From the NCBI GenBank assembly GCA_027076405.1, contig JALTJN010000399.1, forward strand, positions 1 through 44,903: DNA of 44,903 bases, written 5' to 3'. The notes below the pieces were generated by a model. That model was not told the DNA's origin, ran no database searches, and saw nothing but the letters and a program-made list of their open reading frames with translations. The stretch is from Chromatiales bacterium (GTDB lineage: Bacteria > Pseudomonadota > Gammaproteobacteria > UBA6429). Below are positions 1 to 44,903 of this stretch, one piece after another. The position numbers and the translations under genes are program-made. Each line of letters begins with the position of its first letter. Position 1 is the first letter of the stretch.

Positions 1-162
1 TCAATTGATAGCGCGGCTATTCGCTCGATTAGTCATCAGGGTTTTGATATTAACGAGTGGGGGCAACGCCCGTTTAGATCGCCACACCACACGGCATCCG
101 GCGTGGCATTGGTGGGTGGTTGTAAGACTTCTTGCTATTTGCAAATGAACCACAATAAATGA
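1..162 (+). pseudogene. comM: comM (yifB) left fragment, interrupted by transposon
   Basis: Reading frame 1 from base 1 encodes part of the magnesium-chelatase-like AAA+ domain of ComM/YifB, including the family signature RPFRSPHHTAS followed by ALVGG. ComM is a branch-migration helicase used in natural transformation. The chromosomal reading ends at base 120, where the transposon begins, and continues 13 codons into the element to a TGA at 160-162. The other half is at 44763-44903. The upstream part of the gene lies outside the window. The host copy is therefore almost certainly inactive unless the element excises. Confidence 0.93.
116..120. repeat. Target-site duplication, left copy (GTGGT)
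   Basis: GTGGT directly precedes the element end TGTAAGA and recurs at 44763-44767 directly after TCTTACA. Removing the element and one copy restores codons GTG GGT GGT GGA TCA of comM. A 5-bp duplication is the rule for Tn7-like elements. Confidence 0.95.
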
Positions 163-190
163 TAATAGATCACATTAAATGATAATGGAA
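121..190 (+). repeat. Left transposon end: terminal inverted repeat and putative TnsB sites
   Basis: Bases 121-133 (TGTAAGACTTCTT) match the right terminus in 12 of 13 positions. Two tandem 20-bp repeats follow at 151-170 and 171-190, agreeing at 17 of 20 positions and each containing AAATGATAAT. The same core occurs twice at the right end, as expected of TnsB-binding sites. The GATAAT cores also resemble -10 boxes. TTGCAA (139-144) lies 16 bp before the first GATAAT (161-166), so the repeats may contain the tnsE promoter. Binding is inferred, not shown. Confidence 0.85.
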
Positions 191-200
191 TTATCCTAAA

Positions 201-2087
201 ATGGCTTATAAATCTTATAAAAGACTAACAAAGTACCCTGGCATATGGCGTGTTGACGGCATTGGAGAGGTTTTTCCTTTTGAAAAAAGTAGACCTCATT
301 TAACCGTACACTTCTCAGGCATAAAAGAAGATGCTACATCTTCTCCTTACCATAAAGATGCCTTAAATAATAAATATCTACATTTCAAAGCTCATCCTGC
401 TTCAATCACTCACTTCACAGTGGGCTCGCTATGGGAGAAAGGTAAATCAATATATATCCCAGAAACAATAGGTAAACGTTATAAAATAGATGCCAGTAGA
501 ATGAAGCTATTTAGACTTACAGACGAACTCTGGATAAAGAATCAAAAGCTAAACACCATCCTTCCTGAGCGCTTTTTTATGCTTGGCAAAAATCGAAAGG
601 AGCTTGCCAATACTTTTTATGCATTGGTCCCTACAGTTGATAACAAACTTACTCAGTGGTTAATCATACCCGCTAGCGAGCTTTTTCGATTTTATGTCGG
701 TACTAGTTACTTGTTAATGTCTAACGCATTCTCTGGGACGCTTCGAAATCTTATCGATATCAAAAAGTGTGTTTATGCTGCTGATGGCCCTGTCCTCTAC
801 AGAAAAAGGTATATTCCTAGAGACGATTACTTAGCCCTGTTTAGATACCTATCATCCGAGTGCGGGAAGAAAGCTTTAACTTGTACTCATAAACACCTCT
901 CTGCGGTTCATGCTAATAACGCGTCACCCGATGGTGATACTCGACCACTGGCCATTAAAGCCTGCTTTCCATTCGATGGGTACACAACCCTAACCATTGC
1001 TGGTAAAAACATTCCCTTGACACCCAAGGACAATGAGGGAAAACAAGAATGGGCTGTGTTTACGATGGAAATACAGCACTGTAATCATCCTCCAGACTTC
1101 ACCAACCCATTAGTAAAAGACACGTACAAAACCAATAAAATCATCACCGGAAGCAAACCAACGAAAAACCATGGCTCAGATGATATCCCCACTCGAGATG
1201 AAGACGATGACCCACTAATTGAAGACAAACCTGCCGACAAAAGAATAAGACGGCTAGCTATTCACCAATATAGCGATCGATTTTCTGCCATGCGTTACTT
1301 AACGTTTCCTCGTCAGCATGAATACCAAGAAAAAGACGCACCCAATATTACAAATCACACTGATGCGACTGATACACTTTCAACGGAAGAGGGCTCTTAC
1401 TCGAAAGATGCAGAGGGAAACACAGGCATTTCATCTACAGACATTAATCTGCCAGATATGAGCCGTTCTCTCACTCATTTTATTGAAGCCATGGAACATC
1501 TAAAGGAGTTAATTCACACTAAAAAATGGACCATCACTACTCGAAGACTCTCTGATTCAATTGTCTTAAAAAACGTCAGTATTTCGTTATTCCCACTTAT
1601 GGAATCTAAAAGATATACATGGCACTTCATAAATGACAATGGCACCAATAGGCCAAGACAAGTTGTAATAGTAGAAATTTGCTTGAAAAAGGATAAAGAA
1701 TACTTATATCTTCTTGAAATGGAACTAAAACCAAATGAAAGTGGGCAATGTACCGCTCTGACTTATAATAACGATCTATCAAACATGAAAAACACCGATT
1801 TCGAAAATTTGCTCGAATTAACAACGGCTAATAATCGATGGCCACTCAAAAATGTACACTGGAAAAATGATAACCATAGATTTAAAGCCATACTTTTTTT
1901 TAAATCCAAGGATGTTCGAAGAATAGGTCACCCTCGTCCCACAAAAAAAACAACAGACCAAGATTCAGCAGAAAATAATATTTTTGAAAGAACCAAGCCT
2001 AAAAAATGGGCTGAGATGCTTTTAGATAAAATCAAAGAAGAAATTCCAGAAATCACAACTAATGCTAGAGCCATAAAACATGAATAA
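201..2087 (+). CDS. tnsE: TnsE-like transposition protein
   Basis: This 628-aa protein is recognisable as a TnsE relative from its C-terminal half, compared from memory with Tn7 TnsE. Matching features occur in the same order: a helix followed by a strand (residues 426-456), a strand pair ending YLYLLEMELKP (501-511; Tn7 has FVLLEVD), RWPLKNVHW (546-554; Tn7 has LNWPN), RIGHPRP (574-580; Tn7 has GVNHPKG) and KKWAEMLL (601-608; Tn7 has EGWAERVV). An acidic low-complexity linker near residues 320-420 also parallels Tn7. In Tn7, TnsE directs insertion into replicating DNA such as conjugal plasmids by binding the beta clamp and recessed 3' ends. Here the gene lies alone at the end opposite tnsABC. 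No good ribosome-binding site precedes the ATG. Confidence 0.75.
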   Translation: MAYKSYKRLTKYPGIWRVDGIGEVFPFEKSRPHLTVHFSGIKEDATSSPYHKDALNNKYLHFKAHPASITHFTVGSLWEKGKSIYIPETIGKRYKIDASRMKLFRLTDELWIKNQKLNTILPERFFMLGKNRKELANTFYALVPTVDNKLTQWLIIPASELFRFYVGTSYLLMSNAFSGTLRNLIDIKKCVYAADGPVLYRKRYIPRDDYLALFRYLSSECGKKALTCTHKHLSAVHANNASPDGDTRPLAIKACFPFDGYTTLTIAGKNIPLTPKDNEGKQEWAVFTMEIQHCNHPPDFTNPLVKDTYKTNKIITGSKPTKNHGSDDIPTRDEDDDPLIEDKPADKRIRRLAIHQYSDRFSAMRYLTFPRQHEYQEKDAPNITNHTDATDTLSTEEGSYSKDAEGNTGISSTDINLPDMSRSLTHFIEAMEHLKELIHTKKWTITTRRLSDSIVLKNVSISLFPLMESKRYTWHFINDNGTNRPRQVVIVEICLKKDKEYLYLLEMELKPNESGQCTALTYNNDLSNMKNTDFENLLELTTANNRWPLKNVHWKNDNHRFKAILFFKSKDVRRIGHPRPTKKTTDQDSAENNIFERTKPKKWAEMLLDKIKEEIPEITTNARAIKHE

Positions 2088-2206
2088 ATTTAAATCCACG
2101 TTTGATAATATCTGCCCCAATATCAGGTTAGCTCTATCACTTAACTCTAGATAAATTATCTCATACCACAATACAACCAAAACTAAAAAAACACAGTAGG
2201 GAAACC

Positions 2207-2971
2207 ATGAAACAATTAGAACCATCTGAATTAGTCCAAACTCTTCACTTTAAAAACTCTTTAGATATTGCGCTTGAAAATGCAGTTAAGCGCTCAAGCG
2301 AGCTTCTTGAAGAAAATGAAAAAGCATTAAAAAATGGAGAAGACATCACAGGAAAGGAATTTAAATTTAGAGTAAAGGAGATTGCAAAACTGAATAATAT
2401 GTCAGCATTACAGATGCGCTTAAATGAATACAGAGCAAAAGCAAGCTCCTCCGGTATAAAAGAAAGAGCATTAGAAGCATCAAAAACAAATCCAAATGAT
2501 AATTCAAGTATATTAGCTAAAAACCTCACAGCAAGTGGAAAATTCAAGCCCAATTCAAATTGGGAAGCCCACCATATAATTTGCTCAAGACAAGAAGCAC
2601 ATTCTGCAAACAGATTTATACTATTTTCTATGAGAATAGACCCTAAGCAACCCAGAAGCATTCACAATGTACATTTTACAGATAATATGCGCTATGGCAT
2701 TAATGACCCAGATAATGGGTGCTGGCTACCTAAAAAACATAAACACGCAAAGGGAACAGTACATGCTCATGCTGTTGGTCACAGGCATATTCACACCAAC
2801 TTGTATGCGGCCTGGGTAAACAACCTAATCGCTTCTTCATCTTCAATACAAGACTTACAAGCACGCTTAAGCATTATTGAAGGAAAATTACAGCGATTTA
2901 CCGTACAATTAAGCGAGAGAATACTAACCAAGAAGGGGCAGTCTGACTTTACCTCTCAGAATAGAGAATAA
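2207..2971 (+). CDS. AHH-domain nuclease toxin
   Basis: The 254-aa protein ends in an AHH nuclease domain of the HNH/EndoVII superfamily found in bacterial polymorphic toxins. WEAHHIICSRQ (about residues 119-129) supplies the AHH motif. RYGINDPDNGCWLP and a histidine-rich HAHAVGHRHIHTNLYAAWV complete the fold. The first 110 residues are helical, charged and carry no signal peptide or known delivery domain, so the export route is unknown. A possible ribosome-binding site, AGGGA, precedes the ATG. The next gene, four bases downstream, is its likely immunity partner. A second AHH gene at 38359-38790 shares AHHI and INDPxNG. DNase activity is inferred from the family. Confidence 0.85.
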   Translation: MKQLEPSELVQTLHFKNSLDIALENAVKRSSELLEENEKALKNGEDITGKEFKFRVKEIAKLNNMSALQMRLNEYRAKASSSGIKERALEASKTNPNDNSSILAKNLTASGKFKPNSNWEAHHIICSRQEAHSANRFILFSMRIDPKQPRSIHNVHFTDNMRYGINDPDNGCWLPKKHKHAKGTVHAHAVGHRHIHTNLYAAWVNNLIASSSSIQDLQARLSIIEGKLQRFTVQLSERILTKKGQSDFTSQNRE

Positions 2972-2975
2972 GAGC

Positions 2976-3548
2976 ATGAAAAATATATATCGAATTTCAA
3001 TTAATTTTCATGATTTTATGATGTTCACGCTAGATGAATATGAGCTTATCACTAAACTCGGCGAGGATTTTACGCCTCAGCATTTTGGCACAAGCATAAA
3101 GGATATCTGGAATACGGTTGACGCTAAGTTTATTGCATCAGATAGTGGTTCAATAATTTCACCTGACATCTCAAGATGGATGCCTAATCTTCTCATTTTC
3201 AATCAAAAGGCATACGATATACTCTCAACCCACCTAAAAGATTATGGTGAAATGTTAGACATCAACATTGACTCAAAATCATATTATTTATTTAATATAA
3301 TGAAATACATTGATGATACCGCTATTGATCAAACGAGCAGTAAAAAAGCAATTGTAGATGGTATTGAAATTGGCGTTCAATCATTATGCTTTAAGCACGA
3401 AAAAATATCAGATGACATTCTTCTGTTTAAAACAAACTACGACAGAGGGAGTAATATATTCTGTAGCGATAAGTTCAAACAGCTAATAGAAGATAGCGAT
3501 CTTACGGGTATGAGTTTTGAAAAAGATCTGGCCATTAATCCATTATAA
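2976..3548 (+). CDS. Imm11-like (DUF1629-type) immunity protein
   Basis: The 190-aa protein resembles the product of 38826-39404 and the pseudogene at 16470-17009. Shared blocks are a D/GE-rich strand before a hydrophobic stretch (YGEMLDINIDSKSYYLFN here, FGEFLPVIIDNETYQIFN in the second copy), DGIEIGV, and a C-terminal CSDKFKQLIEDSDLTGMSF block (DQFRDAIQSFELTGLIF in the second copy). This layout is that of Imm11/DUF1629 proteins, which sit directly after toxin genes. It starts four bases after the AHH gene and is presumably co-transcribed with it. Its role is to neutralise the AHH nuclease in the producing cell, inferred from position and family. Confidence 0.75.
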   Translation: MKNIYRISINFHDFMMFTLDEYELITKLGEDFTPQHFGTSIKDIWNTVDAKFIASDSGSIISPDISRWMPNLLIFNQKAYDILSTHLKDYGEMLDINIDSKSYYLFNIMKYIDDTAIDQTSSKKAIVDGIEIGVQSLCFKHEKISDDILLFKTNYDRGSNIFCSDKFKQLIEDSDLTGMSFEKDLAINPL

Positions 3549-3804
3549 AAAAGCCAATAAAACCTATGCACATCACTTCAAAACCCGCCATATTTTATAA
3601 TATACCATGCTTCTATCTGCTTTAAGATAATTCACCTAAAAATGAAATTCCAAAAATCACAACTGATGCTAGAGCCAAAAAAACATGAATCAAATAAAAT
3701 CATTACAATTAATACTATAAATTTAACAAATACAACCATTTGACCATATAGACAAGCCTAAAAATAATCGCTTGCTATTACACCATTTAACAGGGCAAAA
3801 CTTA
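3549..3804. other. Gene-poor spacer containing a tnsE tail copy
   Basis: No coding potential is visible in this AT-rich spacer except the tnsE 3'-tail copy at 3644-3690. No clear terminator follows the immunity gene. Confidence 0.6.
3644..3690 (+). repeat. Second copy of the tnsE 3' tail
   Basis: This stretch repeats bases 2040-2085, the last codons of tnsE, with only a few substitutions. It still reads EIPKITTDARAKKT and stop, against EIPEITTNARAIKHE at the end of tnsE. Together the copies form an imperfect direct repeat around the AHH/immunity pair. The remnant implies that another tnsE-bearing end once lay here. Confidence 0.85.
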
Positions 3805-3939
3805 ATGTCATTTTTTTTAATCATACTCGGCTGCATGTTATTAGGTTTTGCCGTTCTCGTAGGTATACTCTACCGTAATAATAATATTAAAAATCATCAT
3901 AGAAGCCAGGTAAGGCATCATAATTTATCTAAGGATTGA
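3805..3939 (+). CDS. Small single-pass membrane protein (44 aa)
   Basis: A short open frame with a plausible AGGGC ribosome-binding site encodes MSFFLIILGCMLLGFAVLVG, one transmembrane segment, then a basic, histidine-rich tail (NIKNHHRSQVRHHN). It ends four bases before the TTG start of the transporter gene. The tps ribosome-binding site lies inside its last codons, which suggests translational coupling. I do not recognise a family. It could be a chance frame, but the clean hydrophobic segment and tight spacing argue for a real gene. Confidence 0.5.
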   Translation: MSFFLIILGCMLLGFAVLVGILYRNNNIKNHHRSQVRHHNLSKD

Positions 3940-3943
3940 TCCG

Positions 3944-5818
3944 TTGCAGCATTTACGTTCTATTATTTTTCTCAGCCTGTTTAGTCAGGTCATTTACGCT
4001 GGCATTGTCGAGATGCCCACCGTTGAAGAAGCACCCTCACTTCATGGAAAGTCTGTCTTTGAAAACTACAATATTCGCAGTGTTAATAACCGTAATCCAG
4101 ATGAACGTATCGGACCGCGTTTATGGGTTAAAAAAATTAGTGTACAGGGCATAGCAAATTTTCCTGAACTGGGTATTCGCACGCTTGAAGTTGAAGCCTA
4201 TATCGAACGCCTTCGCTTTGCCATCATGCGTGAAAATGAAATAGAAGAGTATGGCTACAGCAAAAAAGAACTGGCCGACATTGCCAACCTGCTTAACAAG
4301 TTTGATGTAGAGCGAAACTATGAGCACATTGGCGATGCTCATTTACAAAACTTTTTATACCTAGTGAGAGAACAAAAAAACAAACGCGGTTTATCCATTA
4401 CTGAGATTGAGGGCATTGCAGAAAAAGTAAATGATTACTATCACAGCCGCGGATTAGAGCTGGCAACCGTTTTATTACCGCGACAGGTTGTACGTGATGG
4501 GGTTGTTATTTTCACAGTCAACCCCAGTACATTGGGCGGGGTTACCGTAGAAAACAATCAGCTCTATAACAGCAATATCATCACCCGTGTATTCGATGAT
4601 ATTCTCACCGTACCGGTTACCTTTAAAAACATTGATGAGCGCAGTTATCTGGTTAACGATTACCCCGGCCTGAGTATTAATGGCAACATAACCAAAGGCG
4701 ATCAAGTGGGTGACTCTCGTTTGGCTTTAAATGCCGTGCAAGAAAAAGCCCTTGAAGGCACACTCCGACTGGATAATCACGGCTCAGAACTCACCGGCCA
4801 ATATAGAGGCTTTGCTGAATTTTACTGGAACAATCCAACGGGTTTTGCTGACCAGTTAAATCTCTCAATATTACAATCATCTTCACCCGATAACTCAACC
4901 TATGGCCAACTCGGCTACCGTATACCCTTATACAGTCCACGTTGGTATTTATCACTCTCCGCTTCCACCAATCAGTTTATTTTAGATCAGACTCAAAATG
5001 CATCTGGCACGATCAGCCAGCTAGGTATCACCGGTAAAACTGAGCAAACTAACATTGATCTCAGTTATACCTTTAAACGCAGCCGGGAATCGTCTATCTG
5101 GTTTAGCCTGATAAGTGATTCTACTCGCACTATTTTAGAGAGTGATGAATTTGGTAATCTGGGGCTGGATGATGATATACGCAACCTCCGCCTTTCTGCG
5201 CGTTTTGATAAGTTAAATAGTAAAGGAAAAGTCTTACATTTAGGCTCAATGACACTGAGCAGCGGTGAGTTTCTGGAAGGTGCCGGCGTAAGAGATACGA
5301 AATACACTAAATTTAATGCTGACTATACTTTGATGACATTCGTGCCACTGCCTTGGTTTGATACTCGCACCCGATTATTATTTAAAACTGAATTTCAATA
5401 TTCCGGTAATGCATTACCTTCTGCCGAGCAAAATGCATTGGCCTCACCCACCAAAGTTCGCGCTTACCCCGTTAATCAATTCTCAACCGATTCATCTTTA
5501 TATCTGGGCACTGAGTGGGTGTTTAATACACCGGAACTCTTTAAATCAGATTGGTTACGGGTGCATAATATTTCGCATAAATTACAACCTCTGTTTTTCA
5601 TTGATGCGGCTAGCGGCATTCAAAATACAACATCTGAAGCCGATGATGTCACCGGCACACTGGTTGATGCGGGTTTCGGCCTGCAATATGATATTGGCAG
5701 GCATATACATGGCAACCTGCAATTTGCATTTCCCCTAAAAGATAAATTTAGTATCGATAGTATCAGCGCACCGGATGATAGACTGAAAATCGTATTTGAT
5801 TTTCAGTATCAGTTTTAA
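3944..5818 (+). CDS. Two-partner secretion outer-membrane transporter (TpsB/FhaC/ShlB family)
   Basis: The 624-aa protein has a signal peptide (residues 1 to about 19), then POTRA-type periplasmic domains. These include VKKISVQGIANFP and a second around GLSITEIEGIAEKVNDYYHSRGLELATVLLPRQVVRDGVV. From about residue 220 it has a ShlB-like region and 16-stranded beta-barrel, ending in an aromatic residue (FDFQYQF). TpsB proteins move one large TpsA exoprotein across the outer membrane. The TTG start at 3944 is chosen because TAAGGA lies about nine bases upstream and the signal peptide begins there. The likely substrate is encoded at 9681-15038, unusually 3.9 kb away. Confidence 0.9.
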   Translation: MQHLRSIIFLSLFSQVIYAGIVEMPTVEEAPSLHGKSVFENYNIRSVNNRNPDERIGPRLWVKKISVQGIANFPELGIRTLEVEAYIERLRFAIMRENEIEEYGYSKKELADIANLLNKFDVERNYEHIGDAHLQNFLYLVREQKNKRGLSITEIEGIAEKVNDYYHSRGLELATVLLPRQVVRDGVVIFTVNPSTLGGVTVENNQLYNSNIITRVFDDILTVPVTFKNIDERSYLVNDYPGLSINGNITKGDQVGDSRLALNAVQEKALEGTLRLDNHGSELTGQYRGFAEFYWNNPTGFADQLNLSILQSSSPDNSTYGQLGYRIPLYSPRWYLSLSASTNQFILDQTQNASGTISQLGITGKTEQTNIDLSYTFKRSRESSIWFSLISDSTRTILESDEFGNLGLDDDIRNLRLSARFDKLNSKGKVLHLGSMTLSSGEFLEGAGVRDTKYTKFNADYTLMTFVPLPWFDTRTRLLFKTEFQYSGNALPSAEQNALASPTKVRAYPVNQFSTDSSLYLGTEWVFNTPELFKSDWLRVHNISHKLQPLFFIDAASGIQNTTSEADDVTGTLVDAGFGLQYDIGRHIHGNLQFAFPLKDKFSIDSISAPDDRLKIVFDFQYQF

Positions 5819-5833
5819 CTAGAGATAAGCACT

Positions 5834-6568
5834 ATGAAAAAAATTGATTTCTCACAATACAAGCATATTGTTATTCTCACCGGTGCGGGCATATCCACCG
5901 CATCCGGTTTGCATACCTATCGTGGTCAAGGCGGTATATGGGAAAAATACGATGTCGAGGAATACGGACATGCTGATCGCTTAAACGACCACCCAGAACA
6001 CATTTGGACATTATTTGGCCCATTAAGAGACGAGTTAAAATCAGCCAAACCCAATGCTGCCCATAAGGCGCTGGCTAAACTGGAAAAAAGCCTCGATGCA
6101 TCGCAGGAATTTACCCTGATTACCCAGAATATAGACGGTCTGCATAAACTCGCAGGGAGTAAAAACCTGATTAATTTGCACGGTTCCATCCACCTCACCA
6201 AATGCTCAAATCCAGAGTGCGACTTATTAGCCTATAACGATGATGATGCGCATCAAAATGAAGCCCCCCGTTGCCTTAAGTGTGGCAGCCCATTGCGACC
6301 TGATATTGTGCTATTTGGTGAAATGATACCCGGCGGAAGAGACTGGACAGTAAAACGCGCATTGCGTGATTGTGACCTGTTTATCTCCATTGGCACATCA
6401 GGCTCGGTATATCCGGCAGCCAACTTTGTACGCTCCGCTGAGTATGCCGGAGCCAGAACCATATACATTAATTTAGACCCCATGATGCCACCCAACCCAT
6501 CATTTAAAGAGGAATATCTCGGTAAGGCTGAAGCGCTATTGCCTGAACTATTCAAAATACCCATTTAA
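5834..6568 (+). CDS. cobB: Sir2-family NAD-dependent protein deacylase (CobB-like)
   Basis: The 244-aa protein is a complete sirtuin. It shows the NAD-binding motif GAGIS (17-21), YRGQGGIW (29-36), TQNIDGLH (97-104), catalytic H116 in LHGS, and a zinc site C124/C129/C147/C150. Sirtuins of this class remove acyl groups from lysine using NAD. The Tyr-x-x-Arg pair typical of CobB/SIRT5 desuccinylases appears replaced (FGPLR, residues 61-65), suggesting plain deacetylation or another activity. It starts 15 bases after tpsB, so it is probably in that operon. Sir2 domains also serve as NAD-depleting effectors in phage defence, but no such partner domain is fused here. Confidence 0.88.
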   Translation: MKKIDFSQYKHIVILTGAGISTASGLHTYRGQGGIWEKYDVEEYGHADRLNDHPEHIWTLFGPLRDELKSAKPNAAHKALAKLEKSLDASQEFTLITQNIDGLHKLAGSKNLINLHGSIHLTKCSNPECDLLAYNDDDAHQNEAPRCLKCGSPLRPDIVLFGEMIPGGRDWTVKRALRDCDLFISIGTSGSVYPAANFVRSAEYAGARTIYINLDPMMPPNPSFKEEYLGKAEALLPELFKIPI

Positions 6569-6804
6569 TCTGTTTAGTAAAAGCGTAAATCACGTATTTC
6601 TTCGCAATAAAAGGCCATAATTAAAGAGCTTTATAGCCTTACAGCTAGGGGTTTGGTAGGATACGACAGATAAAAACAATAAATATCAAATAGGGCTAAC
6701 AGAGCATGCTTAATACAAATAATAGCCGCGCCCTAAATCGAAAAATTAGGCATTAATTTTAAAACATCGAAATTAACGCAACATGATATAACAGGGAAGT
6801 AACC

Positions 6805-7503
6805 ATGCCATTAGAGTGTGACATTGAAAAACAGGAACCAGGCAAATCCATACCTTTAGGGCCAATTAAAGACGCCTGCTGTTTTTTACCCGGCTCTATT
6901 ATTCGAGGTACCGTATTTTTTGGTGGCGCAGGGCTTGATGGCAAATATATAAAAGACATGGTCACTGCATTCAGAGAAAAAGGCATTAGAAGCGCACAAT
7001 ATGTGGACTCAAAGAAATGGTCATCAGGAAAAATAACAGATGCCGTTTTAGGTGTAAGGGCATTAAGTGAAGAAATGCCCCGCTTCCCAATGAGACTGAG
7101 AAAACTAAAGGGCTTTGGCTGTCAATTCAACCTAATCGGTTACTCTTTTGGCTCACTGGCTGCGGCACAATTAGCTGCTATCTATGCCCGACGACATACT
7201 GTGGTTGACCATCTAGTTTTAATTGGCTCACCTATTAGTAAACGTTTTTTAAATACCTTAAAAAACTTACCCAATATAAAAAAAGTCATTGTCATCAATC
7301 TAACAGAGCATGATGACCCCTTATACGCAGGAATGCCTTACTATAAAGTAGCACTATCTGCATTTAAATTACAAAGCCAGATGGAAAGAGGTACAGGGCA
7401 CTTTTATTATGCCCCATCATCAAGTGAAGGCAAAAAACGTAGACGTGAATTAGCAACAACACTTTTTAAATTAGGTTTAAGGCAATATGATGAAACGCCT
7501 TAA
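6805..7503 (+). CDS. Alpha/beta hydrolase, possible lipase effector
   Basis: The 232-aa protein has an alpha/beta-hydrolase core. The nucleophile elbow is GYSFGS with Ser114, there is an oxyanion-type FFGGAG near 38-43, candidate acids are Asp170/Asp171 (EHDDP), and His199 lies in GTGHFYY. No signal peptide is visible. GGGAAG nine bases upstream is a reasonable ribosome-binding site. Its 3' end overlaps the following small membrane-protein gene. That pairing is typical of a cytoplasmic or lipase toxin with a membrane immunity protein, but an ordinary esterase is equally possible. Confidence 0.7.
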   Translation: MPLECDIEKQEPGKSIPLGPIKDACCFLPGSIIRGTVFFGGAGLDGKYIKDMVTAFREKGIRSAQYVDSKKWSSGKITDAVLGVRALSEEMPRFPMRLRKLKGFGCQFNLIGYSFGSLAAAQLAAIYARRHTVVDHLVLIGSPISKRFLNTLKNLPNIKKVIVINLTEHDDPLYAGMPYYKVALSAFKLQSQMERGTGHFYYAPSSSEGKKRRRELATTLFKLGLRQYDETP

Positions 7504-7777
7504 CTATGCTAAGTTTTTTTACAGTTTAAGTGGTGCCATTGTGTTAGCTAGCACAACTTATACTACTTCAATTCAAAATGAGTCTATAACCCAGCATTTA
7601 AGTATCGGCACATTTGCTTCGATGTCATTAGTATTTAGCATTGCACTTTCAATTTTCTTATTAAGTATTGCTAATTTTATAAAGCCACTTTTAAAGTGGA
7701 ATATATTTGTCATTATTCTGATACTAATCCCTTTTACTATGCTGTTTTTTTTAGATGTACAATTTTATGTCGAATAA
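7487..7777 (+). CDS. Small membrane protein, possible immunity partner of the hydrolase
   Basis: The 96-aa protein has three predicted membrane segments (about 10-25, 45-65, 70-92) and no soluble domain. Its start overlaps the hydrolase gene by 17 bases, so the two are translationally coupled. A second ATG directly follows the first and could be the real start. No family is recognised. An immunity role is inferred only from the overlap and membrane location. Confidence 0.6.
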   Translation: MMKRLNYAKFFYSLSGAIVLASTTYTTSIQNESITQHLSIGTFASMSLVFSIALSIFLLSIANFIKPLLKWNIFVIILILIPFTMLFFLDVQFYVE

Positions 7778-7818
7778 AAATCACTTACGGTTAATGTTAA
7801 ACATGGAGGATATATATC

Positions 7819-8514
7819 GTGTCAAATGAAGATTTTATTAAAAATAAATTATCTCTTATGAAGAAGGATAAACAAAACACCTTTGACGATCTTATCGACC
7901 CATTAAATGAGATGATCGAAAACAAAGAAGCCAAAAAAATTATACAAATACCATCTGATGGCAACTGGTTCGAGGTATCATTCAACTCCGTTGAAGTTAA
8001 AAAAGATAGACTGGTCATTTCTGCAAAACATCAAAAAAATGGCATATTCCCAACAGATCATGACCCGACAGAAAAAGAGTATATTGTTACTTTTCAAGGT
8101 ACCAGAGCAGCGTACATCCGTGGTTTTTATAAACAGAGACACCCAATGTTTGGTTGGCCATATATATCATGGGATGTCAGGTCATACGCAAACCATCCAA
8201 ATAACGACCAAATTAGAGTTTATGTGCAAAATTTCAGAGCACACGAAGAAATAAGAAAACTTATTGTAGCAATGGAACGCATTTATGGGACAAGCAATAT
8301 TTTAAATAAATATATCAACGATAATTTATTACGTATTCAAATGGGTATTAAAGCTAAAAAAGCACCTCATCAAATTGAAAAAGAATGGTCGAAAGGGTTA
8401 ATGGAAAGCCTTGGTTACAAACACGTAGAAGTAAAGGACACTGGTTATCCCGAAGGTAACTGGAGAGATGCCGCTGCACATTGGTGCAAAAACAAAAAAG
8501 ATTTGAGGTGGTAA
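7819..8514 (+). CDS. Protein of unknown function (231 aa)
   Basis: A GTG start at 7819 is supported by GGAGGA at 7805-7810, with no in-frame ATG nearer. The product has a charged helical N-terminus, a central strand-rich part with DHDPTEKEYIVTFQGTR and RHPMFGWPYISWDVRSY, and a C-terminal segment rich in Trp, His and Lys (EGNWRDAAAHWCKNKKDLRW). No signal peptide or membrane segment is present. It lies one base before the next gene, with which it surely forms a pair. A toxin/immunity pair would fit this neighbourhood, but no known toxin motif is visible. Confidence 0.65.
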   Translation: MSNEDFIKNKLSLMKKDKQNTFDDLIDPLNEMIENKEAKKIIQIPSDGNWFEVSFNSVEVKKDRLVISAKHQKNGIFPTDHDPTEKEYIVTFQGTRAAYIRGFYKQRHPMFGWPYISWDVRSYANHPNNDQIRVYVQNFRAHEEIRKLIVAMERIYGTSNILNKYINDNLLRIQMGIKAKKAPHQIEKEWSKGLMESLGYKHVEVKDTGYPEGNWRDAAAHWCKNKKDLRW

Positions 8515-8515
8515 C

Positions 8516-8863
8516 ATGACTAAAGACTCTAAGCCTGATCTATTTTTTGTTTCAACTAAGCCTATTTCTACAATTCCTCAAGAGTCATATGAAGAATTCA
8601 AGACCTGGGTATTAAGTGATGGCTTATCTCCGTCTACAGCAATTAGAAAACTCATGGACAAATATAATTGCCCTAAACTAGATGTATCAATACCCATTCA
8701 TTTAATTGAGCTTACTTATCCAGATATTGATATAACTAGGCAAGGCTTTAGATTCAAAATTATAGATTCAGCTTACCCTAACAGCGACCCTAAACAATTC
8801 AGTGACAATGATTTTGATGAAAGCATCAAAGAGCTTTTGTCACTACCTCCAATTAATTGGTAA
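8516..8863 (+). CDS. Small acidic protein, partner of the preceding gene
   Basis: The 115-aa soluble protein has no recognised domain. It is acidic towards the end (FSDNDFDESIKELLSLPP). It starts one base after the upstream stop, indicating coupled translation. Size, acidity and position resemble small immunity proteins, but this is inference only. Confidence 0.6.
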   Translation: MTKDSKPDLFFVSTKPISTIPQESYEEFKTWVLSDGLSPSTAIRKLMDKYNCPKLDVSIPIHLIELTYPDIDITRQGFRFKIIDSAYPNSDPKQFSDNDFDESIKELLSLPPINW

Positions 8864-8894
8864 CTTTTTACACAAATTAAATCAGGAAAATTAA

Positions 8895-9665
8895 ATGAAA
8901 TTAATAAAAAATTTAACAGTTATAACACTAGCCACAACAATTATATCAGGATGTGGTGGTAGTGGCGGCGGTAGTGGTAGTAGCACAACCGCATCACCGA
9001 ATGGTATTTATTCTGGCAATATAACAGGTGGTGAAACACTTGCTAACGGCATAGAAGAAAAGGGAATTATTTACAATAATAGATTCATGCTCTTTTCAAC
9101 CCAGACAGTAGGTAACTCCCAAATCTTTAATGCCGACCTTACAGTTACTGACTTAGCCTTATCAGGTACAGGTGAGCGATACTCTAGTGATTCGATGCTA
9201 AATAACATAAGTTATAATGGGACATTTGTTGCTTCACAATCAGCATCAATTAACTTTAGTCGAACTGACAGCGGAGTTAATACTTTAACTGATGGTACGA
9301 TGAACCTCACATCATCTACATCTTTATACGCTAAAGGTTCCGCCAACAGTAGATTGCTAGGCTCTTGGACAGGGACATTTGATACGTTTGGTTCTCAAAT
9401 GGATTTAAATTTTGACGCAACCGGAGTAATAACATCTGGTAGTGACCAGGCGCCTTTAGATTGTGCCTTCACGGGAAGTATCTCAGCAGCCGACACCAGT
9501 GTTAATGTTTACAATGTAACGATTAATAGTAGCGGTACATTATGTACAATCACTGCTGGTACCTATACTGGCTTAGCATGGACTGAAGGCGACACCGATG
9601 GAACATTAGTGCTTATTGTATCTGACGGCTCTAAAGCCCGCGCAGTAATATTAACTAAAAACTAA
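8895..9665 (+). CDS. Lipoprotein of unknown function
   Basis: The 256-aa protein begins with a lipoprotein signal peptide ending IISGC, with Cys20 the lipidated residue. A Gly/Ser linker follows, then a strand-rich Ser/Thr-rich domain containing a likely disulfide pair (the Cys residues in APLDCAF and GTLCTI). No inner-membrane retention Asp follows the Cys, so an outer-membrane location is plausible. AGGAAAATTAA precedes the ATG. It lies 15 bases upstream of tpsA and may be co-transcribed with it. A role in surface display of the exoprotein is speculative. Confidence 0.75.
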   Translation: MKLIKNLTVITLATTIISGCGGSGGGSGSSTTASPNGIYSGNITGGETLANGIEEKGIIYNNRFMLFSTQTVGNSQIFNADLTVTDLALSGTGERYSSDSMLNNISYNGTFVASQSASINFSRTDSGVNTLTDGTMNLTSSTSLYAKGSANSRLLGSWTGTFDTFGSQMDLNFDATGVITSGSDQAPLDCAFTGSISAADTSVNVYNVTINSSGTLCTITAGTYTGLAWTEGDTDGTLVLIVSDGSKARAVILTKN

Positions 9666-9680
9666 GCACTAAAAGTTAGA

Positions 9681-12600
9681 ATGAAATCGACGAACCACTA
9701 TAAAAAACTCACGCAACATATTCGCGCAGTTTTATGTAATTATGCTCTGCCAGTTTTTTTGGTGCCATTCGTTTTTTCACATTCAGCCTTCGCCAACCCC
9801 GAAGGCGGAAATATAGTTGGCGGCTCTGGCTCAATTGGTAACAGCGGAACCATCACCAACATACAACAAAACAGTTCTAACCTAGCCATCCAATGGGATA
9901 GCTTTAATATTCAGCAAAATGAAACCGTTAACTTTCAACAACCTAATCGCTCAGCTATCGTATTAAATCGCATAATGGATGTTAATCCATCTCATATTCA
10001 AGGCGCGATTAATGCCAATGGACAAGTGATTATCGCTAACCCAAACGGTGTTTTCTTTGGGCCAACCGCTAATGTTAATGTCGGTGGTTTATTCGCCGCA
10101 GCACTTGATATAGACCCAAACGATTTTATGAACGGAAAGCTGGATTTTCAAGCACTTGAAAATACCAGCGGCCTCATTGCTAATGAAGGCACATTAAAAG
10201 TTATTGATGGCGGCACACTTGCATTAATGGGCAAGCAGGTTAAAAATTCTGGCCTACTGGTTGCCAATTTCGGCCTGGTTAACCTTGCCGCGGGTCACCG
10301 CATTTCTGTTCACTTTACAGATTATACCCACGTTAATATTTCCGTTAGCCCAGACGATTTAGCTAATATTTTAGAGTTGGATTCAACTGAAGTTTTCAAC
10401 TCTGGCTTAATTGAAGCGCACGGTGGTCGAGTCGTGTTAACCGCACAACAAGCCAGTGATATAAAAACCAGCCTTAACCCCAGAGATGAAAGCAATCAGG
10501 CAACTCAATTTATTGAACAAGAAGGGGTTGTTTATTTAACCGGCAGTGATGGGCGTATTAGTGATTTAGGTGGGATTGATGTATCTAACGATAAGGGTGA
10601 TGCAGGCAGCGTGAGCTATAAAGCTAACACGATACAGCACAATGGCAGTATTAATGCTGATAGCCAAAATGGAAATGGCGGCAAGGTTAGTTTTGATGCT
10701 AATGATACAACGCTGCTAACCGGTAACAGCACCATCTCTGCCCGCTCAAACAAAAATGGCACTGGCGGTGAGGTTAAGGTGCTGGGTAATCACGTTGCCC
10801 TGACGAATAATGCCAATATAAATGCCTCAGGTGCAAACGGTGGCGGCCATGTTTACATTGGGGGCGGCTACCAAGGCAAAGACCCAAGCTTGAAAAATGC
10901 GGATGCGGTTTTTATGGGTAAAGACACTCGAATAGAAGCCAATGCCACAGAAGATGGCGACGGTGGACAAATTATAGTTTGGTCTGAAAAAGCCAGCCGT
11001 GTGTATGGAGACTTAAGCGCAACAGGTGGAATAAAGCGTGGTGATGGCGGTCTTATTGAAACCTCAAGTCATCAGTATGTTGATTTAAATCCAAACATAG
11101 ATGTACATGCCAATAATGGATTACATGGTGAGTGGTTGATTGATCCGGCTAGTTTGGTAATTCAGAGTGGAATCGACTCTAATATCGGTGGTGGACCAGT
11201 CGGCCCTAATTTCTCTTCAACAGCCAATACATCAATTCTTGGTATTACAAGATTACAAAACGCTCTAGTCGCAGGCGCAAACATCACCGTCCAAACCAAC
11301 GTCAATACCGTCACCGTTAACACCCCAATTGGATGTGTCGGCGCTGCCTGCACGGGCACCACACAAATAGACCCGAACCTTGAAACCTCTGCCGTGGCCA
11401 ATAATAGCTTTGGCGACATCACGCTTGCGGTTGATCTTGATTACGACAATGCCGGTACCACCACCGCACCCAATTCTGACAACGCATCTTCCTTAACGCT
11501 GCGCGCCCATCGAGATGTTATTATTAATGGCCGCATTTTTGATTCTGATAGCGACAATGGTAACTCTCCTTTTGTGCCTGATGTAGATATTTTAAATTTA
11601 ACACTGCAAGCAGACTGGGGTGGTAATGGCGGCGCGAACCAATCGGGCACCGCTGGCCGGGGCACGGTTCGCATTAACAATGACATTGATTTACAAGGCG
11701 GCAACTTTACTGCCAGCGGCGTCAATTACATTCAATCGGCGAGTGCCAGCATAGACACGCGCATACCCGCATTAACCGCAAGTTCGGGTTTTGACCCTGT
11801 GGTTGAATTGGGTGCCAGCGCACCTTTACCGAATGGCAGCGTCACTATTACTGTACAAAACAGTGCCACGCTCGGTGATATTACCACCCGTGCGGGAACA
11901 GGCACCCTCACCGTGAATGCCAATAATGGCACCATTACTGGCCCCGGTATTTTAACCATTGCAGGCACCACAACCTTATCGGCCACTGGCGATATAAACC
12001 TTAACAATGGCGCGAATGATTTCAATACCATCCCGATTGATATTAGTAATGGCGCAAATGTCACACTCGCCGATGCCAATAATCTCACCGTAAATATTAA
12101 CAATAATTCAGTAACCCGCATTTCCACCAATACGGGTGGTGATGCGGTGATTAATGATATAGATGTCGCCGGTACAACACTCGGCGCAATGACCGTAGGC
12201 GGAAACTTAGATGTAAATGCGGCGGGTAGTATTACCACGGCAGGTATTGTCACCATTAATGATAATGGCAGCGGCAATGGAAATGGCATTTCAGAATTTC
12301 GTGTCCCCAATGGTGCAAGCATTTCACTCACTAACAATAATGCCTTAAACGGCACCTTAAATTATATTGCTAATACTGGGCAAATTAACAATATCAATGT
12401 GGTCAACACAAGCGGCATTAATTACCAAAATGGCTTGGGCGTTGCCGGTAACTTAAGCCTTCGCAGCCTTAATCAAAATGTGACGCTGAATAATTTTACG
12501 CTGGGCAATGCAAGCACTTTAACCCTAACCGCCGATAACGGTGACATTATTCAAAACAATGGAATTAATCATGCGGGTAACACTGTGCTCTCTGCGGCCG

Positions 12601-15038
12601 GTGATATTTTTGACCCCGTGATGGCCAATAACCCTATTAATAATTTAGCCAATGTACAAATTAATAATGCCACCAATGCAAGTATAAATAATGGCGGCAA
12701 TGCCATGGTACTTAACGGTGTAAGTAACACGAATAATTTAAATGTCATTGCACAAGGTGGTGTATCTGAAACCGCTGGCATTACTGTTGCCAATAACGCG
12801 ACTTTTGATACCGGCACCAATGCATTGTCGCTTAATAGCAGCACCCATAATTTTAATAACTTACAAATATCCGCTGCCGGTAGTGTTCAAATAAATGAAA
12901 TGGATAACCTAAATATAGCCGGTAATATGAGCAGCCTAGATATTACCACTGGCATCGGTGGCGCTGCGAGTACGCTGTCTAATATTACCGATTCACCACT
13001 GGTGGTCACCGGTGCAACCAACCTGATATTACAAAATGGTGGCTCGGTTAATTTTGCGAATTTTACTGGCGCACTGCGTAATGATTTACAAAGCATCATT
13101 AATATTACCAGCACGACAGGCTCGGTAAACAGCGTTAACTTACAAAACACATCCGATATTTTATTAGGCCCATTAAACGTTAGTAATATCTTAAGTTTAG
13201 ATAGCAGCGGCAATATATTACAAACAGGCAACTTAATTGTAAACGGAACCAGTGCCCTACAAGCCAATAACATAACACTCACTCAAAACAATAATTTTGT
13301 TGGCGCGGTCTCCATCACCGACAGTGGTGTTGTGCAACTAAATGATACAACCGGTGGTATCAATGTTATTGCGGTGAATAATAATGCCAGTAACACAATA
13401 GACTTAAGCGTAACCGCAACCGGCACGATTGGTGTAGAAGGTGAACTGTTAAATGCTAACATCGCAACCACAACCGGTAATATTCAAAGCACCGCTAATC
13501 TCTTAGTCACTAACAACACCACACTGGATGCCGGCGCATCTGGTAATGTGGATTTTCAGACTAATCCGGTAGATTTAGAAAACATCAATATCACTCAAGC
13601 AAATAATGTGCAAATCAATGATGTCGATAACCTAAGCATAATCAGTGCGATGGTGAATGGCACCTTGGACATTACCGCATTAGGCCCGGTATCGGTTAAC
13701 GGCACCATTAATACACTGAACGTAAGCACCAACAATGCAATCACACTCTCAGGTGTACTCGCTAACTTAAGTGCCACAACCACAGCAGGTGGCATATTAA
13801 ATGGCACGGGTGCTTTACGGGTAACTGGCACGAGTATTTTAGATGCAGCCGGTTCAGATATTAATCTGACCCATGCTGCTAATGATTTTAATCGCTTAAC
13901 GATCGTCAATGCACAAGACACCACGATTAATGATGCAAACCGTATTATTCTGCAAGACATCAATACCCGTGACTTTAACCTCACCACAGCGGGCAATATC
14001 ACGCAGTCTGCTGGCACCCAAGTTGTGTCGACACGCAATGCCAATATCAACGCCAATAATGCTGACATCACGTTAACCGAAAATAATTTATTTACGGCCA
14101 TCGGGTTAAATGGCAACCGCGCTACGCTGGTAAATAACCAGGCGTTAACGTTAAACGATTCAGCGGTTTCTGATGCAATAACCGTATCGACAAATAACGG
14201 TAACCTTTCAATTAATCAACTGACTGCGGCTAATACCATCACCCTAACAGCAGCCGATCAATTAATTGATGTCAACGGTGATGATGTAGCCAACATAATA
14301 GCTGACACCGCTAAACTGAATGCGGCTAACGGTATCGGCATGAGTTCGCATATTGATACACGCGTGCGTTTTCTTGAGGCGACGAATGCAAATAACGGTG
14401 ACATTAATATTAAAAACTCAGGTGGTGACATTACGCTAAACAATATATTTAATGGCGCAACCGATACCGGCAATTTTAATTTTGAAACCACCGATGATGT
14501 TTTGATTAACCATATCGAATTACAACAAAATCTAACCGAAGCCTTTTTTAGCAATGGCACCGGCACCGCCAACCTCTTTACAGCAGATGGCAGTTATTTA
14601 GGGCTGGGTGATGCGGATATTACTGACCCGGATATTACGGCGACTAATGTGCGTATTATTGGTGTTAAAGGCACACTCGGTACAATTAAGCGACCAATCG
14701 TGATGGATGTATCTGGTAAAGTTGAGCTAGTGCTTCGAGCTAGCCTTGACCCGGTTTATGTTGAGCCTGTTCCCGCACCCGATGACATACGCGATGAATC
14801 TATTTTACAATTTACCTCCGGTAACATCTTAAGTGCCATTAATGGTTTAACTTTAATAGATGTTGAAAACCTACTCGATATTAGCCCGGCAATTTTTACA
14901 GAAATATACTTGTTCGTCGTTGACTCTGACCCAGTGATGTTACCCAAAGATCAACGCTTTGATGATGGCTATACGGATGAGGAAGATGATGAGTATTTCA
15001 GGCAGGTGACAGGTGATGAAAAACATACAGATATTTAG
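9681..15038 (+). CDS. Two-partner secretion exoprotein (filamentous-haemagglutinin type)
   Basis: The 1785-aa protein has an extended signal peptide (1 to about 38, ending SAFA). The TPS secretion domain follows, with NIVGGSGSIGNSG, IQWDSFNI and the hallmark NPNGVFFG at 120-127. After about residue 450 the chain is a long series of imperfect Asn/Thr-rich repeats of beta-helix type (recurring NNA, INDAN and ITTAGN motifs). The C-terminus is acidic and Tyr-rich (DDGYTDEEDDEYFRQV). It lacks the CdiA pre-toxin and toxin tail, so it is more likely an adhesin or scaffold. The cognate transporter is presumably the tpsB at 3944-5818. Its base composition is richer in G+C than that of neighbouring genes. 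Confidence 0.93.
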   Translation: MKSTNHYKKLTQHIRAVLCNYALPVFLVPFVFSHSAFANPEGGNIVGGSGSIGNSGTITNIQQNSSNLAIQWDSFNIQQNETVNFQQPNRSAIVLNRIMDVNPSHIQGAINANGQVIIANPNGVFFGPTANVNVGGLFAAALDIDPNDFMNGKLDFQALENTSGLIANEGTLKVIDGGTLALMGKQVKNSGLLVANFGLVNLAAGHRISVHFTDYTHVNISVSPDDLANILELDSTEVFNSGLIEAHGGRVVLTAQQASDIKTSLNPRDESNQATQFIEQEGVVYLTGSDGRISDLGGIDVSNDKGDAGSVSYKANTIQHNGSINADSQNGNGGKVSFDANDTTLLTGNSTISARSNKNGTGGEVKVLGNHVALTNNANINASGANGGGHVYIGGGYQGKDPSLKNADAVFMGKDTRIEANATEDGDGGQIIVWSEKASRVYGDLSATGGIKRGDGGLIETSSHQYVDLNPNIDVHANNGLHGEWLIDPASLVIQSGIDSNIGGGPVGPNFSSTANTSILGITRLQNALVAGANITVQTNVNTVTVNTPIGCVGAACTGTTQIDPNLETSAVANNSFGDITLAVDLDYDNAGTTTAPNSDNASSLTLRAHRDVIINGRIFDSDSDNGNSPFVPDVDILNLTLQADWGGNGGANQSGTAGRGTVRINNDIDLQGGNFTASGVNYIQSASASIDTRIPALTASSGFDPVVELGASAPLPNGSVTITVQNSATLGDITTRAGTGTLTVNANNGTITGPGILTIAGTTTLSATGDINLNNGANDFNTIPIDISNGANVTLADANNLTVNINNNSVTRISTNTGGDAVINDIDVAGTTLGAMTVGGNLDVNAAGSITTAGIVTINDNGSGNGNGISEFRVPNGASISLTNNNALNGTLNYIANTGQINNINVVNTSGINYQNGLGVAGNLSLRSLNQNVTLNNFTLGNASTLTLTADNGDIIQNNGINHAGNTVLSAAGDIFDPVMANNPINNLANVQINNATNASINNGGNAMVLNGVSNTNNLNVIAQGGVSETAGITVANNATFDTGTNALSLNSSTHNFNNLQISAAGSVQINEMDNLNIAGNMSSLDITTGIGGAASTLSNITDSPLVVTGATNLILQNGGSVNFANFTGALRNDLQSIINITSTTGSVNSVNLQNTSDILLGPLNVSNILSLDSSGNILQTGNLIVNGTSALQANNITLTQNNNFVGAVSITDSGVVQLNDTTGGINVIAVNNNASNTIDLSVTATGTIGVEGELLNANIATTTGNIQSTANLLVTNNTTLDAGASGNVDFQTNPVDLENINITQANNVQINDVDNLSIISAMVNGTLDITALGPVSVNGTINTLNVSTNNAITLSGVLANLSATTTAGGILNGTGALRVTGTSILDAAGSDINLTHAANDFNRLTIVNAQDTTINDANRIILQDINTRDFNLTTAGNITQSAGTQVVSTRNANINANNADITLTENNLFTAIGLNGNRATLVNNQALTLNDSAVSDAITVSTNNGNLSINQLTAANTITLTAADQLIDVNGDDVANIIADTAKLNAANGIGMSSHIDTRVRFLEATNANNGDINIKNSGGDITLNNIFNGATDTGNFNFETTDDVLINHIELQQNLTEAFFSNGTGTANLFTADGSYLGLGDADITDPDITATNVRIIGVKGTLGTIKRPIVMDVSGKVELVLRASLDPVYVEPVPAPDDIRDESILQFTSGNILSAINGLTLIDVENLLDISPAIFTEIYLFVVDSDPVMLPKDQRFDDGYTDEEDDEYFRQVTGDEKHTDI

Positions 15039-15055
15039 TCCAAATATATTTGGAC
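15038..15055. terminator. Perfect palindrome after tpsA
   Basis: GTCCAAATATATTTGGAC is an exact 18-bp palindrome beginning at the last base of the tpsA stop codon. It can form a short hairpin but is not followed by a T-run, so it may be a processing or attenuation signal, or an operator, rather than a strong intrinsic terminator. Confidence 0.4.
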
Positions 15056-15081
15056 CTACCTTCTACTAAAGCAAACACATT

Positions 15082-15948
15082 ATGAGATCATATTTCTTTA
15101 TAGTTTTATTCATTTTTTCATCTCTTGCTCATGCAGAATCTGTACGCATACAGGTCATAGATGTAGGGCAGGCTGATGGAATCGTTATTCGCACGCCCAA
15201 CAAGCAAAAATGGATTGTGATAGATGCTGGCTCTGGCGCTATGTTTTCGAACTACCTGATAGACATGGGTATAGAATCTCTCGATATTGCTATAATGACT
15301 CACCGCCATAAAGATCATCTCGGCGGAATGGATGATGTTATTTATAAGTTACCCATTAAAAAATTCATTGGGGTGACTGAAAAATGTACGGAAAGAAAGT
15401 TATTTAACAAAGTACTAAAGGCTCTTTCTGAACAATCTGTACCCATACAAGACTTAAGTAGCACCCCTGAAGTTCATACTGTAGATGGTGTTAAAATAAC
15501 GATATTTCCTTTACCTGATCGCGCTGATTGTATGAAACATGAAAATCTAAATTCAATTGTTATGCGATTAGACTATGAAGATTTTTCTATGTTATTTACA
15601 GGTGATGCTGAAAAATCTGAATTAACATGGCTAGTTAACAACTATAAAGATTTGCTCGATGTAGACATATTAAAAGCATCACATCATGGTAGCAATAATG
15701 GCTACACTGATGATTTTCTCGATGTTGTATCACCGGAGCGGGTAATTATTTCTGCTGGCGTTAACAAAAAATATAAACATCCTATGAAACAAGCCGTCGA
15801 GAAATATTTATCAGAAACTAATAACCGCGTCTACTGCACAAACAGACAGGGGAGTATTCGGGTTTATGGATATAAAAATGGAAATTCAAGAATTTACAAA
15901 CAGAATAAAACAACTAAGAGCTGCATCTATGATGGCACCCTTTACTAA
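15082..15948 (+). CDS. Exported metallo-beta-lactamase-fold hydrolase (ComEC C-terminal type)
   Basis: The 288-aa protein has a cleavable signal peptide (1-18, ending AHA) and a complete MBL domain like the C-terminal domain of ComEC. It shows DVGQADG (27-33), IDAGSG (48-53), the metal motif HRHKDH (74-79), LFTGDAE with a metal-bridging Asp, and KASHHGSNNG. Related MBL proteins hydrolyse nucleic acids or other phosphoesters. It acts outside the cytoplasm. It follows tpsA by 43 bases, which suggests a shared role at the surface, possibly in processing DNA or another substrate. Confidence 0.82.
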   Translation: MRSYFFIVLFIFSSLAHAESVRIQVIDVGQADGIVIRTPNKQKWIVIDAGSGAMFSNYLIDMGIESLDIAIMTHRHKDHLGGMDDVIYKLPIKKFIGVTEKCTERKLFNKVLKALSEQSVPIQDLSSTPEVHTVDGVKITIFPLPDRADCMKHENLNSIVMRLDYEDFSMLFTGDAEKSELTWLVNNYKDLLDVDILKASHHGSNNGYTDDFLDVVSPERVIISAGVNKKYKHPMKQAVEKYLSETNNRVYCTNRQGSIRVYGYKNGNSRIYKQNKTTKSCIYDGTLY

Positions 15949-15952
15949 AAAA

Positions 15953-16390
15953 TTAATTTGTTTTATTTAAACACTCACTTATTATCTTCTCATACTTCTT
16001 GCTTCGACTAAAATATTTGTTTTTTAAAATTACATATAAAGAAACGGCTACAAATACGAACACAGCAATGTTTATTTTATCTAAAACCAATAAGAAAAAA
16101 ATTGTTGCCGCTGAAACAATAAGCACACTCATGAAATCGTCTTGAGCTAAAGACACATATTTCAGTGAATTAAAATTGACATAACCCACTAGCTCTTCGC
16201 CATAAAAAACAAGGGTTATTTCATGCTTGTTTTTTACTTCTAAACTCTGATTTTCAAAATGAAATTTTTTCTCGCTTCCATCATGAAGAATCAGCCAAAA
16301 CTCAGTATGTAACGTAGCGTTTCTTCCACCACCATGACTTTCATAACGCTCATGAAAATTACTGACTATCCCTTTTATAATTTCAGTCAT
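15953..16390 (-). CDS. Small membrane protein of unknown function
   Basis: The 145-aa protein has a soluble N-terminal half with a strand-rich GGGRNATLHTEFWLILHDGSEKKFHF pattern split over residues 21-46. Two adjacent membrane helices follow at about 87-120, and then a basic tail. The gene is convergent with the MBL gene, only four bases away. No family is recognised. Confidence 0.65.
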   Translation of the reverse strand: MTEIIKGIVSNFHERYESHGGGRNATLHTEFWLILHDGSEKKFHFENQSLEVKNKHEITLVFYGEELVGYVNFNSLKYVSLAQDDFMSVLIVSAATIFFLLVLDKINIAVFVFVAVSLYVILKNKYFSRSKKYEKIISECLNKTN

Positions 16391-16469
16391 AACATCCTAT
16401 ATTTTAGATATATTTTTACTTTAATCGTTAGGCCAATGTACAACACGAACCCTTACTACCCATTGTCAA

Positions 16470-17009
16470 CTAAACGACCTCTCTCAAATCTTCAAGAAAC
16501 TCCCATCCAGATGAAAGTCCAGAACCCTCTATAATATCTTTAAACTTTTCAGTGCAGTATTTATATACATATTCATGCATAAGATGAATTAAATACATGT
16601 AAACCCTTCACTTTATGTTCTATAAAGGCACTTTTCTACACCAATTTCTATGCCGTCAAAATGTTCTTTTTTACTATTAAATAGATCAATCGCATCAGTT
16701 GAATTTAACAAATTAAAAATATAATAATCATTCCCATCTACTGAAATTGGGAGGAATTCACCATACCGACCAATTATCGGCCTCAAATAATCCAACGCTT
16801 TGTTAGAGACTATAAACTCAAAAACACTGGTTGTTAGATCTGGAAGAGGCAGCTGTTCAGGAACTTCAGAACCATAATATAAGCTAGCGTCCAACTTAAC
16901 CCATTGATCTTTCCTTAATAAACCAGGAACAAAAGCGCTCTTTCTCGTCCTCATGTATTCCAATACGAGGGCAATCAACAACTCTGTAATTCAACCTGAA
17001 AATTGTCAT
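16470..17009 (-). pseudogene. Frameshifted Imm11-like immunity gene
   Basis: The longest remaining frame (16613-16981) carries YGEFLPISVDGNDYYIFN and FDGIEIGVEKC, clear relatives of the two intact immunity proteins. The N-terminus continues in another frame from an ATG at 17007-17009 (MTIFRLNYRVVD). After a stop, the C-terminus continues in two further frames: one encodes HKVKGLHVFNSSYA, the next CTEKFKDIIEGSGL, which aligns with CSDKFKQLIEDSDL of the left copy. At least three frameshifts are needed, so the gene is dead. No matching toxin gene is seen beside it. Confidence 0.8.
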
Positions 17010-17026
17010 AGTTTATTTTTCCATAA

Positions 17027-18157
17027 CTATGAAAAACCTTGCTTTCTTTCTACTTTCGAAATATAACTAGAGAAAACACGCTCAGATTCGAGCGACATAT
17101 TCCCATTAAATTCGAATGAGTTTAGTATATTCGATATAATATTATTCCATTTATTACTTTCATCATATCTCGATATTAACTCTCTTACTCGATTTAAAGT
17201 CAATTCAACAAACTCAGACTTGACATTATATATTCCGTGCGTTAAATACATTTTATTTCTTACAGCCTTCAAGTCAAATATAAAGTCTTTTGTATTTCTA
17301 TCAAAAATTATATTTTGAAGTCGTGGTAATTTCTTTATCAAGCCACCCAAATACACATCGCTATTATTATCATCAAAATAACGAACCTCTCCACCTACAT
17401 TCACTAACGAACCCTCCTTAAAGCCTAGACTAATAAAGAAACACTCAATCGCCCTAAACATAAGCAATACAGATGCACCATAAGAACTCTTCAAACAATT
17501 TACCTTTGACAAGACAAAAAAATATAAGGACATATAAAAAAATGATTTGCTACTATCATCTGACTTTATATTGATAAGCAGCTTTTTAAGACTAGAAATA
17601 GCAACCTTATATTTTAAATCAATATTAGGATGAACTGACTCCACCTGAATTGACGCATCTAAGACCAAAGACAGCACATCAACATACTCACTATTAAGCC
17701 TCAGATCAGATCTCTCCATATCTGAATTATTATTTGCCACATACGCCGTACGGCTAAACATTTCCCATATAATTTTTTCTGAAAAAAACAATATGTAATT
17801 ATTTATATCATGAAACGTTTTAAATCGGAGCGGTATATATTTTTTTATTTTATTTACACAATCCTTAGCCGCTTCTATATTTCCACCATTAATTGACGCT
17901 ATAAACCGTCCATAGTCAAAACTAAAATCATTATCAACAATTATACTCACTTTACCTGACAATAAACTAATGTAACAAACTAGAAGTTCTATTATTTCAT
18001 ACCCGTTAGGTTCTACAATATATATATCCTGAGGTGCATCTATGTCTTCCTCTATAGAATAATATGCCTCTAAATCATCTCGCCTAACCAATAGTGCGGA
18101 AAATGTTTTGTCGAAATTTTCGGCATCCCATACTCCAATGCTGTTTTCATTAATCAA
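17027..18157 (-). CDS. HEPN-like protein of the GIY-YIG/DGQHR operon
   Basis: The 376-aa protein has no family I can name with certainty. Its C-terminal third is helical and contains SYGASVLLMFRAIECFFISLGF (about 225-246), then RNKMYLTH (300-307). R300 and H307 are separated by six residues, which fits the R-x4-6-H signature of HEPN RNases. HEPN domains act as RNA-cutting toxins in many defence systems. Translation starts at a TTG that overlaps the stop of the upstream DGQHR gene (TTGA), so the genes are coupled. A nearby ATG is out of frame. The HEPN assignment rests on a short motif and helical context. Confidence 0.6.
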   Translation of the reverse strand: MINENSIGVWDAENFDKTFSALLVRRDDLEAYYSIEEDIDAPQDIYIVEPNGYEIIELLVCYISLLSGKVSIIVDNDFSFDYGRFIASINGGNIEAAKDCVNKIKKYIPLRFKTFHDINNYILFFSEKIIWEMFSRTAYVANNNSDMERSDLRLNSEYVDVLSLVLDASIQVESVHPNIDLKYKVAISSLKKLLINIKSDDSSKSFFYMSLYFFVLSKVNCLKSSYGASVLLMFRAIECFFISLGFKEGSLVNVGGEVRYFDDNNSDVYLGGLIKKLPRLQNIIFDRNTKDFIFDLKAVRNKMYLTHGIYNVKSEFVELTLNRVRELISRYDESNKWNNIISNILNSFEFNGNMSLESERVFSSYISKVERKQGFS

Positions 18158-20130
18158 GAAAACAGCTCATTTGTCGCTAACGATAATAAATTACTATATT
18201 CGTCCTTTGCTAAAGAGATCCTATCCTCTGACAGCTCGTCAATCTTAACATCAAATTCTTTTTGAGCTTCAGCATCACTATTTTGCTTTTCCATTAAATA
18301 TGTTTTTATTTGCATGTCATAATCTTTATATTGCCAATTATCAGAAATATCAGTTTTAATTGCTCTAATATATTCGACAAAATAGCTAGCTTTACATTTT
18401 TTAGAAAGCTCAATCACATCTGCTTTCAATTCTGTTATATCACTTATATCAGCAAGATCTACTATTTTATTTACAAAAGAATTCAAGACGTCTTCTTTGA
18501 TAAAAGTAGATAACATCAAGTTTGAAAGGCCTTCCTTCACTATCTTACTTACATTTACCGCAGTGGATTCTTTTTTATAAATCAATATCTGCATATAGTT
18601 TTTATGAGGCGAAAACATCATTTTTTTCTCATCAAAACAAATTAATTCAAATGAATCGACCATACTTTCAGCTATGAACTTCGGCTCAATTTCATATTTG
18701 ATTAATTTTTTACATAATTCGGCCCAAGATCTAAATAACGCTTGTTGAAATATATTTAAAAAATAGAATCTATCTTCATTAGCTTGTGATGCACTTTCAA
18801 ACGGCGCTAAAAAATCATTTTCTTCGGTCTTTATGCTATCACTATCATTGCTTTTACATGACCTAAATTGATATAAAATATCTTCTTTATACGTCGCTGC
18901 TGACGTACTTCCTTTCGAAATTCTTTCGTCAAGCGCTTGAACCTGCCCCTTGTACAAATCTATCAATTCTTTATACGGCCTTGGCTTTGTTAACAACACA
19001 TCTATTGCAGGCGTTATGTATCTGCTAATCTGTTTTCTTAGAATTGGCGCCTGATCAAGAGAGAACGTTGATTCTTCAATACTACTGATATCAGGACCAT
19101 TTAACTCTTCAAATTTTGGGATTGCAGACAAGTTAAGAATTATTTTTGTCAATCCTCCTGATCGCTTCTCAAAAACATATTTCCTTAATGCCTCTGCGAT
19201 AATTGAAATTGTAGTAATAGAAATATCGCTTTGTCTTTGATGTGCCCGCCTTGCTTCTCTAGTATTCCATTCAAGCATTGGCAATATTGAAAGGGCACTT
19301 TTATCATCTCCTTTCCATAAATTTGCTATGTCTCTAACTGATAATGACGCCAAACTATTATCTTTTAGCAAATCAAGAAAGTGTCCGCTTACTTCTTTAG
19401 ACTTTTGGTTTATGGTAATAAATAATTCCCGAACATCTACCTTTATGGTTTCCTCACTTTCAGCATTAACTACGGCATCTGGCGAAAAGAACAAGCATAT
19501 AGGAACTTGAACATCAGCAATATGTTCTTTTTTACTCGGATCACTGTGTATTCTTCTCAGTGCTTCAAAACGATGCTGCCCATCGATGACTACAAGTTTG
19601 ACTACTTCAGGATTATATTTTACTGTTACAGCATAATGAATATAATTATATATTTTCCCTTCGGATGTAATCTGATACCCCGTATTTTCTTCAGTGAGAT
19701 TTATTTCAACTTTAAACTTGTCCCCGCCCCATATTCTAGTTAACAATATAGGATTGTCATTTTTATCCTTTTTTATTTCATCAACTACACTTGAATATTT
19801 TTCTATTGGCTTGCCATTCTCTACACTAAGGAGAGTTACCAATAGAGGAGGAAAGAAAATAACTTTACCCTCATCTTTCTCTAAGTAGCCTTCAATTATC
19901 TCGTTATCAACCCGATCATAATCAACATCTCTTTGCATTAGTTCATCAAATGTAATTGCCTGAAAGTCTAATGCTTCTGCAGCAGTTTCTAAATCTCTAA
20001 GCCGGTTAACTCTGAAAGATGCCATTAAATAATCAAGCTCAAAACTTCTCGCAGTTTTAAACCGCCCATATACTCCATCAATAGATGCGGTGAATACATC
20101 CTTAATTGCTTTTTTGGGTAATGTCGCCAT
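18154..20130 (-). CDS. DGQHR-domain protein (DndB/ParB-like)
   Basis: The 658-aa protein contains KLVVIDGQHRFEALRRI (residues 178-194), the DGQHR motif shared with DndB and related DNA-modification-associated proteins. A strand-rich N-terminal segment (86-180) precedes it, and about 450 residues, mostly helical, follow. DGQHR proteins are linked with DNA modification and its regulation. This one is nearly twice as long as DndB (360 aa) encoded 0.8 kb away on the other strand. AGGA nine bases before the ATG is a good ribosome-binding site. The gene lies 14 bases after the GIY-YIG gene and overlaps the HEPN-like gene by four. Confidence 0.78.
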   Translation of the reverse strand: MATLPKKAIKDVFTASIDGVYGRFKTARSFELDYLMASFRVNRLRDLETAAEALDFQAITFDELMQRDVDYDRVDNEIIEGYLEKDEGKVIFFPPLLVTLLSVENGKPIEKYSSVVDEIKKDKNDNPILLTRIWGGDKFKVEINLTEENTGYQITSEGKIYNYIHYAVTVKYNPEVVKLVVIDGQHRFEALRRIHSDPSKKEHIADVQVPICLFFSPDAVVNAESEETIKVDVRELFITINQKSKEVSGHFLDLLKDNSLASLSVRDIANLWKGDDKSALSILPMLEWNTREARRAHQRQSDISITTISIIAEALRKYVFEKRSGGLTKIILNLSAIPKFEELNGPDISSIEESTFSLDQAPILRKQISRYITPAIDVLLTKPRPYKELIDLYKGQVQALDERISKGSTSAATYKEDILYQFRSCKSNDSDSIKTEENDFLAPFESASQANEDRFYFLNIFQQALFRSWAELCKKLIKYEIEPKFIAESMVDSFELICFDEKKMMFSPHKNYMQILIYKKESTAVNVSKIVKEGLSNLMLSTFIKEDVLNSFVNKIVDLADISDITELKADVIELSKKCKASYFVEYIRAIKTDISDNWQYKDYDMQIKTYLMEKQNSDAEAQKEFDVKIDELSEDRISLAKDEYSNLLSLATNELFS

Positions 20131-20144
20131 TGTAAAGTCCTAAG

Positions 20145-20756
20145 TTAATCAAGTGAAAGTTTTGGTTTAAATATATTTTGAAATAGTTTTTCAACTTCTC
20201 TATGTTTACCCGGATAATTTTCTGGAAGTGGCAAACAATGAAAAGTAAGGTCTGACATACTTAAATGAAAATAGGATATTCTATCAATTAATTCTGTTTC
20301 TCCAGAAACATGTTGCTTAAGTCTGCTTTGTAGAGACTGGTCAGCCGTCATCCCTATATAAAGAGGAGGCAGTGAATCAAACATTCCTCTCATAAACTCA
20401 ACAATATTAAGTATGAGATCATTATCCATTTGACAATCAAGCACATTGAACAAAAGGTCATCTACTTTATTGAAATCAATATAAACGGCATTTATTTTTA
20501 AGCCATTTCTTAAATGAAGCCCTTTCTTATTATCTATAATATCGCCAAAATAATTTTGATCTGTTAATATTTTTTTAAATTTATTGATATGAGCCAACAA
20601 ATTAATTTTATTGTCATGCTCGACGTTACCATCACATAAACCGAGCTCATAGTTATTTGGAAATCGAAGCTTAAAGTAGTAAATACCACCTTTTGTTTCA
20701 GGTACTTGATCTATATCCGATGTTAGTTTGTATGTTTTTATTAGTAAACGATCCAC
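20145..20756 (-). CDS. GIY-YIG-like nuclease protein
   Basis: The 203-aa protein shows the pieces of a GIY-YIG nuclease in order: GGIYYF (GIY at 24-26), LYIGMT (YIG at 133-135), R145 and H149 in SRLKQH, then acidic residues E187/E189 and N194 near the C-terminus. Normally about ten residues separate GIY and YIG. Here there are about 106, so either a domain is inserted or the first match is coincidental. The start is GTG, since no in-frame ATG is available. It is the first gene of the three-gene minus-strand operon and diverges from dndB. A DNA-cutting role is inferred from the family. Confidence 0.6.
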   Translation of the reverse strand: MDRLLIKTYKLTSDIDQVPETKGGIYYFKLRFPNNYELGLCDGNVEHDNKINLLAHINKFKKILTDQNYFGDIIDNKKGLHLRNGLKINAVYIDFNKVDDLLFNVLDCQMDNDLILNIVEFMRGMFDSLPPLYIGMTADQSLQSRLKQHVSGETELIDRISYFHLSMSDLTFHCLPLPENYPGKHREVEKLFQNIFKPKLSLD

Positions 20757-20902
20757 AATTTTATTATTTGATCCATAATTATTATCATGAGCACTTCTTT
20801 TTACCCTTTAACACCCTGATTAAACGTATAAAGACTGAGTATTGTCGACCTCATTGACCAATAGGTTAAAATTTTTTCTATATCAATAAATCAACCATTA
20901 AT

Positions 20903-20933
20903 GGAAGGTATTATTGACAATATTATTACTTCC
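20903..20933. promoter_or_regulatory. Candidate operator over the dnd promoter
   Basis: GGAAG (20903-20907) and CTTCC (20929-20933) form the outer arms of an imperfect inverted repeat whose interior (TATTATTG...CAATATTATTA) is also nearly symmetrical. It covers the -35 box and part of the spacer of the dnd promoter. DndB represses dnd in Salmonella, so DndB or the second DGQHR protein could bind here. That is inference. Confidence 0.5.
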
Positions 20934-20942
20934 ATCTACAAT
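20914..20942 (+). promoter_or_regulatory. Sigma-70 promoter of dndBCDE
   Basis: TTGACA (20914-20919) and TACAAT (20937-20942) are separated by exactly 17 bases. Transcription would start near 20949, giving a leader of about 25 bases without an obvious Shine-Dalgarno sequence before dndB. Confidence 0.7.
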
Positions 20943-20973
20943 AAATTGACTTCCAAATTGCCTATTTTCTCAG

Positions 20974-22056
20974 ATGAACGACATTGAATTTTGCCATACA
21001 TTCCCTGCTGTTAGAGGCATCCAAGCAGGAAGACCATGCTACATTGCTATGTGCCCCATGCGCATAGTCCCAAAACTCTTTAAATTTGATGAAGATGAGG
21101 TTCCGCCTGAATTAAGAGCACAAAGATCATTAAATAGAGGTAGAATACCAGAAATATCGAGTTATTTAATTAATAATTCATCCAATTACACACTTTCATC
21201 CCTCACCGCTTCTGTAGACTCAGCAGTCAACTTCGAACCTATGTCTGATACCGGCCATGGTCAAAATATCGGAACACTATCTATACCAATGGAAGCACAA
21301 ATATTAATCAATGACGGTCAACATCGTCGCGCAGCCATTGAGGAAGCCATTAAAGAAACCCCTGAATTAGCATATGATAATATATCAGTTCTGTTTTTCA
21401 TAGATGAGGGTCTTTCTAGAAGCCAGCAAATGTTTGCGGATCTCAATAAGCATGCTGTACGCCCTAGCGATTCTATCAGTACACTTTATGATCTTCGTGA
21501 CACTATTTCAGACCTAAGTCGACACGTTCAAAAGCATGTCCACGTATTTAGCCGTCTCACTGAACTAGAAAAATCTAGTATATCTAACCGTAGCATTAAA
21601 CTGTTTACACTTAGTGGCATCAAGAATGCTAGTAAAGCGCTATTACACAAAGGCTTGAAAGACCTCATCAGCAAAGAAGAAAAGGAACTGACCGTACAAT
21701 TTTGGAATGAGGTTGCCTCTAATATGCCAGATTGGCAGTTAGCCCTAAGTAAAAAAGTCAACTCATCCGAATTAAGAGAACTATATATCCACTCTCACGG
21801 CGTCATGTTGCAAGCAATGGGACAAATTGGACATGAATTACTAAATAATCAAAAAAACTGGAAAAAACCACTTAAACAACTTAAATATATTGATTGGGCT
21901 AGAGCAAATGAAGACTGGGAAGGTCGCGCCATGATACATGGGCGCATAAGCAAAGCTAGAATAAATGTACTTTTAACTGGAAGTTACATAAAAAAACACC
22001 TAAATATACCACTCAACCCATTAGAAGAAGAGGCCGAGCAGGCTTTTATGTCATGA
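20974..22056 (+). CDS. dndB: DndB, phosphorothioation regulator
   Basis: The 360-aa protein opens with FPAVRGIQAGRPCYIAMCPMR, typical of DndB, and carries DGQHRRAAIEEAI with DGQHR at 114-118. DndB is not needed for phosphorothioate chemistry. It binds DNA, tunes modification and represses the dnd operon in Salmonella. Its stop overlaps the dndC start by four bases (ATGA). Length is normal for the family. No ribosome-binding site is evident, so the mRNA may be read from a short leader. Confidence 0.92.
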   Translation: MNDIEFCHTFPAVRGIQAGRPCYIAMCPMRIVPKLFKFDEDEVPPELRAQRSLNRGRIPEISSYLINNSSNYTLSSLTASVDSAVNFEPMSDTGHGQNIGTLSIPMEAQILINDGQHRRAAIEEAIKETPELAYDNISVLFFIDEGLSRSQQMFADLNKHAVRPSDSISTLYDLRDTISDLSRHVQKHVHVFSRLTELEKSSISNRSIKLFTLSGIKNASKALLHKGLKDLISKEEKELTVQFWNEVASNMPDWQLALSKKVNSSELRELYIHSHGVMLQAMGQIGHELLNNQKNWKKPLKQLKYIDWARANEDWEGRAMIHGRISKARINVLLTGSYIKKHLNIPLNPLEEEAEQAFMS

Positions 22057-23636
22057 GCAGTAAAAAAAAGAATAACTTTATATATAGTACTCACGCCAAA
22101 ATGCTAGATCAACTATTTATAGCTGAACAAGATTTAAGTGAGTTAATTGATAACATTAAAAAGCTCTACGCTAGTGACAAACGGCCATGGATTATTGGCT
22201 TTAGTGGGGGTAAAGATTCGACATGCATTTTATCACTTATTTACAGCGCTATACTCCAATTAAGCCCTTCAAAAAGACACAAACCAATATATGTCGTTTC
22301 CTCTGATACACTTGTGGAAACACCTGTTGTCGTTGACTTAATAGACCACATCCTAGAACTAATAAACAGCCAGGCAAAACAAAACAACTTGCCTATGAGT
22401 GCTCATAAAGTCACTCCCTTAACTGAAAAGTCATTTTGGACAAGTTTATTAGGCCGCGGTTATCCCGCACCTACAAAATCATTCCGGTGGTGCACAGAAA
22501 GATTGAAAATCGATCCTGTTAGTCGTTTCATCAAAGAAAAAGCTGATCAATTTGGTGAAGTAGTTGTAGTTTTAGGCTCAAGAACACAAGAAAGCTCTAG
22601 TCGAGCACAAACAATACAAAACCATAAAATAGAAGGCTCAAGCTTTAGTCGCCATGATTCTTTACCAAACGCATATACATACATGCCCATTGTTGATTGG
22701 AGCGCAGACGATGTATGGCAATATTTAATGAGCGCACCTTGCCCATGGAGTGGCGACAACCAAATTTTATTTGATTTATACAAGGGCTCTAATCAAGGGG
22801 AATGCCCCTTAGTCATTGATAAGAGCACACCATCCTGTGGAAATTCACGATTTGGTTGCTGGACATGTACCGTCGTAACAAAAGATAAAGCTCTCCATGG
22901 TCTGATTGAATCAGGTGCCACTTGGATGAAACCCCTTCTAAATTTTAGAAATATGCTTCATAAAACTACCGCCCCGGATAAAAAGTCCCAATATCGCAAC
23001 TATAAAAGACGTACAGGTAAAGTTCATTATTATAGCAAAAAGGAAAAGACTGATGTCAGAGACAAAAATGGCACTTTAATTTCTACCCGTAAACCAGGCA
23101 AAATTGAGAGCATGGATAGCAAACTTAGCCTTGGCCCATACTGGATGGAATATCGTCAAAAATGGCTTAAGCAACTATTAGAAATTGAAAAGTCACTCAA
23201 AGAAGGCGGCCATAACTTTGACATACTCACCATTGAAGAATTACAGGCAATTCGCCAACAATGGTTAAGAGACCCGAACGAGCCTGACTGGGCAGATACA
23301 TTACCTAAAATTTATTCCGAGGTATATGACACTGAAGTAGAATGGATTGAAAATGATGCAGGAGCCTTTACAGAACCAGATGCAAAGCTACTTAACTCCC
23401 TGGGTAATAAACATAATGTACCAGCAGAACTTATCATGAAGATGATTGAAGTTGAACTGACAGCCAGTGGGCTAGGTAAACGCAAAGGCATTTTGCAAAA
23501 GCTTGAAACCGTTTTGAATAAAGACTGGGAATCACTCGAAGAAATTAATACACGAAACATTCAATCAGCCAAAAACAATACATGGAAAGACAAACTAGAA
23601 GAGCTTAAAGCGGAATACAGCAGAGTCCCAACATAA
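22053..23636 (+). CDS. dndC: DndC, ATP-pyrophosphatase sulfurtransferase
   Basis: The 527-aa protein belongs to the PAPS-reductase-like ATP pyrophosphatases. It has the PP-loop SGGKDST (51-57), RWCTERLK (145-152) and a Cys cluster C251, C262, C269, C272 for the [4Fe-4S] centre reported in DndC. It activates the DNA backbone and transfers sulfur during phosphorothioation, using sulfur delivered by a cysteine desulfurase. No dndA/iscS-like gene is in the window, so a host desulfurase must serve. The stop overlaps the dndD start (TAATG). Confidence 0.95.
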   Translation: MSSKKKNNFIYSTHAKMLDQLFIAEQDLSELIDNIKKLYASDKRPWIIGFSGGKDSTCILSLIYSAILQLSPSKRHKPIYVVSSDTLVETPVVVDLIDHILELINSQAKQNNLPMSAHKVTPLTEKSFWTSLLGRGYPAPTKSFRWCTERLKIDPVSRFIKEKADQFGEVVVVLGSRTQESSSRAQTIQNHKIEGSSFSRHDSLPNAYTYMPIVDWSADDVWQYLMSAPCPWSGDNQILFDLYKGSNQGECPLVIDKSTPSCGNSRFGCWTCTVVTKDKALHGLIESGATWMKPLLNFRNMLHKTTAPDKKSQYRNYKRRTGKVHYYSKKEKTDVRDKNGTLISTRKPGKIESMDSKLSLGPYWMEYRQKWLKQLLEIEKSLKEGGHNFDILTIEELQAIRQQWLRDPNEPDWADTLPKIYSEVYDTEVEWIENDAGAFTEPDAKLLNSLGNKHNVPAELIMKMIEVELTASGLGKRKGILQKLETVLNKDWESLEEINTRNIQSAKNNTWKDKLEELKAEYSRVPT

Positions 23637-25645
23637 TGATTTTAGAGCAATTAACTTTAAATAATTTCAGAGTATTCCAAGGAGAACATAAATTTGACCT
23701 GACTCCTAGAGTGAAATACGGCAAAAAACGACCCATAATCCTATATGGAGGCTTAAATGGTGCTGGAAAAACAACTACATTAACAGCTGTTAGATTAGCC
23801 CTATATGGCAAGCAATCGATTGGCTTTGGCTCCTCTCAAAAAGATTATAATAATTTCTTAGAAAAATCGATACACAGATCAACTAGCTCAGTAACTCAAG
23901 CAAGCTCTGCTTGCATTCAATTGTCTTTTAGTTATGCCAATATGGGCATTATTAAACATTACACTGTTAAACGACACTGGATGCTTAACGGAAAAAAAGT
24001 AATTGAAAAACTTTCTATAGCAGAAGATGGCAAAGAATTATTAGAATTAAATGCTGAACAATGTCAGGGATTCTTAAATGAACTCATCCCAATTGGTGTT
24101 TCTGACCTATTTTTCTTCGACAGTGAAAAAATCGCTGAGCTTGCAGAAGACACCGGTGGCTTTGCGCTTGGTGATGCCATAAAAAAACTTCTAGGCTTGG
24201 ATCTCATTGATACGTTGAATGCTGATCTTAGCGTCTTACTTAGAAGTGAATATAAAAAAAACATCACATTAGAAACACAAAAAGAAATAACTAAGTTAGA
24301 AAAAAAACTTTTTTCACAAGAAAGTAAAGCAGAAAAAGAAACTCTAGCTTATGAAAATGCCAGAATAAATGTTTCAGAATCAGATGTGATTCTAGAAAAA
24401 CTTGAAAACGAACTCACATCACGAGGCGGAGCATGGGCGATTTCTCGCGAAAAAGAATTGAAAAATCAAATTTCGCTTAGTACAGAAAAAGATAATTTAC
24501 AGAAACGCATACGTGAAATTTTAGAGAGCAGCTACCCTCTATCTTTGGCAAAAACATTTGTTAAAAAAACGTTAAAGCAGTTAAATAGTGAAAAAAACCA
24601 TAAAAAAAATATAAATTCTGCAGACGCTATTAACAAACATTTAGTTTCCTTAGAAAAAAACATAAAAAAAATACTTAGCAACTCTGAATTTAAAAAAATA
24701 AATAAGATTATCGATAAAGAATTCAAACAAATATCACGCCCTAATAGCAATACAAACATAATACATGACATCTCTGACAGTCTGCTTGACTCTATTGAAA
24801 TCACTGTTGATGATGCCACTAACAATCAAAAGAAAAACATCCTTAAACTTGGTAAAGAACTTCAAAGTATAAACAATAAGCTTGATATGGCAGGAAAAAA
24901 CATAGCCAGAGCACCAGAAGAATTATTAATCAAACCATTAATAGATAAGGTAAAAAAAGAACAAGACAAACGTGCCGATGCACTTGCCAAACAGCGCACA
25001 TATACCGAAATACGGAAACGGCACCTCCGAGATGCAATTGAAACAGTTCGTACTCTAGATAATCTATCCTCCAAATTCACAGCCGCTGATACAAACAACC
25101 GTACATTGGAATATATTTCAAACTCAAAAAACTTACTCAGTGAGTTTGCTGCTGAAATGGCGAAAAACAAAATCAAGGATTTAGAACATGAATTTATTAA
25201 TTCTTTCCATAAACTAGCAAGAAAAGAAGATATCAGTTTGCGAGCAGAAATAAACCCTAAGGATTTCTCTGTTAAACTAATAGATGATAATGATATTGAA
25301 ATAGACAAAGATGAACTATCGGCAGGTGAAAAACAAATTTATGCTATTTCTATTTTAGAAGCATTAGCTCGCACATCAGGCCGAAAACTACCCATTATTA
25401 TTGACACCCCTCTGGCTCGCCTTGACTCAATACATAGAACTAAGTTAATTAAAAATTATTTTCCGTATGCAAGCCATCAGGTCATAATTTTATCGACTGA
25501 CACAGAAGTGGATGAAGAATTTTATGAAGATTTATCAAGCAGTATTTCTCATGCTTACAAGCTAAACTATGATTCAAAGAAAAAATGCACGTCAGCTAAA
25601 GAAGGGTACTTCTGGAAACATAATAAAAATGAGTCTATAAAATAA
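23636..25645 (+). CDS. dndD: DndD, SMC-like ATPase
   Basis: The 669-aa protein has an SMC/Rad50-type architecture. The Walker A motif GLNGAGKTT is at 39-47. Long coiled coils fill about 215-520. The C-terminal ABC signature ELSAGEKQIYAISILEALAR and Walker B LPIIIDTPLARLD complete the ATPase. DndD is thought to provide ATP-driven DNA nicking or remodelling for sulfur insertion. It overlaps dndC and dndE by one base each, so the three are translationally coupled. Confidence 0.95.
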   Translation: MILEQLTLNNFRVFQGEHKFDLTPRVKYGKKRPIILYGGLNGAGKTTTLTAVRLALYGKQSIGFGSSQKDYNNFLEKSIHRSTSSVTQASSACIQLSFSYANMGIIKHYTVKRHWMLNGKKVIEKLSIAEDGKELLELNAEQCQGFLNELIPIGVSDLFFFDSEKIAELAEDTGGFALGDAIKKLLGLDLIDTLNADLSVLLRSEYKKNITLETQKEITKLEKKLFSQESKAEKETLAYENARINVSESDVILEKLENELTSRGGAWAISREKELKNQISLSTEKDNLQKRIREILESSYPLSLAKTFVKKTLKQLNSEKNHKKNINSADAINKHLVSLEKNIKKILSNSEFKKINKIIDKEFKQISRPNSNTNIIHDISDSLLDSIEITVDDATNNQKKNILKLGKELQSINNKLDMAGKNIARAPEELLIKPLIDKVKKEQDKRADALAKQRTYTEIRKRHLRDAIETVRTLDNLSSKFTAADTNNRTLEYISNSKNLLSEFAAEMAKNKIKDLEHEFINSFHKLARKEDISLRAEINPKDFSVKLIDDNDIEIDKDELSAGEKQIYAISILEALARTSGRKLPIIIDTPLARLDSIHRTKLIKNYFPYASHQVIILSTDTEVDEEFYEDLSSSISHAYKLNYDSKKKCTSAKEGYFWKHNKNESIK

Positions 25646-25995
25646 TGTTACCCAATCGTGTAAAACTTTCAAAAAATGCCACAAAAAAAATGCAATATTT
25701 AAAGTCCAAAACGGGAATCACGCCAAATATATTGGCGCGCATTGCATTAATGCTCGCTATTAAAGATAATAACAATCTTTATAATGCAGGCGTTGAAGAC
25801 CTAGAAGGGCAAGTTCTTGACAAAAGCGTTTTATTTGGAGATCACTCGGACATCTATGATGTACTTATTAATCAATATATTCATGACAACGATATTGACT
25901 TTGGCCTACAAAAAACTATTGCCTCTTTAGTTGAAGTGGGTATCAACAAAATGCGCCACTCTAAAAATTTAATAGATATTTGCAATCTTAAATAA
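25645..25995 (+). CDS. dndE: DndE, DNA-binding phosphorothioation subunit
   Basis: The 116-aa protein has the DndE N-terminus (RVKLSKNATKKMQYLKSKTG, then TPNILARIALMLAI) that forms a small helical nicked-DNA-binding fold. A central acidic segment and a final helix (FGLQKTIASLVEVGINKM) follow. Start and dndD stop share one base (TAATG). Length is normal. With DndC and DndD it completes the modification core. The restriction genes dndFGH do not follow. Confidence 0.92.
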   Translation: MLPNRVKLSKNATKKMQYLKSKTGITPNILARIALMLAIKDNNNLYNAGVEDLEGQVLDKSVLFGDHSDIYDVLINQYIHDNDIDFGLQKTIASLVEVGINKMRHSKNLIDICNLK

Positions 25996-26051
25996 TATCC
26001 TTTACATTCGTTTTTACATCGAACCATTAAACTCACCACAAGGGTATTTAC

Positions 26052-26432
26052 ATGAATTCATATGAAGAAAAATTAAATGAAGTAACTAGCCATACATATG
26101 TTACCGATTCAGGGCCTATATTAGAGTTTATTAGACTTTTAGCTGTCGATGGAGAGTTAGGCAACATCTCAATATTCACTCAAGAATATATTAAAAAAGT
26201 CCCTTCGAGTAAATCATATATTATCTCCAGCTTACCAGCTATTATTTTAAATTCTTATATTTGCAATCATGTACAAATATGCTTTGATGAATTCTTGGAA
26301 TGGTCTGCATCTGACAGCACATGGGCTAATGAGATACAAAATTCTGCTTTAGACTCTAATAAGTTCGTAGATGTAATAAGTAATATTCTTACACGAATTA
26401 GGTTACATAATTCAGTATTCCCTGTAAATTGA
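26052..26432 (+). CDS. Protein of unknown function downstream of dndE
   Basis: The 126-aa, largely helical protein has a hydrophobic middle (SYIISSLPAIILNSYICN) and no recognised motif. A candidate AGGG ribosome-binding site precedes the ATG. It lies 57 bases after dndE, on the same strand. Whether it belongs to dnd or to the ParA cassette is open. Confidence 0.6.
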   Translation: MNSYEEKLNEVTSHTYVTDSGPILEFIRLLAVDGELGNISIFTQEYIKKVPSSKSYIISSLPAIILNSYICNHVQICFDEFLEWSASDSTWANEIQNSALDSNKFVDVISNILTRIRLHNSVFPVN

Positions 26433-26506
26433 ATTACATCAAGAAATATATCAAATCATAATTCATTTGTTATACTCTAAATAATTCAAAGAATAAGGTA
26501 TTAAAT

Positions 26507-27442
26507 ATGGAAATTGTTTCGATAATTAATTATAAGGGTGGAGTAGGAAAAACCACTGTCACCTCAAACTTAGCGGCAAACTTAGCGTGGAAAGGAAAAA
26601 GCGTACTAATACTTGATATGGATGCTCAGGCCAGTCTGACCTTCTCATTTATGACACCTGACTATTGGGATAAGACATTAAAAGAAACAAAAACAATAAA
26701 AAGCTGGTTTGACTGTATCAGCCAGGGAAACCCCACGATGCCATTGTCTGAACTAAGAGTCAGGCCAAATACTATCAACAATTTCCTACAATCTCGTGGC
26801 AGATCTGGCTGTGTTGACTTAATATCATCACATTTAGGCTTAATAAATGTTGATTTGGAGCTAGCCACACTGCTTAGTGGTGCTAGCCCACTACAAACAC
26901 AGAAAAAATATTTAAAAGTACACGGTAAGCTCCGCGAAGAACTTAATGCTCTGTCATCTGAAATGAATTACGATATAGTCTTAATTGATTGTCCTCCAAA
27001 TTTCAATATCGTGACTAAAAATGCCTTAATCGCTTCTGATAAAATATTAGTACCTGCAAAACCTGATTACCTTTCTACTTTAGGTATTGACTATTTACAG
27101 AAAAGCGTTGATTCATTAATTAGTGACTTTAACTGGTATGCCAAAAAAGATGACTTACATAATGAATCAAATCCAGAGTTTATGGGTGTTGTCTTTACCA
27201 TGATCCAAATTACGTCAGGAATGCCAATTTCAGCACAACAACAGTATATTTCTCAAACAAAAAGATTAGGTGTACCTGTTTTTGACACCATGTTTAGAGA
27301 AAACAAAACTATTTTTGCTGACGCCCCAAGAAATGGCATGCCTGTAGTTATGAATTCATACTCAAGCAATACGCACTCAGATATAGTTACTGAGATTGAA
27401 GAGTTTGTCAGTGAATTCAGTGATAAGCTAGGAGGCATATAG
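26507..27442 (+). CDS. ParA/MinD-family ATPase
   Basis: The 311-aa protein has the deviant Walker A KGGVGKTT (10-17), the DMDAQASLT strand, and IVLIDCPPNFNIVTKNALIASDKILVPAKPDYLS as the A'/B segments, split here over two motifs. This is the ParA/Soj pattern. Such ATPases position DNA or protein complexes on the nucleoid or membrane. Typical plasmid ParA comes with ParB and parS. Instead a 134-aa partner overlaps its stop codon by one base. The position directly behind dnd suggests a role in, or acquisition with, the phosphorothioation locus. Confidence 0.9.
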   Translation: MEIVSIINYKGGVGKTTVTSNLAANLAWKGKSVLILDMDAQASLTFSFMTPDYWDKTLKETKTIKSWFDCISQGNPTMPLSELRVRPNTINNFLQSRGRSGCVDLISSHLGLINVDLELATLLSGASPLQTQKKYLKVHGKLREELNALSSEMNYDIVLIDCPPNFNIVTKNALIASDKILVPAKPDYLSTLGIDYLQKSVDSLISDFNWYAKKDDLHNESNPEFMGVVFTMIQITSGMPISAQQQYISQTKRLGVPVFDTMFRENKTIFADAPRNGMPVVMNSYSSNTHSDIVTEIEEFVSEFSDKLGGI

Positions 27443-27846
27443 TGTCTAAAAAAGACGCCATAAGCAACCTATTATTATCCGTCAACATGATGGTCACAAA
27501 ATTATCAGACAAAGAAATTAATATATTAGAATCAGGTGATTTTGAAATATCACTAAATATAAAAAAACCTATGAAACCAAAGAAAGATCTATCTTCATAT
27601 GCAGATGTTGATAGCACTGTTATTAAAAAAATATGTGCTGAACTAGAACAAGCAAACTCTAGAGAAGACGGGTTAAGCATATTAGAACGTCATTTAAAAA
27701 ACAAAAAAGAATTAGATTTATTCGCTAAATCTATTGATTTAGCTGTAATGAGAAGTGACAAAATCGATACTATCAAAAATAATATTGTAGATGTAACTGT
27801 AGGTGCGCGGCTTAGATCAGAAGCAATACAAGGGAAAAAAACATAA
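27442..27846 (+). CDS. Small helical partner of the ParA-like ATPase
   Basis: The 134-aa, lysine-rich protein uses a GTG start sharing one base with the ParA stop (TAGTG). No DNA-binding motif or ParB signature is seen. The C-terminal half (about 70-130) looks like a helical bundle. It is probably a dedicated regulator or adaptor of the ATPase. It is the last gene before the IS256-type insertion, which lies 22 bases downstream and does not break it. Confidence 0.65.
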   Translation: MSKKDAISNLLLSVNMMVTKLSDKEINILESGDFEISLNIKKPMKPKKDLSSYADVDSTVIKKICAELEQANSREDGLSILERHLKNKKELDLFAKSIDLAVMRSDKIDTIKNNIVDVTVGARLRSEAIQGKKT

Positions 27847-27860
27847 CCTCACCCTATCAC

Positions 27861-27868
27861 AAATAACT
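27861..27868. repeat. IS target-site duplication, left (AAATAACT)
   Basis: AAATAACT abuts the IS left end and recurs at 29163-29170 next to the right end. Eight base pairs is the usual length for IS256-family insertions. Confidence 0.9.
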
Positions 27869-29162
27869 GAGACTGTTCAAAATTCTGTGTCAGCATAGCC
27901 GGTTAAATATCGAGCACGTTATCTAACCGACCTTCAAAATACACCGACAACTGGGACAAAGTCAAATTCCAGTTATGGATGGGCATTGACCATTTTTTTG
28001 ATGCATTTTGAGTCCCTACATAAAGCAGCTTGAGCAAACTATTTTCGTTTGGAAAAGCGCCTTTCGTTTTTGTTAATTTGCGGAACTGGCGGTGAACAGA
28101 TTCGATAGCATTGGTTGTATAAATCACCCGCCTAATGTCTTCTGGGTATTTAAAAAATACGGATAAATTTTCCCAGTTATTCCGCCATGATTTAATGACT
28201 ATGGGGTATTTATCACCCCAGCGATTTTCAAGCTCATCCAGCTCCATTTCAGCCGCTTCTTTACTAACGGCTTTATACACAGGTTTTAAATCGGCCATAA
28301 ATGCTTTTTGATGTTTTGAGGCAACGTACTTTAATGAGTTACGAATTTGATGTATCACACAGAGTTGAACTTCTGTCTCAGGATAAATCGTATTAATCGC
28401 TTCAGGGAAGCCTTTTAAACCATCAACACAGGCAATTAAAATATCATCCAGTCCACGATTATTTAAATCAGTGAGAACGGATAACCAAAAATTTGCGCCT
28501 TCACTTTCTGATAAATATAAACCGAGTATTTCTTTTTTGCCTTCTAGATTTAGCGCTAAAACGGTATAGACCGCCTTGCTTCCATAACGCCCATTTTCTT
28601 TTACTTTGTAGTGAATTGCATCTAGCCAAATAAAAGGATAGAAGCTATCTAATGGGCGCTGTTGCCATTGCTTTAGTTCGGGAATAAGCTTGTCTGTAAT
28701 GCTGCTAATCGTCGCATTGGAGATGCTTATGCCGTACATGTCAGCAATGTGTGACGACATATCAGCGTAGCTCATGCCCAGTCCAAACATGGCAATAAGT
28801 TTACGTTCAATTTCATCAGTTAAATGTGTTTGGTGCTTTTTAACCAATTGTGGCTCGAATGAGCCTGATCGATCCCGTGGAGTTTGAAGTTCAAAATTAC
28901 CGCTGGGTGATTTAATGGTTTTAGTGGTAAAACCGTTTTTACGATTGGGGGTTTCAGTTTCCTCAAGGTGAGTATCAAGCTCTGCTTTTAAGGCCGCTTC
29001 AGTCAGCTGCTTAATCAACGGCGTGAGTATACCGTCCTTTCCTGTGAGATCCTGGCCATTTTGTAAAGCAGCCAACGCTTTGTTAAAATCAAATTCTTCA
29101 GACATGTATCATTCCTCTTACTTTCTATTGTAATGAAATGACACAGAATTTCTAACACTCCC
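27869..29162 (-). mobile_element. IS256-family insertion sequence (1294 bp)
   Basis: The two ends form a 24-bp inverted repeat with four mismatches: the left end begins GAGACTGTTC, the right end in reverse begins GGGAGTGTTA, and both continue AAATTCTGTGTCA. Exact 8-bp AAATAACT duplications flank it. One intact transposase gene fills it. Intact ends, duplications and gene point to a recent insertion. Confidence 0.93.
27903..29105 (-). CDS. IS256-family (mutator-type) transposase
   Basis: The 400-aa protein has the catalytic DDE triad in family context: Asp in FIWLDAIHYKV, Asp in ILIACVDGLKGFPEAI, and Glu in YTTNAIESVHRQFRK. CVIHQIRNSLKYV is also typical. Length matches full-length IS256 transposases, and the frame is unbroken. 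It cuts and moves its own element only and plays no part in the Tn7-like transposition. Confidence 0.96.
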   Translation of the reverse strand: MSEEFDFNKALAALQNGQDLTGKDGILTPLIKQLTEAALKAELDTHLEETETPNRKNGFTTKTIKSPSGNFELQTPRDRSGSFEPQLVKKHQTHLTDEIERKLIAMFGLGMSYADMSSHIADMYGISISNATISSITDKLIPELKQWQQRPLDSFYPFIWLDAIHYKVKENGRYGSKAVYTVLALNLEGKKEILGLYLSESEGANFWLSVLTDLNNRGLDDILIACVDGLKGFPEAINTIYPETEVQLCVIHQIRNSLKYVASKHQKAFMADLKPVYKAVSKEAAEMELDELENRWGDKYPIVIKSWRNNWENLSVFFKYPEDIRRVIYTTNAIESVHRQFRKLTKTKGAFPNENSLLKLLYVGTQNASKKWSMPIHNWNLTLSQLSVYFEGRLDNVLDI

Positions 29163-29170
29163 AAATAACT
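29163..29170. repeat. IS target-site duplication, right (AAATAACT)
   Basis: Second copy of the 8-bp duplication created by the IS256-family insertion. Confidence 0.9.
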
Positions 29171-29329
29171 TCGTCTTAACCATCATCAAAATACACCATT
29201 TACCTGATAACTCAATAAAGAACTATAGATTAATCTATTTGTACTTTAAAAACACCTGCATTAACATACATTATATGGAATAACGATAAGTTTATGCACA
29301 AAAGATTAATATCTTTATAGTAATTACTT

Positions 29330-32300
29330 TTATGATAACCTCAATAAGTTTGCTGCTTCTTGAAAAACACCAATACCTGACCAAACAGCATGATTTCCCA
29401 CAATGTATAAACGCTGTTTAGCTCGAGTAACAGCAACATTAAGTATATTAGGTGTGCCTCCAGCCCATACTCGTGCGCCATTAAGTTCCTTCAACGACGC
29501 ACCCAATACAAAAAATACCGCTTCAGCTTCTTTCCCCTGAAACGTATGAACAGTACCGACATGACTTGAAATCCATACCCACATTAATTGATAATAATTT
29601 TTACGATCTACACTTTTGAAATAATTAATTATAATTTCATTTTTCGATATGAGTTGTCTTAACTCATTTGAAATCATTTTAAATGGCGTAATAATATACA
29701 AATCTGGCAGTTCGTTAGTTTGCGTTATATAAGTAGTCAGACCTTTAAGTACTTTCATGCCTTCAGTCGGGGACCATTTTTCATTACAACGCCCATCATC
29801 TTTTATGTCTATCCACCTCGACTCACCTAAGACACTACCAATAGCGCTATGTTTCGGCTTCACGGCCTGAATCATCTCACCACCATAAGCTATGTTATTC
29901 GCTATATTAAACATAATATCTTCACATCGCCGATGTACATTTAAAGGCATACCAATCCAAATATCACCAGATGAACCGAACGTTTCACATCCTATCCAAC
30001 TACATTGATCAGCAAAGTACTGTGCCGACTTGTTAGGTGCCGCATAAAGGTCAGCATCTAAATTATAATGTTGAAACACAGCCTTTAATAAGCCTTTAGG
30101 TGATGAGGTTACAGGTGGTATTTGTAAGGGATCACCCATTACTATTGTTCTTTTCGAACGATATATAGCCCCAACCGCCTGTTGTGGTAACGCCTGACCC
30201 GCTTCATCAATCAAGAGCCAGCCAATTGCTTCTCGTGGCAATTCATCAAGCAACCGAGTGACAGATGCAAATGTAGTTGATATAACCGGCACCACCATGA
30301 ACATTGTCGCCCAAAGATCGGCTATGACAGACTCTTCTTTACCATCAAGACTTTTACCTTTTAGTAATTCCATCATTGATGATAAATGATACTTAATGGG
30401 TTCAGCCGCAGCTTCAATAAATGCTTTATGGACTGCCCAGCTAGATTCAAATATCTGATCTCTTAACGCTTGTATAGCACCTCCACTCCAGGGTAAACTT
30501 TTTTGTAAGTCATCATTTTCTTTATCCCAATATGCTTGATCTGCAAACGTATCCCCGACTATATCTCTTGCTAATGAAATTTGACTCGTTAACTCATCTA
30601 GTTTTCTCTGACTCTTAACGACTAATGCAGTCATTGATTCATGCTGCGAATTAAGTTGTAATATGTTTTTTTTGATATCTGATATAGGTACTTTGATGGC
30701 TTTGATCTCAGATTTATAATGCTTAACTTCAACTTTTATTTCGTCTAGTGCATCTAACCAATCCTGTAAAACATCTGTACGTTTGAACCAGGCAATAATT
30801 CGTGACAGAAGGTCTGGTTTTGCTAAGCTGTGAATTTTTCTGTCTTCCAGTAACTCATCATTCTTTTTGTTTAAACTAGTTAATTCAGTTTGCAAATAAG
30901 TATCTTTATCTCGTTCGTTAGCAAGATCTTTATCAATCTTTTCTACTTGCTCCTTAAACTTGATAAGGTTGCATTCCTCAACTGATAGTATCGGTAGTGC
31001 TTCATAGCCCATTTGCACCTGACTTATCAGATCTTCGAGCCCTTTCTTTAAATCGAGAAATTTTTTCTTTTCTCGCTTCCAATTATTAATGGCCATTTCT
31101 TTAGATAAAGGTGGCTTTTCTTCTTGTACAACCTTAACAGGATCACCCGTTATACTATTTAATTTAGCTCTACGTTTTATAATGCTTTCAAGGATGCTGC
31201 GGAAACCATATTCATCATTAAACCAGAACGATGAAACAAAATCATTTCGGTTTCTTGAATTCCCCAATACTGCGGCCGATAGACCCCAGCTGTGTGAACC
31301 AAATGATTCATCCTTTTTCTTACCCGAGGCAATCGCATCAGCCACTGTTTTATAATATGTTAAATTAGGCTCAAATTGATCACATACCGCCTTAAGCTCT
31401 GGCAACTCCAAGCTAATATTTTCAACCGCTTTATTATTTGCCGATGCAACTACGATTTCAAATCCGTGTAGACGGTGATCCAGGTGGCTCAGCTCAACTT
31501 CATAATTACCTATTGATGCTTTCACCATTTTTTTAAAAGCATGGTTAGGATCATTAAACTCGGTCATAACACAGGCGCGCTGAAAGACCACCTCTGCGAC
31601 CACGTCGCGTAATAGAGTGGTTTTACCCGTGCCAGGCGGCCCATTAACACCTATAACACCACCATCACTAAGATCATCTATTGCATGATTAACAGTCGCT
31701 TGCTGCATTAATGAAAGCGGATGTCTATCTCGGCCTACCCAACGAGATAAAGGGGTGCGACAGGGCTGCAATAATTGTTTAAGAAGGTCTTTATTTTTCT
31801 CAGCGCGTATATCGACTGCATCATATTTACGCAGTGATAATAAATAGCGTTTTAGTCCCTCTCCAATATTATTTTTTTTAACTCTATTAATTACCATGTC
31901 CAAATCGGAAATAAAAAAGCTATTTAAAAATTCAGGAGTCGGTGTATCGGGTTGCTTTGACTTTGATGGCACCCTGATGACAGTAAATGCTTCTTCAATA
32001 AACTGATTAGGTAATTTAATTTCAGAGATGTATCGATCGCACATCTTAACTAATAGTTCTCGTGTAATAGGGATTTCATTACCTTCATTATCATGCGCTT
32101 CGGCTTGTACATTAATTGAGTTTTGATTAGGCTTCTCTATTGATGGGAAATCACTTAGATGATCTAACTCATCATTTAATACCTTTCCAGCACCCCAAAC
32201 AAAACTCGAAATATGTGTTGCATCATCAATTAAAAAACCGCCTTCATTTAACACCAACACAATTGAACAACATTGGCCTTGTTGGTTTTCTTTATCTTCA

Positions 32301-32863
32301 AAACCTGTCGAAGGAAATTTATCCCTTAGTGAGTCACTCAGGCTTGCTATATCAATAAGGCCAATACAAACAAACCAGAATAAATTCTGTTCATTTTTAT
32401 CTGCTTTTCTATTCCATTTAGGGTTATTCCAAGGTTCAATTACTTGGGCATCTCGAATAACCTCTCTATCAAATGGCTTGAGTTCATTCTTTTTAGGTAT
32501 AGATTGAGGGGTAAGCACTTCCTGCACTAACCATGCATTTAATAATTGGTCAGTAAATTTTTTATCATCATTATTCAGCTGAGAAGTAGAGATTTCAGAA
32601 TTGTACTTCCATTTTTCAAAGTCAGTTTTTTGAAGTGGGGTGGCTCGTTGTTTATTAGAGGTTTTAGGGCTGATTAACGTATCTGTGGATTCCGTAGTTT
32701 TTTGTTCCATATGCTTAATTTCTGATCTTATAGCTCCTTCAGTTCGTTCCATCATTTCAGCTATCTTCCTGACTGCCATTTTATTCTTAATATGTCCACG
32801 TAATTGGTCACGCTGACACTCATCCCATCGCTGACCGGCATTTTTTGGTTGTTTTTTGTTCAT
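29330..32863 (-). CDS. Large SF1 (Upf1/AAA_11-AAA_12 type) helicase
   Basis: The 1177-aa protein begins with a Myb/SANT-like helix-turn-helix (RWDECQRDQLRGHI, then AEMMERTEGAIRSEI, residues 12-49). An uncharacterised region follows, and then a superfamily-1 helicase: Walker A GPPGTGKTT (408-416), a long coiled-coil insertion (about 600-760), Walker B LLIDEAGQALPQQ, motif III GDPLQIPP, and motifs V/VI TFQGKEAEAVFF and VAVTRAKQRLYIVG near the end. Such helicases unwind nucleic acid and are frequent in anti-phage islands. No nuclease (PLD, HNH) domain is visible at the C-terminus. It is a single-gene unit with no tightly linked partner. Confidence 0.88.
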   Translation of the reverse strand: MNKKQPKNAGQRWDECQRDQLRGHIKNKMAVRKIAEMMERTEGAIRSEIKHMEQKTTESTDTLISPKTSNKQRATPLQKTDFEKWKYNSEISTSQLNNDDKKFTDQLLNAWLVQEVLTPQSIPKKNELKPFDREVIRDAQVIEPWNNPKWNRKADKNEQNLFWFVCIGLIDIASLSDSLRDKFPSTGFEDKENQQGQCCSIVLVLNEGGFLIDDATHISSFVWGAGKVLNDELDHLSDFPSIEKPNQNSINVQAEAHDNEGNEIPITRELLVKMCDRYISEIKLPNQFIEEAFTVIRVPSKSKQPDTPTPEFLNSFFISDLDMVINRVKKNNIGEGLKRYLLSLRKYDAVDIRAEKNKDLLKQLLQPCRTPLSRWVGRDRHPLSLMQQATVNHAIDDLSDGGVIGVNGPPGTGKTTLLRDVVAEVVFQRACVMTEFNDPNHAFKKMVKASIGNYEVELSHLDHRLHGFEIVVASANNKAVENISLELPELKAVCDQFEPNLTYYKTVADAIASGKKKDESFGSHSWGLSAAVLGNSRNRNDFVSSFWFNDEYGFRSILESIIKRRAKLNSITGDPVKVVQEEKPPLSKEMAINNWKREKKKFLDLKKGLEDLISQVQMGYEALPILSVEECNLIKFKEQVEKIDKDLANERDKDTYLQTELTSLNKKNDELLEDRKIHSLAKPDLLSRIIAWFKRTDVLQDWLDALDEIKVEVKHYKSEIKAIKVPISDIKKNILQLNSQHESMTALVVKSQRKLDELTSQISLARDIVGDTFADQAYWDKENDDLQKSLPWSGGAIQALRDQIFESSWAVHKAFIEAAAEPIKYHLSSMMELLKGKSLDGKEESVIADLWATMFMVVPVISTTFASVTRLLDELPREAIGWLLIDEAGQALPQQAVGAIYRSKRTIVMGDPLQIPPVTSSPKGLLKAVFQHYNLDADLYAAPNKSAQYFADQCSWIGCETFGSSGDIWIGMPLNVHRRCEDIMFNIANNIAYGGEMIQAVKPKHSAIGSVLGESRWIDIKDDGRCNEKWSPTEGMKVLKGLTTYITQTNELPDLYIITPFKMISNELRQLISKNEIIINYFKSVDRKNYYQLMWVWISSHVGTVHTFQGKEAEAVFFVLGASLKELNGARVWAGGTPNILNVAVTRAKQRLYIVGNHAVWSGIGVFQEAANLLRLS

Positions 32864-33278
32864 TTCAATTTGGCTTTAATAGCAATCCATTATAGTAAAT
32901 AAATTAATAAAACTTATACAAACCGTATAAGTCAATAACATAAATAACCATTAACTCATTGATTTAACTGCTTATAATATTAAGCATCATTAGAATTCCA
33001 TCTTACTTAAGATCTTTTATGGCTATATTTTATTTAGTTTAAAATACATAGTGATTAGGGACAATATTTAATGAGACTTACCCCATCAATTATCCGTATC
33101 AAAAAACGGAGCCCTATTCAGCCACTAAGGTTTGCCTAACAATGAATAATGGCGTAATTAACATCCATGTCACCATAATAATTGATATCAATGCATGCCT
33201 ATTCCAAAACCTGAAGCAAAACTTAGATAGCATAGTAACAAATTATTGCACTACGTCTCGTACTCTCGCTATAAATCT

Positions 33279-33311
33279 GCTATCTAATCTGTAAACTCAG
33301 ATAGCTTTTTT
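33279..33311 (+). terminator. Intrinsic terminator without an assigned gene
   Basis: GCTATCT (33279-33285) and AGATAGC (33299-33305) form a 7-bp stem with a 13-base loop, followed by six T. It faces the plus strand, yet the nearest upstream gene is transcribed the other way. It may end a small plus-strand RNA starting within 32900-33200. Confidence 0.6.
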
Positions 33312-33485
33312 GTTTTATCCAGAAATAATATTACGTAGTAAGTACCACGTCAGATAGAATTGAAGCTATCTCAATGGATGCAAGCTTACTTGCCATTCAG
33401 ATCACTCACTTTATAGCTTACCCAGACATGAATCAAAGTGACTTACAATATTAATCTTATTTAATTAAATGAATATGCGTTTCAC

Positions 33486-33505
33486 TACATTACATTACAT
33501 TACAT
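33486..33505. repeat. (TACAT)4 microsatellite
   Basis: Four exact TACAT units in non-coding DNA, 83 bp beyond the end of the metallophosphoesterase gene. Confidence 0.85.
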
Positions 33506-33587
33506 TGGCACAATTGCCACACTATGCTTATTTGCCATGAAGCATTTTCTGGATGAAATTATCCTGAAGGCATGATAATTTATTTAC

Positions 33588-34394
33588 TCAAATATCTAGA
33601 CAAAAATTAGGTATAAAGCCTGTAATGTTTTCACCCGGATACCCAGCCTGATTAGATACAATGCGTGTATCGCTTACTATCGCATCTAAGTTTGAATGCG
33701 TGTGTCCATAAACCCACACATCAATTGAGTAGTCATTAAATATTTGTGATAAATCAGAATGAAACCCTGTGCTCATTGGGCTGACGTTAAATGATTTATT
33801 CTGACATATCATATGTGGTCCATGATGCGTCACAACAATGGTATTACCATCAAAAGACTCTTCAAGCTTATGGATAATAAATTTCAAATCTTTTTCGTGT
33901 AGCAACAAGGCATCATCAGGGGTAAAGCGCTGTTTTTTACCATTATTATTAATTGAGATAACGCTATGATCATTTAATGCATTGCCAACATAATGCATAT
34001 TGTCTGACTGTGAGATTGCAGGATACGCATTATAATCTGTCCATAAGGTTCCACCAATGATACGCACATTATCAAAGATAATTTCACCCGGATTTAAAAA
34101 AGTCACATTTGTGTTTTGTGTAAGCTCTATTATTTTCTTATTTATATCGTGTATTTCATATGAGTAATACTCATGATTCCCCGTGATATAGATAATCGGT
34201 TTGTCCAGGCGCTCTGATTCTCTAATCGCCCATTCAATGCCGTTTGTTCCCACATCAATATCACCGGCAAGAATAATCAAATCTGCGTCAGTAACTGGAA
34301 TTTCAGCTTTCCAGATATGCTCAGGATTGGCGGGTCTTCCGTGTAAAAACTCATTATGTAAATCGCTTAGTATCTGTATTTTCATATATTTCAT
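33588..34394 (-). CDS. Calcineurin-like metallophosphoesterase (short paralogue)
   Basis: All five metal-binding motifs of the family are present: SDLH (Asp and His), LAGDID, TGNHEYYS, VTHHGPH and YGHTHSN. The product hydrolyses a phosphoester of unknown type in the cytoplasm. I choose the ATG at 34392-34394 over a TTG six codons upstream. The paralogue at 35663-37084 begins MKIQLLSD at the equivalent of the next ATG, 34383-34385, which is also possible. It is closely similar to that paralogue over about 230 residues but lacks its C-terminal extension. The gene follows the 318-aa unknown gene with a 62-base gap. Confidence 0.87.
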   Translation of the reverse strand: MKYMKIQILSDLHNEFLHGRPANPEHIWKAEIPVTDADLIILAGDIDVGTNGIEWAIRESERLDKPIIYITGNHEYYSYEIHDINKKIIELTQNTNVTFLNPGEIIFDNVRIIGGTLWTDYNAYPAISQSDNMHYVGNALNDHSVISINNNGKKQRFTPDDALLLHEKDLKFIIHKLEESFDGNTIVVTHHGPHMICQNKSFNVSPMSTGFHSDLSQIFNDYSIDVWVYGHTHSNLDAIVSDTRIVSNQAGYPGENITGFIPNFCLDI

Positions 34395-34456
34395 GCCTGT
34401 GTTTTTTCTCAAAACTTTTTACTGATTCAGATAAACTTAATTTACTATTCCATTAT

Positions 34457-35413
34457 TTAACTGCTTATAATTTCTTTATACTGAGCATCTAAAAAGGCTT
34501 TTATCTTTTCTTTCTCAACATCGATTTTTTTATAAAGCAATTCGTTATCCTGAATTATTTTTGTTCGACAATCTTTCATAAACGTTTTAAAGCGTATTTT
34601 TTTTAGTACATTTTTGTCTGTAAAAGCAAAGTAATGCAATGGGTAACCCGGAGTGCTTTTATTAATGATATAAACGCCATTTTGGTTTTCACGCTCACCT
34701 GTATCTGATATCTCATGCTGCGTCTTATCTAAGTAACTGCGAGCCCTTTTTTCAAGCTCATAAAGTACGGACTCCTTTCCGTTAGCATTTGTTTTTAAGT
34801 CTAGTATGTAGTATTCGCCATCTTTTTTTTCATCATTCTCTCCCCTGTACATTTTATGGGGAACCAGCTGCTTGATATACTTTTGGCTAAACTCTTCCAC
34901 CTCACGGATGATATATTTCACCACCATATTTAGTGAGGCGTAGGTAAAGTGATCGTCTATTAATAAGCGCGCCCAACATAAATCCAATGTGCCTTGGTAC
35001 GGCCTTTCTAGACTATCTTCACCGTATGTAATCAGTCCTGCCTGAAACTTATAATCATCATAGTCATAATCATAAAGGGTTTCAAAATGAGTAATATCAA
35101 CGTCATTGGCAAAATGCTCATTTATGAAAATCAAATCTTCACCTATGCCCAGTAAGGGCATCAATAGTGTGTTGAGTTTTGTTGATTGCTCATTGCTTTG
35201 ATCTATGAAGATCTGATCCAGCTCGATTTGTGATGACACTTTTATGCCAAATAATTCCTCTTGAAGGTATATGATGACGGCATCCAGTTCATCTATTGGC
35301 ATTGCCTGCCGGTATTTCAATTGTTCTTTTTCATTCATTGAAAAATACAACGGGCAGACTTTCATTAGTGCGCGTGTCAGCAGTGGTGACATGTTGTTCG
35401 TTGTTTTATTCAT
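34457..35413 (-). CDS. Protein of unknown function (318 aa)
   Basis: The soluble, charged protein shows no family motif I recognise. Its middle has a very acidic/aromatic DYDYDDYKF segment (about 114-122) and its C-terminus is a Lys/Glu-rich helix. The segment GEYYILDLKTNANGKESVLYE (about 204-224) has a D-x-K appearance reminiscent of PD-(D/E)xK nucleases, but the flanking pattern is too weak to claim one. It lies between the two metallophosphoesterases and directly downstream of the small-RNA gene, on the same strand. Confidence 0.65.
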   Translation of the reverse strand: MNKTTNNMSPLLTRALMKVCPLYFSMNEKEQLKYRQAMPIDELDAVIIYLQEELFGIKVSSQIELDQIFIDQSNEQSTKLNTLLMPLLGIGEDLIFINEHFANDVDITHFETLYDYDYDDYKFQAGLITYGEDSLERPYQGTLDLCWARLLIDDHFTYASLNMVVKYIIREVEEFSQKYIKQLVPHKMYRGENDEKKDGEYYILDLKTNANGKESVLYELEKRARSYLDKTQHEISDTGERENQNGVYIINKSTPGYPLHYFAFTDKNVLKKIRFKTFMKDCRTKIIQDNELLYKKIDVEKEKIKAFLDAQYKEIISS

Positions 35414-35497
35414 ATTGGCTGTTTTCTAAAAGTTTGAGACAGATGTGGTGTGGATGCGATGCTGTGCATTGAACGAAGGAGTGACTTTTTCTTGCAC

Positions 35498-35621
35498 AAG
35501 AAAAAGCCTCCCGTGAGGAGGCTTTAGAATAATTCGGGGACTCTTGGTTATGCCAGTTCGCCTGGAACCCTGTTAGGGCGGTAAGTGAACACCGCTTACG
35601 CAGCCCCGTGTACATCCACTT
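35498..35621 (-). ncRNA. Candidate structured small RNA
   Basis: A promoter and a strong terminator define an RNA of about 124 bases with no protein-like frame. The body closes with CGGGG near the 5' end pairing to CCCCG, enclosing hairpins around GCGGU...ACCGC and CCAG-GCGAA-CUGG. The terminator is a perfect 9-bp stem (AAAGCCTCC 35503-35511 with GGAGGCTTT 35517-35525) plus a T-run on the minus strand. The closed multi-hairpin layout recalls phage C4-type antisense RNAs, but I cannot confirm the family. It begins just after the 473-aa metallophosphoesterase gene. Confidence 0.65.
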
Positions 35622-35627
35622 AGACAA

Positions 35628-35656
35628 AGTATAGTCCTTTTGTTTTAGCCTGTCGA
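35628..35656 (-). promoter_or_regulatory. Promoter of the small RNA
   Basis: On the minus strand, TCGACA (35651-35656) and TATACT (35628-35633) are 17 bases apart, a good sigma-70 promoter. Transcription would begin near 35621. It sits immediately after the stop codon of the upstream metallophosphoesterase gene. Confidence 0.65.
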
Positions 35657-35662
35657 TGAGTT

Positions 35663-37084
35663 TCATTTCGTTGAATTCCGATGAGTTGTGAGCTCGTCTG
35701 ATATCCATTTCATTAAATGTTTTCTTACGCTTTTCATGCCCTTAATTGAATCATCATAAAATGTTTTTGGTGAGTGTGTTGCGGATTTAACCTTACTCAT
35801 TGCGGGACTGTATCCATCGTTAACGTACACGGTTTTATTTGGGGTATGTTGGGCTAAATCAGTTTGGCTTGGTTCTATGGACTTGTCATCTGGGGTGTAA
35901 CTTTTGCTGGGATTCATGTTTGATAATACGGGCAAGAGAATTTGCCGGGTAACCTGGTTAAACTCATCAGCCAGTTCGGCCATGCGTCTAGCGGCAAGAT
36001 CAGCCATGATGAAGTCTTTGTTGTGGGCGTAGGATTTTAGATCTGCTGCCTCCTGATAGATTGCATCCCACTGTGTGGCGGTTGTTTCGCATTTAGGCCA
36101 GATGGCAGGCCAGACACCGTCGTCTAAATCAATGATGCCATTCGGGTTAAAGTGTTCTAGGTTTCCATCGGTTGGTGCCGGTAGTTTGGTCTCGCCACCA
36201 AACATCTGAATTTCATCTTGTTTGAAGATTTTATCGCCATAGGGATAACCTCGGGGATTAGCCGTGACGCGCACTCCTTTTACGGCATAATCCTGAACAC
36301 GGTGCGTGTGGCCATGTACCCACAGATTTATATCATTATGGTATTTTTGTATTAACTCACTCAGATCAGATGCATATCCCGCAACCCGAAATAAATCCAG
36401 CCGGTCATACCGGTCTGGATACCAGTTTTCTTTGTCCAAGGCGAAATGCGTGTTAACCAGTGACTGTATCGAATCATATAACGGGGCATGATGTGTGACG
36501 ATAACGGTTTTTCCATCATGCGGCTGATCCAGTTTATTTTTTAACCAACGTATGGCTTGTTTGTGCTTATGGTAGGCCGTGTGGGGAATGAATCGCTCAC
36601 GGCTCCGTTTGGATAAGCATTGATCATGTAGCCATTTTTCACCGGCTTTCTTACCGGCTTTGGTTGCCCACCATTGTTTGGCAAAGATGTAGCGGTAATC
36701 ATTGATTCGCATCTGCGCCGCTTCCATTAGACCGGGGTGGCCTTTGCCATAATTAGTCCACAGGGTGGTTCCCAGAAAGCGGACACCCTCAATGACGACC
36801 GAGTTGTTTTCTAAGTAATGGATTCCATAGGCTTTGGCGACCTTTTTCAGATCACGGTTCAGATCATCAATATCAAAGCTGTAGTATTCATGGTTACCGG
36901 CAACATAGATAATGGGCTTTTGTAATCGCTCCATCTGTTTTGCGGCCCAGATAATGCCGTAATAGCCGCTATGGATATCACCGGCGAGTACGATGACATC
37001 AGCATCAGTGGGTTCTATGTCGGGGATGTCGAATTTGTCCCCGAGGTGTTCCCAGTGCGTATCACTTAGGAGCTGTATTTTCAT
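35663..37084 (-). CDS. Calcineurin-like metallophosphoesterase with C-terminal extension
   Basis: The 473-aa protein has the same motifs as its neighbour: LLSDTH, LAGDIHSG, AGNHEYYSFD, VTHHAP and HGHTHR. Stretches such as KPIIYVAGNHEYYS are almost shared. After the catalytic domain (about 1-285) comes an extension of roughly 190 residues. It has a helical part with RRMAELADEFNQVTRQ and a polar basic end, and no known domain. The extension may bind a partner or nucleic acid. The start ATG lies 13 bases from an exact palindrome, which suggests repression. Confidence 0.88.
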   Translation of the reverse strand: MKIQLLSDTHWEHLGDKFDIPDIEPTDADVIVLAGDIHSGYYGIIWAAKQMERLQKPIIYVAGNHEYYSFDIDDLNRDLKKVAKAYGIHYLENNSVVIEGVRFLGTTLWTNYGKGHPGLMEAAQMRINDYRYIFAKQWWATKAGKKAGEKWLHDQCLSKRSRERFIPHTAYHKHKQAIRWLKNKLDQPHDGKTVIVTHHAPLYDSIQSLVNTHFALDKENWYPDRYDRLDLFRVAGYASDLSELIQKYHNDINLWVHGHTHRVQDYAVKGVRVTANPRGYPYGDKIFKQDEIQMFGGETKLPAPTDGNLEHFNPNGIIDLDDGVWPAIWPKCETTATQWDAIYQEAADLKSYAHNKDFIMADLAARRMAELADEFNQVTRQILLPVLSNMNPSKSYTPDDKSIEPSQTDLAQHTPNKTVYVNDGYSPAMSKVKSATHSPKTFYDDSIKGMKSVRKHLMKWISDELTTHRNSTK

Positions 37085-37096
37085 GATCAGTCCAAG

Positions 37097-37114
37097 GTGT
37101 AATATATATTACAC
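37097..37114. promoter_or_regulatory. Perfect palindromic operator candidate
   Basis: GTGTAATATATATTACAC is an exact 18-bp palindrome ending 13 bases before the metallophosphoesterase start codon. It is typical in size and symmetry of a dimeric repressor site. It differs from the XRE-linked palindromes at 37973 and 38019, so a different regulator is likely. Confidence 0.55.
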
Positions 37115-37135
37115 TTTTAGGGGTTCAAAACGCAC

Positions 37136-37162
37136 AAAAGCAGCCGGTTGCTGGCTGCTTTT
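37136..37162 (-). terminator. Bidirectional intrinsic terminator
   Basis: AAAAGCAGCC (37136-37145) pairs with GGCTGCTTTT (37153-37162) over 10 bp with a 7-base loop. A- and T-runs on both sides let it work in either direction. It would end the membrane-protein transcript from 37247 and isolate the metallophosphoesterase gene. Confidence 0.8.
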
Positions 37163-37246
37163 GTATTTGTGTGGTGCTTTATCTGGTCTTTAGTTCATGT
37201 GTTATATCGTTATGTTGGTTGACTCATTATAGCGCTTATTTTGGAG

Positions 37247-37918
37247 CTACGCCGGATAGGCTCTGGGTTCTGCTGGTTGTTCCAGATCGCCGTCTATGAA
37301 TTTCTTGATAACCAGCATCCACTTTTCCGCTTCTTCATAGGGCATGGGCGCGAAGACTTTGGGGTTGTCTATGTCATCCAAGTCGAAATAAAGACCGGTT
37401 TCAAGTGCCGCAGCGCGTTGCTTACGGCCATTAGCTCGGGCGATATTAGATTGCTCTGTCAGTGTCGCATTACCGACGGACTCTATCGTGCCGTATTCTG
37501 GGGAGTAGGCACTGTAATTTAGTATCTGCGATGGACTGAATAGGCTGTTTTTACTGGCTTCATAGAGATTTGAATTATCGATTACAGCCACTTTATTCTC
37601 GGCCAAATCTAATCCAATGCTCCCGATAGAACTGGCATTGTAATAATCAGCTTGTTTCAGTTCTTTTTGTACGACATCCACAAATCGGAGAATAGACTCA
37701 TTGGCTTTTCTGGCTTGTCGTTTGGCTAGTTTGTGACTTAGAAAAACAGGGGTTATCACAGCTAATACAACGGCAACGAGCAAGAATGCGGTGAAATCAC
37801 CTAGCTGCCAGCCTATCAGGCCGGAGGGTATGATACTCAGTAGCATAAAGCTTGGGGTGTATACCATTAAGTTTCGGGTTCGAAATGAGGCGATTTGAGT
37901 TTTGCCCATTAATTCCAT
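37247..37918 (-). CDS. Membrane protein of unknown function
   Basis: The 223-aa protein has two adjacent membrane helices (about 19-37 and 43-62) after a short cytoplasmic start. A basic, helical segment (HKLAKRQARKANESILRFVDVV) and an acidic C-terminal domain of about 140 residues follow. No family is recognised. It diverges from the XRE regulator gene, and the shared 124-bp intergenic region carries two palindromic operators, so the regulator probably controls it. Confidence 0.7.
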   Translation of the reverse strand: MELMGKTQIASFRTRNLMVYTPSFMLLSIIPSGLIGWQLGDFTAFLLVAVVLAVITPVFLSHKLAKRQARKANESILRFVDVVQKELKQADYYNASSIGSIGLDLAENKVAVIDNSNLYEASKNSLFSPSQILNYSAYSPEYGTIESVGNATLTEQSNIARANGRKQRAAALETGLYFDLDDIDNPKVFAPMPYEEAEKWMLVIKKFIDGDLEQPAEPRAYPA

Positions 37919-37972
37919 TTTAGCTCCGTTTTAAAGATATCAATCCAATTCGAAGCTATTTATCTTTTGATA

Positions 37973-37988
37973 GCTCCGCTTACGGAGC
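37973..37988. promoter_or_regulatory. Operator 1 of the XRE regulator
   Basis: GCTCCG-CTTA-CGGAGC is an exact inverted repeat. A half-site AGCTCCG also occurs at 37922-37928, beside the start of the membrane-protein gene. Confidence 0.7.
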
Positions 37989-38018
37989 AATTATCGGTTA
38001 TAAAAATGACAAAATCAA

Positions 38019-38034
38019 GCTCTGTTTACAGAGC
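38019..38034. promoter_or_regulatory. Operator 2 of the XRE regulator
   Basis: GCTCTG-TTTA-CAGAGC repeats operator 1 with one compensated base-pair change in each arm, so the symmetry is kept. It lies eight bases before the XRE start codon and 46 bp from operator 1, as expected for autoregulation. Confidence 0.7.
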
Positions 38035-38042
38035 AATTTTGT

Positions 38043-38252
38043 ATGAATATTATTGGCCCACAGGTACAAAATCTTCGTGAGAAGCTAGGCCTTACTCAAG
38101 ATCAAGTTACCGCACGATTAAACCAGCTGGGCTGGGATATTAGCCGGGGCACCTATGCCAAAATTGAATGTAAAAAAAGGCAGATTTCTGATAAAGAAAT
38201 CGCTTTATTAGCGAACTGCTTGAAGGTGAGTGTTTCAACGCTTTTTGAATAA
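38043..38252 (+). CDS. XRE/Cro-CI family transcriptional regulator
   Basis: The 69-aa protein is a single helix-turn-helix domain: VQNLREKLGLTQDQVTARLN, then SRGTYAKIECKKRQISDKEI and LLANCLKVSVSTLF. It is a DNA-binding regulator with no sensor domain. It probably represses itself and the divergent membrane-protein gene through the two palindromes upstream. No convincing Shine-Dalgarno sequence is present. Operator 2 lies where that signal would be, so binding may also affect translation. Confidence 0.9.
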   Translation: MNIIGPQVQNLREKLGLTQDQVTARLNQLGWDISRGTYAKIECKKRQISDKEIALLANCLKVSVSTLFE

Positions 38253-38358
38253 CTCACTACTATGCGAATCTAGCTGAGTATTCTGCTCAAAGCGAACAAC
38301 TGAACCTCACGCACCGGACTAATCACCTTACCACCCAGCCGCATATCGAGACAAAGGA

Positions 38359-38790
38359 ATGTCCACCACAAAAGGCTCAAATAAAGACAGGCTATCTGCA
38401 ATAGCAAAAATGAGAGCGGAAGAACATCACCCTACAGATACACTTGAAAAGTACATGTTAGCCGAAGGAATGTTAAAACCCAGTTCCAAACATACGGCTC
38501 ACCATATTGTACCGGGAACAGGTAAACTTAAAAAAGTGACTTCAGAAGCTAGGATGCATTTGCACCGATTCGGAATACGAATAAATGATCCTGCCAATGG
38601 TGAATATCTTGTCCATATTGATGATAATACGCCGCACTGGTCAATGCCTAATTCACAAGGTCATCGCAAATACTATACCCACGACTACGAACGATGGGTG
38701 TCACAAAAGAGTCAGAGCTCAAACATACATCGACTTTATAAAGACAAAACTTCAGGTTATTGGACGTATACTCCAGGACAGTTCACTTAA
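38359..38790 (+). CDS. AHH-domain nuclease toxin (right copy)
   Basis: The 143-aa protein is little more than an AHH nuclease domain: HTAHHIVPGTGK (about 46-57), HRFGIRINDPANGEYL, then HWSMPNSQGHRKYYTHDYERWV. The same motifs occur in the larger left-end AHH protein. It carries no delivery domain. The AAGGA immediately before the ATG is too close to be a good ribosome-binding site, so the true start may be the Met at codon 18, or the gene may be a displaced toxin tail that lost its carrier. Its immunity gene follows after 35 bases. Confidence 0.8.
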   Translation: MSTTKGSNKDRLSAIAKMRAEEHHPTDTLEKYMLAEGMLKPSSKHTAHHIVPGTGKLKKVTSEARMHLHRFGIRINDPANGEYLVHIDDNTPHWSMPNSQGHRKYYTHDYERWVSQKSQSSNIHRLYKDKTSGYWTYTPGQFT

Positions 38791-38825
38791 AAATGCAATT
38801 CCAGTTATAGGCGCATAATAAAACT

Positions 38826-39404
38826 ATGTCACAAATATACGCAATTCGAAATGATTATAACCATCATAAAGAGCTCGATTTAGAGACGATGGATATTGCC
38901 CGGCATGCACCTGATGATATTGATCTTGATGATATTCTAGGTTTCAGTTTAGCCAATAACCCCATGAGCTCATGGTGGGTTGCACCGGATACAAAATTCT
39001 TAGATATAGACGACTTACCAAATAACGGCATTTCTGATACCAGTATATGGGCTGCTGGGGCCTGCTTGATCCTGTCACCTAAAGCACAACGCATACTCGC
39101 TGAAATGCTTCAGCCATTTGGTGAATTTTTACCGGTGATTATTGATAATGAAACATATCAAATCTTCAATTGCTTAACGCTTGGAGAAGAAGATGAAAGC
39201 AAGTGTAAATTTCGCCATGAAAATGAAATGAAGCTGGGATTAGAGTATTTGGTATTTGACAATAAAGCCGATGAACTATTAGTATTTAAATCTAAACTAG
39301 AATCATGCCTGACCTTATTTTGTAATGATCAATTTCGAGATGCTATTCAATCTTTTGAATTAACAGGGCTTATTTTTGATGAAAACTTAATTGAAATTTT
39401 CTAA
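38826..39404 (+). CDS. Imm11-like immunity protein (right copy)
   Basis: The 192-aa acidic protein shares with the left-end copy the FGEFLPVIIDNETYQIFN block, a LGLEYLVFD strand and a final DQFRDAIQSFELTGLIFDEN. It follows the AHH gene directly, the usual toxin-then-immunity order. The two copies are too different for cross-protection to be assumed. Confidence 0.75.
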   Translation: MSQIYAIRNDYNHHKELDLETMDIARHAPDDIDLDDILGFSLANNPMSSWWVAPDTKFLDIDDLPNNGISDTSIWAAGACLILSPKAQRILAEMLQPFGEFLPVIIDNETYQIFNCLTLGEEDESKCKFRHENEMKLGLEYLVFDNKADELLVFKSKLESCLTLFCNDQFRDAIQSFELTGLIFDENLIEIF

Positions 39405-39671
39405 TATGAATTACCTGAATATGCACCTTATAAAAAATGAAGTTAAAACATAAAACAAATACATCTTTGAATAGGCTAAAAAGGAAATATGTAACACATA
39501 TATGTAATCGAACCATTAGAAATACAACCCCCTATTTTCAACCTACCATTTAAACACTAAATAATATATCGCTAATATAGATATAATATATCTATGGTTA
39601 CACAACAGCCTAAGCAAATACTAGGGAAAACTAATAATTAAGAACGGAAACACTGTATCTACCTATATAAC

Positions 39672-41240
39672 TTAGTGATGCCAGTCATGATATGACTTGA
39701 TTTCTCTACATAAATTTGCCGCTCTTACCGCCCGATTAAACCTCATTCCTATTACACTTTTCTTAAGTCCTTTTTTCGTATATTCTGATAAAAAAACATT
39801 ATTTTCATTACAATAAAAAGCTATTGGTTTTCTTATGTTGTTAATATACCAACTCAACCATGCGTGTATATCACACCCTGTAATTGCATTCGAATTAAAA
39901 CACACACTTTCACATTCAACATCGAATGAAGAATCTACATCACTCAACAATAACTCTGATAATTGTCTAATATTTAAATTTAATACCCTACCAGAAGCAA
40001 ACATAATTTTGTCACGAATCAATTCACTTCTTTTTCGCAAATCAAGCGTCTCACTCACCTCATGATCTAAGCTTATCAATAACTCATTATAAACAGAATC
40101 ATCTATTGGCATTTTCTTTAATGACTTAACATATACAGAAATATTTTTTCCTGATATTTCCTTAACCCCTTTATTCGTAACAATCCCTTGCTTTGCTTCT
40201 AAGCTATTTATAATAGACTTTTTTTCATCATCAGACAGCGCAGACATTTCTGACCTAATATCCCAATTTAAGATATTGTCGTACCAGTAAATAATGTTTT
40301 TTCTATCTCCCTTCAGATCAGAATATCTAAAATTATATGCAATGGCATGTGAAATAAATTTGTTTGGCCAATCATTCAGAACGTGTGACAAGTACGCCAT
40401 TAGTTTATGTCTATAGTCTAATGACAGCCTCTCAATTGAAACTATTTTGTCATCATAAGATATTTCTTGAATTTTAATTCTTGTCTTTTTTGATATCAAC
40501 CCTGATGCGACCTGATGCATTCCTTCAAAAAAAATAACTGAATTCATTGAGCCATTACCTGACCACGAACACCAACCATTCTTTAATGTTTGTTCCAATT
40601 GATACTGTAATTCATACAAGTCATTTTCAATTATGCCCGTTGACGACGCCATCCTCAGATCAAACCCACATTTCCAACACTTAACCATTAGGTCACTTTC
40701 GGTAAATGTGGAACGAATTAACATATCCGATCTATGAGGCGCAATAACTGAATGACAGTTTTCACACTCTACTTTCAAAAAACACTTATGTTTAAGGCAT
40801 ATAGTTATAAACCCTAGCCGCCATGATCGCCTAAAATAGGGTTTTTCATCTTCTTCTAAACACTTAGGGCAAAACATTAATGACTTAAGCGTTCTATTTC
40901 GATGTTTTATACCAAGAGACAATATCCAATGATTTATACCACCCGTGTTTATTTCTTCAAAAATCCGACCTTCAAAAGATTTTAATGTCGTGCTCCTAAC
41001 TTGATGTTCGGTACATCCACTGATTCGCTGTATAGCATCAAGCACATGTATTGGTGCCAGCACATCTATATCACGATTCCAAATCGTACTTCTATAGCCA
41101 AAAACTTTTGTACAAAACGACTCAACCTTGAAACCATGCGCATATGCTAAACGAATAATCCAAGAACTTAGCAATTCATCTTTTTGCGGCTGCAAGTGTA
41201 CAGGCCATATTCCATTTTTTCGCCAATCTTGATTATTCAT
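39672..41240 (-). CDS. tniQ: TniQ/TnsD-family target-selection protein
   Basis: The 522-aa protein has the TniQ start (WPVHLQPQKDELLSSWIIRLA, split by its first turn) and several zinc-binding Cys/His sets: C124/C127, C148/H151, C159/C162 and C188/C191. TniQ/TnsD proteins bind the attachment site and recruit TnsC. This one presumably recognises comM, since it is the only such gene in the element. It is the last gene of the tnsABC-tniQ operon, 32 bases after tnsC. Confidence 0.93.
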   Translation of the reverse strand: MNNQDWRKNGIWPVHLQPQKDELLSSWIIRLAYAHGFKVESFCTKVFGYRSTIWNRDIDVLAPIHVLDAIQRISGCTEHQVRSTTLKSFEGRIFEEINTGGINHWILSLGIKHRNRTLKSLMFCPKCLEEDEKPYFRRSWRLGFITICLKHKCFLKVECENCHSVIAPHRSDMLIRSTFTESDLMVKCWKCGFDLRMASSTGIIENDLYELQYQLEQTLKNGWCSWSGNGSMNSVIFFEGMHQVASGLISKKTRIKIQEISYDDKIVSIERLSLDYRHKLMAYLSHVLNDWPNKFISHAIAYNFRYSDLKGDRKNIIYWYDNILNWDIRSEMSALSDDEKKSIINSLEAKQGIVTNKGVKEISGKNISVYVKSLKKMPIDDSVYNELLISLDHEVSETLDLRKRSELIRDKIMFASGRVLNLNIRQLSELLLSDVDSSFDVECESVCFNSNAITGCDIHAWLSWYINNIRKPIAFYCNENNVFLSEYTKKGLKKSVIGMRFNRAVRAANLCREIKSYHDWHH

Positions 41241-41272
41241 ATCAGTCCCGTAAAAATGAGACTATATTATAG

Positions 41273-42166
41273 CTAATAACTTACATTTATTTTTACTCGT
41301 TCGCTTGGCGAAACATACCCACACTCATTTAACACATCGACAGTTACTCTTTCTATCCCTTTTTTAATGGCATAAATAGATGCATTATTTAATAACATAG
41401 ATAATTCACCAATTGTTCCTTCTGACATTGCCAATAGTTTTGAAGAAATAATTTTTTCATGCAGGCCTGATGGTTCACGAAGTGGTAAGGCACTTTCAAA
41501 TGAAGCGACTAACTGTCTAAACTCACTTCCCATTCTCCATTTTGGAAGCAGCTCAGGTAAAAATCGATTTTGAATTTGTGTATCCACACTGACTGCACGT
41601 ATCAAATCACCGGTTCCACAGCCGATTATCGATATACTCAAAGTATTACTCAGATACTTAATCATATTTAAAAATTGCTGCTGCTTTGTTGAGGCACCAG
41701 CCAATAGATTATGAAGCTCATCAATAATGAGTACTTTTAATTTTATTGCTTTTAATACCTGAATAACTCTTGCTCGTTTAATTTCATCTGAACCACTTGG
41801 TATATCTTCATAGAGAGTGCTTAATATCTCCATATAAAATGCACCTTCTTTTGGTGAAGGCGGTGCCTCAACATATAAGACTGGCGCTAATATATGATCA
41901 TAACCAGAGTTTTCGGAAACAGGGTGTTTTTGTGTAAACTGTTGAATAATGCTAGTTTTACCATTATTGCTATTACCTACTAATAACATACTTGGCATAC
42001 GAACTTGTTTAGGATGAACCAATAAGTCTTCCAATTTCCCAAGAATTTCTTGTGCTCTCGGATAACCTATCCACCTTTTTTTCTTTATCCAATTAATTCT
42101 TTCCTCATTACTCAAGTCTGCATTGCTCATGATATCGACATGAAGGTGCGGGTATTTAGACATCAC
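41273..42166 (-). CDS. tnsC: TnsC/TniB-family AAA+ regulator
   Basis: The 297-aa protein has Walker A VGNSNNGKTS (63-72) and Walker B LKVLIIDELHNLL. GCGTGDLIRAV and the C-terminal LRE...LSMLLNNA helices are typical of TniB-type ATPases. It forms the ATP-dependent filament linking target selector to transposase. It is shorter than Tn7 TnsC but normal for the Tn5053/Tn6022 branch. It follows tnsB by six bases. Confidence 0.94.
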   Translation of the reverse strand: MMSKYPHLHVDIMSNADLSNEERINWIKKKRWIGYPRAQEILGKLEDLLVHPKQVRMPSMLLVGNSNNGKTSIIQQFTQKHPVSENSGYDHILAPVLYVEAPPSPKEGAFYMEILSTLYEDIPSGSDEIKRARVIQVLKAIKLKVLIIDELHNLLAGASTKQQQFLNMIKYLSNTLSISIIGCGTGDLIRAVSVDTQIQNRFLPELLPKWRMGSEFRQLVASFESALPLREPSGLHEKIISSKLLAMSEGTIGELSMLLNNASIYAIKKGIERVTVDVLNECGYVSPSERVKINVSY

Positions 42167-42172
42167 TTTATC

Positions 42173-44047
42173 CTAATCAAATTTAATATCATCAAATGGC
42201 TTAATTTCAAAATCATCGTCCTCATCCTCTATAACATGTTGAGGCACATCTTTTATTTGAGGCACAGTATGTACATTGAGACTATTCTTTCTTCGTTGTT
42301 TATTTCTTCGTTTCCGTTTCTCAGATGCTCGTCCTTGCTTTGCCAGCCGTGTTTTTTCAATCGCTATTTCCTCAACTTCACGCATTTTATTTATACCCCT
42401 AAAAATCATGTCTTCATCAATTTGATTTAATGGGTCTTCTTTAATTTTTCTCATAACCTCTTTTAATTCCCAGAGACTAATGGCAGGGCGCGCCGTATTA
42501 AAATAGGGGATAGGACTATATTTATGTGTCTCAGGATCTAAGAAATAAATAACACTGATATCTCTAGGATCACGAGCAAAATGAAATTTTCTGATTTTTT
42601 TAAAATCATCAGGATCTTTTGCCAAGATCCAGCGCCGTAATATTGGAGCATAATATTTTATATTATCTAAAACGACACCATCTTTTTGTACTGTTCGCAT
42701 TTTATACGGTGTAAAGTCCAAACGTAACGTTTCTTCATCTTCTATTGGCGCAGGTAAGCCGACTCCCGGCTGCTCCTCAGTTCCATGTACAAGCTTATGA
42801 TATAGCTTAATAGGGGGAATATTTGATATTCCTCTATGACCTTTATGATGATAAGAGTACACGATGAAATAGGTAAACCACAAATCCAGCTCTGACAGGG
42901 TAAATATGGCTTTTCCTTCTGAATTGTATTCTCTTTTTTGTGCCACACTTGAAAAGGTCGTCCCAGATAACTTATGGCACTTTTGCATAAAAGTACCAAA
43001 TGCTCGTTCAACAGCCCCGCCATAATTTGGCATACCTTTAGGTCTAAACTCTTTTATAATGCCATATTGTTCACACGCACGATCCATCATCGTCCCGCGA
43101 AATTCTTTCGCATTATCTAGATGTATTTTTTGCATTTTTCCATATATTGGCCATTCCGCATCAATATCTCGTTTTGCCAACCAAAGTTCTTTTTGCATAA
43201 CAGAGTGTGCAATACATAATCCTGCCGACATAGCACAAGGATCATCGAGCGTCATACAAAAACCTGATATCATCTTTGTTGTCACATCAATCGCAATTGT
43301 CAAAAAAGGCTTTCCAATGGGTAGACGATGTTCATCATCTACAATGATAATATCCATCGGTGTATGATCAATCTGGACAACTGAATTAGGATAAGTTGCA
43401 CCGGGAAAGTGACCTCGAAGAGGCTCTAATTTTTCTCGTGCGAACTTTGGAGAATATCGTTTACTGAGATACTTTCGTTGATCGATACCTCTAACTCTCC
43501 GATAGATTGTGCTTTTATGTGGACAATCTAAATCTAATTCCCTGCATTCGTTATAAATTTCATCTTTAAGATCCTCAATAGATACACCTTCTTTAACTAA
43601 ATAGAAGTCATTAATTTTTTTATTAATAATAGCCTCTACTTCCTCGGATACTCGGTTACCCCCTTTGTCAGAGCGAGGCGATCTTAATAAGGAAGTGACA
43701 ATTCCGGCTTCATCAAATCGTTTAAGCCACCGATATATTGTCGGTATACTTTTATTTTCTGCATCTGCCACTGCCTTCACATCTTCCTCCTGCCGATTTT
43801 TCATGCGTAGCAAAGGCTCAATGCATCTATATCTCTCTACTGCTTTATCCCATTTTTTATCCTTTATTAAGTTATGATTTAATTTAGAATCATTCGCAGG
43901 TGACATAGTTAGGTCACTTATTCTAACTATTTCAGTTTCCGTATCATCAAGTGTTCTAAAAATAGCTTCAGAAAAGCCTTTTAGCTCCACGATGAGTCCG
44001 GGGTTTTCACGCCAGTATACTATCTGGCCAGGACGAATCGTTTTCAT
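42173..44047 (-). CDS. tnsB: TnsB/TniA DDE transposase
   Basis: The 624-aa protein has N-terminal helix-turn-helix regions (about 85-185), then an rve integrase core with D227 (VVQIDHTPMD), D311 (KIHLDNAKEF) and E347 (GGAVERAFGTF). A Mu-type C-terminal barrel and a basic, acidic-tipped tail follow. It binds the terminal repeats, cuts 3' ends and joins them to target DNA. Its ATG comes one base after the tnsA stop. The lysine/arginine-rich segment near 575-590 and the final acidic tail could contact TnsC. Confidence 0.96.
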   Translation of the reverse strand: MKTIRPGQIVYWRENPGLIVELKGFSEAIFRTLDDTETEIVRISDLTMSPANDSKLNHNLIKDKKWDKAVERYRCIEPLLRMKNRQEEDVKAVADAENKSIPTIYRWLKRFDEAGIVTSLLRSPRSDKGGNRVSEEVEAIINKKINDFYLVKEGVSIEDLKDEIYNECRELDLDCPHKSTIYRRVRGIDQRKYLSKRYSPKFAREKLEPLRGHFPGATYPNSVVQIDHTPMDIIIVDDEHRLPIGKPFLTIAIDVTTKMISGFCMTLDDPCAMSAGLCIAHSVMQKELWLAKRDIDAEWPIYGKMQKIHLDNAKEFRGTMMDRACEQYGIIKEFRPKGMPNYGGAVERAFGTFMQKCHKLSGTTFSSVAQKREYNSEGKAIFTLSELDLWFTYFIVYSYHHKGHRGISNIPPIKLYHKLVHGTEEQPGVGLPAPIEDEETLRLDFTPYKMRTVQKDGVVLDNIKYYAPILRRWILAKDPDDFKKIRKFHFARDPRDISVIYFLDPETHKYSPIPYFNTARPAISLWELKEVMRKIKEDPLNQIDEDMIFRGINKMREVEEIAIEKTRLAKQGRASEKRKRRNKQRRKNSLNVHTVPQIKDVPQHVIEDEDDDFEIKPFDDIKFD

Positions 44048-44048
44048 A

Positions 44049-44714
44049 CTATATACTCTCCAATGGCCAGATGATGGTTCTCATCGTTAGTGGTTTATTT
44101 AAGTCACAGCCAATAACACCTGTTGCGAGAAAATGCCAAATTACAGGTATCATTTTAGCTCTATTAGTCTTGTCACGACACAAAGCACAAAGCAACACAT
44201 CAGGATCGCTCTCATTAAGATCCCAAAGCAGAGTCAGGACATGCTTCTTCATTTCATCTGTCTGTATTCTTTCCACGTAAGGCCATAGGAACTTGATGTT
44301 ATCTAGATAAGGCGTCCTAATTTCTTTTTCTGTATATACCTCAAATCGCCAACCCATCGTATAGCAGTGCTCCTTGGCAGCTCTAAATTTTGGCATCAGT
44401 TTTTTCCAGTCCTTTCTGAAATCATCTCGGTACTTAATCTCGTACAATACTGGGATCATATCGCTTTCAAAGGTAAAACAAACCAAGCCATCAGGCGTAT
44501 AAGTACGTTTAATTTGATTACGATCTGTATATTCAATTTCTAGTGGCTGGGCAATAAACTTATCCACAGATCTGTCAAATCTCAACATTTCCATGAAATC
44601 ACGCTCTAATGTTGATTCATATATTCCAAAGTCAGGCACTTTCCCCGATACACTTCGAGTCGTAATTCCTATTTTTCTAACTGGTTTATAGCTAAAATAA
44701 TCTTTCATTATCAT
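44049..44714 (-). CDS. tnsA: TnsA-family transposon endonuclease
   Basis: The 221-aa protein has the restriction-like TnsA core: E37 in STLERDF, D75 in YTPDG, and E92-x-K94 in YEIKYRDD. It cuts the 5' strands so that, with TnsB, the element moves by cut-and-paste. Its start codon lies inside one of the AAATGATAAT end repeats. TnsB bound there would block tnsA expression, a likely feedback loop. The ribosome-binding site is weak. A second ATG two codons later also fits. Confidence 0.93.
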
Positions 44715-44762
44715 TTACCGTGAATTATTCGTTGATATTATCATTTAATAAGAAATCTTACA
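44705..44762 (-). repeat. Right transposon end: terminal inverted repeat and putative TnsB sites
   Basis: The terminus reads TGTAAGATTTCTT on the minus strand, matching the left end in 12 of 13 positions. The core TAAATGATAAT occurs at 44707-44717 and 44737-44747 (as ATTATCATTTA), 30 bp apart. The inner copy overlaps the tnsA start codon. Confidence 0.85.
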
Positions 44763-44767
44763 GTGGT
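44763..44767. repeat. Target-site duplication, right copy (GTGGT)
   Basis: Same five bases as 116-120, directly after the terminal TCTTACA. Confidence 0.95.
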
Positions 44768-44903
44768 GGATCAAACCCCAAACCTGGCGAAATTTCACTG
44801 GCACACAATGGCGTGCTGTTTTTAGATGAGTTAACCGAATTCGATCGACACACATTAGACGTGTTACGCGAGCCATTAGAAACCGGCAGCATTACCATTT
44901 CAA
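44763..44903 (+). pseudogene. comM: comM (yifB) right fragment
   Basis: The frame reads [21 protein letters not shown], then [20 protein letters not shown], the Walker B region of the ComM AAA+ domain. It continues directly from the left fragment after removal of the element. The gene runs off the window. It has no start of its own and is not expected to be translated as an active protein. Confidence 0.94.

Follow-up and report, generated by a model that had tools for sequence, protein, structure and literature searches.

On the minus strand at 17027-20756, divergent from dndBCDE, the stretch of Chromatiales DNA analyzed here (44,903 nucleotides, the window) carries three genes for a GIY-YIG-like, a DGQHR, and a HEPN protein, which across related loci prove to be two overlapping pairs, GIY-DGQHR and DGQHR-HEPN. 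We consider it moderately probable that they form a phosphorothioate (PT)-dependent anti-invader effector cassette for the neighboring DndBCDE, comparable to an SspE/DndI divided between genes and extended by an RNase arm. The DGQHR protein would detect either the presence or the lack of PT marks on DNA and, presumably with use of NTP and through contact among the three proteins, would license nicking or cleavage of unmarked DNA by the GIY-YIG protein; the GIY-DGQHR pair would then work like SspE/DndI, except that its reader and nuclease are encoded separately. The HEPN protein would supply a second, abortive output as an RNase, halting the cell once defense has failed. Such a cassette may rely on sulfur marks to distinguish cellular DNA from the DNA of invading viruses.

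Gene 1 (20145-20756, 203 aa, GTG start) encodes the GIY-YIG nuclease-like protein, gene 2 (18154-20130, 658 aa, ATG start) the ParB/Srx-type DGQHR protein, and gene 3 (17027-18157, 376 aa, TTG start) the HEPN-domain protein, with start codons as assigned by the ORF finder. The tight, partly overlapping order given in the original prediction is borne out: a gap of 14 bp separates genes 1 and 2, the ends of genes 2 and 3 share 4 bp, and 217 bp lie between the operon and dndB. The interval proposed for the operon, 16470-20973, does contain it but also extends over an Imm11-like fragment (16613-16981) that is not one of its genes. The dnd block occupies 20974-25995 on the plus strand and comprises dndB (20974-22056), itself encoding a DGQHR protein, dndC (22053-23636, a sulfurtransferase), dndD (23636-25645, an ABC ATPase), and dndE (25645-25995), all confirmed by Pfam, NCBIfam, and PADLOC. 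DndB scores 506.5 bits against TIGR03233 (equivalog cutoff 328), whereas DndE falls below its NCBIfam cutoff (63.4 bits versus 71.85) and above that of Pfam (71.2 versus 25). Genes 1-3 each matched no family of PADLOC-DB 2.0.0 at E up to 1. By consensus and repeat matches, the divergent intergenic region (20757-20973) holds a promoter-like TTGACA-17-TACAAT on the plus strand at 20914-20942, which faces dndB and is overlapped by an inverted repeat (20901-20914/20922-20935) that is a possible operator.

Structure prediction recovered both of the nuclease folds that had been proposed. For gene 1, the predicted fold and the profile matches agree on the GIY-YIG nucleases. The GIY (24-26) and YIG (133-135) elements are separated by 106 residues, the usual spacing being about 10, and R145, H149, and E189 are retained; Y26, Y133, G135, R145, and E189 are invariant across an alignment of 14 GIY-type rows. 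The two strands, the Arg after YIG, and the catalytic Glu place gene 1 in the GIY-YIG (URI) superfamily, as a probable DNA cutter. A conserved C-terminal Asn is a further feature of the superfamily; it is absent here, all five close rows, the window's included, having Ser201, which we take to stand where UvrC has Asn, and Asn occurs at the equivalent place, judged by spacing from the Glu, in four other loci (L020, L021, L029, and L030). A phmmer search with the GIY protein returned one relative, on a 3200-base contig without gene context.

The HEPN motif is R-[N/D/H]-x4-6-H, and gene 3 has R300-N301-x5-H307 within a domain spanning about 199-337, with a helical bundle predicted in the fold of HEPN RNases. 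All three residues are invariant in 13/13 rows, although identity to the window's protein is no more than 12-19% in the remaining 12; this conservation, like that of the GIY-type residues, exceeds chance. Because phmmer with the HEPN protein found no relative, homology was established through gene neighbors and left-out models. Gene 3 is thus placed in the HEPN superfamily and is probably an RNA cutter; HepT proteins, the HEPN toxins of toxin-antitoxin pairs, are among its structural matches. A Csm6-like CARF-HEPN nucleotide sensor was considered and dropped as unsupported: the N-terminal 180 residues are modeled with low confidence (block pLDDT 32-57) and drew nothing but weak structural matches, the Csm6-type PF09670 matches three of the 13 family members, each under its cutoff, and CARF Pfam models matched none of the 13 at E up to 1. 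Gene 3 shares the HEPN fold of Csm6-type RNases without a supported CARF domain.

Gene 2 carries the QR, DGQHR, and FxxxN motifs that define the DGQHR domain (PMC4619093, accessible text). Q66-R67-D68, D183-R187 (the DGQHR motif itself), F237, and N241 are invariant in all 32 rows of its alignment (A1), in keeping with its identity as a DGQHR protein; the motif positions named in advance, DGQHR 183-187, R300/H307 in gene 3, and YIG 133-135 with R145 in gene 1, are likewise correct. The protein stays under the curated cutoffs of TIGR03187 (31.5 of 58.85 bits) and PF14072 (14.8 of 29.1 bits), and precomputed PF14072 annotations are present on many of its relatives. At E up to 1 it matched neither TIGR03233 (DndB), DUF262, nor DUF1524.

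To examine the surroundings, loci were picked by the DGQHR protein alone, with the best 7995 candidates of the relative search scored, giving 19 close relatives and 14 other, more distant loci. A HEPN gene directly follows the DGQHR gene in 12/19 close relatives, and in 11 loci, the window included, the two are separated by -44 to +6 bp. In nine of the 14 distant loci, the gene immediately upstream of DGQHR is of GIY type, and eight of these nine have Ssp, Pbe, or Dnd genes nearby; in L021, L023, and L026, SspBCD is followed directly by GIY-DGQHR. It is on these counts that we describe two overlapping pairs. All three genes stand together only in the window and in 3/19 close loci (L006, L013, and L018), so that the idea of a conserved, strict three-gene system was abandoned, while the association of its members survives as pairs. 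The GIY-DGQHR pair is not confined to dnd and is seen with two PT writers, Dnd and Ssp; Pbe is a PT-linked restriction module rather than a writer. A 597-aa neighbor in L020, L021, and L035 was suspected to be SspE, but the copy tested, from L021, resembles MORC ATPases in the PDB. Relatives of the cassette are present in Pseudomonas and Alcanivorax strains, among them Alcanivorax sp. 1008 (L006), which carries dndBCDE as well as all three genes.

Several other searches came back empty or nearly so. A single-sequence scan of genome contigs gave no match, whereas an alignment-based scan did, and 600 pattern matches in viral contigs included no relative. With megablast, window positions 15000-28000 were unmatched in E. 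coli genomes, as was the Citrobacter relative. Among plasmids, four records matched DGQHR weakly and over part of the query (34-40%), and the transposition genes had no near match there. PDB sequence searches with alignments A2, A3, and A1 returned nothing better than 0.37, 0.1, and 0.024, respectively.

The closest known parallels are SspE (SspABCD-SspE) and DndI (IscS-DndBCDE-DndI), likewise a ParB-superfamily DGQ[QH]R protein and a DNA nuclease near PT-writing genes, with QR(D) at the PT-sensing position as in the cassette. Those systems fuse DUF262 and a C-terminal HNH (DUF1524) domain in one protein, whereas the cassette has reader and nuclease on two genes, a GIY-YIG rather than an HNH enzyme, no sensing tyrosine, and an extra HEPN gene. 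Within the favored reading, gene 2 would be a relative of both DndB and the N-terminal NTPase domain of SspE/DndI; with DndB it shares the DGQHR domain and the place beside dnd, but it is almost twice as long, and BLAST shows no similarity between it and the DndB of the window. In one locus (L008), a DndI-like protein (9JFL, 5e-22) adjoins DGQHR-HEPN. The type IV restriction systems GmrSD and BrxU also combine a ParB/Srx domain with a nuclease, although there the targets are modified bases and the enzyme is HNH, according to the accessible text of PMC4619093 and PMC10952713. Rakesh et al. 2024 noted Dnd-linked URI (GIY-YIG) and HEPN nucleases, the same kinds as here, at the edges of dnd loci and sometimes on the opposite strand, and proposed them as suicide effectors, treated as standalone; the accessible portion of that paper (PMC10853773) describes no DGQHR partner, neither of the two pairs, no connection of GIY-DGQHR with Ssp, and no swapping.

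How the operon relates to dnd bears on what it does. DndC exceeds its cutoff in 17 of the 18 searchable genomes carrying close DGQHR relatives, against 13/398 in a phylum sample, and in the 18th (L014) dndE and part of dndD adjoin the DGQHR pair. The occurrence of this clade with DndC is near-obligate, in keeping with the predicted link to dnd; the suggestion that the genes might act alone is not favored for it. A defense system independent of Dnd that merely shares islands with it is very improbable: the distances of DGQHR and HEPN are indeed only weakly correlated with dndBCDE distances (r 0.23-0.46, versus 0.87-0.96 within dnd), but genomes with nonadjacent dnd are among the 17, and PT-system genes lie near eight of the nine distant GIY-DGQHR pairs. 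We also find it improbable that gene 2 encodes another DndB-like controller of PT level, with the nucleases as unrelated defense-island passengers. DndB, a DGQHR protein, is reported to regulate PT (PMC4507180, accessible text), and the possible operator overlaps the putative dndB promoter; yet in many genomes GIY and HEPN genes directly adjoin DGQHR, their placement with respect to dnd taking four forms, GIY-DGQHR also lies near Ssp genes, and in four genomes (G013, G014, G015, and G008) dndC lies on a different contig or at a distance of about 160 kb.

A more serious contender, though still rather unlikely, is a toxin-antidote guard of dnd, in which DGQHR would restrain a HEPN RNase toxin while monitoring DndBCDE or the PT level, PT loss or an attack on Dnd would free the toxin, and the GIY-YIG protein would be optional. 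The adjacent or overlapping DGQHR and HEPN genes and the HepT matches fit this, and earlier work has put forward a suicide coupling of Dnd (PMC3506569 and PMC10853773, accessible text). Between L008 and L015, DndC is 91% identical while DGQHR is 27% and HEPN 15% identical, as would be seen with displaced toxins; the history of DGQHR and HEPN differs from that of the neighboring dndBCDE, and descent is mosaic. Against a guard, DGQHR is also paired with GIY, HEPN being absent, in loci near Ssp and Pbe genes, and its role is therefore wider than that of an antidote.

Extending the effector-cassette reading beyond this locus, we tentatively suggest that GIY-DGQHR(-HEPN) could be a mark-reading effector module recruited by Dnd and Ssp writers, found also with Pbe, and, within the Dnd branch, exchanged as a unit. 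One reader would serve two outputs, a GIY-YIG DNase acting on invading DNA and, for Dnd loci, cell shutdown by a HEPN RNase, making a PT sensor with a switchable, swappable effector. DndFGH is reported in only 806 of 3416 taxa with a nuclease in the Dnd neighborhood (PMC10853773, accessible text), and the cassette is a concrete, testable candidate for the restricting nuclease where DndFGH is absent, with residues to mutate at hand. That GIY-DGQHR occurs close to Dnd as well as Ssp genes points to effectors that respond to the sulfur mark directly and are combined freely with different systems; if true, this would unify several PT defense systems.

The three genes of the operon run on the minus strand from 20756 down to 17027 and encode a GIY-YIG protein (GIY, 203 aa), a DGQHR protein (658 aa), and a HEPN protein (376 aa). 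As the original prediction held, they are tightly packed and diverge from dndB: genes 1 and 2 are separated by 14 bp, genes 2 and 3 share a 4 bp overlap, and dndB-dndC-dndD-dndE begin across a 217-bp divergent region. That region contains a single promoter match (11/12), which points towards dndB and is overlapped by an inverted repeat. By eye, three GGAAG/CTTCC elements can be seen inside repeats around this promoter-like site (20901-20955), and the repeat and elements are at most a possible, putative operator. A Pfam scan of the 34 window proteins found no cysteine desulfurase; sulfur could perhaps come from the housekeeping IscS, which is described as the supplier in other dnd systems (PMC10853773).

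On the plus strand, immediately 3′ of dndE, lie genes for a 126-aa unknown, a ParA-type ATPase, and a 134-aa unknown (26052-27846); a ParB-HTH protein follows dndE in another surveyed locus, L016. A minus-strand superfamily-1-type helicase of 1177 aa with two calcineurin-type phosphoesterases (29330-37084) and a Sir2 protein (5834-6568) are possible further defence genes. The window also holds an AHH-nuclease protein with an adjoining Imm11 (2207-3548), a second AHH nuclease (38359-38790), and two-partner secretion genes (3944-5818 and 9681-15038). A minus-strand Imm11-like fragment at 16613-16981, with 36% identity in 111 columns to the Imm11 protein encoded at 2976-3548, may be a leftover or an immunity gene that has lost its partner. 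Tn7-like transposition genes (TniQ, TnsC-like TniB, a TnsB-like Mu-type transposase, and TnsA) occupy 39672-44714 on the minus strand. Possibly the dnd region is cargo of a Tn7-like element, and dnd appears in a published list of cargo of this type (PMC8649781); no clear end repeats were found in the two end stretches examined.

PADLOC matched none of the three operon genes, and the only NCBIfam recognition was the DGQHR domain, with a score under its cut-off. Gene 2 encodes a large DGQHR protein, and its Q66-R67-D68, D183-R187, F237, and N241 are unchanged throughout a 32-row alignment. Its family comprises 103 proteins, gene 2 included, among the best 7995 candidates scored. Gene 2 is not a DndB, having no BLAST similarity to that of the window. 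The phosphorothioate (PT)-sensing residue of DndI is Y25 (PMC11662687), and at this position DndI reads Y-Q-R-D and the alignment [I/M/V]-Q-R-D. The QR pair occurs in 27/27 locus proteins and the following D in 20/27 (17/18 close versus 3/9 distant). Since the correspondence was judged by eye, and since QR is a feature of the superfamily as a whole (PMC4619093), it is no more than suggestive.

Scanning genome contigs with a profile of the DGQHR alignment yielded 32 loci, of which 19 (L001-L019, all at E 9e-34 or below) are close and the other 13 distant; a genome search added a distant locus, L034 (L033 duplicates L016). The expected trio was recovered only in part: a HEPN gene lies downstream of DGQHR in 12/19 close loci, but a GIY gene lies upstream in only three (L006, L013, L018). 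HEPN is missing there from L004, L005, L007, L009 (whose contig stops just past DGQHR), L010, L012, and L019. Fetched DNA includes dnd genes in 12/19 close loci, with the DGQHR-HEPN pair divergent from, convergent with, before, or after them, and genome-wide DndC exceeds the cut-off in 17/18 close-locus genomes (15/15, then 2/3 with L009 and L019 positive and L014 negative; L005 left out). L014 lacks DndC over the cut-off, and dndE and a partial dndD adjoin its pair at the contig end. Base rates are 21/390 genomes of one order and 13/398 of a phylum sample (15/398 at E 1e-60), each sample including the centre genome; Fisher p is 1e-18 and 3e-21, respectively, with related genomes treated as independent. 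Few genomes carry the close clade: the centre genome is alone among the 398, and the order sample holds it plus one distant-type DGQHR. Other nucleases near close pairs are DndI-like GmrSD (L008), DndFGH (L015, L017), Pbe genes (L001), and an HNH-type protein (L011).

Across 11 loci including the window (55 pairs), DndB, C, D, and E identities intercorrelate at r 0.87-0.96, whereas DGQHR or HEPN correlates with dnd at r 0.23-0.46. DGQHR and HEPN correlate at r 0.47 and are therefore only loosely tied to each other too. The DGQHR tree places the window with L001-L003 (100/100), the DndB tree with L006, L013, L016, and L018 (95/97), and DndC repeats the latter grouping less firmly (89/95). When each grouping is tested against the other data, the dnd one is rejected by DGQHR (p 9e-48) and the DGQHR one, less strongly, by DndC (p 0.018) and DndB (p 0.021); these p-values are optimistic because the groups were picked after identities had been seen. 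L008 and L015 share 91% identity in DndC and 89% in DndB versus 27% in DGQHR and 15% in HEPN. The simplest reading of these comparisons is that the cassette has been exchanged beside conserved writers; quicker evolution of DGQHR and HEPN also contributes to the divergence.

The 14 distant loci are L020-L032 and L034; the ORF step gave no DGQHR gene in L028 and L031. In L024 (10034-19660, Pantoea sp. Eser) cassette and dnd have decayed together, with the DGQHR and HEPN genes, like those of dnd, reduced to fragments. With a profile from five close GIY proteins, a GIY-like gene was found immediately upstream of DGQHR in 9/14, four at E 9.6e-10 to 1.4e-6 and five at 0.0013 to 0.14, the weaker assignments leaning also on position, length, and later alignment. 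PT-system genes occur in fetched DNA of 8/9 such loci: SspB-SspC-SspD in L021, L023, and L026 (PADLOC; L026 SspB via BLASTP). BLASTP shows Ssp-like genes for L025, some 4 kb downstream, and for L035, which is L034's locus, and DndC/DndD-like genes for L029. L020 holds Ssp and Pbe genes, and L022 holds Pbe together with an SspB-like gene (BLASTP; PADLOC for one gene each). Pbe is described as a PT-linked restriction module rather than a writer (PMC12707154); a writer sulfurtransferase of SspD or DndC type is present in seven of the eight. L030 has no PT-system gene within 10 kb, and DndC lies elsewhere in its genome. DndC exceeds the cut-off in 3/12 distant genomes (L022 and L024 left out). A protein with the same length of 597 aa sits beside GIY-DGQHR in L020 (11732-13525), L021 (11977-13770), and L035 (10626-12419); the one in L021 is similar to MORC ATPases.

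Rakesh, Aravind and Krishnan (PMC10853773) have already listed nucleases of the URI/GIY-YIG and HEPN kinds, some of them on the opposite strand, among suicide effectors at the edges of dnd loci. Searches of open-access literature turned up no account of the DGQHR-centred pairs. SspE and DndI join a PT-sensing DGQQR NTPase to an HNH nickase in a single protein (PMC10952713, PMC9646914, PMC13251355, PMC11662687); in GIY-DGQHR, elements of these two kinds are divided between two genes, which come directly after SspBCD in three loci. The main rival explanation is that HEPN is a toxin guarded by the DGQHR protein. Since GIY-DGQHR accompanies two unlike writers, the mark is the common factor; we therefore prefer a model in which licensing of the GIY-YIG nuclease depends on PT, the DGQHR protein would be the reader, and the HEPN protein would serve as an RNase arm.
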